Part shown: positions 1 through 57,097 of the stretch, in pieces
How positions within the stretch are numbered: position 1 is the stretch's first letter
Layout: every line of letters starts with the position of its first letter
Assembly: GCA_021463145.1 (NCBI GenBank)
Contig: JAJTWZ010000024.1
Coordinates: forward strand, 1-57,097
Reading direction: 5' to 3'
Origin: Blastocatellia bacterium
GTDB lineage: Bacteria > Acidobacteriota > Blastocatellia > UBA7656 > JADIYM01
DNA: 57,097 nucleotides
The notes under the pieces: generated by a model
What the model was told of the DNA's origin: nothing
Seen by the model: the letters and a program-made list of their open reading frames with translations, nothing else
Databases searched by the model: none
Translations under genes and position numbers: made by a program

Positions 1-40
1 GCGCGATGATTGTCCTCCCGTACGCACGTCCCCCGCCGCC

Positions 41-128
41 ACTCGGCATTATTCGGAACTCGGCATTAACGGAATTATGCCGTGCTCGGCATAATTCCGC
101 TAATGCCGAGTTCCGAATTATCCCGAGT
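41..128. repeat. Long imperfect inverted repeat (42-bp arms)
   Basis: The left arm (41-82) and right arm (86-128) are reverse complements with about three mismatches around a 3-nt loop. Inside each arm the unit CTCGGCATTA recurs (42-51, 59-68), and it appears again near 171-180. The repeat is AT-richer than the surrounding DNA. Nested repeats of this sort are typical of recombinase or transposon end sites, but no recombinase gene is present on this side of the window, so the role is inferred. Confidence 0.75.
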
Positions 129-798
129 CGAACGCGTGTGACCCTGCGGCCTGTGGGTCGTGCAGGCTCTACTCGGCATTATACACAGGTGCCGGAGAAC
201 TCGTTGGGTACGGACCCGACCTCGTTAAGGCGAAATGGGAGTCGGGAGTTTATCCGCAGCTTGCGGGGCCGCACGACGGCCTTTGTCTTTCGGACCGTCC
301 GCTATTCGTCAAGAATTGATCACGACTGGTTGCCGTGGAAGCCACCGCACATATCGAAGTCGAACACAAGGCGTACCGAGGCTATGCCTGCGTTGGAAGG
401 TGTCTACGGCTTCGCCGATGCTCTGACGAATATCGTGACTGGTCCTCCGCTGGAAGGGCGCATTATCGTATTGATATCGGAGGAGATGCGAGGCTGGGAG
501 GCAGTGGATCCGGAGTCAGAGGAAGTGATTCGCTCTCGGATTCGAATCGACGCGCAGCGCTCGCCCATTCCCTATCAGGACGCTCCTGAAGGCTGGCATG
601 TCGATGTCAGACGGGAGGCCGGGTGAAAGCAGATTCGTCGCGACCGTTGGCGGCGCCAAGCGTAATCGAGCCGACTTCGATCAGTCGAAGTATGTGTCGG
701 CAACGTCGTCGAACGCGCGAAAGCGTGGAAGCGATTTGGCCACTAGTGTTAATGGCGGTTTGGCATAATGGGGCCGGCCGATTTTGCGGCTGCGAGCT
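129..798. other. No recognisable gene
   Basis: This stretch holds open frames on the plus strand, including one ending at 626 and a 54-codon frame at 604-768 that overlaps it, but none shows a family motif I know. The codon pattern is irregular, and three frames are each partly open between 235 and 626, which fits a decayed gene. A copy of the CTCGGCATTA unit lies at about 171-180. I call no gene here. Confidence 0.5.
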
Positions 799-1041
799 AT
801 GCACAACGACGACCTCGATTACACGCCCGACCTGATCGGGCCCTGGTCCGAGACCAAGCACGCGATCCTTCGCGAGTACGCGGCCGCCTACACGCGCATC
901 CTCCACAAACGGCGAGGGCCCAAGTACGTCTACGTCGACGCTTTGGGGGCCGGTGAGGCCGTGCGCAAGGTGACGGGCGAGCGCGTGCCGGGCAGCCCCC
1001 TCTACGCGCTCGCGGTCGAGCCGCGCTTCGACGACCTCGGG
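799..1041 (+). pseudogene. Truncated three-Cys-motif partner protein (TcmP), N-terminal fragment
   Basis: Translation from the ATG at 799 gives about 81 residues that match the N-terminus of TcmP-family proteins: an ETKHAILREYAAAYTRIL segment, then a DALGAGEAV glycine loop in a Rossmann-like position, then ERVPGSPLYALAVEPRF. Full TcmP proteins are about 250-400 residues. Homology stops at about 1041, four bases before the stop codon of the methylase gene on the opposite strand, so the gene has lost most of its body. TcmP genes usually sit beside a radical-SAM-like three-Cys-motif protein; no partner is visible. The fragment marks the left edge of the inserted defence operon. Confidence 0.7.
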
Positions 1042-1044
1042 GAC

Positions 1045-4000
1045 TCAATTGGCCACAAGCACTTCAACAGGGTCCCGAGGCGGTAAGCTCGAGAGCAAGA
1101 CCTGCCGTTCCGTGTCAGATAGAGCGAAGGCGTGCTCGACTAACTCGTTCAGGAGTAGTTCACTCCGGGCACCAGTGTGCTCTCCTTTAACGTGGCCAGC
1201 ACCGACCAATTCTCGCGCGAGCCGTGAGATGTCGGCACGTAACGCGTCGGACACGATGGGGACTGGCAGTCGCTTCAAGAACTGCACGTCCACACTCAAC
1301 CCCTCGTCTTTCATGTGCTGAAACGTGCGGTTGATTATCCACCAAGTCACGCGCGAGTTGAGAATCCCAAGCAAGTAAAGGTCCTCAGTTGGAATCAGGA
1401 TAACCTTGTTGTTAATGTAGTGTGCCCCGTCGTCGAACGCGAATTGCGAGTAGTATGCGATACACTGGACGATGACTTTGGGCTTCTCGAAGTCTCCGTA
1501 ATAGTCGCAGGCTCGCAATTCCCACCAATACTTGCCTTGGTCCTGCCGGGCGCGAAGTGGCCGCTCAAATTGCTTCAAGTATGCGTGAACAGATGGATGC
1601 GTTGCAGCGAAGATGGCTTCGGCTTCATTCGCGTCCGTTGCATTCGACCACGGCCAAGTCCGATTCTGACTGGAGGGGATCACTATGTGCCACTGTTCGC
1701 TCCAACTTGGAGCCCAGCGCTTCACGTCACGACCTCGTAGCAACTTCTTGAAGAGTGGTTCTGAACTGGGATTCGCAGCAAGTATTGCGTTGCGCAACGG
1801 AGTCTCAACGTAGAACGCGTCATTGAACCCAGTCAACAGCCCTCTGAGAAGTGGTCTCTGGAGCACTGACTCTAAGGGCCGGCCGGTTGTAATGAGGCGA
1901 GACAGCAGGCTACTCACGTCGGAGTTCTCAAGGTGCCATCGATCCTCGGTCAAATTGCTATGAGCCACCTCAACCACGCGCGTCCGAATGAGGTCCGGCA
2001 AAAGCTGGCTCTCGCGGTCAGAGTCATGTGCTTGAACGAAACGTGAGATCTCAGAATCCGATACACGAGAAGAGGCCGGCTCGAGTATGACGGCCGCGGG
2101 GAAGGTGTCCGCATCAGAGAAGAGATTGCGCGAGTGGCCAAAGTCGATCAGCAAGTGCACCCGACAGCGTTGGCGGAGGAACTTGCGTAAGTTCACGGCG
2201 TAACTTGCGCGGAACCACTTATTGGGCGTGAGCATTGCGACGCGGCCATGCGGGCGGCACAAGAGCACGCTGAGTTCAAGAAAGTAGGCCGAGGAGTCCG
2301 CAGTGCCAGTGAAACACTCGAATAAGGGTAGTAGTCGCTTAATTGGCCTGAGCATCTCCTGCCGAATCCAGGGGGGATTGCCGATCATGCAGTCGAAGCC
2401 ACCGTTGGCGACGACTTCCGGAAATGCCAGATGCCAGTGGAAGAACTGGAAATGGCTTGAGAGACGGTCAACTTCCGCCTGTTGAGCGGACGAGAGCGTG
2501 GTAGCGTCGGCTTCGAGTCGCCGGATAGTATCGGTTGTTATCGGCTCCGATGTACCGTTGGGGCGCTTCCGGCACACGAAAGCAGCGCAATACGCGTCAC
2601 CTACGAGCTGGGCGTGCTTATACTCCGCTGACACGATGAGCCTGCTGAATTGCTCAGCCTTGTGTCGCACGTCGCCCAGCGTGTCATCCGGCGTCGCATC
2701 GATGCTACGTCCGCGATCAGCGAGCGCGCCGAACTCGTCCACTCGGTCGGCCTCCATAAGATGCAACATATTCGCCTGGCCGTCGCGTTCTCTCCTGTTG
2801 CGCCGCTTCAGTTCCGAGCAGAACGTCTTGTCGTCGCCCTCATTGCTGATGAAGGCATCGTCCGGCAGCCCCCTGGCGATGTGTTGGGAAGTGGCGCCGA
2901 GCAAACTGTTCCCAACGCGTATGTGGTGGTCCAAAAAAGAGAGCGGTCGTCCGGGTTCTAGCGCTTCAAGCCAGAGGCTTACTCGGCAGAGCTCGGCCGC
3001 CATAGGGTTGATATCCACACCATACAGACAGCGGCCGATCACATCTCGAAGAGCGTGTTGATAAAGGAGCGGTGACGGCTCACTCTCACCATCACCGAGC
3101 GAACGCACCCGCGCTAGGTGTCGAGCCAAGCGATGCGCCGAGCCGACCAGAAAGTGGCCTGACCCGACAGCCGGGTCGCAGACCCTGAGCGCCAGTATCG
3201 CCATCTCCGCGTCGACTCCAACCTTGCCATCAATTGCGACTTCGACCACTGGGTCGAGCGCAGAATCGAGCAATGTCTGCACTAGGGAATCTGGCGTGTA
3301 GTATGAGCCTGAGGTCTTGCGCTCGTTGCCAGCAAGCTCGACAAAACTGAATCGAGCACCGTCAGAACTGATCTGCGGTGTGAGCGCTAGAAGCCCCTCG
3401 TAGACACCGCCCAACTCTTCTGCCCCGAGATTCCGATAGTCCACTGGCCGAAGCATTCTGCCCTGTCTGGTGAACGCAAGCCTGCGTAACGCCTCGAGCA
3501 GATCGTAGTTGGCAAGGTGCGCGTCATTGAGCACAATTGTGAACTTGGGATTCCAAAGAAAGCTTCCGAGCGCGGGGAGAGCCAAGCTCTTTCGCGTCGC
3601 CGCCGAGTACTCGTTGCCCGAAAGTGCCCCTACGAGCAGCTGAAACTGTTGCCACAGATCGCCGTGGCGGCTGCCCTTGATCTTGCCGGCCATCTCGCGC
3701 AATCGCGCAGTGCTGTAGTAGGCGGAGTAACGCTCACGCGCCATTCTTCCGGCGTCGGAATCATCTGGAGGATGGAGTAGCGGTTGACCTTCCAGCGTCC
3801 GGTCTTCGGCAACGAACAGAAAAATGAGCCGGTAGACAACTCGCAGGAGCTGTCCGTGAAAGTCGGCAAGTGGTAACTGACCGGTCTGGAGCGCTTCACG
3901 CAGATCCGCGTTCTTCGGGTGGCTCGTGAATCCTTCACCAAGGATCTGGAGAGCGCGCTCGACGCCTCCGCGCAGCTCACCTAGGGCGCGGGTGCCCTGT

Positions 4001-4716
4001 TCTTCCGCGAGCTTCGTCCACTGCTCCAGCCAGCAGAATTCTGGCCCCTTGCCCTCGCGAGGGGTGAATCGACTTGCGTGCACCAAGAGCCACAGGACCA
4101 CGAAATCGGAAAAGACCTCGCCTGCGAACATTGCTTCGATGTCGAACTCGAGATAGGACTGTCGCGAGAGAGCGACGTTGTCTCGCAGGACTCGCAGTCG
4201 TAGTCCGTTCGACACGATGGCCCAGAGATGAGACTCGCTCCGGTTCAAAAGCTCCTGCACCAAGCCGTGGGGATTGACCCTGGCAGCACCCCTTGCACCG
4301 CCGGCCCTGCGGTCGAGGCTCAGGCCGCATCCGACGAGGTGTATCGGGACCGGGCCAAGAAAGCGGTTGATGGCGTAAGTGGTTTCTCCGAGCTTAGGTC
4401 CCGCACTTGTCGGGAGCTGGCCAAACCCGAGCTCGCGCAACAGTGGCAGACTCCATCTGTCATTGGTGAGACCGGTGCCCGAGTCACCTGGCGGAAGTCC
4501 AGCGGCCGCAGCGGAGAACTCGGCCCAGTGTTTGCGCAGCCGGTTCCAGGACTGCGTGATTACCTCATTGAGCCGCTCGCCTTGCGGCAGGCCGTAGTCC
4601 TCGGGCCGCGTTCCATCGATCTTCGCCTTGGTTTCTATGACTCGGCGCAGAAGGTCCGGTGGCAGCAAACCACCTTCTGATCGAACCGTCTGGAATTCGT
4701 TCGTGCGACGTGCCAT
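1045..4716 (-). CDS. Eco57I-like N6-adenine DNA methylase of a helicase-methylase defence operon
   Basis: Protein of 1223 residues. The SAM-binding motif I is CDPAVGSGHFLVGSAHR (about 512-528), an acidic motif II-like YGVDINPMA lies at 565-573, and the catalytic motif IV is NPPW (780-783), preceded by the HFQFFHWHLAFPEV lead-in typical of Eco57I/PglX-type enzymes. The segment ERKTSGSYYTPDSLV before motif I is also typical. The C-terminal third (YLLGILNSRVTWWII region) looks like a TaqI-type target-recognition domain. The likely role is methylation of host DNA so the partner helicases spare it. It starts two bases after the SNF2 gene stop, so it is the last gene of the operon. GC content is visibly lower than in most of the window. 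No clear nuclease motif was seen in the N-terminal half. Confidence 0.88.
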   Translation of the reverse strand: MARRTNEFQTVRSEGGLLPPDLLRRVIETKAKIDGTRPEDYGLPQGERLNEVITQSWNRLRKHWAEFSAAAAGLPPGDSGTGLTNDRWSLPLLRELGFGQLPTSAGPKLGETTYAINRFLGPVPIHLVGCGLSLDRRAGGARGAARVNPHGLVQELLNRSESHLWAIVSNGLRLRVLRDNVALSRQSYLEFDIEAMFAGEVFSDFVVLWLLVHASRFTPREGKGPEFCWLEQWTKLAEEQGTRALGELRGGVERALQILGEGFTSHPKNADLREALQTGQLPLADFHGQLLRVVYRLIFLFVAEDRTLEGQPLLHPPDDSDAGRMARERYSAYYSTARLREMAGKIKGSRHGDLWQQFQLLVGALSGNEYSAATRKSLALPALGSFLWNPKFTIVLNDAHLANYDLLEALRRLAFTRQGRMLRPVDYRNLGAEELGGVYEGLLALTPQISSDGARFSFVELAGNERKTSGSYYTPDSLVQTLLDSALDPVVEVAIDGKVGVDAEMAILALRVCDPAVGSGHFLVGSAHRLARHLARVRSLGDGESEPSPLLYQHALRDVIGRCLYGVDINPMAAELCRVSLWLEALEPGRPLSFLDHHIRVGNSLLGATSQHIARGLPDDAFISNEGDDKTFCSELKRRNRRERDGQANMLHLMEADRVDEFGALADRGRSIDATPDDTLGDVRHKAEQFSRLIVSAEYKHAQLVGDAYCAAFVCRKRPNGTSEPITTDTIRRLEADATTLSSAQQAEVDRLSSHFQFFHWHLAFPEVVANGGFDCMIGNPPWIRQEMLRPIKRLLPLFECFTGTADSSAYFLELSVLLCRPHGRVAMLTPNKWFRASYAVNLRKFLRQRCRVHLLIDFGHSRNLFSDADTFPAAVILEPASSRVSDSEISRFVQAHDSDRESQLLPDLIRTRVVEVAHSNLTEDRWHLENSDVSSLLSRLITTGRPLESVLQRPLLRGLLTGFNDAFYVETPLRNAILAANPSSEPLFKKLLRGRDVKRWAPSWSEQWHIVIPSSQNRTWPWSNATDANEAEAIFAATHPSVHAYLKQFERPLRARQDQGKYWWELRACDYYGDFEKPKVIVQCIAYYSQFAFDDGAHYINNKVILIPTEDLYLLGILNSRVTWWIINRTFQHMKDEGLSVDVQFLKRLPVPIVSDALRADISRLARELVGAGHVKGEHTGARSELLLNELVEHAFALSDTERQVLLSSLPPRDPVEVLVAN

Positions 4717-4718
4717 GA

Positions 4719-7550
4719 CTAATCTAGCTTCGGCAACAGGAGGTAGGCCCCGAGAATGTCAACGGGCAGGACCGGCTGGACGGAAACGTGCCCTCTTGAG
4801 CGTGCTGCCTCGCGCACGCGCTCGTGCGCCGTAAGCTGTGCATCGGCACGAACCGCCGAAATCGGTTCGAGCGCTCGCCGGAGCTTCGGCAGGTCGTCGA
4901 TCAGGAGGCCGATCTGCTGGTCGATTGCCGTGGGTATCAGGTTGCGCCCGGGTCGCGCTGACAGTAGTTGTTCGCCCTCATCAATCGCCAGCCAAGTCGG
5001 CGCGTCAGCCGAGCCTGTACACGCCAATGGGACGATCTCCTCACAGAGAATCGTCTCCGCATCGGTTCCAGTGACGTGAAGGTGGTAGCGGAATCGGGCC
5101 ACGAGAAGTATCGAGCGGACATCGACAGCCGATGTCGAGATCACCCCGCAACGCGCCGCCACAGGACGGGCATCACGCGCCACCGGGTCGAGCGCCTGAT
5201 CGAGCGCCCAGCTGGCGAGGCCCTCGATGATAGGACTGGTTCGCCCGAGATAGATCTCACCCTCTTCCAGCGGAAGATCGAACCGGCCAATGAACGGATC
5301 GTCGCGACCGATCGCCTGGCGCAGGGCTCGCGGCGTCTCCAGGCTAAGTTGAATTTCAATGGCCTTGCCTCGGGCCTGAAGCGGGACGGTCGCAGCCTGC
5401 ATGACGCTCCCGAAAAAGCGGTCGACGTCCTCACTGCCGCCGATTGCCGAGCGCACGGCCTGCAATTCCACGGCGACGGCGTCGGGACTCAGTGTGTGCT
5501 GGGCAAAACGTGATCGACTCACCTTCTCGCGATCCCGTGCGCTTTCCCATTCGGCATGAATGGCCTTCTTCATCGGTTCGAGATCGTGAATGAACTCGAA
5601 CTTCATCTGAGGCAATTCGGGTTTGCTCCGCTCATGAAAGAGCGCGCCCTCGAACAGCGCCTTGGCAATCTGTTCGCTCGACCCGGGCACTGCGACCGTC
5701 ACCCCCAAGGCGCTCTTGATGCTCTTGTGCTTGCGGATCAGCACGTCGAGGATCACGCCGTCGATCGGATTATCCGTGCCGTAATACGTAACGACACGAA
5801 CCTCGGGCTTCTCCTGCCCAAAGCGGTCAACACGGCCTTCTCGTTGCTCGTGGCGAGTCGGGTTCCAGGCGAGGTCGTAGTGCAGGACCGCGTTGAAGTG
5901 CTGCTGCAGGTTGATCCCCTCCGACAGGCAATCGGTACAGACGAGGACGTAGTTGCCCGGTTCGGCAACAAGCGCGGCAATTCGCGCTTCACGCTCGGCC
6001 GGAGGGAGCAGGCCGGTTACAGCTTCGACCCGCACTTTCGAAGGCAGGGCCTCGCGCAACTGCGCCGCCACGTACTCGGCGGTATCCACGAAGCGGCAGA
6101 AGACAACAGGCTCGAAGCCGTCCTTGAGAAGCGCCTTGATCTCGCGAACGGCGCCCTGAAGTTTGTGGTCGGCCTCAGGGGGCAGCGATTCAGCCCGCCG
6201 GGCATATTCCAACAACTTCCGTCGAGTGCCATCACTGCCGTCCTCGTTGTCAGCACCTGGGCTGAAGTCGAGTGTGATGACATCATCCGCATCGTCCTGG
6301 TCGAGCACCGTGCGCCGGCCGACATCGTCAACTTCCTCTTCATCCACCTGGTCGACAGCGGCTCGGCTGCGGAGCGTCGCAGCGGCAGCAGCCGGACTGG
6401 ATGACACGCACCGGAGCAGCGCGAGCGCCGACCAGTACCTGACTCTTCGCCTGCGCTCACCGTCCTCTTCCGAAACATAGTCGCGCGCGAACGAGAGAAT
6501 GTCGTCGAACAGCTCGCGGTACTTTGGATGAAACGTATAGGTCGTTTCCTTGTCCTTTCGATCGGGGAACGCCGTGTCTGTCTCCAGATAGTGCCGTATA
6601 TCGGCCCGGCGTCTTTGAACCAGATGGCGAGCAAGCCTCCGGCGGATTCCCTCTCGATCTGCCCTGTCGAGATCGGTCGGCACGTCCTTGAACTCGCTGT
6701 CGAGCAGGCTCAGCAGCGACCGGAACGCATCCTCGTTGCCGCTGTGTGGAGTGGCGGTCACCAGAACAAGATTCCGTGATTTGTCCTCCGCGATGCGACG
6801 CAGGAGCTCAAATCGCTGCTGGCGCCCGCGACCAACTCCGCCTGCCAGCGTACAACCGTGCGCCTCGTCGACAATGACGAACTCGGGACATTTCAATATG
6901 AAGTCTTCAGCGTGTCGTGAACTCTTGATGAAGTCGGTCGAGACGATCGTGAACCTATGCCGATCAAAGACGGATACCCCGATCGGAAGGTCGCGCTCGA
7001 GGCGCTGAATGGTACTGCTCAAGATCAGCTCGGCATCGATATGGAACTTCTCGGCGAGCTCGCGCTGCCACTGTTCGGCAAGATGCGGCGGGCAGAGGAC
7101 GGTCGCGCGACGGATTTCGCCGCGATCGAGAAGCTCGCGGGCAACCAGCGCGGCCTCGATCGTCTTGCCGATACCGACGTCATCAGCAATCAGAAGACGG
7201 ATTGGATCGAGCTTGAGCGCCATCATGAGCGGCACGAGCTGATAGGGACGCGGCTCGACAGCGATTCGGCCGAAGCTGCGGAATGGACCGGCAGCTGCAC
7301 GCGTCGACAGCCTCGCCGCGTCACGCAACAGCCGGCCCGACGAGAAGTCGCCAACATCGTCGCGCGTTGGAAGCTGGAATTCGGCCGACTGCACCGGTTC
7401 GATGGCGGGAATGATCCCCGTGACCTCCTCATCGAGGCCGCCGACGGGTCGAGCGATCAAGAGTTCATCGGTTGATTCGGGCAACACAACCCATTCGCGT
7501 CCGCGTGCGTGGATGAGAGTGCCAGGCTTTGAGAGTGCAGGGGTGCTCAT
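4719..7550 (-). CDS. SNF2-type helicase/ATPase (DrmD-like)
   Basis: Protein of 943 residues. Motif I is ADDVGIGKT (122-130), motif II is DEAH (228-231), and the C-terminal helicase lobe carries [11 protein letters not shown] and the motif VI-like [16 protein letters not shown] pattern of SNF2/HepA-like enzymes. It is the size and type of the SNF2 protein (DrmD) of class 1 DISARM, and also fits the ATPase of helicase-methylase-ATPase loci. It overlaps the upstream helicase gene by four bases (ATGA) and ends two bases before the methylase start, so the three are almost certainly co-translated. It probably translocates on DNA as part of target recognition or destruction; that step is inferred from the families, not shown. 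Confidence 0.87.
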
Positions 7551-10500
7551 ACGGTTGGGACCCCGAATATGTCTGGATGCTGACGAAAAATCGCTTCCCA
7601 GTCGGCCTTGTGGTGAAACCGGACGACGATGTAGCCCGCGACCATCAGTCGCTTCGTGACTTCTTCATCGAGGATGATCTGATCAGCTTCGTCGTGTGGT
7701 GGACCGTCGACATAAACCGCGGCGTTGTATTCTCTATAGTAGAAGTCCGGTTGCGTCGAGCACCTCTCGATCAGGAACTGGGCATCGCTCGGCGGACGAA
7801 GCATGAGTCTGTCGAGTTCGTCGAGCCAGCGCTTCTCTAGCTGGCTGTCGCATCGCTTTCGCAACGCTGCCAGGCGTTCCACCCGCGTCCCTGCGCCGCC
7901 GGAAGGTCGGCATTCGGACTGAGTGAGCTCCGCGAGCAGATCTCGAATCAGATAGCGATCAAGGTCCTTGTGGTCCGGCTGGTTGCCATAGTCAAGCAGG
8001 CACTCGTAGCATGCCTTGCCGCACGTTTGAGCGGCCTTGTCTTCGAGCGTGTCTGGATCGAAGTGGCAGATCTCGAGCGCACGTCGCGCGAGCAGCGGCA
8101 GTGAGGATGGATCCTCGGCGATCTGTCGTAGGACGCCCGCGCCGCCTTCAGAAGATTCATAGAACAGGATCTCCTGCCGATCGGTCGGCGACGGCATCGG
8201 CTCGCACGCGAGCTCGCGCGGTTCGAGCTGGAAGTGCTTCTGAATCGCTTCCTTGAAAGCGGACTGGAGACTTGCCATCTTCGGGCCAGACCCGGGCGGT
8301 TCGAATCGCATCAGGAGTGCATTCTTGGTGTCCTTGACGTACGGAACCACTCGCTGGACTCGTGACTGCGCCGTGGCGTCATCGGCGTCCTGCTCGTCGG
8401 CCTTGTTGGCGGCCCAGTAGCCGCGCTCCAGGTCGAGGTTGAATCCAGGCGGCTGGTTACCGGTCTGGTTGGCCCATCCCAGGTTGATGCGGTACAGATC
8501 TGTCGCGTCACCGTAGCTGAGCCGCATCGCCACGTTGTTACCGACAACGACCTCGGCATCCTTTCGGTCGAGCTTCCCGCCAACCTCCGGGAAGCGGTAG
8601 GACGAGACGAGCTTGTACCCGAAGCGCTGGCGTTCCTCCTCATCGCACGTGATTCGCTGCGCAAGCTTCAAGCTCACGTTCTGAAGGTGGACGAGATTGT
8701 CGATCCTCGCGGGGCCCTCAAGAGCTGAACCACATCGGTCGCACACTTCCGTCAGGTTGTTGCCCTGTTCGAGGTGCGCGTAGCCGCATTTCGGGCATCG
8801 CTTCATCGTGGCGGTCACCAGGTCGTGCGTCGCTTCGATGTCGTCCGAGCCGAAGTCGAGGTTGACCTTGAAGACGCGGTAGCGAGCGCCTTCGTGGTAG
8901 ACCAGCGCGCGCGGCCCGAATTCCGAGATCGCAAGGAACCTCGGGCGAGACACGAACTCGTCACGGCCCTTGCGTTGGCGCCTTCCAGGCACATAGGCGG
9001 AAAGCGGAAGACGCGGGAAGTTGTAACCAGGCAGGAAACCCTCAGCAGCAAAGTACCGATACGAGTAGAAGTCGCCTTCGAAGACGCCCTCCGCTTCCGT
9101 CAGAAGTCGAATCTGGCTTTCGGCCTGTGCACGGAGACGCCTCGAGTGGTTGCGCTCCTCCTCCGGCCGCGAGTGGTCCCCGATGATCTTGTGATGCAGC
9201 TCTCGCTGTCTGAGTGCCGCGCGATAAAGTCCGCGCCAACGCTCGCACGAGGAATCGAATGCGCGTTCAATCTGGTCGAGCGTCTCCGTCGTCCATTTCT
9301 CGTGGAACCAAGCCGTCGATTCAAGTTCCTCCTGGATGCTCGCCACAAGGAGGTTGGCCTTTGCGAGTGCTGCCGCACGGTGAACCGGGTTCTTGAGCTC
9401 GCTTATGAGTACCGCTTTGACCGGAAGAGCGTACTTGCCTTCGAATGGCGCGAGCTCGAGCACGGTAGTAAGTGTCTTTCCCAAGTCGGGTTTGGCCAAC
9501 TCGAGCCAGATTGCGTGGATGTGAGACCGAACGAGATCGCGGTTACGAATGTCGATGCGCGGCGGGGCCACGACGCCGGCGACCATCTTGTTCGGTTCGC
9601 GGAAGTAGTACTGGTCGTGCGGGCTTCGTCCCGCGCAATAGGTGTAGACGAGTGCGGGCTGACCGCCCCGGCCGGCACGACCACTTCGTTGTGCGTAGTT
9701 GGCTGGTGTCGGCGGTACGTTTCGAAGATTGACGAGGTTCAGCTGTGCGATATCGACACCGAGTTCCATGGTCGGCGAGCAGAACAGCAAGGGAAGGTCG
9801 CCGCTTCGGAACCGATCTTCACGCTCTTCCCGGTCCTCGGACGTCACCTGAGCTGTATGTTCTCGCGCTTCCAGAACGCACTTGAGATCGACGAATGTTC
9901 GGTAACACTCAACGAAATACTGATTCACCTCGGGAGGTACTTCGCCTGCGTCAAGAAGACGTGTTCGGTCAATTGGGCGGATCTCGCCGTTGGCCGGCAG
10001 CCAGCGCAAGGCATCGACGTTGATCTGGTAGCCGGGGTCGTCGCCGTCGCTGCCGCTGCGGACCTGCTCGACGATGCCGTAGCGCTTGAGGGCCTTGAAC
10101 AGAAACCGGATTGTCGCGTCGACTTCGTCACGGCCAAAGGTCTCACCCGGCAGCACGTACTCGCGAAGCGCTCGCTTCAGATACCTGCCATATCCTCCGT
10201 ACGACGAGATCGAGAACGAGCCACGATCGGTCTTCCGCTTCGGACGGGGATACGCCACGACCGCCTTAACGAGTTCGCGCGCATCACCGAGGTACCAGAC
10301 GCTATCTTCCACGAGACGCGGCTTGGTCTGCTCGACGAGGTCGAACTGCTTCTGCGCATCCAGGACGTCCACTTTCACCGCGATGCTCCTGCGAAGCACG
10401 TCGAGAAGAGTCCGCAGCAACTGCTCTCGAGTCTCGGGTGTGCAGCGCTTGAGCAGGTCAGGTGACTCGATGAACTCCTCCGTGTGACGATCAAGGCGAA

Positions 10501-12811
10501 CAGTGAATCCCGTCTGCCACAATTCTTCTTCGCCCAGCACGCTTTCTTCGCCGGCCAACCCGTCATAGCCAAACTCGAGCAGTCCGCAGTCTTCGAGATT
10601 CGGGGCCGTCACCCGCCAGCCTCGCTGCAGATCCCGGTAGAGGTAGTACTGAATGACGCGGCGAAGGGCATCGTTCGTTGTGGCACGCGCGGGACCACGA
10701 ACGTCAGGGTCTGCGGCGTACTCCGCGAACGGGAGGTTCATCGCCTCGAAAACTCGCCCGGCCAGGTCAGCATGTCCAAGACCGGCCTCGCTCGCTTGTT
10801 GAGTGGCCTTGTGCAGCGCCGAACGAAGCAGGGCGACCTGTGTGAAGTCGTTGAAGTGTCCGGCCTGCAAAGAGGCGTCCTGCCGGTTGTCTGTAAAACT
10901 GAGGAGTTTGCGGGCTTCGGGCTTGAGATCTCGGTCTCCCTGCAGCTCGATTAGCGACCGAACCGCTAGGATCGTGGTTGCCGTGCTTCGATTGTCGACC
11001 CCGAGGGTCGCCAGCTTGGCGCGCTCGGAGCGCTGGTTCTTGGTGTATGCAACCTTGCACGACGGATTCAGACAGAAAAGGAAATTGCGATGAATCAGCG
11101 CGGCCGGAATGCCCTGGCCTTCGGACGTCACTCGGCCGCCGGCATCGATGAAGACCGGACTGGGAAGATCAGATCGACTGTCGGGTCGAACGCGCTCAAC
11201 ACCCTGGAGCGTGGGTTCCTTCATGAATGCGGGTAGTCGGTCGAGGAGGTCCGGGCTTTCCGCAGTCGGCCAGGGCGACGCGGTCGACACGAAGAGATAC
11301 GAGTCACGGCGGCCATCGTCGTTCTCCTCGCGCCGGTCTTCTCGAGGTGCGAGGACTTTGCCGTCTTCGGTTGTGACTTCTTTGACGCGATAGTAAGCAG
11401 CGCCGCAGGCCCGACAGAAGACGAGCGGAAAGAGCGGTTTGTCAGGTTCGCCCGGCTTTGCGACCTTCTTCGACATCTCGAGATGCCGGTCTTCCTCGGA
11501 CTCGATCGTGGCCCATACCGTGTCGCCGCGCGTGAAGAATTGGTGCAGCCGGAATGCGAAGATGGGAAACCGGCTCGATTCGCTCCGTCGGAGTGAGGAT
11601 CCGTTGAGGAGGTAGTCGCGCAGGACGTCCGCACATCGCGTTGGGTCCGTCCTCGTCAAGGCAGCGAGCTCTTCGGATGCACTGTGCTCGCCCTGAAGGT
11701 TTCGCGGTGCCTGACGGACGAGGCGGTCGGAGTCCTGCTCGGACCGGACACCAAAGGTGGATTCGATCCACGATGCCAACGGGTGTGTGCTGAACTCGGC
11801 GTAGGTCGCGGGGCTCGGTACGCCCGATTCGATTGCGCCTTGAAGCGCGGCTTTCACACCGGGCGCCTCGAAATCGACTTCGGGCGTTGCCCGTTCCAAT
11901 GACTCGCCAATCACCTGCGACGGCGCGACTGGAACACCAAAAATGGTCGCTGCGACTTTGGCAACTTCGGACTTCTGTTCTTCGGTCGTGCCCCCGCTCG
12001 CCATTGTGGCCGACGTGCCAACAAAGATGATGTCGTGACCGCCGAAAGCGAGGCGTGCGCGACGCATCAGGAGGGCGACGTCGGCGCCCTGCCGCCCGCG
12101 ATATGTGTGGAGTTCGTCGAGCACGAGGAAGCTGAGACCCTGGGCCGCGCGGACGAGCTCGCGATCCTCACGGCGCGTGAGCAGCAGCTCCAACATCATG
12201 TAGTTCGTGAGAATGATGTCCGGGGGATTTGCCCGGATCGCCTCCCGCACTGGCCCCTTCTCCTGACCTGTATACCTCGCGAATGTCACAGGCGGCTTCC
12301 CTTCCGGGTAACCGACATTGAGAAACTTCTTGAGTTCCTCTTCCTGGCTGTTGGCCAGTGCGTTCATCGGGTAGACCACGATCGCCTGGAGTCCACCGCC
12401 CGATCCGTTGCGAAGGACGTGATCGACGATCGGGACGATGTAGGTAAGGCTCTTGCCGGATCCTGTTCCGCTTGTCAGGACGTAGGACTTGGCCTCCTTC
12501 GCCCTGAGAATCGCCTCCTGCTGATGCCTGTGGAGAAGGAGCTTGGTGCCGGAGTGATCCGTGGCGGACTTGTCGATTCGGAAGATCCTGGAGCACTCGG
12601 GGTGAAGCGTTCCGTTTGCCACGAGGTCGTCGATGGTACCTCCCGGAAGGAAGGTCGGATTCAGTTGTAGGAGCGGTTCTGGCCAGAAGGCGCCCGCATC
12701 GAGTGACGATTCGACCGTCTGTGAAATCCGCTCATCGGCGATCTTGATGAAGCTGCGCGTGTAGCTCGAGTAGTCGCCGACGAGTCGATTGCGGAGGTCG
12801 AATACGTTCAT
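7547..12811 (-). CDS. DEAD/DEAH helicase with DUF1998 and a C-terminal Vsr/DUF559-like nuclease domain
   Basis: I chose the ATG at 12811 (1754 residues) because the preceding 51 codons show no conservation pattern and a GAGAG ribosome site lies just upstream. Motif I is TSGTGSGKS (113-121) and motif II is DELH (232-235). A second lobe has LLFCSPTMELGVDIAQ and RSGRAGRGG. Near the C-terminus the DUF1998 cysteine cluster reads CGKACYECLLDYGNQ, as in MrfA-like helicases and DrmB. The last 67 residues have a PDFYY, then AVYVDG-PPHD, then GYIVVRF pattern, which matches Vsr/DUF559 folds of the PD-(D/E)xK group and suggests the operon's nuclease. Promoter-proximal gene of the operon. DISARM normally splits helicase (DrmA) and DUF1998 (DrmB) into two proteins; here they are one. 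Confidence 0.87.
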   Translation of the reverse strand: MNVFDLRNRLVGDYSSYTRSFIKIADERISQTVESSLDAGAFWPEPLLQLNPTFLPGGTIDDLVANGTLHPECSRIFRIDKSATDHSGTKLLLHRHQQEAILRAKEAKSYVLTSGTGSGKSLTYIVPIVDHVLRNGSGGGLQAIVVYPMNALANSQEEELKKFLNVGYPEGKPPVTFARYTGQEKGPVREAIRANPPDIILTNYMMLELLLTRREDRELVRAAQGLSFLVLDELHTYRGRQGADVALLMRRARLAFGGHDIIFVGTSATMASGGTTEEQKSEVAKVAATIFGVPVAPSQVIGESLERATPEVDFEAPGVKAALQGAIESGVPSPATYAEFSTHPLASWIESTFGVRSEQDSDRLVRQAPRNLQGEHSASEELAALTRTDPTRCADVLRDYLLNGSSLRRSESSRFPIFAFRLHQFFTRGDTVWATIESEEDRHLEMSKKVAKPGEPDKPLFPLVFCRACGAAYYRVKEVTTEDGKVLAPREDRREENDDGRRDSYLFVSTASPWPTAESPDLLDRLPAFMKEPTLQGVERVRPDSRSDLPSPVFIDAGGRVTSEGQGIPAALIHRNFLFCLNPSCKVAYTKNQRSERAKLATLGVDNRSTATTILAVRSLIELQGDRDLKPEARKLLSFTDNRQDASLQAGHFNDFTQVALLRSALHKATQQASEAGLGHADLAGRVFEAMNLPFAEYAADPDVRGPARATTNDALRRVIQYYLYRDLQRGWRVTAPNLEDCGLLEFGYDGLAGEESVLGEEELWQTGFTVRLDRHTEEFIESPDLLKRCTPETREQLLRTLLDVLRRSIAVKVDVLDAQKQFDLVEQTKPRLVEDSVWYLGDARELVKAVVAYPRPKRKTDRGSFSISSYGGYGRYLKRALREYVLPGETFGRDEVDATIRFLFKALKRYGIVEQVRSGSDGDDPGYQINVDALRWLPANGEIRPIDRTRLLDAGEVPPEVNQYFVECYRTFVDLKCVLEAREHTAQVTSEDREEREDRFRSGDLPLLFCSPTMELGVDIAQLNLVNLRNVPPTPANYAQRSGRAGRGGQPALVYTYCAGRSPHDQYYFREPNKMVAGVVAPPRIDIRNRDLVRSHIHAIWLELAKPDLGKTLTTVLELAPFEGKYALPVKAVLISELKNPVHRAAALAKANLLVASIQEELESTAWFHEKWTTETLDQIERAFDSSCERWRGLYRAALRQRELHHKIIGDHSRPEEERNHSRRLRAQAESQIRLLTEAEGVFEGDFYSYRYFAAEGFLPGYNFPRLPLSAYVPGRRQRKGRDEFVSRPRFLAISEFGPRALVYHEGARYRVFKVNLDFGSDDIEATHDLVTATMKRCPKCGYAHLEQGNNLTEVCDRCGSALEGPARIDNLVHLQNVSLKLAQRITCDEEERQRFGYKLVSSYRFPEVGGKLDRKDAEVVVGNNVAMRLSYGDATDLYRINLGWANQTGNQPPGFNLDLERGYWAANKADEQDADDATAQSRVQRVVPYVKDTKNALLMRFEPPGSGPKMASLQSAFKEAIQKHFQLEPRELACEPMPSPTDRQEILFYESSEGGAGVLRQIAEDPSSLPLLARRALEICHFDPDTLEDKAAQTCGKACYECLLDYGNQPDHKDLDRYLIRDLLAELTQSECRPSGGAGTRVERLAALRKRCDSQLEKRWLDELDRLMLRPPSDAQFLIERCSTQPDFYYREYNAAVYVDGPPHDEADQIILDEEVTKRLMVAGYIVVRFHHKADWEAIFRQHPDIFGVPTV

Positions 12812-13449
12812 GGATGGGCTCTCAAGATGCGTCCGGTATGTACATCGCCGAAGACACGATTCGCGCACATTGGTTGCGCTGACGCCACCAACGGTGCCCG
12901 AGACCCACCAATCGAGGCGGCGCGTCTGCTCGGCCCGAGCCCGGCGACTGAACGCCAGACGCACGAGATCCTGTTCTCGGCCTTCGTGCTGCAGATCGGA
13001 AAGTGCGGCATAGGAGGTTCTCGTACCGCCCCGCCTTTAGTGACAGGTCAGGGATGCAGATCAGAGCCCCCTCGGCATCTGGTCCGGCGTCGCCAGTCTG
13101 AGGTCTTGATTGTGCGAGCCGACCGCGCTCACGTTCCGCCTAGTCTACCATCGACAATGGAAGACGAAACCACGAGATGAGAGCTTCGTCCGGGCGAATT
13201 TGGAGGCCTGCCACGAGGTCCTCGTCTGGCGGTGAGCTCGACTGTAAGTCGCGATGCCTGGAATTGGCGCACCTCGCGAGTTGCAGGGCGGAGGCCGGCA
13301 TTCGCTCGCGACGCAATCACGCCGACAACATCTTGATTGCATCCCCTGAATCAACCCCCTCGCACGAGTGACGGAGCAAGCACTGAAATTGTAACTTTTC
13401 GTGACAGAGATGAGTCCGATATCGAACAATACAACTCCTGACACGCGGG
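12812..13449. other. Non-coding leader and junction region of the defence operon
   Basis: No supported gene. This 638-bp stretch lies upstream of the helicase gene on the minus strand and should hold the operon promoter, but I cannot place -35 and -10 boxes with confidence. Its right side, at about 13445-13455, meets the broken end of the nitroreductase gene, so one boundary of the inserted segment lies here. No terminal inverted repeats matching the left boundary at 1041 were found by eye. Confidence 0.5.
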
Positions 13450-13702
13450 AGGAGGCGGTCCCCGCGGTCGCGATCGCCAACTCGACGAGCTCGAGTGGGA
13501 CGGACTCGGTCGAGAAGTCCCGTACGGTGCGCCGGCGGCTCATGAGCTCGTGGAAAGCGCGCAGCCGCTTGCGCTGCCCGTCGGGCTCGAGACGCGCGGA
13601 ATCGAGCGGAGCACACACGATCGGGTGCTCATAGTGTCCTCGGTCCGAAGAGTGTCCGACAGCGATCATACCAAAGCGCTCGGGCAGCTTAGGACGCGGC
13701 AC
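13450..13702 (-). pseudogene. Truncated nitroreductase, N-terminal fragment
   Basis: Reading from the ATG at 13702, the segment FHELMSRRRTVRDFS followed by VPLELVELAIATAGTA is the conserved N-terminus of the nitroreductase/BluB superfamily, where the next residues are normally PSG-x-NxQPW. Homology ends at ASSR, about position 13450, and the open frame beyond has no family match. The flavin-binding core is therefore missing and the protein is dead. It is divergent from ribA, a common arrangement for flavin-linked genes. The break pairs with the truncated tcmP at 1041 as the two edges of the inserted defence operon. Confidence 0.7.
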
Positions 13703-13775
13703 GACGGGAATACGTGGGGCGGGTTCGGGGATTCAATTCCTGGATCAAGACCGAAATCATGGTCGGGGAGGACGC

Positions 13776-14486
13776 ATGCCGAAACTCAAGGACTCGCCAC
13801 ACGGCGCCATGGCCGCCGGGCTCCGACCCAACATGGCGACCGTCATCCGCGTCGCACAGGCAAAGCTCCCGACTCCTTACGGCTGCTCCAGCATCGTCGG
13901 TTACCGCTCGATCGACACGGGTGCCGAACAGATCGCCCTCGTATTCGGCGACGTTCAGCGCGCCCAGGCGCCGCTCGTCAGAATTCACTCGGAGTGTTTC
14001 ACCGGCGACATCTTCGGGTCCCTGAGGTGCGACTGTGGGCCGCAACTCGACGCAGCGCTTCGCGCGATTGCGCAGGACGGAACCGGCGTGCTCGTGTATC
14101 TGCGCCAGGAAGGCCGCGGCATCGGCCTGCTCAACAAGATACGAGCCTACGCGCTCCAGGAGGAGGGACTCGACACCATCGAGGCAAACGAGGCGCTCGG
14201 CTTCGCGGCTGACTCGCGGGACTATGTCGCCGGCGCGGACATTCTCCGCGACCTTGGCGCCGACCGTGTCCGCCTGCTCAGCAACAACCCCGAGAAGTTT
14301 GCGGCGCTCGAGCGCCTCGGGATCCACGTGGTCGAGCGCATTCCGGTCCTCGTGCAACCGAACGGGCACAACGTCGCGTACATGCGGACGAAGCAGTCGA
14401 GAATGGGCCATCTCTATCGCGTGGTCAGCGACGAGGTTGCATTGCCCGCACGACCACGCGACCTTGCTGCCGCGATTCCGGCGTGA
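13776..14486 (+). CDS. ribA: GTP cyclohydrolase II
   Basis: Protein of 236 residues, full length for RibA. It opens GTP and releases formate and pyrophosphate to give 2,5-diamino-6-ribosylamino-4-pyrimidinone phosphate, the first step of riboflavin synthesis, in the cytosol. The zinc cysteines are C74, C85 and C87 in SECFTGDIFGSLRCDCG, and the catalytic loop is YLRQEGRGIGL (108-118). No DHBP synthase (RibB) domain is fused. The ATG at 13776 follows a GGGGAGG ribosome site at good spacing. An additional N-terminal stretch before about residue 20 is less conserved. The neighbours downstream are not riboflavin genes, and no FMN riboswitch was recognised upstream. Confidence 0.95.
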   Translation: MPKLKDSPHGAMAAGLRPNMATVIRVAQAKLPTPYGCSSIVGYRSIDTGAEQIALVFGDVQRAQAPLVRIHSECFTGDIFGSLRCDCGPQLDAALRAIAQDGTGVLVYLRQEGRGIGLLNKIRAYALQEEGLDTIEANEALGFAADSRDYVAGADILRDLGADRVRLLSNNPEKFAALERLGIHVVERIPVLVQPNGHNVAYMRTKQSRMGHLYRVVSDEVALPARPRDLAAAIPA

Positions 14487-14582
14487 GCCTGCTCGAATCT
14501 CCCGGACTTCATTGTGCCCGGCCCGATTCCCTTACCTGGCGACGTGTCTCGAGAGTCGGATACCCGTCAAGGAGCCACACCC

Positions 14583-14873
14583 GTGTCGATTGATTATCTG
14601 AGAACGGCGGTCGCGGAGAACGACTCAGCGACGCTGATCCGATACGTTCGCCTCCACCTTGGCGACGGCAACGAAGCGGCCGGCCGCAAGGAAATCGACA
14701 AGGCCTGGGTCGAGGCTCTCAAGCTGCTGCTCGACATGCCTTCGACCGACCGGACCTTCGTCCTCGAAACCCTTTCCTCCAGGGACGCTGCGACGCTCGC
14801 GCACCTCTTCTTTCACCTTCACTTCTACCTCGTCACCCGCTCCGGAGAATGGATCCATGACGGACGCCTTTGA
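14583..14873 (+). CDS. Small protein of unknown function upstream of a selenoprotein
   Basis: A GTG start at 14583 is preceded by AAGGAG at normal spacing, giving 96 residues beginning MSIDYLRTAVAEND. The ATG at 14514 is in frame but has no ribosome site. The protein is rich in helix-forming and acidic residues and has FFHLHFYLVTR near its C-terminus; no cysteine pair, signal peptide or membrane helix is evident. Its last 17 bases overlap the start of the GrdB-like gene, so the two are likely translated together and may work as a pair. I do not recognise the family. Confidence 0.7.
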   Translation: MSIDYLRTAVAENDSATLIRYVRLHLGDGNEAAGRKEIDKAWVEALKLLLDMPSTDRTFVLETLSSRDAATLAHLFFHLHFYLVTRSGEWIHDGRL

Positions 14874-15672
14874 AACCGCGAAGCAGCTCCGCCCCGGGCT
14901 TTGGGAAACCGTCAACGAGCGTTACCCGGGGTCGATGATCACAAAGGTCGACCTCGTCCCACTTGCACCATTGCGGAAACCGCTCTCGCAGACGCGGCTG
15001 ACCTTTGTGAGCTCGGCTGGCGTCCAACCAAGGGACTCCCTTCCCTTCGACGTCGTCCACCCGGTAGGGGATTTCACCTTCCGGCGAGTCCCGTCGTCCT
15101 CGACGCCCGCCGACCTCGAGATCCACCAAATCAAGTACCCGACTGCCGGCGCGGCGCGGGACCTCAACGTCATCTTTCCCGTCGACCGGCTGAGCGAACT
15201 CGCCGAAGACGGGACGATCGGCGGGCTCACGCCGAATTTCTTCTCCTTCATCGGCTACACGATCGACCCCGCGGGCTTCGAGCGAACGCTCGCCGAGGCG
15301 CTCGCGGACGCGGTCGCCGCGGAGGGGGCCGAGGCCGTACTGCTCTGCCCTGCCTGACCGATATGACATCAGTCCGTCGCGCTCGTGCAGCGCGCAATCG
15401 AACGAAGAGGGATCCCGACGGTCTCGGTCACCGTGGCGCGCGACGTGACCGAGCGGGCTAAGCCCCCGCGCGCGCTGTTCGTACCGTTCATGATGGGGCA
15501 CCATTTCGGCGTACCGTTCCATCGCGCGCTCCAGCGGCGGGTCCTGACGGCAGCCCTCGAACGACTCGAGCTTGCCGAGCGAAGCGGCGAGATCGCGACG
15601 CTTCCGGTCACGTGGGCCGAGGCGCGGCGCCAGGGCGACGCGATCGAGCGCGAACTCGGGTTGAAACGATGA
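14857..15672 (+). CDS. GrdB-like selenoprotein with two in-frame UGA codons (UxxU)
   Basis: The frame from ATG 14857 is open to 15672 except for TGA at 15355-15357 and 15364-15366. Reading both as selenocysteine gives 271 residues with the motif CPA-U-PI-U-HQSVALVQRAIE at 164-182. This matches the glycine/sarcosine/betaine reductase selenoprotein B family, where the usual motif is UxxC-H; after it come GIPTVSVTVARD and PPRALFVPF as expected for the family. Standard gene calling splits it into a 166-residue protein and a 95-residue ORF. A 6-bp stem (15378-15394) after the second UGA is a candidate SECIS element. It sits between a small unknown gene and a nitrilase. The substrate is unknown; a redox role of the U167/U170 pair is inferred. 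If the host lacks selC, it would be a pseudogene instead. Confidence 0.82.
15378..15394 (+). promoter_or_regulatory. Candidate bacterial SECIS hairpin
   Basis: CGCGCT (15378-15383) pairs with AGCGCG (15389-15394) around the loop CGTGC. The loop begins 17 nt after the second UGA and 26 nt after the first, within the spacing known for bacterial SECIS elements (roughly 16-37 nt), and it contains a GU step. Bacterial SECIS elements are poorly conserved, so this is a structural match only. Confidence 0.5.
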
Positions 15673-15694
15673 TTCGCACGAGCGGGAGGTGAGC

Positions 15695-16639
15695 ATGTCG
15701 GAACGTGTGACTGTCGCCATCGTCCAGGCACGACCGGTGTCCATGGACCTCGCGGCAAGTCTCGAGAAGGCGCTCGCACTCGCCGGGCGCGCCGCCGACC
15801 GCGGCGCGCGGCTGATCGTCTTCGGCGAGACTTGGCTGCCCGGCTACCCCGCCTGGCTCGATTACTGCCCCGGCGCCGCGCTCTGGAACCACGCGCCGAC
15901 CAAGGACGTCTTCGCGAGGCTTCGGGCCAACAGCCTCGCCATCCCAGGGCCGGAGACTGCCGAGATCGAAGCGTTCTCGCGAGCCCGCGGCGTCACGCTC
16001 GTCATCGGCGTCAACGAGCGGGTCGACCGCGGCCCCGGCAACGGGACGCTTTACAACAGCCTCCTCACTTTCGGTCCCCACGGCAGCCTCGTCAATCACC
16101 ATCGGAAGCTCGTTCCGACCTACACCGAGCGGCTGGTATGGGGCCAGGGCGACGGGCACGGCCTTCGGGCCGTCGACACGCCCGTCGGACGCGTCGGCGG
16201 CCTCGTCTGCTGGGAGCACTGGATGCCGCTCGCGCGCCAAGCGCTTCACGTCTCGGGTGAGCACATCCACGTCGCCGTGTGGCCGACCGTAAGCGAACTC
16301 CATCAGCTGGCGAGCCGCCATTACGCCTTCGAGGGCAGGTGCTTCGTGCTCGCGGCCGGATCGCTGATGGCGGTCGCCGACCTGCCGCCTGGGCTCGACA
16401 CGCCGGCGGACCTCGCGCGACGACCCGACGACCTTCTCCTCTCAGGAGGAAGCGCAGTCATCGGGCCCGACGGGCAGTATCTCGTCGAGCCGGCATACGG
16501 CGAGGAGGCCGTGCTCGTGGCCGAACTCGACCTCGGCGATCTCGACCGCGAGCGGATGACCCTCGACGTTACGGGCCACTACCACCGACCCGACATCTTC
16601 GAGTTCACGGTGCGCCCGGGGGCGAGTCGGGAGTCGTAG
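15695..16639 (+). CDS. Nitrilase / carbon-nitrogen hydrolase
   Basis: Protein of 314 residues from ATG 15695, preceded by GGGAGG five bases away; the in-frame GTG at 15689 lies inside that ribosome site. The catalytic triad of the nitrilase superfamily is clear: Glu45 in VFGETWLPGYPAW, Lys138 in HHRKLVPTYTERLVW, and Cys172 in GLVCWEHWMPLAR. The CWEHWMP signature and the length are those of true branch-1 nitrilases, which convert nitriles to acids and ammonia, rather than amidases. It follows the selenoprotein by 22 bp and is likely in the same transcript. The natural substrate is not evident, but the pairing with a GrdB-like enzyme suggests a linked nitrogen-compound pathway. Confidence 0.92.
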   Translation: MSERVTVAIVQARPVSMDLAASLEKALALAGRAADRGARLIVFGETWLPGYPAWLDYCPGAALWNHAPTKDVFARLRANSLAIPGPETAEIEAFSRARGVTLVIGVNERVDRGPGNGTLYNSLLTFGPHGSLVNHHRKLVPTYTERLVWGQGDGHGLRAVDTPVGRVGGLVCWEHWMPLARQALHVSGEHIHVAVWPTVSELHQLASRHYAFEGRCFVLAAGSLMAVADLPPGLDTPADLARRPDDLLLSGGSAVIGPDGQYLVEPAYGEEAVLVAELDLGDLDRERMTLDVTGHYHRPDIFEFTVRPGASRES

Positions 16640-17375
16640 GGCTGCGACGTGGTCACGACGAACGGTTCGGTCTCCGCGGGGCAGCGGGAATGTGAATGAA
16701 ATTGTAAGAACGGACCTCAGGGGCAGCTTTCGTCGCAACAGGGCGGGAAATCATGAAACCTTGAGTCCGATAACGAATAGACTAAGGTGTGCCTCGGGAA
16801 CCACTCACAAGAACCTCCCGTCTCCTTCGACTTATGGCACCGTCGTCATCTGGTCACTCCCAAAATCAGCGCAGACGGCCTCGCGAATGATGGTCCTTCC
16901 ACCGGGAGCGAGACGGCGCAGGGCCTGTTCGATGTGGCGGGCACCGTGCTTCGACTTCGAAAGCTCGATGCTCGCGCACCCCATCGAACGGACCGTCGAA
17001 CGCCGCTAGAATGCGGTGCCTTGTGAACCGCCGATCGCAATGATGCTGGCGTTCACGACGGGCCAGCAGAAACGGACCCAACGGACGGCATTAATTCGAA
17101 TGAGACGGTGCGCTTTCCGAACGGCCAGCGCTCGAGACCGTCGTCAGAGATCTCGAGGGGGTTCCCATGCCCATCGCGCGAGCCGTCGTTGCCTGCGAGA
17201 CTGCCACGGCCAGATGGGCGAATCGCAAGTGCCGCTACTGGGAGCGCAGTTTTCCGGGAGGACGGCAACCCGTCGACCACAAACTACGTCGATAGGCTCA
17301 GGCATGGCTTTCGACCTGGCCCCGAGCGCTATGATGCGAGTCCACCATCCCGAATCTTGAGAAAAGGACGGGCGA
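16640..17375. other. Intergenic region with a relic only
   Basis: Apart from the short methylase/helicase relic at about 16886-16950 (listed separately), no gene is supported in this 736-bp stretch. Several short open frames exist on both strands, but they lack ribosome sites and family motifs. Confidence 0.6.
16886..16950 (-). pseudogene. Relic of a methylase/strawberry-notch gene
   Basis: The plus-strand sequence here is about 85-90 % identical over some 46 bp to 40056-40103 inside the large methylase-helicase gene of this same window. In the minus-strand frame it reads HGARHIEQALRRLAPGGR, against YGARHIEQALRRLAPGGR in the intact protein (residues 235-252). Nothing conserved extends on either side, and flanking frames are closed. 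It is a short remnant of a related plasmid or phage gene, evidence that such an element was once present on this side. Confidence 0.6.
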
Positions 17376-18272
17376 ATGTCAGATTTCTCAAGGGCAATTG
17401 TCTCGCTGGAACCACAATACCGCCTTGGCGGTCGGTACGTCATCGATCAGTGGATAGACGACGGACCGCTTTTCTCGCAATATGACGCGTTCGACGAGAG
17501 TTCCGAGCATCTCCGCCGAACACTTCGTGTCGTTCCTCTTCCTCGAGACGAACCTTCCCGAGCGTCGACCCTTTCGGAATTCCTCGACGCGGGTCGCAAA
17601 TGCGTATCGTTCGACCATCCGCACATACTGCCGGTGTCTGACGCCTTCGTCGAAGGTGATCTGCTCGTCACGGTAACCAGGCACGCGCCGTTTGGCAGTC
17701 TCGAACAAGTCCTTGAAGGATCGGGCGAGAGCATCGATGAAGTTCGAGTGACGCGCTGGGGAGCTCAGATCAGCCGTGCTCTCGCCTACCTTCACAAGCA
17801 GAAGGAGCCGGTCGACTACCTTCGCGCCGATTTCGCCCACATGCGAGTTCTTGCGCCCGCCAGCATTCTGCTCGACGACGCAGCTGGCGAACGCGTACTG
17901 CTCGACTGCGGGTTTCTGCCCTGCGTCGCCAGTGCCCCAGGAGAAATGGCCTTTGGCGCAACCGGCTACGTCCCGCGTGAGTGCTTCGGCAAAGCCCGAG
18001 CGCATGGGCCAAGGTCCGACCTCTACTCCCTGGGCGCCACACTGTTTCAACTCCTGACCTCCGAGGACCCCCAGGACAATCCTCTGCTCATTTTCGACTT
18101 CGCGCGAAATCCGAAGCCATCGCAGATCAACGCGTCGATCACCCCCGCAATGGAAGCCCTCTTGATGCGGCTTGTTGCGTCTGATCCGCAGAACCGCCCA
18201 GAGTCGGCGAATGCTGTCGCAGAGGAACTCGAGGAGCACGGCCGGCGTCTGGCGGCAGGAGGGCATGGCTGA
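17376..18272 (+). CDS. Serine/threonine protein kinase-like protein, probable pseudokinase
   Basis: Protein of 298 residues with a bacterial Hanks-type kinase layout: HPHILPVSDAF in the N-lobe, GAQISRALAYLH helix E, and DLYSLGATLFQLLTSEDP as subdomain IX. The catalytic residues are lost. The HRDLKPxN loop reads HMRVLAPASILLD (155-167), the DFG motif reads DCGF (177-180), and the VAIK lysine region (RRTLRVVPL, 48-56) has no lysine. The APE region reads GYVPRE. It probably binds a partner or nucleotide rather than phosphorylating. The ATG follows AAGGA at good spacing. There is no transmembrane segment or PASTA-type sensor domain, so it is likely cytosolic. Confidence 0.72.
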   Translation: MSDFSRAIVSLEPQYRLGGRYVIDQWIDDGPLFSQYDAFDESSEHLRRTLRVVPLPRDEPSRASTLSEFLDAGRKCVSFDHPHILPVSDAFVEGDLLVTVTRHAPFGSLEQVLEGSGESIDEVRVTRWGAQISRALAYLHKQKEPVDYLRADFAHMRVLAPASILLDDAAGERVLLDCGFLPCVASAPGEMAFGATGYVPRECFGKARAHGPRSDLYSLGATLFQLLTSEDPQDNPLLIFDFARNPKPSQINASITPAMEALLMRLVASDPQNRPESANAVAEELEEHGRRLAAGGHG

Positions 18273-18547
18273 TGGTCGGTAAGCTGCAACGGCTGCCCGC
18301 AGGCCATTGCACTCGGAAGCAGTCGTCTCCGCCGCTTGCGGTCGGGAACTCTCGGTACTCCCAGACTGCGTTCCACTCTGACGGACGAGCTCGCCGAGGT
18401 TGCCGGGAATGGTGATGTCCGTGAGGATGATCTTGGCGGAAGCCTTGTCGCCAAACGCGAGCAACGACTTCGTCTGAGCAGTAGCCGGTCCAGCGTATAC
18501 TCGCGCAGCCGTAAGCACTCGCGAATTCACGGGAACCAGGGTGTAAG

Positions 18548-18784
18548 GTGGCAATCGATCAACCATCAACGCCGCAGAAGCCAGCCTCGGATGACCCGGA
18601 GAAGGACTCCGGCCCGAAGGAGTGCAACTGGCGCCTGAAGCTCTGGCTGGACTCTCTCCCACCGGGTGGGACGTTTTCGGTTGTCTCGCCGGGGGATGAC
18701 GGGTACGAGCAGGCGAAGAAGCTCGCAGACGAGGAAATGGCAAGGATGTTCGGCCCGGCGACAGACGATCCCGCAACCGAATAG
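18548..18784 (+). CDS. Small hypothetical protein
   Basis: GTG start at 18548, 78 residues, with a charged N-terminus (KPASDDPEKDSGPKECNWR), then LKLWLDSLPPGGTFSVVSPGDDGYEQAKKLADEEMARMFG. The composition is protein-like and ends in an amphipathic helix. The ribosome site is weak. No family is recognised and no neighbour is close enough to suggest an operon. Confidence 0.45.
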   Translation: MAIDQPSTPQKPASDDPEKDSGPKECNWRLKLWLDSLPPGGTFSVVSPGDDGYEQAKKLADEEMARMFGPATDDPATE

Positions 18785-18863
18785 TTCTCGGTGTCAGCCT
18801 GTCACTCTCGAGATGACGAGCCGAGCACTCGATGACGCAACCGGGCCGGGATAACGGCAGGCG

Positions 18864-19553
18864 ATGAAGTCACGGATTCATCAGAAGGTCGTCGTCGAAC
18901 GATCGGCCGTCGATCACGAAGCATTCGCCGATTTCTATCAATTCGGCGACGCGCCCGCGAGGCCGCTCCTCGTCTACTTCGGCGGGGCGATCTCGAGCAG
19001 TGTCTACCACTCCCGTCGCGAGACGGAACCGAGCTCACTCGTCGAGCTATTCGAGGCCGCGCTGCGCGCCACGGGCGTCGAATCCGTCGACATGCTTGTG
19101 GTGCCCTGCCCCCTCATCGGACGGTCTTACCCCGACTTCCGATCCCGCGTCTTCAGATTCGTCATCGAGGAACTGTTGTCTCGCACCCCGAACCCGGAGC
19201 CCGAAGCCTTGGTCTTCTTCGGCAACTCCGCGGGAGCGCATATCGCGGCCGTTCTCGCGTTCGAGCTCGAGCGGGTTCGGGCGCTCGCGACGACGGCCGC
19301 CGTCGGCCTTGTGGAGGCGGCCGACGAGAGTGAACGGCGCCTCTTTGCGGGCAAGAGATATCTCTCGTTCGCAAACCTCGACGATCCGTGCGTCGATCAC
19401 ACGATCCGCTTCTGGGAGGCGATGATCATGCGCGGCATCGCGGTCGACGTTATCGAGCGTGCCGGCGGCCACGCGTTCGAGGATTACGTGGCGAACGGCG
19501 CCGCCCTCGAGGCGTTTAATTGGCTGCTCGGCGGCCTATCGGTGAAAGCGTGA
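18864..19553 (+). CDS. Alpha/beta-hydrolase fold protein (esterase-like)
   Basis: Protein of 229 residues. The nucleophile elbow is FFGNSAGAHIAAVLAFE (G-x-S-x-G, Ser about 118), a glycine-rich oxyanion segment LVYFGGAISSS precedes it, and a late His appears in ERAGGHAFEDYV near residue 208. An acidic third residue is plausible at DDPCVDH. The size suits a compact esterase or acyl hydrolase; no lid or signal peptide is visible. The substrate cannot be deduced. It stands alone, with a 79-bp gap from the small upstream gene. Confidence 0.72.
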   Translation: MKSRIHQKVVVERSAVDHEAFADFYQFGDAPARPLLVYFGGAISSSVYHSRRETEPSSLVELFEAALRATGVESVDMLVVPCPLIGRSYPDFRSRVFRFVIEELLSRTPNPEPEALVFFGNSAGAHIAAVLAFELERVRALATTAAVGLVEAADESERRLFAGKRYLSFANLDDPCVDHTIRFWEAMIMRGIAVDVIERAGGHAFEDYVANGAALEAFNWLLGGLSVKA

Positions 19554-19800
19554 TCCGCGCGGCCACTGGACGTGACGCTCGCATGGTCAGCGCGTCGTGA
19601 CGACTCCCGGTCGTGTCGGTCGTCGTGTGGTCGCTTTACGCGTGGCATCGCGCCTGAGCTTCGCCGATGCGACGAGTTTGCCGGGTATGGTCGACGCCAG
19701 ACGGCGGATGTGATCGGCGAGCTAGAACATCATTCGCAACGATTCCGCAGCGTCCGCGTCCCAGGTTCATTGATGCTCGCGAGCACTGCGCCCGGGACTC

Positions 19801-20811
19801 TCACGCCTGGTTCACGCGTCGCTCGATGCTCCCGCACCGCTCAATCAGGGTGTCGAACGTCTCGGCGTCGTCGAGCAGAAGTCCCGCATCGAGCATGCGG
19901 TCATAGTCCGCGGCGAGGTCCGCCCGCGGCTGACCCGCGGGGATGAGCTGGATGGAACCGCCGACGGCGGCGCGGTAGTCGATCTGGTTGCCTTTCGCGT
20001 CCTTTTCGGCGAAGAAGGCGGTCTTGTGCTCTGCAACGTCGAGCGCGAGATCACGGTCGGCGAGGGCCCTGTCGACGACGCCCGCGTCGTCGAGTCGCGC
20101 AAGATCGTGCCAGTGACGCGCGAACCGGTCCGTACCACCGAATCGCCCCTTGAGACAGAACACGTGGATCGCCGTGGCCTTCTCCCAGAAAGTTCGTTCG
20201 GCCCGCATGACGCAAGGAGACGCGGTCGGAAACGAAATACCGGAAAGCCAGTCGGCGGCGTCACAGGCGATCTCGACGATTTCGTTGGGCTCACCCGTCG
20301 ACCTGCAGCCAAATTCGAGAACTACGGCCGGCTTCACGTAGTCGTCGGCGACTGTGGCAGGGTGGTATTCGATACGGACCCTGTCGCCGACGGCCACCAC
20401 CGTGGGGTCGAGATGCTCTCCTTCAAGTGACTTGCGAAGGAGCGTGACGACGTCGCTCGCGACCCATTCGGCCAATCGGGCTCGGAGTTGCTTCGTCCAG
20501 ATCTTCTCCTGGCTACGTGTCGCCGGTAGTACATTTCCGTCCGCCGTCAGGTTCGGAGCGATCGCGCGGATGTCGTAGGTCAGATCAACGTCTTCGGAGA
20601 ATCGCCGGATGATCCGGTATGCCTTCGAGAGGGATGTGCCTCCCTTGAAGACGAGATGAGGACCGAACTCGGACCGAAACATCTGGTCGATCGCCCAGAC
20701 AACCCACACGTCCTTCTCGACGAGATGGACGGGACGACCGGAGTCCGCGGCGACCTGCTCGAGTGCGTCGCGACGGTCGCCTGCTCCAAGGTGAAGGAAC
20801 GAGTCAACCAC
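19801..20811 (-). CDS. abiEii: AbiEii-type nucleotidyltransferase toxin
   Basis: Protein of 336 residues of the AbiEii/AbiGii family (nucleotidyltransferase fold). Motifs: KDVWVVWAIDQMF, LVFKGGTSLSKAYRII, where GG-x-S is the transferase loop, and FSEDVDLTYD, whose Asp pair binds metal. A later MRAERTFWEKATAIHVF matches the conserved fourth motif. Members act as type IV toxins that modify tRNA or block translation during phage infection. The start overlaps the end of the antitoxin gene by eight bases, so the two are translated together. All catalytic motifs are intact, so it is probably functional. Confidence 0.88.
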   Translation of the reverse strand: MVDSFLHLGAGDRRDALEQVAADSGRPVHLVEKDVWVVWAIDQMFRSEFGPHLVFKGGTSLSKAYRIIRRFSEDVDLTYDIRAIAPNLTADGNVLPATRSQEKIWTKQLRARLAEWVASDVVTLLRKSLEGEHLDPTVVAVGDRVRIEYHPATVADDYVKPAVVLEFGCRSTGEPNEIVEIACDAADWLSGISFPTASPCVMRAERTFWEKATAIHVFCLKGRFGGTDRFARHWHDLARLDDAGVVDRALADRDLALDVAEHKTAFFAEKDAKGNQIDYRAAVGGSIQLIPAGQPRADLAADYDRMLDAGLLLDDAETFDTLIERCGSIERRVNQA

Positions 20812-21406
20812 GCGGTACCAACGCCCGAGTCCGGCTCACCTCGGCTGCAAGCCACGTGGGCAGCTGCGAGCGCACGCTGCGAATGGCGGCGAGAACGTTC
20901 TCCGGCAACCGGTTTGAAAGTTCGGGAAAGACTCTTTCGGCTCGACTGCGCCCCATCCACTCGAGTGCCCGGATCACGTCACCGGCCGGACTTCCCGCAA
21001 GCACGAGTTTCGTCCTCGGAGCCCGTCGAAGTTCGATCGATCGTCCTCCGAGCTTGAACTTCCGGCTCGGTCCCGATGTCAGGTAGATGGAGCGCACCGG
21101 GACCTGGGTCGTGAGTCCCAGGGAATTTGCGGCCGTCGCGCCGTGCGTCGCGATGATCTCACCGCGCGTCGAGGCGAGAGCAGCGACGACCTTTTCGGCC
21201 GAAGGCGGCCGAAGGCCGAAGCGTGTCGCCACGGGCAGGACATAGAGCCCGCGACCGACGCGAAAGAGCCTCCCGCGCGTGGCAAGGCGCGAGAGTGCCT
21301 GATCGACGGCCGCGCGGTTTCCAAGATGCAGCAGTTCGCGTGCGCCGACGGGCGTACCCTCCGGAAGCGCGGTGACGTGCTTGATGACGGCTTCTGTGAG
21401 ATTCAT
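20804..21406 (-). CDS. abiEi: AbiEi-type antitoxin (DUF6088-like)
   Basis: Start chosen at ATG 21406, which has GGAGG upstream; the longer frame to 21448 runs through the operator. Of 200 residues, the N-terminal third is a winged-helix domain (GARELLHLGNRAAVDQALSRLATRGRL, split here as two segments, then VGRGLYVLP), and the rest is the AbiEi C-terminal domain with EIIATHGATAANSLGL. In this family the N-terminal domain binds the promoter to repress it and the C-terminal domain neutralises the toxin. The perfect inverted repeat just upstream is the expected binding site. Confidence 0.85.
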   Translation of the reverse strand: MNLTEAVIKHVTALPEGTPVGARELLHLGNRAAVDQALSRLATRGRLFRVGRGLYVLPVATRFGLRPPSAEKVVAALASTRGEIIATHGATAANSLGLTTQVPVRSIYLTSGPSRKFKLGGRSIELRRAPRTKLVLAGSPAGDVIRALEWMGRSRAERVFPELSNRLPENVLAAIRSVRSQLPTWLAAEVSRTRALVPRG

Positions 21407-21418
21407 CGAGACCTCCAC

Positions 21419-21447
21419 TGTCAGAAACTCTACTAATGTTTCTGACA
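21419..21447 (-). promoter_or_regulatory. Operator: perfect inverted repeat at the abiE promoter
   Basis: TGTCAGAAAC (21419-21428) and GTTTCTGACA (21438-21447) are perfect reverse complements separated by nine bases. The repeat lies 13 bp upstream of the antitoxin start, where the promoter should be. AbiEi proteins are known to repress their own operons by binding inverted repeats, so this is very likely the autoregulatory site. Confidence 0.8.
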
Positions 21448-21551
21448 CTCTGCAACCGAATTCGCACGGGTTCGGGTTCGAAAAAGTCCCTGCCGGCTTG
21501 ACCGGGTATCATTCAGATACCGTGTGGCGCGGCGGTGGAGAGGTTCCCACG

Positions 21552-22232
21552 ATGCACCCAAGGCGGTTCGACATACTGGCGGCGCTCCGAGACGCGGAGT
21601 ACGAGCTTCGGGTGAGCCGAAGTGAAGGCGGTACCTACGCGGCCGAGATCGTACGCGCAGGCGGCAGAACGGGCCGTCGCGTCGCCGCGCGGCACGCACT
21701 CGGGGTAATTCGCGCCGGACACGTCGAACCTGTCGCAGAGGCCGGCCCGGGAACGCCGGGCATCTACCGCCTTGCGGCGCGCGCTGAGGACAAGGCCGAT
21801 CCCGAGAATCGGGAATTCGAGATCATCACCACGTGCGCCCTGCGGTTCGATGGCTATCGTTACATCGACGAAGAGCGGATCGGCACCTGGCGTGATCTCG
21901 GTGATTCGAGCAGTGAGCTCGACCTCGAGGACGAGACGGAGCGCTTCTTCAAGCATCCGGACTACAGCGCACCCCCCGACTACCTGCGGATGATGCTCTT
22001 ACTCGTGCAGCGGAAGTTCATGCGCGAGGGTTGGCTCAGGTGGGATTCACAGCTCGCCCGCATGACGAGACAACTCTTCATACGGACCTCGAGGGACGCC
22101 GTTCCGGCCCATCTTCGTGTCGATGACTGGGCGGACAAGTGGGATCGGGTCTATGCCAGGTACGCCAGCGATCACGTTCGGTTCGTCGAGCGTCGCGATC
22201 GGGGAACCGTCTATGACGAGCACCTCTTCTGA
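21552..22232 (+). CDS. Hypothetical protein
   Basis: Start ATG 21552, 226 residues, with GGAGAGG upstream. It begins with a small domain (FDILAALRDAEYELRVSR) and has a DGYRYIDEERIGTW turn and a long helical C-terminal part. No catalytic motif, signal peptide or membrane helix was recognised. It is divergent from the abiE operon and shares its short intergenic region, so its promoter may lie beside the operator. Function unknown. Confidence 0.6.
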   Translation: MHPRRFDILAALRDAEYELRVSRSEGGTYAAEIVRAGGRTGRRVAARHALGVIRAGHVEPVAEAGPGTPGIYRLAARAEDKADPENREFEIITTCALRFDGYRYIDEERIGTWRDLGDSSSELDLEDETERFFKHPDYSAPPDYLRMMLLLVQRKFMREGWLRWDSQLARMTRQLFIRTSRDAVPAHLRVDDWADKWDRVYARYASDHVRFVERRDRGTVYDEHLF

Positions 22233-22355
22233 GCCAACTCGACAGGTCGAGTTCAACACCATCTGCCCTGCCGTGGTCGCAGGGAAGGTTCCGCTTCGTG
22301 CCGTCGTCGTCGAGAAGGATCCGCAGCTCGACTTCGACTAGGCCTGTCAACACAG

Positions 22356-23123
22356 TCAGTCGACAGACCGGACCGTTGCAGCGATGTCGTCGCCAGCGAC
22401 GAGAATCGGATGGAGCCACCGCAGGACGAGCTTTCGGTCTCCACTCTTCGGCCCGGTCCAGAAATGGTGCCAGTGCGCGCGGCGGATGTGCGGCCGCGGC
22501 GCCGCGTGTGAGCCCTCGCCCGGCGCCGCGGCCGATCGCGCCGTGCGAAGCGCCTCGCCGAGGCGCACGGCCGTCTCCCACACCGTCGGCGCATTCGGCG
22601 TCCGCACTGATGACCGAAAGCCACTGGGCGACCGCTTCGGGTCCTTGCGGTCCGTGATCTCCGCTGCTTCCGAGCAGAGGTAGAGGATGAGCGAGACGAG
22701 CGGTTCGATGGCGAGCATCTTCTCGCGCCGTGTGACCACGTTGAGAATGCCACTGATCACACCCGCGCGGCGCGCGTTCCGGTCACCTTCGGCAAGCATC
22801 GAGTCGAGTGCTTTGCGAAGATCGCCGCCAAGATGAAGCGGGACGGCGACCAGGTCGCCCGACTCGTAGTCGACGAGCAGACGCAGCTCCTGACGGCCGT
22901 CGTTCGAGTCGCTTTCGAGGTGCGCATAGAAGCCGGCGATCTGCTCACCCTCGACTGCGCGTCCCGGAGTTTCGACGTAGACGCACCATTCGGGCAGCCG
23001 TTCGAGGACGTCGGTGGGAAGGTCGCCGGAAACAGGCGTGTGCCACAGCTCCTCGAGGACATCGGGGTCGATCCGGTAGATCCCCTGGGTCTGGCGCCAC
23101 GTCCCGACGGCCGCGACGATCGC
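22356..23123 (-). pseudogene. AcrVA2-family protein, C-terminal part (split by transposon)
   Basis: Residues equivalent to about 75-327 of the family. Motifs: GTWRQTQGIYRID, LPEWCVYVETPG, GFYAHLESDS, and the C-terminal RPHIRRAHWHHFWTGP followed by LVLRWLHPILVAG, which parallel the AcrVA2 anti-CRISPR of Moraxella bovoculi. AcrVA2 lowers Cas12a levels by triggering decay of its mRNA during translation. The N-terminal part of this gene lies at 30187-30407, and the transposon at 23124-30186 sits between. The transposon end supplies an in-frame ATG at 23138 (MGKTT...), so a 260-residue truncated product could still be made. Confidence 0.75.
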
Positions 23124-23132
23124 TGTCGTTTT

Positions 23133-23166
23133 ACCCATAACTTTGCGCGCGCGCACGATTATGGGT
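23133..23166. repeat. Subterminal inverted repeat in the transposon left end
   Basis: ACCCATAA (23133-23140, with two neighbouring bases) is repeated inverted as TTATGGGT (23159-23166), separated by an alternating GCGCGCGCGCAC stretch. The outer copy belongs to the terminal repeat. Such paired sites are probably transposase-binding sites. Confidence 0.6.
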
Positions 23167-23170
23167 AGAC

Positions 23171-23198
23171 GGGCAGCACACCGTGCGGTGTGCTGCCC
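23171..23198 (-). terminator. Hairpin after the transposition operon
   Basis: GGGCAGCACACC (23171-23182) pairs perfectly with GGTGTGCTGCCC (23187-23198) around GTGC. It lies five bases downstream of the tniQ stop on the minus strand and likely ends transcription of the tns operon. The following T-run is short, so termination may be partial. Confidence 0.65.
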
Positions 23199-23202
23199 TG
23201 CA

Positions 23203-24978
23203 TTAGCTCTCGCGAGCGTGAGCACCCGGTCGCGCGTTGGCCTCGCTCACGCGGCGGAGCACGGGTCCGACTACAGATGCGCTCGGCGGGGACGTCATCC
23301 GAGCCATCACCTGCCGAAGGGTTGGGAATCCACCGTCCAACTGCAGTTGCTCAACGATCGCCCTGACCGTTTCCTCGAGCACCAGTTCCTCCAGGCACTT
23401 TCGCTCCCGCGTTTGCTCTTTGTAGCGAAGTGTGATGGCCCGACATCGGTCTGGGAAAAGAGAGTACGCTTCTTGAGACGCATGTACGCCGAGAGCGCCG
23501 GCAACACGCCTGCAAATGTCCCCCATGCTCGGCGCGGGCGATTCAAGTCGAGCGAACTCGAGGATCGGGAGGACGATTCGACTCTTGCGCGATTTCACGT
23601 GCGCGCGATGTCGGGCAGCGAGCTGACGCGAAAGCGCATTGTGCCTTCGATACAGCACGCCCGAGTCCACACCGCAGCGACTGGCAATCTCCTTGAGAGT
23701 CGGGGGAGGGTCCTCCGCGAGGAACCCGCGGAGATCGGTGTCTGTCACGACGTCAGCGGCTCGTTGGCTGAAGACACCCTTTACGGTCAGATCCCCGTTC
23801 GCTCGCGCCAATTTCCGCCTGTTCACGATTCGATCGCAAAGATCGTCGAAGTGCGAGTACAGAAAATCATGCCCGCAACCGAGGCCGGCTGCGATGGCAT
23901 TGAGCGTAGGAGGAGTCTCGGACGCTTCGAGGATCTGCTCGAGTCTCTCTCGAGCCACCTGTAGTGCGACGGGTCTCGGCCGTTTCGCGTACCGTCGAGA
24001 ACCAGCGATTCTCGCCTTCAATCTCGCGGCGATCTCTGGAGCGACCGTAGCTTGACCCCTCAACAGAGCCACCGGACTTACGTCGAGGATCCGTGAAACG
24101 TCGGCCAATTGAGAAAGAGTCGGCCGGCGGGATTCGTTTCGCCAGCCGACGGTCATCCCCTCTCGCCAAGACCCGAGCGCTTCAGCGAATGCCCTTCGAC
24201 CGCCGCCCACAGACTCGACCGCAATCCGATTAAGTCCCGAAGCGAAGTCCGATTGCCGCAGTGTCCCGTCGAGATCTGGGCTCGCGGCAAGCAGTGCTCC
24301 GACGATCATGGCCTGTGCGACATCCTTAGCGAACTCCCGACGCAGTGAAGGGAGAGCAGGTCTGCCGAGCCACGAGAAGCACCAAGGGCATTCCCCAACC
24401 CTCATGTGCGGGTGAAAGCCGATCGTTCCCTTTCCACAACCAGGACAGATCGTCGAAAGTGGACTCCAGTGCCGCGGGCAGACACGGACCGCTCCGAGTT
24501 CCCACTGCAACGGCATGTAAGCAATGCTCCGACTGCGTCTCCAGTCCTCGAGGCACGCCGCACACCACGCCCTCTCGGCGCGTCCAATGGCGCGATGCAC
24601 GAGTACGTCGGCGAAGGCGAGCATCGTCGTGTACCGAACACCACGCTGGCCTGTCATCTCGGCCAAGGTGGCAGCGGTCATCGCTGCCCTGCGGCCAATG
24701 CCCGCAATCCTGCATCCCGGATTGCTTGATTCCGGCCGGCGTCGGAATATCTTCTTGGTTGTGTCGCGGCTGAGGCCCGTTTCCGCGCTGACCCAAGCCA
24801 GAAGGTCCGATGGCGTAAGCGCGTGCGATGCCGCGAGCCGGCACACGTAGCTCGTGAGACCCTCAACGTATGGGAGCCCGACGGCGAAAGGCTCGATCGA
24901 GTTGAGGCGCGAACGCGGAGGCCCGACGACTCTGAGCGCCACGATTCTTTCATATTCGCGAACGGCAGTTCGTTTCAT
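23203..24978 (-). CDS. tniQ: TniQ/TnsD-type target-selection protein
   Basis: Start chosen at ATG 24978, one base past the tnsC stop, giving 591 residues; the longer frame would overlap tnsC by 125 bases. The N-terminal TniQ domain opens with PFAVGLPYVEGLTSYVCRLA and contains a zinc-finger region: WCAACLEDW, then CPRHW, CPGCG and CPWCF. The C-terminal half has repeated helix-turn-helix units (TLNAIAAGLGCGHDFLYSHF, TLKEIASRCGVDSGVLYRRH) like TnsD, so it may pick the target by sequence. It is much longer than minimal CRISPR-associated TniQ proteins (about 300-400). A decayed homologue lies at the right edge of the window. Confidence 0.85.
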   Translation of the reverse strand: MKRTAVREYERIVALRVVGPPRSRLNSIEPFAVGLPYVEGLTSYVCRLAASHALTPSDLLAWVSAETGLSRDTTKKIFRRRPESSNPGCRIAGIGRRAAMTAATLAEMTGQRGVRYTTMLAFADVLVHRAIGRAERAWCAACLEDWRRSRSIAYMPLQWELGAVRVCPRHWSPLSTICPGCGKGTIGFHPHMRVGECPWCFSWLGRPALPSLRREFAKDVAQAMIVGALLAASPDLDGTLRQSDFASGLNRIAVESVGGGRRAFAEALGSWREGMTVGWRNESRRPTLSQLADVSRILDVSPVALLRGQATVAPEIAARLKARIAGSRRYAKRPRPVALQVARERLEQILEASETPPTLNAIAAGLGCGHDFLYSHFDDLCDRIVNRRKLARANGDLTVKGVFSQRAADVVTDTDLRGFLAEDPPPTLKEIASRCGVDSGVLYRRHNALSRQLAARHRAHVKSRKSRIVLPILEFARLESPAPSMGDICRRVAGALGVHASQEAYSLFPDRCRAITLRYKEQTRERKCLEELVLEETVRAIVEQLQLDGGFPTLRQVMARMTSPPSASVVGPVLRRVSEANARPGAHARES

Positions 24979-24979
24979 C

Positions 24980-26110
24980 CTAAGTTCCGACCGGATCTCG
25001 ATTAGGATTCCTCGAACCCGGCCGCCGGCTCGAAGTCGACTTCGTGCTCGGCTTCCTTTCCCTGGACGCTGGGGTAACGCCACAAAGCCCGGCCAGCGCT
25101 TCAAGCGCCGATTCGTCAGGAATCATCCGTCGCTCTCCGTCAGCTGCCTCTGATGAAATCGAACGACACTGAGGCAGCGACAGCGCGGTCCGCTCGAGGT
25201 GTTCGAGACCGAGCGACTCACCTTCCGAGACGGCTTCCTCCAGTGCCCGTGTCAGCCAGTCCTTAAGATTGCCCACGCAACCGGCCGAATGGATCATGAG
25301 GTACTCGAACGACGCGAGAAGATCGGGCTCGTCGGCCAGCGGCAGTTGTCTCTGGAACGAGAAGACCGCTCGCTTGAATGCCTGAACGTCAGCGACGTTG
25401 TCGCCGCGGTACCTGCGGAAGTGGATCAGGGTGGACCGTCGACTCAACTGTCCGCTCAGGTTAGCCAGGTCAAGAAGTGAGTAGCTTCCCACGAGGACGT
25501 GCGTTACTCCCGTCAAGTTCGCAAGCGACTTGATCGTGTCCATCTGATCGAGAAGCCGTCTCCCGGACGCGACTTTCGCCAGATGATGCGCCTCGTCGAT
25601 GAGACATGCTTCAACCTGCCGGTGCCTGTATGCCAACTCGAGGGCATACCTTAGATCTCCTGAGCTGGCGTGCCGCCGGGCGAAACGACGGACGCCTTCC
25701 TGTTGAATCCCCTGGAGACTTCTCGGATCGAGTTTTCGACTTACAAGAGGCTCGTCGAGTGCAATCAGCGTCCTTCTGTAGAAATCGCGCCAGCTGAACT
25801 GAACGAGACCATCGGAAACGGCTTCAATCCGAATGACAGGGACCTTGCCGAGCGCCGCGGACATTGCCGCCAGCTCTCGCTCCATCATCCAGTTCTCGGC
25901 ATGCTCGAGCACCGTTGTCTTGCCTACGCCTGCCGGCCCGAGGACGATGACGATGGACCCCGGACGGGACTGAGTGAGGGCCAGTTTCAACGCTCGGTCC
26001 GTTTCCACGAGCACCGGATGTGCGATTGCGATTCGCCGGAAGTACTCGCATCGCTCTCGTGGCGAAGCCGACGTGAGCCCTTTTGGAAAAGTCCGCTCGG
26101 TGCCCATCAA
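24980..26110 (-). CDS. tnsC: TnsC/TniB-type AAA+ transposition regulator
   Basis: Protein of 376 residues. Walker A is GPAGVGKTT (58-66) and Walker B is ACLIDEAHH (167-175), followed by a sensor region LTGVTHVLVGSYSLLDLA. In Tn7-like elements this ATPase forms filaments on target DNA, links TniQ/TnsD to the transposase and gives target immunity. Its start overlaps the tnsAB stop by four bases (ATGA) and its stop is followed at once by the tniQ start, so the operon is translationally coupled. A basic, serine-rich tail (about residues 355-376) is unusual and may bind DNA. Confidence 0.88.
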   Translation of the reverse strand: MMGTERTFPKGLTSASPRERCEYFRRIAIAHPVLVETDRALKLALTQSRPGSIVIVLGPAGVGKTTVLEHAENWMMERELAAMSAALGKVPVIRIEAVSDGLVQFSWRDFYRRTLIALDEPLVSRKLDPRSLQGIQQEGVRRFARRHASSGDLRYALELAYRHRQVEACLIDEAHHLAKVASGRRLLDQMDTIKSLANLTGVTHVLVGSYSLLDLANLSGQLSRRSTLIHFRRYRGDNVADVQAFKRAVFSFQRQLPLADEPDLLASFEYLMIHSAGCVGNLKDWLTRALEEAVSEGESLGLEHLERTALSLPQCRSISSEAADGERRMIPDESALEALAGLCGVTPASRERKPSTKSTSSRRPGSRNPNRDPVGT

Positions 26111-28773
26111 TATGCCTCGAACTCCGTTAGCGGCTCGCCTGACCTTCTCGAGCGACTTCTTGTTCGTTCACCGGGTCGCCGCACCCGAGTCGTTGACGAG
26201 CTGTCATCCGGCAAGTTCCGTCCGCCAGGTGAGGTTCGTTGCGACCGCGAACGGCAGGTCTCCCGGTCGCGCATCCTCTGGGTCGCAAGGAGCTCTTCGG
26301 CTTGAGCCGACTCGAGAAACTCCGTGAGGCTTCTGATGTACTCGGTTCGTCTCCGACAATGCGCGATTCCCCCTCGCCCGAATATCTCGGCGCTAGCCAG
26401 CCTGACCTCCATCTCCGATCTCCCCTGAAACACCGAGTAGTGTTCGGATACGCATCTGATCCACCGAGCTCCGAAGTACGCATAGGCAGTGCCGGCATCG
26501 AACGGGTCGTATCGGACGGGAACATCCTTTCCGATTGCGCCTGGCGATCGGAACTCGTCGCCAACTGACCAGTAGTAGATTCGGCGGATCTGAAAACCGC
26601 GTCCCGCGACAATTCTCGCCGTTCCCTTCTTTGTCGACGGCAGCGACGCGATTCGAAAGTCGTTGTCATATGGAACGATCCGGCCCGACCGATTGCCGGT
26701 CCGTTCCATCGCTTTCTCAAATGCCTCACGAGGGCTCTGCCCGAGGGCCGGGTGCGGCCGCGCGTCGTAGATCTCGTAAGCCCACGTACACAAGTACTGC
26801 GACAGGTCGGGCAGGCTCCAGACAGCCTGACGCGCGGGAAGCTCCTTCCCGACGGCGATTCGCGGACGGCGGACGATCTGAGTGTTTCCAACCAGGGTGT
26901 GCACGATCTCGGAATTGGTCGTCCCAAAGAGGCGCTCGCATACGCTTCCGAAACGTGGAGCCCCCGGAGGTCTGCTCTTCTTTGTACATCGGTAGCGGGC
27001 CAGGAGCGTCTCGAAGTAAACGCTCTCGAACTCGTTGCCTCCGTCGACGACCATCGATTCCGGAAAGCGATTGTGCCGCTCGACGAGCTCTCGAAGGGCA
27101 AGCATGCATGAGCGGTAGCTCGGGGAATCGAAGACGAGAACGACGGAAAGGATTCGTCGCGAGTAGGCATCCGTGCAGATGGTCGCCCACGGCCTTCCGA
27201 GATTGACACCGCTTTGTGAGTCGACGAGCTCAATGTCGAGTTCCGTGTGGTCCGCATGGACGATCTCGAAGGGGCGATCGCCATGACGTGGCGTCGTTGC
27301 ATTAAGTGTCCAATGGAACGGCGTCTCCGCGTAGGCGGCTCGTCTGCCTTCACGCCGCATGGTCTGGTGAGGTCCGCTTCGGCGGCGAACCGCCTCGGTC
27401 ATCGACTTGTAACTGGGCGGCGCGACGCCTCTTCGTGCGCACTCGGCGATGAGAGCCTCGTGCACGCGGCGAATCGAGACGCGCTTGCCGGTCTCGAACC
27501 GAGTACGCACAAACTCATCCATGAGCTCGACCGTTGCTTCAGGCAGCTTCCGGCCTCGGTTACCGCGATGGCGCGTCCGCGGCAACAGACCGTCAAGTCC
27601 GGGCCGACCCGTGGCTATCGCCCGACGATATCGAGCCGACCATTCCTGGACGGTTCGGCGGGCGATCCCGGAGCATGTTCCAGACGAGAGATATGTATCG
27701 ACGACCGCAAGACGATCAAGTGCAACTCGAAGTTCGTCCGGGTGCCCCTGCGGAAGAGCGTGGAGGTCCCGAGGAGCGAGCAACTGTTCCTTGCTGGCGC
27801 TCTGGATGGCGCCGGAAGTCACCTGATCTTCGGCCACGGCGTGATCGAGAGTGACGATTCGTCCCGAAGCATCGAGCAGGGAAATGCCACGCTTCCCTAC
27901 GTTCACAACTGTCCACGGCTGCTCGTCCCACGAAAGCCTCTCACCACACGCGAGCCGTACACCAATCATGCGTGCCGGTGAGACACCGAGAAAAGCTCTC
28001 GCGGCTTCGACCGATCGGAACACGTTGATGTGACGAGGTGTCGCCAGCGCCTCGGCGTGCAGATCCACGTAGATGTCGCCAGTCGCCACAAGCCTGTAGA
28101 CATCGTCAGCCGTCGCGCGACTTGTTCGCGCGAGCAGGTTGTCGAGTGATGTCGGCAAGCCCTTTGGAATGGCCGAGAGCACTTCGTTACGCGCTTCCTC
28201 CGATACGGAGTCCGCTGAATCGCCAAGATAGTCAGAGAGAAATCGAAGGTTGCGCTGATAGGTCCATTCGATCGCCGTCGAACTTACGACTCGATAGGAG
28301 AGCCCCGCTTCTGCGGCGAATGCCTCAGCCGGTGGACATTTCCATTCGCCTCGCTCGAGTCGGTAGCGCTCTGGGCTGTTCCGGGCAAGCTTCTGGAGTC
28401 GAGTATCCGACTTGCAATCCTCCCACCAGGCACTGATCGCCGACAGAATGAAAAAGCTGGGTATGTGCCGAAGCGTGACACTTCTGCCACTCGAGGCATG
28501 GTAAGTGAGTTCCATTGTCGAAGGCTGATCGTAGTACTCGAGCACTGAAGGGTCGTGTTCGAGCTCGATGATTCGAGCCAGCTCGAGCGTGTGGTTGCGG
28601 AACTGAATCGTGCAGCCCATCTTGGCGCTTGGATAGCGTCCGCGGACGTTTCCGTGTCCGGAGCGTACGGCGCGGGCTGGCGATGACGCTCGAATCTGAT
28701 CGACTATTCGCCGGGCCGTTTCACTCAGGCCAAGGTCGACGCACCAGCGCTCGAATCCGTTGATATCGAGCAT
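26107..28773 (-). CDS. tnsAB: Fused TnsA-TnsB transposase
   Basis: ATG 28773 follows GGAGG by five bases (888 residues). The first 180 residues look like a TnsA endonuclease: RNHTLELARIIELEHDPSVL, then YYDQPSTMELTY, then a WWEDCKS that supplies the E-x-x-K of the active site. The position where TnsA has HTPDF reads HIPSF, so the catalytic Asp may be missing. The rest is TnsB/TniA-like: a helix-turn-helix region, then a DDE integrase core with HADHTELD (about 506-513), VVDGGNEF (Asp about 577) and SVCERLFGT (Glu about 613). TnsB cuts and joins the 3' ends; TnsA would cut the 5' ends. Fusions of this kind are known in some Tn7-like families. Confidence 0.85.
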   Translation of the reverse strand: MLDINGFERWCVDLGLSETARRIVDQIRASSPARAVRSGHGNVRGRYPSAKMGCTIQFRNHTLELARIIELEHDPSVLEYYDQPSTMELTYHASSGRSVTLRHIPSFFILSAISAWWEDCKSDTRLQKLARNSPERYRLERGEWKCPPAEAFAAEAGLSYRVVSSTAIEWTYQRNLRFLSDYLGDSADSVSEEARNEVLSAIPKGLPTSLDNLLARTSRATADDVYRLVATGDIYVDLHAEALATPRHINVFRSVEAARAFLGVSPARMIGVRLACGERLSWDEQPWTVVNVGKRGISLLDASGRIVTLDHAVAEDQVTSGAIQSASKEQLLAPRDLHALPQGHPDELRVALDRLAVVDTYLSSGTCSGIARRTVQEWSARYRRAIATGRPGLDGLLPRTRHRGNRGRKLPEATVELMDEFVRTRFETGKRVSIRRVHEALIAECARRGVAPPSYKSMTEAVRRRSGPHQTMRREGRRAAYAETPFHWTLNATTPRHGDRPFEIVHADHTELDIELVDSQSGVNLGRPWATICTDAYSRRILSVVLVFDSPSYRSCMLALRELVERHNRFPESMVVDGGNEFESVYFETLLARYRCTKKSRPPGAPRFGSVCERLFGTTNSEIVHTLVGNTQIVRRPRIAVGKELPARQAVWSLPDLSQYLCTWAYEIYDARPHPALGQSPREAFEKAMERTGNRSGRIVPYDNDFRIASLPSTKKGTARIVAGRGFQIRRIYYWSVGDEFRSPGAIGKDVPVRYDPFDAGTAYAYFGARWIRCVSEHYSVFQGRSEMEVRLASAEIFGRGGIAHCRRRTEYIRSLTEFLESAQAEELLATQRMRDRETCRSRSQRTSPGGRNLPDDSSSTTRVRRPGERTRSRSRRSGEPLTEFEAY

Positions 28774-28995
28774 CGACACCTCCGTAAAACGGGGGCCGAG
28801 ATCGCTAAGGGCTATCTTCCTGCACGTCGATAGTGGCGCGTCACGACCTGGAAACGCAAGTCCGGGTTCTCATTCACTTGGATCTCGATGGAACCGGACT
28901 AGGTCGAATACACGCGGCCTGACCCTTGCAGTCGTGCATGAAGCTCTCGCCGAGCTCTATCAGGGTCCTTTCACGTACGGGGTCCTACAAGTTCT

Positions 28996-29973
28996 TCAAT
29001 CGACAGTCCGCACGACAGGAACGATGTCGTCGCCAGCGACGAGCACCGGATGCATCCACCGCAGGACGAGCTTCCGGTCTCCGTCCTTCGGACCGGTCCA
29101 GAAATGATGCCAGTGCGCCCGACGGATATGCGGCCGCGGCGAAGCGTGCGAGCCGTCGCGCGACGCTGCGGCCGCCGTTCGGGCAGTGCGCAGGGCATTG
29201 CCGAGCCTCACGGCTGTCTCCCAGATGGTAGGCGAGTTCGGCGTTCGGACGGAATCGCGAAAGCCCGCGGGTTCGCGCTTCGGATCCTTCCGGGTGGCAA
29301 TCTCCGCGGCTTCCGAACAGAGGTAGAGAACGACCGATACGAGCGGCGAGACGGACATGATTTCGTCCCGGCGGCCGACGACGTCGAGAATGCCGCGAAG
29401 CGTTCCGGCGAGGCGCATCTGCCGGTCGCCCTCCGCAATCATCCGGTCGATCGCCTGGCGAAGATCGCCACCGAGATGAAGCGGTACGGCAACCAGGTCG
29501 CCGGACTCAAGATCGATGAGCAGGCGGAGCTCGCTCCGGCCGTCGTTCGTATCCCATTCCAAATGAGCGTAGAAGCCGGCGATCGGTATTCCGCCAATCT
29601 CGCGGCCCGGTGTCTCGACGTAGACGCACCATTCGGGCAACCGCTCGAGGACGTCGGTCGGCAGATCGCCGGCAACCGGCGTGTGCCACAGCTCCTCGAG
29701 AATATCCGAATCCAGAACATAGATTCCTTGAGTCCGTCGCCACGTGGAAACTGCGCTGACGAGCGCGATGTCTGGAGCCGAGCCCGCCGAGACGCGGCTC
29801 GACCCGCCGCCCGAGACGACGGCGTAGGCGCCGGCCATCGGCACCCAGCACCAGTCAGGCCAGTCGGGCAGTCCCCTGCCCTTCGCGGCGCGAAAGTCCC
29901 GCATCTGGTCAAACGCGTGAGGGTAGCGCCTGCGGACATCGTGGACGTGATCGAGTGGTCGTGGTGTGCCCAT
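28996..29973 (-). CDS. acrVA2: AcrVA2-family anti-CRISPR-like protein, intact copy carried by the transposon
   Basis: Protein of 325 residues, close to the 322 of Moraxella AcrVA2. Shared features in order: an N-terminal PHAFDQMRDF helix, LPDWPDWCWVPMAGAYAVV, STWRRTQGIYVLD, LPTDVLERLPEWCVYVETPG, GFYAHLEWD, VVLYLCSEAAEI, and a basic C-terminal RPHIRRAHWHHFWTG with LVLRWMHPVLVAG. AcrVA2 acts in the cytosol on nascent Cas12a to destroy its mRNA. This copy is about 75-88 % identical at DNA level, where compared, to the interrupted copy that surrounds the transposon. It lies between tnsAB and the right end, the usual cargo position. Whether it acts on Cas12a is inferred. Confidence 0.75.
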   Translation of the reverse strand: MGTPRPLDHVHDVRRRYPHAFDQMRDFRAAKGRGLPDWPDWCWVPMAGAYAVVSGGGSSRVSAGSAPDIALVSAVSTWRRTQGIYVLDSDILEELWHTPVAGDLPTDVLERLPEWCVYVETPGREIGGIPIAGFYAHLEWDTNDGRSELRLLIDLESGDLVAVPLHLGGDLRQAIDRMIAEGDRQMRLAGTLRGILDVVGRRDEIMSVSPLVSVVLYLCSEAAEIATRKDPKREPAGFRDSVRTPNSPTIWETAVRLGNALRTARTAAAASRDGSHASPRPHIRRAHWHHFWTGPKDGDRKLVLRWMHPVLVAGDDIVPVVRTVD

Positions 29974-30186
29974 TGGGAGTTTCGGAGCTATTCGGTGGCC
30001 GTGCCCGACCCTTGGCTACGTGCTTGAAGTGCCGGCTGCGATATGGGTTCAATCGGGACTCAGCGCTGGCATATGCCTCAAACGTCTCGCGGCGGCCGAC
30101 TCGTGAATCAGGCTTACTCTCGAGTTTCCTACAAAGGTCACTGCAAGCATATCGTTCCAAAGCGCTGACTTATGGGTGAACCGACA

Positions 30187-30407
30187 ATCGAAATGTCGCT
30201 GGCGGCTTCGACTGCGACGCGACCGGATCCCCCACCTGAGACGACGGCGTAGGCGCCGGCTACGGGCACCCAGCACCAGTCGGGCCAGTCCGGAAGCCCC
30301 CTCCCCTTCTCCCGCCGGAACTCCCTCATCTGATCGAAGGCGTGCGGGTATCGACGACGAACGTCGTGGACGTGCCCGAGAGGTCGCGGTGTGTTGACGT
30401 GTGCCAT
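30187..30407 (-). pseudogene. AcrVA2-family protein, N-terminal part (split by transposon)
   Basis: From ATG 30407 this reads MAHVNTPRPLGHVHDV, then PHAFDQMREF, LPDWPDWCWVPVAGAYAVV and ASDISI, then enters the transposon end. The intact copy has the same order. It joins in frame to the C-terminal part at 22356-23118, giving ...SDISI-VAAVGTW..., against PDIALVSAVSTW in the intact copy. On its own it encodes only the first quarter of the protein. Confidence 0.8.
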
Positions 30408-30541
30408 CATCAGGTTACCGGCGAGCGCTTGCGGCGCGAGGCCGTCAGGCCATAACCCCGTCCGCCGCCGGGACGATAGCGAACCCTGTCCCGTTGCATC
30501 AACGGCGATCACCATTGCGGGACCCGGCCAGTCTCGACCGA

Positions 30542-30775
30542 TCAAGAACGCACGCTCGATAGCGTCCCGCGCGCAAGGCAGCGTGCGCAGACGAAGTGCG
30601 GGCGTGCGCGGGATTGCCCGTGAGTGTGACGAGTTGTGGGGAAGTCGATGTGGCCTCCGCATATCTCGCCCAATTGGGCCTCCGACGCGACGACCAGGAT
30701 CTCGTACGTGCTGTTGGTCGTCGTGATTCGAATCCGGTCCCCGGTGCGCAGGTCGTCGAGTCGGAGTTGTTCCAT
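30542..30775 (-). CDS. Small hypothetical protein with a CxxC
   Basis: ATG 30775 to 30542, 77 residues, beginning MEQLRLDDLRTGDRIRITTT and containing STYEILVVASEAQLG and a late FVCARC. GGACAG precedes the start. The first half has the beta-rich look of a small nucleic-acid-binding or SH3-like domain. It lies 37 bp after the first CxxC-family gene and may be co-transcribed with it. Function unknown. Confidence 0.5.
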   Translation of the reverse strand: MEQLRLDDLRTGDRIRITTTNSTYEILVVASEAQLGEICGGHIDFPTTRHTHGQSRARPHFVCARCLARGTLSSVRS

Positions 30776-30812
30776 GATCTTCTGTCCTGAAAAAGCGACG
30801 TCTGTGGACATT

Positions 30813-31487
30813 TCATGCCAAATCTTTGCTGAAAGCGCGTATCGCATCGAGCGACTCCGTGACCGCGGCGACGTGTGTGGAGAGCGACTCGTGCGCCTCG
30901 CGAACCGCGCTGAGAGTCGCGATCGCCGTCGCATACTGCTTCTCGAAAACCTCGGAAAGCGCGGGTGACTCCTCCGCCCACATCGACTCGACGAAGCGGT
31001 CGTGCATGAATCCGACGTCCTCGATCGTGCGCTTGAGCAGTTCGGCCGATGAGATCGGCTCGAGCGAGCAAACGAGCTCGTCGGCGGCGACGTCGAGCCG
31101 GTCGAGTGCCCGAAGCAGCGCCACCGCCGGGGCCTTGATTGGCGTCGCGGCGTAGGCGACCTGCGCGGCATCCGCTTCCTCGTTCTGGGCGTCGGACTTC
31201 GAGGCGTCGTCGCCGCGAGAGTCCGAGAACACGATGTGTCCACCGTGGGTTCGCGAAGCCTGGCAGAGCGGACAGTCATCGACGAAGAACTCGTCGGGCG
31301 AGAATTCCGCCGTCCTCTTCGCCATGACCTCGGCGGTGGGCGCGTCGACGTGGACGAGCGTGAATACCCCGGCGCGAGTGAATAGTGCGTCCTCGCCGTA
31401 GACGCGACGAAGGTCGTCGTCCGACTCGGTCTCGTTGCTCAACAAAGGTTCAATCGACATTGCGTTCCTCCGTGTGTGATTCGACAT
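30813..31487 (-). CDS. CxxC paralogue family, copy 1
   Basis: The frame gives 224 residues; the ATG nearest the conserved region is in MSIEPLLSNETESDDDLRRVYG, so the first nine codons may not be translated. The protein has VFTLVHVDAPTAE, then FVDDCPLCQ, an acidic middle, and a helical C-terminal half with LLRALDRLDVAADELVCSLE, IEDVGFMHDRFVESMW and VFEKQYATAIATLSAVREAH. Two paralogues lie at 41285-41884 and 42561-43174. The CxxC pair could bind metal or act in redox. I do not know the family; its three-fold presence marks this module. Confidence 0.7.
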   Translation of the reverse strand: MSNHTRRNAMSIEPLLSNETESDDDLRRVYGEDALFTRAGVFTLVHVDAPTAEVMAKRTAEFSPDEFFVDDCPLCQASRTHGGHIVFSDSRGDDASKSDAQNEEADAAQVAYAATPIKAPAVALLRALDRLDVAADELVCSLEPISSAELLKRTIEDVGFMHDRFVESMWAEESPALSEVFEKQYATAIATLSAVREAHESLSTHVAAVTESLDAIRAFSKDLA

Positions 31488-31544
31488 ACCTCGACGCGGC
31501 CCTCGCGGGTTCCGGCTGTACTTGAAGCTGTTCGGCTCCGCGCG

Positions 31545-32930
31545 TCAGCCGGTGGCGCCGAAGAGCGAGGGTTGAAGAAGCCTGCCAACTGGAGCGACCG
31601 CGTCCGGATGCGCGTCGAGCCAGGCCTGTTCGAACCCGCTTCCACGCACCTTCTCGTCGGCGTCAGATGGCGCCACGACAAAGAACTCCTCCGAGGTGTG
31701 TGGCCCCTGCGGCTCGCGCTCGCGCCGGAACGCGTAGCGGACGTCGTTCGCTTCGAAGAGCTTCGCTCCCCGGGCAAGGTGCCCGTCCAAAAGAGCGTTC
31801 ATCTCGGCCTCGGTACCCGTCGCGATGCGCTCGGTCGAGCGTCTGGCCGTCACGCGCCCTGAAGCCGCCTTCCGATACAGACGCCGGATGCGCCAGAGTG
31901 CGTGCTCGCGCCTGCCGACCTGGTCCCGGAAGGCGTCGAGTGCGTCTTCGATTCCCGCCCGCTCGACAAACGACCGAAGCGACCCCTGGCGAAAGAAGAG
32001 CGGGACGCGGAAGTTGAAGGCAAGCGCCCGGTGTTCCATCAGAAGATCCCGGGCGATACGCTCCGCGGGTTCGCGACGCCACCGCTCGATGACCGAGGGG
32101 TCGGACCACGGCTTCTGGAACGGACAGAATCTGCAACAGGAGCGTGGAGCCGACTCGCCGAGCTCGCGCTCGAGCCAGGCGATCGCCGACTCGCGACTCG
32201 TATCCCAGCGGAGCATCGGATAGTCGCCGATCTCGAAGGCCGTTGCTTCCGGAGCGTCGAGCCACCAGGGATCATCGACGGAGACCTTCATCGATGAGTT
32301 CCCCACCCCGGATCGCCTGAGGTTCCGTTCGGCGATCGCGGCCTCGCACTTCCCAATGCGTGACACCTCATCGCGGTCAAACCCGAACGCATGCACGAAT
32401 CGACCGTCGATTCGAAGGTGGTCGCGAATCGTGCGGTCGACGGGCACGCCCTTCGATCGCTGTGAACACACCCGGTCTCCCGCTGTCGTCGGCAGGGTTC
32501 CGGCCTCGTGCATCTCGTCGCTGAGACGGTAGTCCCCGTCGATGTACAGGTCGGAAGGCGCACGGGAATCCTCGAGGACGCGCGAGGATTCTCTGCCTGT
32601 TCGAGTCCGGGCGACCTGGAGGAAGCGGACCCGGTGACGGCGCATGTCGGGCAGCACGATCCGGCGGTGAAAGTCGCGCGTGTCGGTGAACTCGTCGCCG
32701 GTCTGGGCCATGACGACGACGAGCTCCGCGGGCTCGAAGGGACGCGACTGTGGCTCTCGCAGGAACCGTTCGAGAATGTAGATGCTGTCGACACCGCCGC
32801 CATAACTCTGGACGTAGGGTACGTCCCGCTCGACTGGACGATTGCGGAGCCGCCCGATGATCGAGTCGAGCGCGACGCTTCGCGCCGTGGCGGCAACGAC
32901 GGGTAAGGATCGCCGGGTAGGGGAGGTCAC
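31545..32930 (-). CDS. PAPS-reductase-like PP-loop protein
   Basis: GTG start at 32930, 461 residues. The PP-loop is QSYGGGVDSI (41-50), a variant of SGGxDS, followed by VVVMAQTGDEFTDT. A central QRSKGVPVDRTIRDHL and a CCRFCPFQKPW cysteine cluster (about 273-283) resemble phage and plasmid PAPS-reductase-family proteins and the sulphur-handling DndC. It activates a substrate by adenylation; candidates are sulphur transfer to DNA or tRNA, or a nucleotide modification. No dnd or ssp partner genes are present, so classical DNA phosphorothioation is unlikely. Start codon chosen from the family-like onset of the PP-loop; the ribosome site AGGAAC is weak. Confidence 0.78.
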   Translation of the reverse strand: MTSPTRRSLPVVAATARSVALDSIIGRLRNRPVERDVPYVQSYGGGVDSIYILERFLREPQSRPFEPAELVVVMAQTGDEFTDTRDFHRRIVLPDMRRHRVRFLQVARTRTGRESSRVLEDSRAPSDLYIDGDYRLSDEMHEAGTLPTTAGDRVCSQRSKGVPVDRTIRDHLRIDGRFVHAFGFDRDEVSRIGKCEAAIAERNLRRSGVGNSSMKVSVDDPWWLDAPEATAFEIGDYPMLRWDTSRESAIAWLERELGESAPRSCCRFCPFQKPWSDPSVIERWRREPAERIARDLLMEHRALAFNFRVPLFFRQGSLRSFVERAGIEDALDAFRDQVGRREHALWRIRRLYRKAASGRVTARRSTERIATGTEAEMNALLDGHLARGAKLFEANDVRYAFRREREPQGPHTSEEFFVVAPSDADEKVRGSGFEQAWLDAHPDAVAPVGRLLQPSLFGATG

Positions 32931-33069
32931 GAAGCTGTTCCTTTCGCCCGCGCCCGAAGGCGGACGGGTCCCTCCCCCGCGCTCGGCGAAAGCGGGAGTG
33001 GCGCAGGGGCGCGCACGGCACCGACAACACCTTCAGTCCGTTATCGGACTCACGGTATCCCGGGGCGGT

Positions 33070-33306
33070 CTATGACCGCAGGTAGTCGATGTCGCGACGT
33101 GCCTTCAGCGCGTGTGCTTCACGGAGCGTGAGGCCGATGAAGTCTTCGGGCTCGAAGCTGATCTCGTCCGGGTAGTAGGAGAAGAGCCGGTGCTCCGAAT
33201 CGTCGTCGAGCGTGACGAACACTTCGGGCATGGGGTCTGAGAGCCCTTCGGGCATCTTCGTGATTCGCGCCCGGCGGATGCGGGCGTTCGGATCCGGAGC
33301 GTTCAC
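33070..33306 (-). CDS. Small hypothetical protein
   Basis: 78 residues, beginning MNAPDPNARIRRARITK, with EVFVTLDDDSEHRLFSYYPD and a C-terminal LREAHALKARRDIDYLR helix. The start overlaps the stop of the gene upstream by four bases (ATGA), so the two are translated together. The beta-strand then helix pattern and acidic content are protein-like. No family recognised. Confidence 0.65.
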   Translation of the reverse strand: MNAPDPNARIRRARITKMPEGLSDPMPEVFVTLDDDSEHRLFSYYPDEISFEPEDFIGLTLREAHALKARRDIDYLRS

Positions 33307-33884
33307 GATCGGGCCTCGCCTGCCGGCAGGACGTCGACGACGTGGAGCTCGACGAAGCCGGACTTCACGCGGCGACCCGTCGGACGGACGATCCCGGCCG
33401 TCGTGAGCGCCTCGAGCATTCCGGCATTCTCCTCATAATCTTTGACGAGCGCTGTTTGTGAGTTCTCGCGGATGGCATACGCCGGAATGCAGACCGTGGC
33501 GGTCGCAAACGGCGCCCGGGTGTTGTCGTCCGTGAAGAGCTGCAGGGCGATTCCTCCGTGCGGAAAGACGGCCTGGAGGACCCGGCACCGCTGCCCCGAG
33601 AATACAACACTCTCGGGTCGCTCGAACGCGGGCGGACGGCGCGCGGGCTTTTCGCCGCTTTCGACCGCGAGTGTCTGGCGAATGTCGTCCGGGAGCGTGG
33701 CCCAGGGCGCGATGGCGCTCGCGAGCTCGTCGATCGATCCGAAGTCCTCCCAGAGCAGCATCGGGTCCGCTTCATCGTCTGTGATGGTGCAGTCCGAAAC
33801 CTGGGCGAAGAGAGACCGCAGTGGCGGATCCCATCCGACGACAATCTCGATTCCCGGCTTGCTGTCTATCGTGTAGCGACTCAT
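33303..33884 (-). CDS. Hypothetical protein
   Basis: 193 residues with a good ribosome site (GGAGGACACGAGG) before ATG 33884. The N-terminal part begins MSRYTIDSKPGIEIVVGWDP, the middle carries PPAFERPESVVFSG, and the C-terminus ends VKSGFVELHVVDVLPAGEA. A YAIRENSQTALVKDYEENAG segment looks like a helix. No catalytic motif, signal or membrane segment. Coupled to the small gene downstream. Function unknown. Confidence 0.65.
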   Translation of the reverse strand: MSRYTIDSKPGIEIVVGWDPPLRSLFAQVSDCTITDDEADPMLLWEDFGSIDELASAIAPWATLPDDIRQTLAVESGEKPARRPPAFERPESVVFSGQRCRVLQAVFPHGGIALQLFTDDNTRAPFATATVCIPAYAIRENSQTALVKDYEENAGMLEALTTAGIVRPTGRRVKSGFVELHVVDVLPAGEARS

Positions 33885-33917
33885 CCTCGTGTCCTCCAGC
33901 CAGGGTTGCGATAACTG

Positions 33918-33954
33918 CCGGACGGGCCGGCCGCAAGGCCGTCGGCCCGTCCGG
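33918..33954. terminator. Strong GC-rich hairpin between two genes
   Basis: CCGGACGGGCCG (33918-33929) pairs perfectly with CGGCCCGTCCGG (33943-33954); an inner GCC/GGC pair closes a GCAA-type loop. It sits between the macrodomain gene stop and the next start on the minus strand. The minus-strand side has no T-run, so it is more likely a transcript-stabilising or attenuating hairpin than a classical terminator. Confidence 0.55.
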
Positions 33955-33983
33955 TAGTCTTTGCAACCGGAATGCCGGACACG

Positions 33984-34466
33984 TCAGCTCTGTGGGGCCA
34001 GGTCGTATACCGTGACGTCGATGCCGCGCTCGACGAGCTCACGAGCGACGACGGGACCGATCTCCCGCCACGTACCGCCCGCAAGCCCGCATCCGATGCG
34101 AGGCATGTGGACCGAAGCGCCGAGTTCGCGGGCGCTGGCTGCAACCGTCCGAAGTCCGCGTGCGATTGCATCGATCCGGACGGGCCGCTCGGCGCCGCGG
34201 CGACAAAGTCCGTGCTGTCCGACGAGGTTTGCGACGATGAGTCCGTTCTCGACGACGACGAACTGGACCTCGCCGAGCTCGAACGGCTGCGCTTGCCCGC
34301 CGCGCGCCCAGCTGCGGTAAAGGCGTTCGGGTTTGGTCCACCGCCGGCTGATGGCGAGAACGAAGCCCGCGCCCCACGCGCCGACGTCGTTGCAGACGTG
34401 AACGATGATCGCAGGCCGGTCCTCGGGCTGTGTTGCGTCACCGACCGTGTAGTTGATCGAGCTCAC
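33984..34466 (-). CDS. Macrodomain protein (ADP-ribose binding/hydrolysing)
   Basis: I chose the GTG at 34466 (160 residues), because AAGGAGG lies six bases upstream of it and inside the longer frame. The macrodomain signatures are GDATQP near the N-terminus, HVCNDVGAWGAGF as the phosphate-binding loop, and IGCGLAGGTW as the second loop. Such proteins bind or remove ADP-ribose, ADP-ribose 1''-phosphate or related groups, and are common on phages and plasmids. No NAD-consuming ADP-ribosyltransferase is visible nearby, although defence systems often act through NAD. A palindrome at 34562-34584 lies upstream. Confidence 0.82.
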   Translation of the reverse strand: MSSINYTVGDATQPEDRPAIIVHVCNDVGAWGAGFVLAISRRWTKPERLYRSWARGGQAQPFELGEVQFVVVENGLIVANLVGQHGLCRRGAERPVRIDAIARGLRTVAASARELGASVHMPRIGCGLAGGTWREIGPVVARELVERGIDVTVYDLAPQS

Positions 34467-34500
34467 GGCGCGCCTCCTTCTGGTCACTCATCGTCCGGCC

Positions 34501-34526
34501 GGGCCGGACGCGAAGTGTTCCGGCCC
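34501..34526. repeat. GC-rich hairpin upstream of the macrodomain gene
   Basis: GGGCCGGA (34501-34508) pairs with TCCGGCCC (34519-34526) across a 10-nt loop. It lies in the gap between the secreted-protein gene and the macrodomain gene and could end the upstream transcript. Confidence 0.4.
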
Positions 34527-34561
34527 CGGTTGGGACGGGCCGTCTGCCGAACTGCAAGCGG

Positions 34562-34584
34562 CCGCACACACATATGTGTGGCGG
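34562..34584. promoter_or_regulatory. CACACATATGTGTG palindrome
   Basis: A perfect 14-bp palindrome lies inside CCGC-ACACACATATGTGTG-GCGG, whose outer arms also pair if one base is bulged. The AT-rich centre stands out in GC-rich DNA. It lies about 100 bp upstream of the macrodomain start and may be an operator. Confidence 0.45.
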
Positions 34585-34682
34585 TCGAAGACCCGATCCG
34601 ATCGTGTCCTGTACACGGCCCTCTGCCCAGCGCGCGCGCATCGTGCCGGGGACCCGCATCTCAAGACTACTGTTGCCGTCCC

Positions 34683-35327
34683 CTACAGGTCCGAAACGCC
34701 CGAGATTTTCCTGTCCTTGATCCAGCCGGCAACGTCGAGCTCGATGTCGATCTTCTTGCTACCGACCATGAAGTGGACCTGGAGCCTGGGAGGCGTTTCG
34801 CCGAAGAGCGGCTTACCGTCCTCTTTGAGCTTCGGGAATCGGATGAAGTAGGCGTTGCGGTACCTGTCCCCTCCCAGCTTGTAGGAGGTGAGCCCGGGCT
34901 CGAGCTTTCCGCGAATGAACGTCTTCGGGTCGGCCTTGAGCTGTAGAAAGAGGGCGTCTTCGTCGATCGCGAACTCGTCCTCGAAGACCTTGCCGAACCC
35001 CCCGGGCTTCCCCTCGCCGTAAGTGACAATCACGGTGTAGTAGTCGGGGTGGTGGAAGCGGAGGTACTCGGCTTCAGTCTGTTCGGTCGTGAGCCGTTTG
35101 TCGTCCATGAGCTCCGAGGCAAGCGAGCCTGCAAGAGGAGCCGTCGACCAACTGACTAGGATCATCGCGCCGGTCTGAATGGAACCCATTGTCCCGACCG
35201 TCTTGCTGAACGTCTTCAGAGTCCCGAAGCGCTTGTTTTCGGGAACGTAGCGTGGCCACGTCGATTGTCCGAACGTCGAGGTCGCCAGTGTGACGGCAAG
35301 TGTCACAACGAGGATCGTAGTGCGCAT
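34683..35327 (-). CDS. Secreted or periplasmic hypothetical protein
   Basis: 214 residues with a signal peptide: MRTT then the hydrophobic ILVVTLAVTLATSTFG, with likely cleavage before QST. GGAGG precedes the ATG. The mature part has a short hydrophobic stretch (SIQTGAMILVSW), then YYTVIVTYGEGKPGG and VEFAIDEDALF-like acidic segments and ends in KISGVSDL. No cysteines or lipobox. No family recognised; it may be a periplasmic component of the element. Confidence 0.65.
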   Translation of the reverse strand: MRTTILVVTLAVTLATSTFGQSTWPRYVPENKRFGTLKTFSKTVGTMGSIQTGAMILVSWSTAPLAGSLASELMDDKRLTTEQTEAEYLRFHHPDYYTVIVTYGEGKPGGFGKVFEDEFAIDEDALFLQLKADPKTFIRGKLEPGLTSYKLGGDRYRNAYFIRFPKLKEDGKPLFGETPPRLQVHFMVGSKKIDIELDVAGWIKDRKISGVSDL

Positions 35328-35480
35328 TGAGACCTCCGCGCGAATTGGTGGCCCCCTCGGCCGCGAGCAAAACTACTTCCGAACAAGCGTCCTGGCAACT
35401 CGCTCGGTTTTCAAGCACGGTTGGCAATTGACCCTCGGCCAGGGTGCGCAGCTGGTCGATGACTTCGTCTTCGAACTTCC

Positions 35481-35837
35481 TCAACCACCGCCTTCGCCCG
35501 TGTCGGCGCCGACTCGCCGTTTCGTGTCGTGCCTGAGAATGAATGCATCGAGGACGCTTCGCACGACCTCCTTCTCGCTTGCGTCCAGACGCTCGACGGC
35601 TTCGAAAAGCGGGCGCATGTCGTCGCCGGGGCCGCGCTCGTCGCGGTCGAAGAAAAGCTCTTCTCCACTCACGCCAAGCACACCGGCCATTCGGCGCAGA
35701 ACGTCGAGCGTGGGCTGCGAGGTGCCTGCTTCATAGCGGCGGAGCTGGCTGACGTGGACGCCGATCGCGGAAGCCAGATCGCGCTGGTTGAGCCCCCTGG
35801 CTTTGCGCATCACGGTGAGCCGCTCAGGAAACTGCAT
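35481..35837 (-). CDS. XRE-family transcriptional regulator
   Basis: Start ATG 35837, 118 residues. The helix-turn-helix reads MRKARGLNQRDLASAIGVHV then SQLRRYEAGTSQPTLDVLRR, the classical Cro/C1 fold, followed by LAGVLGVSGEELFF. The acidic C-terminal half may dimerise. It overlaps the upstream membrane-protein gene by 14 bases. As with similar regulators in plasmids it probably controls nearby genes; its site is not identified. Confidence 0.85.
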   Translation of the reverse strand: MQFPERLTVMRKARGLNQRDLASAIGVHVSQLRRYEAGTSQPTLDVLRRMAGVLGVSGEELFFDRDERGPGDDMRPLFEAVERLDASEKEVVRSVLDAFILRHDTKRRVGADTGEGGG

Positions 35838-36153
35838 GCCACGATCCTGGCACGGCCGCGAGAATCCAGGCCGCGGCGAGACATGCAAGCGCACCCGTGG
35901 ACGAGCGCAGCACCCACCTGGGGTCGATGGATTCGGGATCCCGCTCGTATTTCAAGACCATGACGACGGTTGCAATGCAGAAGAGGCCCGCCGCGAGCTG
36001 AAGTACCGCCCGGACGACACGAATCGCCGCCCCGGAATCACCGACGAGCGGGTCGAAGGACCCGGTCGCAAACGGCACGCCCGCAAGCAGAGCGCTGACG
36101 AGCAACGACGTCGTAATGAGAGTGGTTGACGGGACGAACTTCGATCGTGACAT
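35824..36153 (-). CDS. Small membrane protein
   Basis: 109 residues with three hydrophobic stretches: about 10-30 (ITTSLLVSALLAGVPFA), 46-68 (AVLQLAAGLFCIATVVMVL) and 84-104 (TGALACLAAAWILAAV). The layout of a signal-like N-terminus and two further helices resembles VirB2/TrbC-type pilins, but the length and lack of a conserved motif make this a guess. GGAGAG precedes the ATG. Lies beside another small membrane protein. Confidence 0.6.
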   Translation of the reverse strand: MSRSKFVPSTTLITTSLLVSALLAGVPFATGSFDPLVGDSGAAIRVVRAVLQLAAGLFCIATVVMVLKYERDPESIDPRWVLRSSTGALACLAAAWILAAVPGSWHAVS

Positions 36154-36176
36154 GTGGGGCTCTCCAGATCGGGGAA

Positions 36177-36440
36177 CTACGGGGTGTAGAACGACAGGAT
36201 TATCGAGGTCAACATCAGTGCGACGACCATTGCAGCGGACATCGCAACGCGCCTGATGTCGTCGCCCTTCGTGTACTGGAACACGGTCAGCGCAATTCCG
36301 GAAAAGGTCAGTACCAGCGCGATCAATCGAAGCCTGTCGAATGTCGACTTGTAGTCGTCAGCGGCGGCCTGGTCGATGGCCGGCGCGAGAGCCGCGGCGA
36401 CATCCGAAAAGAGTGAAATGCCAGTCGCAAGGTCGTACAT
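36177..36440 (-). CDS. Small membrane protein
   Basis: 87 residues with two predicted helices, about 42-58 (IALVLTFSGIALTVFQY) and 67-85 (AMSAAMVVALMLTSIILSF). AAAGGAG precedes ATG 36440. No signal peptide cleavage is evident. Together with the next gene it forms a pair of membrane proteins next to the giant helicase gene. Could be pilin-like or toxin-like; no family recognised. Confidence 0.55.
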   Translation of the reverse strand: MYDLATGISLFSDVAAALAPAIDQAAADDYKSTFDRLRLIALVLTFSGIALTVFQYTKGDDIRRVAMSAAMVVALMLTSIILSFYTP

Positions 36441-36549
36441 GTGACTACTCCTTTGTCTCGTGCGGCGTCGGAGTTAAGCCTGAGTTTATCCGACGTGCGG
36501 TTTCAGTCCCAACGGCGGGACCGCTCGGCCGAATCTCGGGGTACTCGCG

Positions 36550-39500
36550 TCATACGGCGACCGTGAACCGCTCGACGAGCCGGCGGATGACCGTCACGGC
36601 ATCGTCCTCGTCTGAAGGCACGAAGAAGCGCTGGACCCAGTTGATGCGCTCGGTGCGGCACCCCATTCGCCGAAGCTCCGGATAATGCTCCGGCCTCGCT
36701 CCGGCAATCTCGACCGCGAGGCCTTCCGGAAGGCGCGTCCTGCGGATTCGAAGCCCTTCACCGAGCTTCGTCTCGACGCCTTCCTCGAGCGCCTCGTCGA
36801 AGATCACCTCCGGAGTCCAGGCGGCTCGCGTGACGCCGAGTGCCGCGAGCACCGTTGCGATGCGCTTCCTGCTGATCTCGACGCCGACGACGCGCCGGCC
36901 GCAGTCGGTCTCGACCCGTACGATGCGCGGCACGAACTCCGACCCCGCGCTGAGCTTTCGCCAGATCGGAAGCACGGTTCCGGCGATGATGTGGTGCGTG
37001 CGGACCCGGTAGCCCGGGTCTGCTGCCACCGCCGCGCTCCACAGGGACTCGGCCGCGACTGGATCGATCTCCCGGTAACGCGTGGCGAGGTCTACGGCCG
37101 ACAGGCGCTGGTCCATATGTCCCGATGGCCTCACGACCCTGTAGACGAGAGACACCGCACCCGTACGCTTGTCGGTCGCGTGCGTCCACGGCTGGGCGTA
37201 GAAGATGCCCATCTCGCGGTTGGATTCGTAGTAGCCGCCTGCAGCCCCGAACTTGTCGATGTCGACGACGGAGCGCTTGCGCTCGACGTCCTCCCAGGAC
37301 AACGGCTCGGTTGCCACCTTGACCGCGATCTCGTGGTGAACGGTCCGTGCTCCGGTCACCTTGCACGTCCGGACGAGCTCGGGCTCACCTTTGACCGTGA
37401 CCGATAGACCCCGAAGATCCGTGACGCCAAGATCGTATGTACCGTTCTCGCGTGCCTGGGCAACGAGATCCTCGAAGATCGCGAAGAACCGGTCAAACAT
37501 GGCGTTCTGCCGGTCGCACTCGAGCGCAAGCACGCGGTTCAAGAATCTCGGCACGTTCATCCGGTCGTCGTCTGAAACGTCGAGCAGTCCAAGCGCGGCG
37601 TTTGCCTCCGTGATGAGGCCCATGTCGCGAAGCGCCGCCGCATTGCCGCCGAGTCCTGGGATATCGACGCCGCGCTTCATCTGAGCATAGAGCGTCGCAA
37701 GCGCCGCCTCACCGTATTCGGTCTCGACGTTGTATTCGGCGATCGTTTCGGCTCCCGCGGCATCGCGCTGACCTTTCGTGATGGCTCCGAGTGACTCGAG
37801 CCGGCGCGCGATCGTCGAGGAGAACCGCCGCTCGCCGCCAAGCTCGGTCGAGACCAGGCAGTACTCAGGGGGTGCGGCCTGGTTCGCGCGGTGCGTGCGG
37901 CCGAAGGTCTGGATCTGCGCGTCGGCGCTCCAGCCGAGCTCGAGTGTCAGATGTACGCGACGCTGTGTGTTTGCCGCCTCGCACGATGCGTGGAGGCTTA
38001 TGCCGGTCGAGGCCGCTGCCGAGATGATCGCGATGCGCTTTCTTCCGGCCTGGAACGCCTCCATCTCGTGCGCGTTGATCCGGTTGGCGGCAACGCCCGC
38101 GAGGCGCTTGCGGTACTCGGCCGCACCGTCCGGGCCACGCACGATGCGCTTCGCGCGTCCGGTCATTTCGGCGACGTTTGACGGGCCGAAGTGGTTGACG
38201 ATCTGGTCGAGCGGATTTTCCGGAAGCACGAGCCGGTCGAGTTCATCGAGCAGTCCGTCGCGACGGCGAAGGGCCTCGGCCGAAAGAACAGGATCACCGC
38301 TCTCGTCAAGCACCGGCTCGCGCGTCGTCGAGCCGTCGTCGTGGGTGATCTCCTGGTGCATGACGACCGGGTACGCCTTCACGACGAGGTTCTTTATGAT
38401 CTCGTCTGCCGCGAAGTTCAGGGCGTCGAGATCCGTGCCTTCCACGAGAGCGCGCGCGACGAGCTCCTTCGTGCGCGACTCTGCCGTCGCGATCAGGGAA
38501 GCCACGACCGACTTCCCTTCCGAAAGCGACCGCTCGATCTGGGCGATCGCAGTCGGGATTTTCATGGAAGTAATGACGCTCTTGAAGAAGCGCTGGTGAT
38601 CGCCCCAGAAGCGGCGGCGCGCGGCGGCCGCCACCTGACGGCTCGCGGTCGTGATCTCGAGCGCTTCGTCGAAGTGCCGCAGAACGAGCTGCCAGGCGCG
38701 CGCCGCCGTGTCGTAGGTCTCGCGCTGCGCGTCCGTGAGCCTGTGGATCGCCTCGCGATACCGGACGCCGGCAAAGCTGATCGACGCCGAATGGTAGATG
38801 CCGAGGGCCTTCAAGTCGCGCGAGAGCATCTCCATCGCCGCGACGCCTCCGGTCGCAAGCTCCGCGAGAAACTCGCCGAAGCCCGCCGGAAACGAAGTGC
38901 CCTCGCCCCACAGCCCAAGCCGCGAGGCGTAGGCCATGTTGCGGATCTCGGTTGCGCCAGTCGCCGACGAATAGACGATGCGTGCGGCCGGGATGCGCTC
39001 CTGCATGTCGATGAGCGCGCGTCCGGTCTGGGTCGGCTCCCCGGTCCCGGCCGGGACGGCGTTCTTGCCTTTGTGGCATTCGTCGATGACGATGACGGGT
39101 TCACACCCGAGCCAGCTCGTGATCTGGTCGAGGCGCGCGCGGCCCGACTTCGACTTTGCGATCATCGTCTGGTAGGTCGAAAAGAGCACGCCGTCAAACT
39201 CAGGGACGGCCGAGTCTGCAGCAAAGTCGGAGACCGAGGCGATCTCGATGTCGGCGCCAAGCGCCGCGAGGTCGGCCGCGGCCGCGTCCCTCAAGGTCCG
39301 CGACACCGAGAGCCACAGGGCGCGACGACGGCCCTGCATGTGGTTGTCGAGGATGATGGCGGCAAGAGATCTGCCTTTTCCGACACCTGTCCCGTCACCG
39401 AGGAAGTAGCCGGCGACCGATCCGTCACCGAGCCGCTGAGAGTGGCGCGAGCCCGCGGCAATGACGCGCTCGAGCTGGACGTCCGAGATCCTGCCTTCCG

Positions 39501-40803
39501 TGATGATCTCGGATGGAAGTGCGGGAATGTACGACATCTCGGGCGGGTCGACCGCGGCCATCGACGCCGTTTCGACGAGGCGTGCCGGATGCCTGTGCGC
39601 GCCGGCAAGCGACCGTGCGACGTAGCGGACATAGGGACCCGACTCGGGCTCGTCGTCCGCGGCGACGTCGGCAACGGGCGCCTGCTGTGCCGGAACGACG
39701 GGCGGGATGGGAAGCGGTGCCTGGGTGACGAGTCGCGGCCTCGGGACGGGCGCGGGCTTCGGGGTTTCGGCGATTTCGAGAGAGGCGCGCGCCGGAAGAT
39801 CCGCGAGAACCATCGCCGCTTCCATGAGCGACGCGACGGTCCGCCACCGAAACGCGCCCTTTCGCGCCTCATCCGATGGCCGGACGCGGTCGATGACGAC
39901 CAGGTGGACCGGGTAGCTCGTTCCGTACTTGGCGTATGCGGCACGCGGAAGCGCAAGGTTTGCCGTGACCGTGAAGCGCGCGGCGACCGAGCGCCACCAG
40001 GTCCGCACGGCGGGGCCGAAGCGTCCCACGCCTTCGCCGATAACCGTGACGAGACGTCCGCCGGGAGCGAGACGGCGAAGCGCCTGTTCGATGTGACGTG
40101 CGCCGTAGATGGTGCGATTGGTCGCGGTCCGGCCGGCAGTCGAGGAGAACGGCGGGTTCATCGCGACGGCGGTCGGACGAACGCCGGCGTCAAGAAGATC
40201 GTCAATGAGTTCGGCGTCGTGCGCCACCGGCGAGTAGCCGAGCCACGCGAGGAGCTGTCTGCGCCGTTCGGAAAGCTCGTTCGTAAGCACCGTGGCGCCC
40301 GCGGCCGTCGCCCACGAGGCGAGGCTTCCGGTGCCGGCAGACGGTTCGAGAACCGTGTCGGACGGCGTAAGCCTGAGCGCGATTGCGACGAGCCAGGCGA
40401 TTTCGGGCGGCGTCGAGAACTGCTGCAGGAGCTGCTGCTCGTCGGTTCGCGCGTTCTGGGTCGGCAGCCGGCCTGAGAGCTCCGAGAGTTCCGTGAGTGC
40501 CGAAGCGTGATCCGCCGCGAGAAGATCGCGGCCGCGCTCGAGGATCAGCCGGTTGACGGCCGTCTCCATAGCGTCATAGGCGTCTCGCGACGTGTAGGCG
40601 CCCGATGCGCGAGTGCCGCCGTAGATCTCGAAGGCGAGCCGGAAGAGGACGAGGTTCGAGCCCACGGCTTCGCCGCGCCGGAGCATTTCGGCAAGCAGGG
40701 CCGCAAGGCGCAGGAGCGGCGGCTCGAGGGCCTGCACGGGTGGCGTCGCCGCCAGTTGGTCGTCTGCGAAGAGTGAATCCTGAACCGCCGACGTGTTGCG
40801 CAT
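36550..40803 (-). CDS. Giant N6-adenine methylase plus strawberry-notch helicase
   Basis: Start chosen at the second ATG (40803), six bases after AGGAG; 1417 residues. The methylase domain carries LEPSAGTGSLA (about 152-162, motif I) and NPPF (216-219, motif IV), like N6-adenine enzymes. The C-terminal part is a strawberry-notch family NTPase with Walker A FLGDGTGVGKGRS (about 467-479) and DECH box VIVIDECHKGKN (571-582), followed by SNO C-terminal regions. Such proteins occur on large plasmids and phages of proteobacteria and others, probably modifying and remodelling DNA. It is the largest gene here; its upstream gap holds a hairpin. Confidence 0.85.
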   Translation of the reverse strand: MRNTSAVQDSLFADDQLAATPPVQALEPPLLRLAALLAEMLRRGEAVGSNLVLFRLAFEIYGGTRASGAYTSRDAYDAMETAVNRLILERGRDLLAADHASALTELSELSGRLPTQNARTDEQQLLQQFSTPPEIAWLVAIALRLTPSDTVLEPSAGTGSLASWATAAGATVLTNELSERRRQLLAWLGYSPVAHDAELIDDLLDAGVRPTAVAMNPPFSSTAGRTATNRTIYGARHIEQALRRLAPGGRLVTVIGEGVGRFGPAVRTWWRSVAARFTVTANLALPRAAYAKYGTSYPVHLVVIDRVRPSDEARKGAFRWRTVASLMEAAMVLADLPARASLEIAETPKPAPVPRPRLVTQAPLPIPPVVPAQQAPVADVAADDEPESGPYVRYVARSLAGAHRHPARLVETASMAAVDPPEMSYIPALPSEIITEGRISDVQLERVIAAGSRHSQRLGDGSVAGYFLGDGTGVGKGRSLAAIILDNHMQGRRRALWLSVSRTLRDAAAADLAALGADIEIASVSDFAADSAVPEFDGVLFSTYQTMIAKSKSGRARLDQITSWLGCEPVIVIDECHKGKNAVPAGTGEPTQTGRALIDMQERIPAARIVYSSATGATEIRNMAYASRLGLWGEGTSFPAGFGEFLAELATGGVAAMEMLSRDLKALGIYHSASISFAGVRYREAIHRLTDAQRETYDTAARAWQLVLRHFDEALEITTASRQVAAAARRRFWGDHQRFFKSVITSMKIPTAIAQIERSLSEGKSVVASLIATAESRTKELVARALVEGTDLDALNFAADEIIKNLVVKAYPVVMHQEITHDDGSTTREPVLDESGDPVLSAEALRRRDGLLDELDRLVLPENPLDQIVNHFGPSNVAEMTGRAKRIVRGPDGAAEYRKRLAGVAANRINAHEMEAFQAGRKRIAIISAAASTGISLHASCEAANTQRRVHLTLELGWSADAQIQTFGRTHRANQAAPPEYCLVSTELGGERRFSSTIARRLESLGAITKGQRDAAGAETIAEYNVETEYGEAALATLYAQMKRGVDIPGLGGNAAALRDMGLITEANAALGLLDVSDDDRMNVPRFLNRVLALECDRQNAMFDRFFAIFEDLVAQARENGTYDLGVTDLRGLSVTVKGEPELVRTCKVTGARTVHHEIAVKVATEPLSWEDVERKRSVVDIDKFGAAGGYYESNREMGIFYAQPWTHATDKRTGAVSLVYRVVRPSGHMDQRLSAVDLATRYREIDPVAAESLWSAAVAADPGYRVRTHHIIAGTVLPIWRKLSAGSEFVPRIVRVETDCGRRVVGVEISRKRIATVLAALGVTRAAWTPEVIFDEALEEGVETKLGEGLRIRRTRLPEGLAVEIAGARPEHYPELRRMGCRTERINWVQRFFVPSDEDDAVTVIRRLVERFTVAV

Positions 40804-40841
40804 TGTCATCTCCTGGTCGGTGGGATTGGCGGCGGGAACCG

Positions 40842-40913
40842 GAATAGGCCGGCTCGCCGTGCCCGCACTCGCGTCGAGCCGCAGTGCGGGCGCGGCGCCG
40901 GTCCGGCCCCGGG
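40842..40913. repeat. GC-rich nested inverted repeats upstream of the helicase gene
   Basis: GCCCGCACT (near 40861) pairs with AGTGCGGGC (near 40883-40891), and outer CCGGAATAGGCCGGC-like sequences pair partly with GCCGGTCCGG. It lies in the 146-bp gap before the giant gene on the minus strand and is likely a terminator or leader structure. Confidence 0.4.
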
Positions 40914-40949
40914 GTGAAGGAGAAAGTCCCCGTGGGATGGCTGGAAGCG

Positions 40950-41273
40950 TCAGATCTCGACAGCCCGGTCAAACTCCCCGAGTTCGACGACGCGGCCAGT
41001 TCGCGTCACGGCAACGCGCGTGGCGCCCGTGGGGATCTCGGCCACGCGATCCGGACACAGTTCGCGAAAGGACTCGGCGCTCTCCGTGCGGCCGAAGTAC
41101 ATCCACGGCGAGACGGGCACGGTGGCCCGGTCGACGAAGCGGAACCCTGCGGCGTGGCCGATTCTGGCCGCGACTCGTTTCGCTGTCGCGCAGCGACGGT
41201 CCTCGAGCTCGACATAGACGCTCGCAAAAGGTCCGTCGCCCGTGTCGAGTGCGATTTCGATTGTGTGGGTCAT
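40950..41273 (-). CDS. Small hypothetical protein
   Basis: Start ATG 41273, 107 residues: MTHTIEIALDTGDGPFASVY, a WMYFGRTESAESF turn, and a C-terminal GRVVELGEFDRAVEI. The long frame that continues upstream belongs to the neighbouring gene's region and is not used. It starts eleven bases after the stop of the second CxxC-family gene and is likely co-transcribed with it. No family recognised. Confidence 0.6.
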   Translation of the reverse strand: MTHTIEIALDTGDGPFASVYVELEDRRCATAKRVAARIGHAAGFRFVDRATVPVSPWMYFGRTESAESFRELCPDRVAEIPTGATRVAVTRTGRVVELGEFDRAVEI

Positions 41274-41284
41274 GTCGATGGCAC

Positions 41285-41884
41285 CTAAAGGCTCCGCCAG
41301 ATGGCGGCCACTCGGTCGAGCGGGACGGTGACATCGGCGACGTGCGCTGCAAGCGACTCGTGCGCCTCGCGAACCGCGCTCAGAGTCGCGATCGCGTTCG
41401 CATATTGCTTCTCGAACACCTCGGGCAGCGACGGTGACTCCGGTGCCCACATCGACTCGACGAAACGATCGTGCAGCTGCCGGACGTCCTCGATCGTGCG
41501 CTCGAGCAGTTCGGCCGACGCGATTGGTTCGAGCGCGAGGACGAGATCCTCGGAGGCGACGTCCAGTCGGTCGAGTGCCCGCAGCAGCTCGGCGGCCGGA
41601 ACCGGCGTCGCGGCGTGGACGCCAGCGTAGTCCGGGTGATCGCAAGCGAACACGAAGAGACCGCCCTGGTCGAGAGACGCCCGACACAGCTCGCAGTCAT
41701 CGACGAAAAAGAACTCGAGCGGATCAAATTCGCTCGTTCGCTGCACGACGGTCTCGGGCGACGGCGAGTCGAGGTGAACGAGGGTGAAGAGCCCGATTCG
41801 TGAAATCGTCGCGTCGTCGCCGTAGACGGCGAGCAGGCTTTCGTCGGACTCAGGCATTGCGCAGCGGTTGATCTCGAAGGGCAT
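41285..41884 (-). CDS. CxxC paralogue family, copy 2
   Basis: Start ATG 41884 with GGAGGAGA upstream; 199 residues. The same plan as copy 1: SRIGLFTLVHLDSPSPE, FFVDDCELCR, LLRALDRLDVASEDLVLALE, VFEKQYANAIATLSAVREAH. Residue identity with copy 1 is high in the C-terminal half (about 60-70 % by eye). A tandem arrangement with copy 3 suggests duplication. Function unknown; the CxxC may bind zinc. Confidence 0.75.
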   Translation of the reverse strand: MPFEINRCAMPESDESLLAVYGDDATISRIGLFTLVHLDSPSPETVVQRTSEFDPLEFFFVDDCELCRASLDQGGLFVFACDHPDYAGVHAATPVPAAELLRALDRLDVASEDLVLALEPIASAELLERTIEDVRQLHDRFVESMWAPESPSLPEVFEKQYANAIATLSAVREAHESLAAHVADVTVPLDRVAAIWRSL

Positions 41885-41943
41885 CGTGTGTCTCCTCCAG
41901 TTGGACTTGTGCGGGCCGGACAGTTCCCGGTGCCGTCGGGCGT

Positions 41944-41973
41944 GCCGGCCGCTCGCGTGCGAGCGTGGCCGGC
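41944..41973. terminator. Bipartite GC-rich hairpin
   Basis: GCCGGCC-GCTCGC-GT-GCGAGC-GT-GGCCGGC folds to an inner 6-bp stem and an outer 7-bp stem. It lies between copy 2 and the upstream gene, so it probably attenuates transcription. Confidence 0.5.
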
Positions 41974-42020
41974 GCGTCGGCGACGCCGGGATCCACTCGG
42001 CGGCGCGGCTTCGCCGCGGA

Positions 42021-42551
42021 TCAACCCTCGGGCCGCAACCGCCTTCGTCCCGGCTTTCCGCGCGGCGCCGTCGGTCGCGCTCCGCGCTCGCCTCGTGCGT
42101 TGCCTCGATGCGGTTCGAGGCCGGCTTCGTATATCCGGCGTGCAAGCCTTGCTACCCGCTCCCGCTCGAGCGGCGAAAGCTCGTGAAGCCGGACGCTAAC
42201 GTGCTCCGGAGGCGAGGGGCACTCGGCGAGCGACCGGACGCAGTCGGCGACTATCTCTGCCCGTCGTGTGGCCGGAAGTCCGGTTTCGGACTCTCCGCTG
42301 AAGGGCGTCGTCGCCCTCGGGCCCGCGCACAGTCGCGCGACCTCGACGAGAATCGCTCGCGTGGGCGACGGGCACTCTGGACGAACGGCGACGAAGCGGC
42401 CGTGGCCGAACGCCTCGGCGCCGTCGGGCCACGCCGTGGGTGCGATCCGGACGAGTCCGAGTCGTCGAAGCGCGGTCGAAAGACTCCAGGCCGGGGAGGG
42501 CCGAGGCTCGCGGACCGTGGGTGTGGGAAACGAAACGACGTTTGTGGACAC
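42021..42551 (-). CDS. Hypothetical protein
   Basis: GTG start at 42551 with GGAGG five bases upstream; 176 residues. It begins MSTNVVSFPTPTVREPR and has an arginine-rich C-terminus, with VSVRLHELSPLERERVARLARRIY split in this description. It sits between the second and third CxxC-family genes and overlaps neither. No family recognised; the amino-acid composition is biased but the codon pattern is steady. Confidence 0.55.
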   Translation of the reverse strand: MSTNVVSFPTPTVREPRPSPAWSLSTALRRLGLVRIAPTAWPDGAEAFGHGRFVAVRPECPSPTRAILVEVARLCAGPRATTPFSGESETGLPATRRAEIVADCVRSLAECPSPPEHVSVRLHELSPLERERVARLARRIYEAGLEPHRGNARGERGARPTAPRGKPGRRRLRPEG

Positions 42552-42560
42552 GAGTACCTC

Positions 42561-43174
42561 CTACTGCCGAAACGAGGCGGCTACGGCCGAAAGCGCCTCG
42601 TCGACGCGCCTGCGGGCATCGTCGAGTTCCGGGTGCGCGAGGCCGATCCCGGATAGCGTCGAGATCGCGGAGGCGACGGCGCCTTCGAGCGCTTCGCGGC
42701 GACCGTGGGCATCTTCTGACCACGCGAGATCGAGGAGCCGGTCGTGCAGCATTCCGACGTGTTCGACTGCCTGGCGAAGAAGGTGTGCGGTCGCGACGGG
42801 CTCGAGCGAGCAGATGAGCGCGTCGGCTGCCGAGTCGAGCCGGTCGAGCGCCATGATGAGCTCGCGGGCGGACTGTGCGGGCTCGGGGTCCGGTCCGACC
42901 CGTCGGATTCGTCGCCGTCGTCTTCGAATTCGCGGCCCGCGCCCATGACAATGTGTCCGCCTTGTTCGCGCTGGTACCGGCAGAGCGCGCAGTCGTCGGT
43001 CCAATACATTCGAGGATCGAATTCGGCCGTCCGCCGCTCGATCGTCTCGGGTGAAGGAGAGTCGATGTGGACGAGCGTGACGTTCTCGACTCGCGAGAAG
43101 ACCGCGTGCTGGCCGTAAATCTCGCGAAGCCTCTCGTCAGAGTGCGTGGCGCCGTCGCGCAGTATCGGTTCCAT
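42561..43174 (-). pseudogene. CxxC paralogue family, copy 3 (frameshifted)
   Basis: ATG 43174 opens MEPILRDGATHSDERLREIYG and continues through VENVTLVHIDSPSPE, YWTDDCALCR and GGHIVMGAGREFEDDGDESD, then the frame changes at about 42888-42902. The downstream part is in another frame: LIMALDRLDSAADALICSLE and VEHVGMLHDRLLDLAW. Both halves match copies 1 and 2, so one indel has broken the gene, or a sequencing error lies there. Its product could still be a 96-residue fragment. Confidence 0.65.
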
Positions 43175-43384
43175 GGATGTTCTCCTTCGCGGCGACGCGG
43201 GCCGCGCGTAAGCGTCCGGGGTGGCGTGCCCCGGGATTGCGCCGGGTGGCGGCGCCGGGCGATAGTCGGCCGATCGTCCCGCCGGCACGCGCCGGACACC
43301 CGAGGGTTCGAGATCGGCCCGGGACACGGTTGTCGGGCGACCGTCGATCCGATAGCTACCACGCCGGATCGACCGGCGGGACAA

Positions 43385-44005
43385 TCAGCAGTACGGGTAG
43401 GCCGCGAGGACATAGTCGCGTCCCCGGATTGAGGTCGTCTGGAAGGGTCCGTCCGGCTCGGCGAACGCCGCGAGGTTCCCGGACGAGTCGTCGGAGTCGA
43501 GCGCGCGCTGGATGTGATCGACGATTCGGACGGCGACTGCCTCGAGGTGCATGTCGGTGCCGAGGATCGCGATTCGCGCGAGAAGTCTTGCTGCGGGATC
43601 CTCGTCCGGACCGGTTTCGGTCCACATTCGGTCGGGAATCTCGACACGCGGCGTCGACGGGGCGATAGACTCGCGCTCCGTGGTTTCGCTTTCGGCGCAG
43701 GTCGTGCAGCAGACGACCTGGTTGCGAAGGTCCGCGAGATGCGCTCCGGTCTTCGGGTCCGACACGTAGCAGAAGGCTCCCCGATGACAACCGCTAGTCA
43801 CGTAGACGGTCCGACGACGGGTCCGGCACTTTGCGCACGGCAGACGGAGCCGTACGGCGAGCCTTCCGGACCGAAGCTCGACGACCGTCCCCGTGTACTG
43901 TCCGTGCCAGAGGACGCGACGTCCGACGAGCTCGATCGTGGGTGTCCCGGCGTCGATCATGTCGTCGAGTTCGAAGCTGTCCAGTTGGCCTATGCGTTCT
44001 CTCAT
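43385..44005 (-). CDS. Hypothetical cysteine-rich protein
   Basis: ATG 44005 with GAGGAG upstream; 206 residues. It begins MRERIGQLDSFELDDMID and carries two CxxC-like pairs, LPCAKCRTRRR and VCCTTCAES, plus a SGCHRGAFCY segment, so it probably binds zinc. The C-terminal half is a helical domain (RLLARIAILGTDMHLEAV). Lies next to the CxxC-family genes and the zinc-ribbon gene. No family recognised. Confidence 0.6.
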   Translation of the reverse strand: MRERIGQLDSFELDDMIDAGTPTIELVGRRVLWHGQYTGTVVELRSGRLAVRLRLPCAKCRTRRRTVYVTSGCHRGAFCYVSDPKTGAHLADLRNQVVCCTTCAESETTERESIAPSTPRVEIPDRMWTETGPDEDPAARLLARIAILGTDMHLEAVAVRIVDHIQRALDSDDSSGNLAAFAEPDGPFQTTSIRGRDYVLAAYPYC

Positions 44006-44168
44006 GACTACTCCTCTCGTGCGATCAACCGGGCCCGCTTTCCTGGGGGCTGCCCGATACAAGCGCTTCGAGCGCCGCCGCGTAGCGCTCGAAGCGCTCG
44101 GAGGCCTCCGCCTCGTCGTGACCCGCGCGTTTCGCATCCACGTGTTCGAGGGTGACGACGACAGCGCG

Positions 44169-44549
44169 TCACGCTGCCGCAAGTGAGGTGCACATGTCGC
44201 GGCTCATCCACATCCCGAGCATCGGCCTCGCGTCGGGTCCGTCGGGCCGGAACCACGACTGCGACTGCGGCAGAAGGTCTACGAACGGCGTCATGCGGAC
44301 TTCCGAATCGACCCACGCCCACCAGCCGTGTCCCGAGTCGCACTCGACGCGGGTCCGGCCGCGTCCGTCACCGATCGGCTCCATCGACGCGTACCTGGTT
44401 TCGCACGTGTCCGACCAGGTGTACTCACCCGTCTGTACTGCCGGAATCAGGATGGACGCGACCGTGGCGCTTTCGATGACCTGCGTGGCGGTCGCGCCGC
44501 ATTCGGGACACACGTGGGGAGTAATCTTCAGTGGCTCGTCTTCGATCAT
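44169..44549 (-). CDS. Small zinc-ribbon-type protein
   Basis: 126 residues. MIEDEPLKITPHVCPECGATATQ contains the CPEC knuckle, and a second CDSGHGWW lies near the middle with a CETRY segment; these could make one zinc ribbon. AGGAGG precedes ATG 44549. Overlaps no neighbour; the DHH gene is divergent on the other strand. Possible DNA-binding or RNA-binding role, unproven. Confidence 0.6.
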   Translation of the reverse strand: MIEDEPLKITPHVCPECGATATQVIESATVASILIPAVQTGEYTWSDTCETRYASMEPIGDGRGRTRVECDSGHGWWAWVDSEVRMTPFVDLLPQSQSWFRPDGPDARPMLGMWMSRDMCTSLAAA

Positions 44550-44924
44550 GGTCAGGGGGCCTCCTCGTACCGGTTGGGGGCGCAGGCTGCGCCCGCGCCT
44601 GGAAGGCGACGCCTCCGGTGGTGCCGTCGCTCGTTACGTGCCGCGCTCCGGCGGGGTTTCCCCGCGGCCGGACTCGTGGGCAGGCAAGTGTCGCTTCGCG
44701 ACAGGTTGCTGTCGGCTGCGAGACAGGTTGCTGTAGCTTTCGGGTCGGGTTCCTGCTCCCGCGCATTCCCTTTTCGCTTGTCGTGCGGGTCGCGAGACGG
44801 TATCTGGGGCACGAGGGCGGTCCGCGCTTGCCAGCCGGGCGCGCCCGCCCGCATAGTGGCGGGCGCATGGCACGTCGCGTGCTCTCGCAATGGCCGGCGC
44901 AACAACTGCGCCGTGGAGCCGATG
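44550..44924. other. Divergent intergenic region with hairpins and 22-bp repeats
   Basis: The gap between the zinc-ribbon gene (minus) and the DHH gene (plus) carries several inverted repeats: GGGCGCA/TGCGCCC at 44577-44593, a CCCCG/CGGGG hairpin near 44650-44670, and GCGCCCGCC/GGCGGGCGC at 44841-44866. It also has a 22-bp-period repeat described separately. It likely holds both promoters. Confidence 0.5.
44701..44756. repeat. 22-bp-period direct repeat
   Basis: ACAGGTTGCTGT occurs at 44701-44712 and 44723-44734 (exact), with a third weaker match (TCGGGTTCCTGC) at 44745-44756. The period is 22 bp, about two helical turns, so a regulator or replication protein could bind side by side. A palindrome TGTCGC-TTC-GCGACA (44689-44703) overlaps the first copy. 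Confidence 0.55.
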
Positions 44925-45953
44925 ATGCGGATTTCGTCCCTCACACTTGTCTACCACGCGGCGTGCTTTGACGGAGCGGCGAGCGCCGCTATCTTTTCGG
45001 CGTTTGCGCGCGAACGGCTCGGTGTCGGACAGCTGGTTCTCGCTCGCGACGACTACGGGGCCGGGCCGCTTGATGCGCGCCAGCTCGGGCCGCACTCGGC
45101 CGTCGTCGACTTCAAGTTCTCGGCCGACCCGAGAGTCCGGTTCTGGGCCGATCACCACCACGCGGGCGGGGCGCTCGACACCGCGGACGCGCTCGCGGCC
45201 TACGAGGCGAGACGCGACGATCCACGACTCATCTTCGATCCCGGAGCGCCGTCATGCGCTGGACTGCTCACGCGTGAGCTTAGAGCGCGCTTCGGGTGGG
45301 CCTCAGGGCGATACGATGAGCTTGCATGTGAGTGCGACCTGATTGACGCCGCAGGGTACGAGACGCTTTCAGAGGCGCTCGATCTCGAAAATGCGCCCGC
45401 ACGTATCGCCCTCGCGCTCGACGACAGCTCATCCCGGGATCTCGAACACGAGATTATCGAGGGCCTCGCGGGCGGATCCGCCGTCGAGGCGGCCGCGGGG
45501 CCGCGTGCGACGCGCGCAATCGCGGACGCTCTCGGACGCTTCGAGTTCCAGCGCGATACGTTCTGCCGCGAGGCGACGATCTCCGGCGGCGTCGTCGAGA
45601 TGGACCTGTCTCGGACCGGAATCGCCCGGCCGCACAAGTTCCTGCCCTATTCGCTTTCGGACGACGTCGTCTTCGACGTCAAGGTGGTCCGGCTTCCGAC
45701 CGGAGTGGCCATCAAGTGCGGTCGCAACTTCTGGCACCCGCTATCGGACCGGATGCCGTCGATCGGTGAGGTGTGCCGCGAGTGGGGAGGCGGAGGGCAC
45801 AAGGGCGCTGGCGGCATTCCGGTTCCAGGAGGTTCGGTCGAAGATGCGCGTCGCGTGGCATCCGAAGTTGCCGGGCGACTTCGCAACTATGTCGCGCTCG
45901 CGCGCTCGTCTTGTGAGATGATCGACCCAATCGTCTCGCCGGGCAACGCGTGA
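44925..45953 (+). CDS. DHH-family phosphoesterase
   Basis: I chose ATG 44925, six bases after GGAG (GTG 44913 and ATG 44922 are alternatives); 342 residues. N-terminal YHAACFDGAASAAIF is the DHH-domain metal motif, WADHHHAGG the DHH signature, and GGGGHKGAGGIP at the C-terminus is the DHHA1 substrate-binding domain. This family hydrolyses phosphodiesters such as nanoRNA or cyclic dinucleotides. It is the only plus-strand gene in this module and is convergent with the ParB-like gene. Which substrate it cleaves is unknown. Confidence 0.85.
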   Translation: MRISSLTLVYHAACFDGAASAAIFSAFARERLGVGQLVLARDDYGAGPLDARQLGPHSAVVDFKFSADPRVRFWADHHHAGGALDTADALAAYEARRDDPRLIFDPGAPSCAGLLTRELRARFGWASGRYDELACECDLIDAAGYETLSEALDLENAPARIALALDDSSSRDLEHEIIEGLAGGSAVEAAAGPRATRAIADALGRFEFQRDTFCREATISGGVVEMDLSRTGIARPHKFLPYSLSDDVVFDVKVVRLPTGVAIKCGRNFWHPLSDRMPSIGEVCREWGGGGHKGAGGIPVPGGSVEDARRVASEVAGRLRNYVALARSSCEMIDPIVSPGNA

Positions 45954-45959
45954 CTGCGC

Positions 45960-45986
45960 GTCGCCCGCTCTAACACGCCGGGCGAC
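45960..45986. terminator. Bidirectional terminator-like hairpin
   Basis: GTCGCCCG (45960-45967) pairs with CGGGCGAC (45979-45986) across an 11-nt loop. It lies in the gap between the convergent DHH and ParB-like genes and can serve both. There is no long T-run. Confidence 0.5.
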
Positions 45987-46056
45987 CCGGCGAGACACCG
46001 AACCGGCGCTGGCAACAGTCGCCTGAGCCCTGCCGGACCTTAAACCCGCGCTCGCC

Positions 46057-46971
46057 TCAGGCGGCTTGCGAGGCGGTCGACGGCTCGAGCTTCGCTACCC
46101 GCATCTCGACGAGCGCCGCGCCTATGGCGGCACGAACCGCGCGGCCTTCGGCCGTCGTCGGCGCGATCCGAAGCGCCTCTTCGAGCAGGTCGCGCACCGA
46201 GTCGCGCCAGTCGGCAGGCGCGGTTGCAACGCCGGCGACGTCGGCCACCGGGACATCGACGCTTGGCGCGGGCTCGAAGATGTCGATCGGAAGGCTTGCG
46301 ACCGCCGTATCGAGCGATGCCTGGCGCACGGCGCGAAGGTCCTTCGCCGTGAGCTTGCCCGTCGCTTCGAGCGTATCGACGAGTTCGGACTGAAGTGCGA
46401 CGGGAAGCCGCGCCGCGCCCTCGGCGATGCCCTGCGTGATTGCCTGGCGCCGGAGGGCGTCAAAGAGCGCGGGCTCGAGGCGGGCGAGCTGCATCCGGGC
46501 TCTCAGTCGCGACGCGGGAAAACCCGTGAGTCTCGTGATGTCAGATTCCGAGTGGCCCGCGCGGGTGAGCTCGCGGATGGCCTCGTACTCGGTGACGGGA
46601 TTCGCGGTGCGAAGGCCATTTAGGGCAAGCGTCAGGTGCGAGCCGATAGTCGTCGCGCCAAAGACACGGGCCGGAATCGTCTCGAATCCGGCTTCACGCG
46701 CCGCCATCACGCGGCGGTTTCCGTCAAGCAGCGTAAACGTCGAGTGGCGATGCGCGACCTGGCCGTTCGGGTCTTCCTCGAGGACGACCGGGACGACGAC
46801 GCCGTAGCGGGCGACGGCGCGGCGGAACTCGCGGCCGGGCCGGGGTCCTGCCAGGTCCGCGGGAAATGCGGTGAGCGGAATCTGCGTGAGCTTCGGTCCG
46901 GCCGGAAGCGAAACGCTCGGGGCCGGGAAGAGTCCCGGCGAAAACGGCATCGGCGTATCGGTCGTGGACAT
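46057..46971 (-). CDS. ParB/Srx-fold protein with helix-turn-helix
   Basis: ATG 46971 with GGAGGAA upstream; 304 residues. The N-terminal part has FTLLDGNRRVMAAREAGFE, a ParB/Srx nuclease-type motif, then TEYEAIRELTRAGHSESDI and TRLTGFPASRLRARMQLARL as a helix-turn-helix. There is no ParA gene beside it, so partition is not certain; many plasmid proteins of this type act as regulators or CTP-dependent clamps. Upstream a long hairpin (47028-47060) lies before the start. Confidence 0.8.
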   Translation of the reverse strand: MSTTDTPMPFSPGLFPAPSVSLPAGPKLTQIPLTAFPADLAGPRPGREFRRAVARYGVVVPVVLEEDPNGQVAHRHSTFTLLDGNRRVMAAREAGFETIPARVFGATTIGSHLTLALNGLRTANPVTEYEAIRELTRAGHSESDITRLTGFPASRLRARMQLARLEPALFDALRRQAITQGIAEGAARLPVALQSELVDTLEATGKLTAKDLRAVRQASLDTAVASLPIDIFEPAPSVDVPVADVAGVATAPADWRDSVRDLLEEALRIAPTTAEGRAVRAAIGAALVEMRVAKLEPSTASQAA

Positions 46972-47027
46972 AAGGGTTCCTCCAACTGTCAACAAGGGCC
47001 GCGACTGCAGATCCGAGGCCGTCGCGC

Positions 47028-47060
47028 GCACCAGGCGGTGCGCGACGGCTGAAAGGAATC
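47028..47060. repeat. Hairpin upstream of the ParB-like gene
   Basis: GCCGTCGCGCGCACC pairs with GGTGCGCGACGGC (two bases bulged) around AGGC. It is in the gap before the ParB-like start and may be a regulatory or binding site. Confidence 0.4.
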
Positions 47061-47166
47061 GGTTGCCGATGAAGTCCCTGAGCCTCTAGAGTCTCGGGCG
47101 TTGAGGGGAGCCTTCGGGGGTGGCCGCCGGGTTCGCGCTCGAGTGCTGCCCCCGTCGAGGCCGCGC

Positions 47167-48021
47167 TCAGACGGGCAGGATCTCGACGGCGATCGTCGAC
47201 CTGGAAGCCGAGCGGGCCGCGAGGTCGTGGGTGGCTCCCAGCGGATCCGATATCACGGCGAGGCGCGAGATCGGAAAGCTCGCAAATATCGCGTGACGGT
47301 GACGCGCAGTGACGCCGTCGGGTGGCCGAAGGCCCACGGATGTCGTGTGTCCGGCGCACACCGACGTGTGACGGTATCCGGCGAGCGATCCCGACCCGTC
47401 GAGGTCTTCCCAGTAAAGCGACGAGCACATCTCGGGCGGCGAGTCCGGGTCCAGATGCGCCGGGGCCTGCTTCGGGCACGACCACTCCGCGGACGTGCGC
47501 GCGCGGAAGTACTCGGCGGCGTTATCGAGAAACGCGCGAGCGTGGATTAGCACGAGTCGGCTGCGTCCGGCCTCGAGACGCGAGAAATCGAGCGAACGCG
47601 CAAGCCTTCGACTCACGCCGTGGGTTCTCGCCTCGTCGATGAAGGACGCGACGTTCGGGTAGTGCGACTGACCGACGATGTCAAAGACGTGGGTGACTGG
47701 CCGTCCGTCGGAGGCGACCGTGGAGACGAGCGTGACGCCGATGGCCGAGAGTCCCATCGCGACGAGGTCGACCGGAATCGGCGGGTCGAGCAGGCAGCCT
47801 TCGAACGCGGCGGCGACCGGATCGGGCTCGGGCTCCGAGACGTCGGGGGTCGCGCCGGAGGGATCCGGTGGTGGCGGCTGCGAGGACTTTGCGTCGACTT
47901 CGACGTAGATGCCTCCGCGGATACGGCGCCCGCATCCACGAACGAGTGGAGCCGCGACATCTGGTGTCGTCGCAATGGCATCGGCGTCTGTTTCGTCGAT
48001 CGTCGGAGCTGGGGTCGACAT
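47167..48021 (-). CDS. Hypothetical protein
   Basis: 284 residues, ATG 48021 with AAAGGAG upstream. A proline- and serine-rich disordered stretch near residues 46-70 is followed by PVDLVAMGLSAIGVTLVSTV and SHYPNVASFIDEARTHGVSR. Cysteines are scattered (GCGRR, SCPKQ). It lies downstream of the HExxH/vWA and ATPase genes on the same strand and may be their partner. No family recognised. Confidence 0.6.
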   Translation of the reverse strand: MSTPAPTIDETDADAIATTPDVAAPLVRGCGRRIRGGIYVEVDAKSSQPPPPDPSGATPDVSEPEPDPVAAAFEGCLLDPPIPVDLVAMGLSAIGVTLVSTVASDGRPVTHVFDIVGQSHYPNVASFIDEARTHGVSRRLARSLDFSRLEAGRSRLVLIHARAFLDNAAEYFRARTSAEWSCPKQAPAHLDPDSPPEMCSSLYWEDLDGSGSLAGYRHTSVCAGHTTSVGLRPPDGVTARHRHAIFASFPISRLAVISDPLGATHDLAARSASRSTIAVEILPV

Positions 48022-48155
48022 GATGCGAACTCCTTTAGTGTGAACTCGGGCGCCCCGTACCCTCGATCCAATTGGCTACGGACGATGTCTTCGAGTGAGA
48101 ACCGCTGGCCGGGGCGCCGTCGCACGGCGTGCGGCGGCCCGGCCGTGGTACGTCG

Positions 48156-49895
48156 CTAAGCCGCGCTGCGCACCGATCGGGCAATTGCGGCCGACACGGC
48201 TGTGCCCAAATCGCGGACGAGCCCTGCGGCCGTCGTCAGGCACGCCGTGGGACCGAAGACCGCGCGCAGGCCTGCCGCTTCCCCTTCCGTCAGGTCGAGA
48301 CCCACTGCAACGACGATGGCACCCTGTTGCCTGTGTTGCTCGACGACGCGGCCAACCGTCGTCGGATCGCACGGCTCGCCGTCCTGCAGCACGATTGCGA
48401 CGCGAACCGGTTCGGGACGAAGGGCTACGGCTTCGAGGATGGGACCGAGCGTCGTCGAGAGCCCGTCGACGGCACCGCCAGTCATCCCCGAAAGCGCCGC
48501 CGAGGTCCGTGCCAGATCCGTGCCGTCTCCTCCGACGTGAAGCGCCCGCCGGCTCGTGACGATCACGTATGGCGCCCGCGCCGCCTCGCATGCGACGGCA
48601 ACCGTCATCGCCGCGCGCCGGGCGGCGACGATCTTCCCGCACTCGTTCATCGAGGACGACGTGTCGACGATGACGGCAACGAACACGTCGGGTGTGAGTT
48701 CGGGCTCGGAGACCGCCCGCGACCTGAAGGGACGCGATGCGTCCGGAACACGCGCGATGATACGGGCGACGGCCCGGCCGCGCTCCGACCTGACGCGTAC
48801 CTTAGGCGCCCGGCTCGCCTTGATCCGCCGGCCGAGCTCGACGCCGTCCGCTTGGGCCATCGCGAGCAAATCCCGGCCCGGACGGGGCGTGATCGTTTCG
48901 GCAACGACGGTTGAAAGATGCGGCACGACGGGCCGCCAGACACCGGCGTTCTCCGAGAGCGCCTCGAGCTCCGAGGCAACTCCCGGGCCATCACCCGGTG
49001 CGTCGTCGTCTCCAAGGTCGGGCACATCCTCCGGCGCCTGCCCCCCCGAGCCCGTTGGCTTGCCCCGGCCTTGCGCGCCGTGGGGCTCCGGAGGCGGCGC
49101 GTCCCCTTCGTGGCTATCGAGGCCGAATGGTGACGGAGGTGGCTCGGCGGACTTCGGCTCCGCAAAGAGATCGCGGAAGGCTCGAACGGCGTCGAGCAGA
49201 TCGAACTGGTTCGCGGACCGCCACGCCATCCACGCGATCGCGAACGCGCGGTCCCAGACTGCAACGACGGACGGACCGGGTGCGACGATCTCGCCCGAGA
49301 TGCGCGACCAGACGGTGGCGGCGGCCTCCGGGTCGTCGCGGTCGGCAAGTGCGTCAAGAACCGCCCACCCGCGCGACGCGACGAGCGTGTGCGCGCGAAG
49401 CGTAAGCAGCGCCGCTTCCCACAGGGCGTCGTCGGGACGCGACGGAGAGAGAAGATCTGCGACGAGAAGCCGGCGGCCGCGCGAGACCACGGCCCGCGCC
49501 CACGGGTTCTCGAGGCCCGCGCGCTGTTCGTTTGCGGCGTCGGCGAAGATGTTCGAGAGCTGATGGTCGATCTGGTCTGCGGCGCCCGATAGCGTCGCCG
49601 AGAAGTTCCACGTCCAGTGCAGCAGCTCGTGAAGCGTGTGGTGCTCGAGCCGTTCCCACTCGCGCGCGGGGTCTGCAAGCGTCTCGAGGTATATGCCGAT
49701 CCGCTCCTCGTCGAAGCGGTACCAGGAGGTCGCGGGCAGTCGCCGTCGGCGCGCTTCATCAGGCGTGACGAACTCGACGGTTGGAAGCGGCCGGGCGCGA
49801 TCGCGGCCGAACAGGTCCCTGACCTTCGCGCCCATCCCGCGCTCGAGCCACGCGCGACGGCGCGGGAGGTCGAGGATCGTGAGTTTGTCGGACAT
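48156..49895 (-). CDS. HExxH metallopeptidase-like protein with a von Willebrand A domain
   Basis: 579 residues. The N-terminal part has HTLHELLHWTWNFS with HELLH at 89-93, a zinc HExxH motif, and the C-terminal half has a vWA metal-ion site FVAVIVDTSSSMNE (MIDAS at 411-415). A proline- and aspartate-rich linker (about 250-310) joins them. This vWA/DUF2201-type protein is usually paired with a MoxR-type AAA ATPase, which is the next gene (four bases apart). The pair acts as a chaperone-like remodelling complex; in phage or plasmid the target is unknown. Confidence 0.82.
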   Translation of the reverse strand: MSDKLTILDLPRRRAWLERGMGAKVRDLFGRDRARPLPTVEFVTPDEARRRRLPATSWYRFDEERIGIYLETLADPAREWERLEHHTLHELLHWTWNFSATLSGAADQIDHQLSNIFADAANEQRAGLENPWARAVVSRGRRLLVADLLSPSRPDDALWEAALLTLRAHTLVASRGWAVLDALADRDDPEAAATVWSRISGEIVAPGPSVVAVWDRAFAIAWMAWRSANQFDLLDAVRAFRDLFAEPKSAEPPPSPFGLDSHEGDAPPPEPHGAQGRGKPTGSGGQAPEDVPDLGDDDAPGDGPGVASELEALSENAGVWRPVVPHLSTVVAETITPRPGRDLLAMAQADGVELGRRIKASRAPKVRVRSERGRAVARIIARVPDASRPFRSRAVSEPELTPDVFVAVIVDTSSSMNECGKIVAARRAAMTVAVACEAARAPYVIVTSRRALHVGGDGTDLARTSAALSGMTGGAVDGLSTTLGPILEAVALRPEPVRVAIVLQDGEPCDPTTVGRVVEQHRQQGAIVVAVGLDLTEGEAAGLRAVFGPTACLTTAAGLVRDLGTAVSAAIARSVRSAA

Positions 49896-49899
49896 GGTT

Positions 49900-51822
49900 T
49901 CAGAGTCCTTTCGCGAGCTGCGCGACTTTCTGCAGGACCGCCTCGCGCTGGTTTGCGTCCGGGAGTCCCATCTCGGTCATCTCGGCCAGGCGGTCGGCGA
50001 CGAGCGCCGATGACGCCGTGAAGGCATCGGGCGCCGTCATTGCCTCGCTTGCCGCCACGTGCGACATCATCCGGCATACGGCCGCGACGCCGCGCGGGTC
50101 GAGTCCTTCGGCAAGCCGTCCGGCGGAGTACTGTTCGCGGCTCCAGACACCCAGGTCGACCGCGGCGCGAATCTCGGGCTCCGAGAGCGCTCGTGACGGC
50201 AGCACCTTCGGCTCCCAGACCCCGTCCGTTATCGAAAGCGGTCGTGCCGACGTGATGCGAACGCCCTCGGCCGCACCGGTAAACGACGCCTTGTGCCAGC
50301 CGATCTCCTCGTCGCGGCTCGGATATCCGACGGCGATCGTGTAGGCAAAGCGGGACCGCAGCGCCCGGCCGAACTGACCGCGTTCGTCGGGATTGCCGGC
50401 GGCGGTGACGTGTACGTTGTGGCAGTACATCGGACGCCATCCGGCGCCGCCGAGCTCCGTGAGGAAAACGCGTTCGTCCTCGAGCGCAAGCTTGAGGAGC
50501 GTCTGGAAGTCGCTGTTCGCCGTCGCCGCGTCGTGGATCTCGTCGAGAACGAGCCGGACGGTCGGTCCAATGGAAGCGGCCTCGAGCGCCATCCACGCCG
50601 CGTTGACCAGGTCCCAACTAGCCGGATCGTAGGGCCAGGCGTGGGTATCGAGCAGGCGGATCGCCTCGGGATCGTCCGGGTGGACCGCGAGCCGCTCGAT
50701 CGCCTCGACCGTGTCGGGCGCGGCAAAAGGCGTGCGCGTCCAGTCGCGCCCGAGCTGCCGGCCGCGGCGAAAGGCGACGATGATTGCCGAGAGCATTCCG
50801 TAGCGGACGACGTGCGACAGGCGGCCGAGGCGCGGAGTCCATTCACCGGAGGGTGAGCGGCCAAGGTCGCCGACGGCAAGCGCGACGTCCGATTCGGCTG
50901 TCATCGACGTGCGGACGGTCGGCATCTGGTCGCGGCCCGAAAGCATCGCGCGGGTCTTTCCGGTCGAGGCGGGACCGGCAAAGAGGATCGCTTGTCCGAC
51001 TTCACCGGCCCACCGGATCGCGCGCTCGAGCGCGCTTTCCGTGTTGACGGGGACGGTTGCGGCCTTGGGGGCCCGGGAGCCTCCGAGCTCGGCCTCGAGC
51101 AGGTCCGCATCCGAGATGATCCGGTGGAGTGCTCCGGACGCGGCCGCGGCGAGCTCGTCGGCGGCATCACCCGCAAGCGGCCACCCGAGGACGGGGCCGA
51201 AGCCGAGCTCCGCGACGGGCGACTCCGAGGGCTTGTGGCCGTAGTACGAGATCCACGCATAGATGCGATCGGCAACGTCCGAGACGCGTCGGGCAAGCGT
51301 CGTCGACGCCGCGCCTGCAGAGCCGCGGGCGAGTTCGACGGCGCAAAGAAGTTCGTAGTGGGCGTCGAGAAGGTCGCGCGCGCGTTCGCTTCGCTGTTCC
51401 CGCCAGAGGATGAGCGCCTCGATGAGACCGAGCGCTGCAATTGAGATCTCGGTCTTCGATCCGCGACCAGACGTCGACGGGAAGCTCGAGCCGATCTCGC
51501 TCTTGCCCCGGTCCAGATAGCCGATACCGCACCCGGCGGCCCGGGGCGGTGTCACCGTCGTGTGCGAGCCCTCATAGGCGGCGGAGTCGAGCTTGACCCA
51601 GATAGTGGAGCCTGAGTCGCGGTGACTCGCGATGACCTCGGAGAAGCACACGGCGGCGAGGCCTTCGACGATCGGCAGACACGTCTTTCGCGGGTTTCGC
51701 CGGTTCGTGTCCGTGACGCTGAAGGACGAGTTTCCGGTGATCTCGATGCCGAAGCGCTGCTTCCACGCGGCGGCGAACTTTCCGGTGTACTTGGGAATGA
51801 AGAGTTTCTGGAGTCCGGACAC
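49900..51822 (-). CDS. MoxR-type AAA+ ATPase
   Basis: GTG start at 51822 with a GGGGGGAA site; 640 residues. The AAA+ core is C-terminal: Walker A AILFAGPASTGKTRAML (278-294), Walker B VRLVLDEIHDAAT (422-434), and RSRFAYTIAVGYPSRDEE near 505. The N-terminal 270 residues are a separate, helical domain. Its partner is the vWA protein immediately downstream. In MoxR-vWA pairs the ATPase loads or activates metal sites in a target protein. Confidence 0.82.
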   Translation of the reverse strand: MSGLQKLFIPKYTGKFAAAWKQRFGIEITGNSSFSVTDTNRRNPRKTCLPIVEGLAAVCFSEVIASHRDSGSTIWVKLDSAAYEGSHTTVTPPRAAGCGIGYLDRGKSEIGSSFPSTSGRGSKTEISIAALGLIEALILWREQRSERARDLLDAHYELLCAVELARGSAGAASTTLARRVSDVADRIYAWISYYGHKPSESPVAELGFGPVLGWPLAGDAADELAAAASGALHRIISDADLLEAELGGSRAPKAATVPVNTESALERAIRWAGEVGQAILFAGPASTGKTRAMLSGRDQMPTVRTSMTAESDVALAVGDLGRSPSGEWTPRLGRLSHVVRYGMLSAIIVAFRRGRQLGRDWTRTPFAAPDTVEAIERLAVHPDDPEAIRLLDTHAWPYDPASWDLVNAAWMALEAASIGPTVRLVLDEIHDAATANSDFQTLLKLALEDERVFLTELGGAGWRPMYCHNVHVTAAGNPDERGQFGRALRSRFAYTIAVGYPSRDEEIGWHKASFTGAAEGVRITSARPLSITDGVWEPKVLPSRALSEPEIRAAVDLGVWSREQYSAGRLAEGLDPRGVAAVCRMMSHVAASEAMTAPDAFTASSALVADRLAEMTEMGLPDANQREAVLQKVAQLAKGL

Positions 51823-51973
51823 GTTGGGTTCCCCCCGCTTCGGTCAAGGTACGACTTCCTCCGGGCCACGTTGTCGTTGTCCCGGATCGAATTGTGTCCA
51901 CCGGGCGCGATCCCGGAGGGCGTCGTTCGCCAGTGCGAACGACGACGCCCGACGGACGCGCGAGTACACAATG

Positions 51974-51999
51974 AAAAGGGGTCCACGCGCGTGGACCCC
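51974..51999 (-). terminator. Rho-independent terminator
   Basis: GGGGTCCACGC-GCGTGGACCCC is a perfect 22-bp palindrome (51978-51999), followed on the minus strand by TTTTC. It ends transcription of the 52028-52465 gene. Confidence 0.8.
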
Positions 52000-52027
52000 T
52001 CGTCGCTGGAATCAGCTGGAGTGGAGA

Positions 52028-52465
52028 CTAGTTGATCTTCGCACCGGTCATATCGATGTGAATCGATTCCGGATCCCACGGATCGACGGCGCGGGTGACA
52101 TTGGCCATCGCGTGGTCAGCCTCACGGATGAGAAACCAGTCCGTGCCGCCCTTCTCGTGCGGAAAGAAGCCGGCCGCGAGGTGTTCGGGAAAGTCGACAT
52201 GGACATCAATGATCTCGAGGACGGGCGGACGGACGATCTCGACGTGGCCATCCGGAAACTTCCAGGCCGTGTAGCGCTGCGGTTCGACTCCGATCTCGGC
52301 GGCCTCGGGAATCGTCATGGCGTAGGCGCTATCGTTCTCGTTTGCCACGATGAAAGTCGCGGCAACGGCGTCAAACCAGCCCCAGTACTCGGGTTTGAGA
52401 AAGCGGACCTTGAAGGCGGTCTGCTGCTCCGGATTGAGTTTGGGTTTCTGCGTTTTCGCATCCAT
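52028..52465 (-). CDS. Hypothetical protein
   Basis: 145 residues beginning MDAKTQKPKLNPEQQTAFK, with FLKPEYWGWFDAVAATFIVA and a proline-rich turn (PPVLEIIDVHVDFPEH). Followed by a strong terminator, so it is the last gene of the recombination group. No family recognised; the weak AAGAT site before the ATG makes the start uncertain. Confidence 0.65.
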   Translation of the reverse strand: MDAKTQKPKLNPEQQTAFKVRFLKPEYWGWFDAVAATFIVANENDSAYAMTIPEAAEIGVEPQRYTAWKFPDGHVEIVRPPVLEIIDVHVDFPEHLAAGFFPHEKGGTDWFLIREADHAMANVTRAVDPWDPESIHIDMTGAKIN

Positions 52466-52596
52466 ATCTTCAAGATGCGATGATCGCAGTCAGGTTTCAA
52501 GTTTTTCTTTTGCTTCCCCGGTGTCGTGGCTCGGGACCCTCGATGTTCACAGGGTATCTATTGTCTCGATCGGGGCGTCGTCGAGCGTGGCCACGT

Positions 52597-53943
52597 CTAG
52601 GCTGCAACTTCCCGCGAGAGTCGCCGGACGATTGCCGCAAGCTGCGAGTCCGTGAGCTCGGCGACTCCCGAAGCCTTGAAGTACTCGCAAGCCGTTGCGA
52701 TGTTCGACTGCGTCTCCCGCACGAGCCACTTAAGATCTGTAACGGCAAGCGCGCGCTCGAGTCCTGCCGGGGTGACGTCGGCGAAAGTTTCGACGCCGAG
52801 CCACGCGAGCAGTTCGATCGTCTCCTGGTCGCCGATCGCGCGCGCCTCGAGCCGTTCGAGCAGTGCAAGCGTGTGTGCCGGAAGTTCGACCGTCTCGCCG
52901 TCGGCAGGATTGGCGGTTTCGACCGCAGGGGCGTCGGTTGTGACGGCCGCCGCGTCCTGTTCGGTCGCGGATACGGTTGCCGGCGCCTCGGCGGGATCAG
53001 CCTTCTTGTTCGACTTTCGCGCGGCGGCTCGCTCGGCAACGCGGGCCTTCACGCCCTCGGCTCCGGTCGGGTCCGGCTCGGGCGGGAAGTTCGACGCCGG
53101 AAGCGGCATCTCGACGGCCGGCAGAAGAAGCGGGGCCACGCGCGCCGTGCCGGCCTCTTCGTCGTTGAGCGCCGCAACGGCCGCGGCGAGCTCCGAATCC
53201 GGCTCGAATCGCTTCGAGAGGTCGATGAGGGCGCTCTTCTCCCACATTGCCGCTTCGTCCGTGTTCCACGGTGACGACGGCTTGTCCTGCTGCTTCGAGC
53301 GCTTCCGGTGCAGCCAGATCTGGTCGCGGTCGAGCACGACGAACTGCCGGTGGCCCGACAGGTAGTGCACGATCGCGTAGGCTTCCGTGAGCCGGGTCTT
53401 GTCGGCGTATGCCTTCTTCTCGGCGGCCGGAACACCTTCGTGCGGGGGCACGAGCCGCGCGGGAGCGTGGGAGATGAACGAGTCGTCGCCGAGCCGGTAC
53501 GCGAACTGGTCGCACGCACGGACTGCCTTCCATTCGATCATGGCGACCTTGCCCGAGCGGAACATGAGGGCCTTCAGGCCCAGCGCCGTGGGCCGGAACT
53601 GCGCCCACTTCACCTTGAGCTCGTCGTTGTAGTGGTTGGCGATGTACGCCTCCCGATACGGCTCGCCGAGCCGCAGGCCCGTGCGCGCGGCAAGCACGGC
53701 GGCGTAGACGAGCGAGACCGGCGAGCATTCGAGCAGCTTCGAATCGACGTTTGCCGTGGCGACGATCGACTCGACGAGATCGGTGACCGTCATGATGCGC
53801 CGCGAGGTCTCGCCCATCGCGGCCTCGATCGTCGCGGTGTAGGCGACGAGAAACTCCCGAAGCGATCCCTTCGTGAACGCCGTCGCGCCCCGCGGCTTGT
53901 CCCACTCGATGACCTTTCCCTTCGTTTCAATCACTAGTCCCAT
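52597..53943 (-). CDS. recT: RecT-family single-strand annealing recombinase
   Basis: ATG 53943 with GGAGGAGG upstream; 448 residues, longer than the usual 270-330 because of a C-terminal acidic and alanine-rich tail. The core has CSPVSLVYAAVLAARTGLRL, YREAYIANHYN, KVKWAQFRPTALGLKALMFRS, matching RecT. It anneals single strands during phage-type recombination. The start overlaps the exonuclease gene by 17 bases, so the two are co-translated. Confidence 0.85.
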   Translation of the reverse strand: MGLVIETKGKVIEWDKPRGATAFTKGSLREFLVAYTATIEAAMGETSRRIMTVTDLVESIVATANVDSKLLECSPVSLVYAAVLAARTGLRLGEPYREAYIANHYNDELKVKWAQFRPTALGLKALMFRSGKVAMIEWKAVRACDQFAYRLGDDSFISHAPARLVPPHEGVPAAEKKAYADKTRLTEAYAIVHYLSGHRQFVVLDRDQIWLHRKRSKQQDKPSSPWNTDEAAMWEKSALIDLSKRFEPDSELAAAVAALNDEEAGTARVAPLLLPAVEMPLPASNFPPEPDPTGAEGVKARVAERAAARKSNKKADPAEAPATVSATEQDAAAVTTDAPAVETANPADGETVELPAHTLALLERLEARAIGDQETIELLAWLGVETFADVTPAGLERALAVTDLKWLVRETQSNIATACEYFKASGVAELTDSQLAAIVRRLSREVAA

Positions 53944-54889
53944 GGTCGGTAACCTCCTCCTTGTCGTTGCGCCACGCATAAGGCACCGAAAACTCCCGTG
54001 TTTCGGAAGGTGCCGTGTAGCAGGCGTGAATGTCTGCATCAGTGGCGCCAAATGTGCGTGCGAGCCGTTCGATCGCGGCGGGATCGGGACGCGAGCCGAC
54101 GCGCTTCGTCTTGTGACGGAACTCGCCTTCGGTTGTGATCGCCTGCGCCGCGCCCTGGGCCTTCTCGGCGACCTGCGCCTTGAGCGCCTTCCCTTCCCGC
54201 TCGAGCGATTTCGTGAGCCGCGTGATCTCTCTGAGGCGTCTTGCCGCGCGCTCGACTTCGCCGTCTTCCCGGAGATCGATCGTCGAGCCGTCGTCGCGCG
54301 GCCAGATCGTCACCGTCCAGAGCATCCGGTCGTCGTCGTCGGGAGCAATGCGGGGGACGACGTGACACTCGTGGAATTCACGAAGCAGACCTACGAGATC
54401 GGCTTCAAACCTCGCGTCTCTTTCGTAGCGATACTCGTAGAACGAACGGCCGATCATCACGGCCCAAACGAGCGAACCGAGGTTGGCGCACGCGCATTCG
54501 ATGGCCGCCTGGACGATGTAGCCGCCTGGCACCTGAGACGTGCCGGGCAGCCCCCAGTGATCGGTCTGCGACTCGTCGGCCGTCTTGACCTCCAGCAGGT
54601 AATCCCAGGCAAGCTCGGGCGTGACGACCACGTAGTCAAGCGATGCGGCGAGCCACGCGCCTTCGGTCGGATGCAGGATCGTCCCCGGCTTTCGGAGCCT
54701 GACCCCATGCACCCTCGAGTATCGTCTGGCGATGAACGGCTCGGCGAACGTGCCGAACTCGGTCGAGACGTTTCTGTGCTCGCGCTCGACACCGATGATC
54801 TCCCGGTACGCGCGAAGCTTTCCGCCGAACTCCGACTCGCCGACGATCATCGCCGCCCGGGTCGCCGTGACGCGGCCTCGCCTGCGCAT
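53927..54889 (-). CDS. YqaJ-type exonuclease
   Basis: 320 residues. The nuclease residues are LAASLDYVVV (Asp), LLEVKTADES (E-x-K), and the following QVPGGYIVQAAIECA, the conserved Q of YqaJ/lambda-exonuclease folds. It degrades double-stranded DNA from the end to feed RecT. It precedes recT in the same transcript. The start at 54889 is the first in the frame, but its ribosome site is weak. Confidence 0.83.
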   Translation of the reverse strand: MRRRGRVTATRAAMIVGESEFGGKLRAYREIIGVEREHRNVSTEFGTFAEPFIARRYSRVHGVRLRKPGTILHPTEGAWLAASLDYVVVTPELAWDYLLEVKTADESQTDHWGLPGTSQVPGGYIVQAAIECACANLGSLVWAVMIGRSFYEYRYERDARFEADLVGLLREFHECHVVPRIAPDDDDRMLWTVTIWPRDDGSTIDLREDGEVERAARRLREITRLTKSLEREGKALKAQVAEKAQGAAQAITTEGEFRHKTKRVGSRPDPAAIERLARTFGATDADIHACYTAPSETREFSVPYAWRNDKEEVTDHGTSD

Positions 54890-54969
54890 TCTGCGTCTTT
54901 GTGAGCCCGGTCGAGGCTTTCGGGATCTTCGGCCGGGCGATCTTCAGTGCGGTGCTCAACTTTCTCCTC

Positions 54970-55562
54970 CTATGCGATCGCCCGAAGCGCTTCGCGCGCT
55001 CTGGCCGCTCGCGACGGATGGCGCAACCGCTCGAGCGCACGCTCGACGAGCTGGCGGACGCGTTCGCGGGTCACGCCCATTCGGTCGCCAATCTCCTCGA
55101 GCGTTTCGGGGTCGCCCTCAAACCCGAACCGCCGTCTGACGACTTCTGCTTCGCGATCCGGAAGCCCGGAGACGAGCGAGAGGACGATCGCGCGCGCGCC
55201 CGAGCGGCGCGCGTCGTCCTCGGGGCTCGAACTGTCGACATCGACGAGTAAGTCCGCCCAGGTGAGCGCTGCGCCGTCGCCGATCGGGTCGTCGAGTGAA
55301 CAGGCGACGCCTGCCGTGTCGAGGCGGCGCGAGACTGAAAGCTCGGACATTCCGGTCGCCGTGGCGAGCTCCGAGACCGTCGGCGTCTCGCCCGATGCGA
55401 GCGCGATCTCGCGGCTTGCGGCGCGAAGCCTGCGGATCTCGGCCGCGGACTGGACTGGCACGCGGATCGTGTGTCCGCGGTCGTCGACCGCCCGCGAGAC
55501 AGACTGGCGGATCCACCAGACGCCGAAAGTCGAGAAGCGGTTGCCGAGCTCGGGATCGAAGC
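54970..55562 (-). pseudogene. Sigma-70 factor, 5'-truncated
   Basis: The minus-strand frame reads FDPELGNRFSTFGVWWIRQ, then AVDDRGHTIRVPVQS, the sigma-70 region 2.3-2.4 pattern, then GETPTVSELATATGMSE (region 3) and DREAEVVRRRFGF with EEIGDRMGVTRERVRQ (region 4). There is no start codon before the region-2 remnant, and the frame closes upstream at a TGA. Region 1 and most of region 2 are lost at the point where the second transposon appears to begin. A GTG at 55461 could yield regions 3-4 only. Confidence 0.72.
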
Positions 55563-55628
55563 TGTTACTTGAAGCAAAATACTGCGCACGCGCAACAATA
55601 TGCTTCCGATTTATCGGTCATTTCGATG

Positions 55629-55644
55629 TGTGACCCGGATCACA
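55629..55644. promoter_or_regulatory. CRP/FNR-type consensus palindrome
   Basis: TGTGA-CCCGGA-TCACA matches the classical CRP core TGTGA-N6-TCACA exactly. It lies between the tniQ stop and the transposon end, with no intact gene to control, so chance or a former role is possible. Confidence 0.35.
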
Positions 55645-55674
55645 TGAAGCTGCACGGTCACCGACGTCTGGACT

Positions 55675-57097
55675 CTACCCGACTCCAGCTCGCTCGCCAC
55701 GTAGGATTGTTATCAGCCGGATCTCGAGGAATGTATGCGTCGAGCGTCTTCGTAGCCGCCCGAGGATGTTGTTGAACGTCGCCGCCTTCCCTTCGCTTTC
55801 CAGCTCTTCGATTACCCGCCGGACATCGGCTTCGACGGCGGCGCGCCGCTCGTGAACGGCCCGGCGTGCCGCCATCGCGTGGCGAGCGGAAATCGCTTTA
55901 CACGTCTCCGGATAATGGACCCACGCTGTCGTCGTCTCGTGGCACCCCAGCAACTTGGCGAGCCGCAAGGAAACGTCAACCATCGACGGTGGAGGTTCAT
56001 CAACCAAAGCGGCCCCCAGCACCGGCCAGATGAGATTGGGAACTCGGCTCCGGCGAAAATCGTGTGACGCCCTGCCAGACTTCGCATCAGCTCCCCGTGA
56101 TAGTCGTAGTGCGTGTTCTTGTGCCAACCGCAGCACTTCTCGAGCATCGGCGCCGCGGCACGGGGGTCCCGGCGTCTCGACACTCGCCCAGACGCCTGAG
56201 TCGTCGAGGATTCTTGCTGAGCGTCTCGGATCCGACGGCGACGCTCTTCGATCCGGGTATCAAGCTCGAGCGCGAGACAAATCGCGACGAGGTTGTCGAG
56301 CCGGGGCGTGCGGGATGCATTATGCCAATGCTGGACCGCAGCCATAGCGCGCCCGAGACCGCGCGCGAAGCCGCGGCGACTGCCTTCGGCGCACTGCCCG
56401 ATCAGGGCGGCGATCGTCGACGGAAAGTGCACCCGGCCGAACGACTCAGCGACCGTCGGCGCAGCTGCAAGCAGCCGGCCAACGAGCTCGGCCCGTTTTC
56501 AACCGCGGATGATTTCGTCATCCAATCGACGCCGGCGACGTTCGTCTTCAGTCTTCGGGCGGCCGAGCCAGACCAGGCACCACGGACAATGCCCCGCCGT
56601 CGCGCGCATGTGCAGACCCTGAGTCTGTCGCGCGCAACGCGGACAGTGATCTTCGAGTCGGATTCGATGGAGCGGGCATACGACGACGATGTCGAGGCTC
56701 CAGAGGAGCGGAGCCACGACTGCGTTTCCCCTTCGCCGCTGCCCGTCGTAGCAGACCGGGCACCACGCACGATTCGTCCGAATCAGGCTCATCGACGATA
56801 GAACACTGCGAAATGCCATCATCGAGAGCGAAGACAGGTCCCGGCGCAGCGTGTATTCCTCGAGGACTGCAATCGTAGCGACAGTTGCAGCGGTGAATCC
56901 GTCGCGATGCCAGCGACGATTCGCAGCTCGACAGCACCGTTTTTGGCGTCTCGAGGCAGCGTCGCGTCGCAAACCGTGGAGCGACGAGACCAAACAGCGA
57001 CTGCGGCGTCACGGCGTGTGCGGCAGCCAGTCGCGTAACGTAGCTCGTCAGACTTTCCACGTACGCGGTTCCGATCCCGAAGGGCTCGATCGCGTAG
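55675..57097 (-). pseudogene. tniQ: Decayed tniQ/TnsD-like gene, frameshifted, partial
   Basis: Fragments of one TniQ-type protein lie in several frames: an N-terminal YVESLTSYVTRLAAAH with LFGLVAPRFATRRCLETP (near 56920-57075), a zinc region AWCPVCYD, then CPLHR, CPRCA and CPWCLVWLG (about 56560-56770), a middle segment FARGLGRAMAAVQHWHN (near 56330-56380), and a C-terminal part with YPETCKAISARH and FLEIRLITIL (ending 55675). At least two frame changes and a stop near 56499 break it. The intact homologue is at 23203-24978. The 5' end continues beyond the window. Confidence 0.75.

Follow-up and report, generated by a model that had tools for sequence, protein, structure and literature searches.

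How two UGA codons only nine bases apart could both be read as selenocysteine (Sec) is a mechanical puzzle, because the hairpin that recruits SelB sits within the coding region, where the ribosome unwinds it. The question is raised by a locus in the window analysed here, a 57,097 nt stretch of an acidobacterial contig, for which an earlier note had described a GrdB-like protein in a single frame at 14857–15672, broken only by the TGA codons at 15355 and 15364. The frame was borne out by the sequence. The two codons correspond to residues 167 and 170, the genuine stop is also TGA and the redox motif of the predicted protein is CPA-U-PI-U-HQS. As anticipated, standard gene calling splits the gene, with one mechanical ORF ending at 15357 and another starting at 15385. 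The features of the locus are collected in Table 1.

Table 1. Features of the selenoprotein locus, in window coordinates
Feature	Position	Strand	Remarks
RibA-type GTP cyclohydrolase II	13776..14486	+	Neighbour in the window locus only
96-aa all-helical partner protein	14583..14873	+	GTG start; 17-nt overlap with the selenoprotein start
PrdB/GrdB-like selenoprotein (predicted)	14857..15672	+	271 aa, U167 and U170; terminal TGA at 15670-15672
UGA 1 (predicted Sec167)	15355..15357	+	TGA in 47/47 distinct clade members
Rare Ile codon ATA	15361..15363	+	Codon 169, directly 5' of UGA 2
UGA 2 (predicted Sec170)	15364..15366	+	Clade: TGA in 16, TGC/TGT in 31
SECIS-like hairpin	15378..15394	+	Stem 15378-15383 / 15389-15394, loop CGUGC 15384-15388
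Nitrilase-family protein (CN_hydrolase)	15689..16639	+	Best NCBIfam model Nit6803, under its cut-off

Family membership, predicted structure and host machinery

To place the protein, profile scores were compared with the cut-offs of the respective models. The Pfam model GRDB (PF07355) gave 31.7 bits against a gathering cut-off of 22, indicating membership of the superfamily. The top NCBIfam model was PrdB (TIGR04483) with 130.8 bits (E 5e-38, residues 36–253) against a cut-off of 300, while the GrdB-type NCBIfam models scored about 42–55 bits, the glycine reductase GrdB model TIGR01917 reaching 41.8 bits against a cut-off of 602. As these scores lie below the equivalog cut-offs, the protein is a superfamily member rather than an established PrdB or GrdB. 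By profile comparison, it belongs to the selenoprotein B superfamily, nearer to PrdB than to GrdB and outside the PrdB equivalog. The earlier designation as GrdB-like was therefore right as to the superfamily but not as to the nearest relative (PrdB 131 bits versus GrdB 42–44 bits).

The protein shares with PrdB (TIGR04483) the homology over residues 36–253, the place of the UxxC motif and a similar length, but attains only 131 of 300 bits and has Sec for the second cysteine. In most PrdB-like genes the hairpin lies 9 nt nearer (upstream) than in the window gene, which is instead accompanied by a conserved 96-aa partner; a PrdA-like gene (D-proline reductase subunit) was absent among the genes common to the neighbourhoods compared. 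With GrdB (PF07355, TIGR01917/01918; glycine/sarcosine/betaine reductase), the likeness is an alignment to the C-terminal, Sec-bearing half of the models, whereas the window protein scores far under the cut-offs of TIGR01917/01918 and is without the N-terminal half.

In the predicted structure (pLDDT 93), the UxxU motif follows a strand (160–164) and stands at the start of a helix (168–182), a placement of the redox motif seen in many thiol redox sites. No meaningful relatives were found in a PDB sequence search, and a fold search with the model returned only weak matches (best E 0.016), with no solved structure fitting well. The motif suggests that the protein probably acts through a selenol/diselenide redox centre located where the helix begins.

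The genome of the acidobacterial host (5.28 Mb, 100% complete, 0.6% contamination) was searched for the Sec machinery, a check proposed in the earlier note. All four components were present: selA (558 bits), selB (338 bits), selD (340 bits) and selC (tRNA-Sec 74 bits, ARAGORN anticodon TCA). The host thus encodes SelA, SelB, tRNA-Sec and SelD, as is required of a genome with a selenoprotein. Among genomes with this gene, tRNA-Sec was above the cut-off in 11/12. The host selD (L125, G000 contig 96:22929-23858) carries an in-frame TGA of its own, suggesting that SelD itself is probably a selenoprotein in this organism.

Codon 170 among the homologues

Scanning GTDB genomes for the window gene retrieved 48 loci at 55–78% identity, distributed over Acidobacteriota, Armatimonadota, Actinomycetota, Chloroflexota, Thermomicrobiota, Gemmatimonadota, Verrucomicrobiota, Planctomycetota, Vulcanimicrobiota and Bacillota. 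After further loci had been added and duplicates removed, the clade set comprised 47 distinct homologues at ≥50% identity; two clade copies with broken frames from metagenome assemblies (L059 and L060) were left out of the counts. Position 167 is TGA throughout the clade and position 170 is either TGA (the window gene included) or a cysteine codon (Table 1), in agreement with the claim that the UGAs fall at the Sec and Cys sites of the family. No clade homologue has TGG at these codons, and none has a different frame structure, observations that would have spoken against this.

The UxxU sequences span six phyla, and most stem from metagenome-assembled genomes; one is from a complete isolate genome, Bacillus fonticola CS13. 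Explaining the distribution of UxxU on a maximum-likelihood tree takes four changes, and well-supported branches enforce no fewer than three of these. Within the Bacillaceae, two UxxU genes nest in a clade with UxxC relatives, and UxxU occurs separately in other phyla. UxxU was found in 0/74 UGA-bearing sequences of the wider PrdB-like family. A single Armatimonadaceae genome (G308) holds two UxxU copies (L019 and L049). One PrdB-like sequence with 40% identity (L142) has TGA at the first site and Asp (GAC) at the second, i.e. UxxD, possibly a matter of alignment or assembly.

Homology had been claimed to continue past the second TGA, and the sequence there was found to be under purifying selection: dN/dS 3' of UGA 2 was 0.06–0.25 across nine UxxU pairs, similar to the part 5' of it, and P204, R205 and G214 are invariant columns beyond it. 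The UGAs thus align with Sec or Cys and coding continues under selection, as expected for a selenoprotein. Taken with the 16 distinct UxxU genes, this makes error, pseudogene and plain-stop readings very unlikely. On these sequence comparisons, both UGAs are almost certainly read as selenocysteine.

Hairpin register and decoding of the two UGA codons

The loop of the hairpin in the window gene contains G-U at 15385-15386. Its centre lies at nt 32 counted, as for all genes below, from the first base of UGA 1, which is nt 23 from UGA 2, and the UGA-to-loop spacings are 26 nt and 17 nt, respectively. A hairpin at SECIS spacing had been noted earlier; the hairpin itself was confirmed, and the canonical spacing applies to UGA 2 but not to UGA 1, for which 26 nt is within the accepted range. 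The bacterial SECIS model of PMC13188914 has a UGA-to-loop distance of 16–37 nt, a loop of 3–9 nt, a G within the first two loop positions and an MFE of −7.5 kcal/mol or lower. The values of the window hairpin (spacings of 26 and 17 nt, loop CGUGC, −8.6 kcal/mol) fall within these published ranges. For the window sequence alone, the hairpin was no better than shuffles (z-scores near 0 or positive), and an equally stable hairpin arose at the same register in 7.4% of synonymous recodings of the gene. Single-sequence folding being unexceptional, the hairpin was judged by comparative tests instead.

The hairpin centre falls at nt 32 in most of the clade and within nt 23–27 in nearly all other relatives. 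It lies at nt 23 in 53 wider PrdB-like UxxC genes and in six basal clade members (L051–L056), at nt 26–27 in 18 further wider PrdB-like genes (Bacillales in all those listed) and at nt 32 in 41/41 of the remaining clade members, the shifted clade, of which 16 are UxxU and 25 UxxC. The shift from nt 23 to nt 32 is 9 nt, or three codons, equal to the distance between the two UGAs; since UGA 2 starts 9 nt after UGA 1, the shifted centre has the same offset from UGA 2 (nt 23) as the ancestral centre has from UGA 1. The ancestral position gives a spacing of 18 nt to UGA 1, which is in range, and of 9 nt to UGA 2, which is too short. UxxU occurs in 16/41 sequences with the shifted hairpin versus 0/80 other UGA-bearing sequences (Fisher about 3e-9, computed with 79 other sequences), a value that is overstated, the sequences being non-independent and the shift probably a single evolutionary event. 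With the shift probably being one event, its agreement with the distance between the UGAs could also be fortuitous. Likewise, the presence of the shifted hairpin in 25 clade sequences with UGA 1 only means that the shift alone is no proof of serving UGA 2, and the Bacillales centres at nt 26–27 indicate that the spacing is somewhat flexible in any case.

Base pairing was examined at both registers. Pairing holds in 94.9% of cells at the ancestral register, where 22 double changes were counted and the covariation score exceeds that of every one of 500 shuffles. At the shifted register, 99.5% of cells pair, with three compensatory (doubly changed) cells, all at one pair (e.g. G-C to U-A in L043 and L048). 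The sequences of the shifted clade gave no support for a hairpin at the ancestral register, where the pairing has decayed. The hairpin-forming codons 174–179 show the strongest synonymous constraint of the gene (excess codon identity 0.49 versus a mean of 0.06, sd 0.07), and this holds in low-GC Bacillaceae and in high-GC lineages. By these comparative measures, selection acts on the hairpin at the RNA level. Six genomes (G300, G301, G303, G304, G528 and G620) each hold a shifted-hairpin gene together with a distant PrdB-like gene, suggesting that a single SelB probably copes with more than one hairpin spacing within the same cell.

The codon directly before UGA 2 was also distinctive. ATA is present at codon 169 in 15/16 UxxU sequences versus 2/25 shifted-register UxxC sequences; of the Ile codons elsewhere, 12% are ATA in UxxU genes, and 0/11 of the other aligned ones in the window gene. 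In synonymous constraint, codon 169 ranks 10th of 173 columns in UxxU genes versus 109th of 162 in UxxC genes. Shared ancestry accounts for part of this pattern. As a guess, AUA might act via a pause or via release-factor competition; a pause could, for example, let SelB and tRNA-Sec reload before the second Sec insertion. It is conceivable, at slightly less than even odds, that AUA-UGA-CAY and the hairpin shifted by three codons form a dedicated one-SECIS cassette for two UGAs, in which AUA would aid the second Sec insertion and the shift would make Cys and Sec at codon 170 a one-base swap.

The best explanation of these observations, with a probability of roughly 0.8 on the sequence evidence, is a UxxU selenoprotein of the PrdB/GrdB superfamily in which both UGAs are decoded as Sec and one hairpin serves both. 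Placed 9 nt further downstream, the hairpin would still be folded, at the canonical 17 nt, when the ribosome reaches UGA 2, and UGA 1 would be decoded by the same hairpin at 26 nt, inside the accepted 16–37 nt. Historically, the shift is likely to have come first; it would have made a single-base change from TGY to TGA tolerable at codon 170, and several interchanges of Cys and Sec at this codon would have followed. The closest competitor, itself unlikely, also has Sec at both sites but lets the hairpin serve UGA 2 alone, with UGA 1 helped by another element. The E. coli-like distance of the hairpin from UGA 2, and a distance from UGA 1 that is 9 nt beyond the usual, fit this arrangement; against it, 25 clade members keep the hairpin with UGA 1 as their sole UGA, the hairpin in the ancestral register is gone and 26 nt is within the accepted range (PMC13188914).

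Two further alternatives, both improbable and about equally so, concern the reading of the second site. With UGA 2 acting as a genuine stop, or as a switch dependent on selenium, a 169-residue protein would be the main product and the full-length protein would be minor. UGA is indeed the normal stop of this same gene, and Sec codons commonly cause partial termination, but conservation over the 100 residues past UGA 2 is about as strong as before it, by the dN/dS values and invariant columns given above, and codon 170 is only ever Cys or TGA in the clade. Reading of UGA 2 as cysteine or another residue by a non-Sec tRNA (near-cognate suppression), giving a functional UxxC, would accord with Cys as the alternative residue in relatives. 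It is opposed by the confinement of UxxU to genes whose hairpin has canonical spacing to UGA 2 and by the use of TGA as the terminal codon in the window gene as well as in several further UxxU genes, which implies that UGA is not reassigned. That the gene is a pseudogene or a sequencing error has a negligible likelihood. Broken frames do occur at a few related loci (L059, L060), but an error, which the earlier note had named as a possible refutation, is excluded by 16 distinct genes with two TGAs in six phyla, one of them in a complete isolate genome, and selection is purifying on both sides of the codons.

Genomic neighbourhood and significance

Of the genes around the selenoprotein, the 96-aa protein was the most consistent, lying directly upstream in 44/48 loci with the reading frames mostly overlapping. 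Its homologues are 55–81% identical to the window copy, and its model is all-helical (pLDDT 92). It had no convincing Pfam or NCBIfam match and no meaningful PDB sequence relative, and a fold search with its model gave no matches. A nitrilase-family gene is near the selenoprotein in 19/48 loci, often directly downstream. No other conserved neighbour was found in more than four loci, and RibA is probably not part of the system. The selenoprotein probably acts together with the co-encoded 96-aa protein, and often with a nitrilase.

Elsewhere in the window, three large genes at 1045-12964 (−) resemble anti-phage defence proteins: a DrmMI/type IIG-like methylase, a DpdE-like helicase (808 bits) and a DruE-like 1805-aa helicase with an MZB domain. 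Tn7-like transposition genes at 23203-28779 (−) comprise a TniQ-like gene, a weakly TnsC-like gene and a gene for an 890-aa protein with a TnsA-like N-terminus and a TnsB/Mu C-terminus.

UxxU has been described before, in a small number of selenoprotein families that are not related to this one (PMC2398784, PMC13188914, PMC9312934). These include Prx-like 2, NF041115 metal-binding/mercuric-reductase-like and FmdB-like proteins (PMC2398784, PMC13188914), which likewise have two Sec three residues apart but belong to families unrelated to the window protein. The portions of PMC2398784 and PMC13188914 considered compare neither the hairpin positions of UxxU families nor the codons that precede their second UGA. 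PrdB and GrdB are given as UxxC only, with one Sec, in the reviews consulted. The PrdB of marine metagenomes, which are also PF07355 Sec proteins and abundant in surface-ocean data, are likewise given as UxxC only (PMC2398784). No report of UxxU in PrdB/GrdB, or of a hairpin register tracking UxxU, was found in the open-access literature, subscription papers being outside the scope of the search.

These results add a conserved two-gene family, consisting of a selenoprotein that is split by standard gene calling and its 96-aa partner. With UxxC and UxxU genes that are related to each other, hairpins in two registers and genomes of cultured Bacillaceae, the family also offers a natural comparison, in which SelB reloading, the spacing of the SECIS and the acquisition of a second Sec become directly testable.
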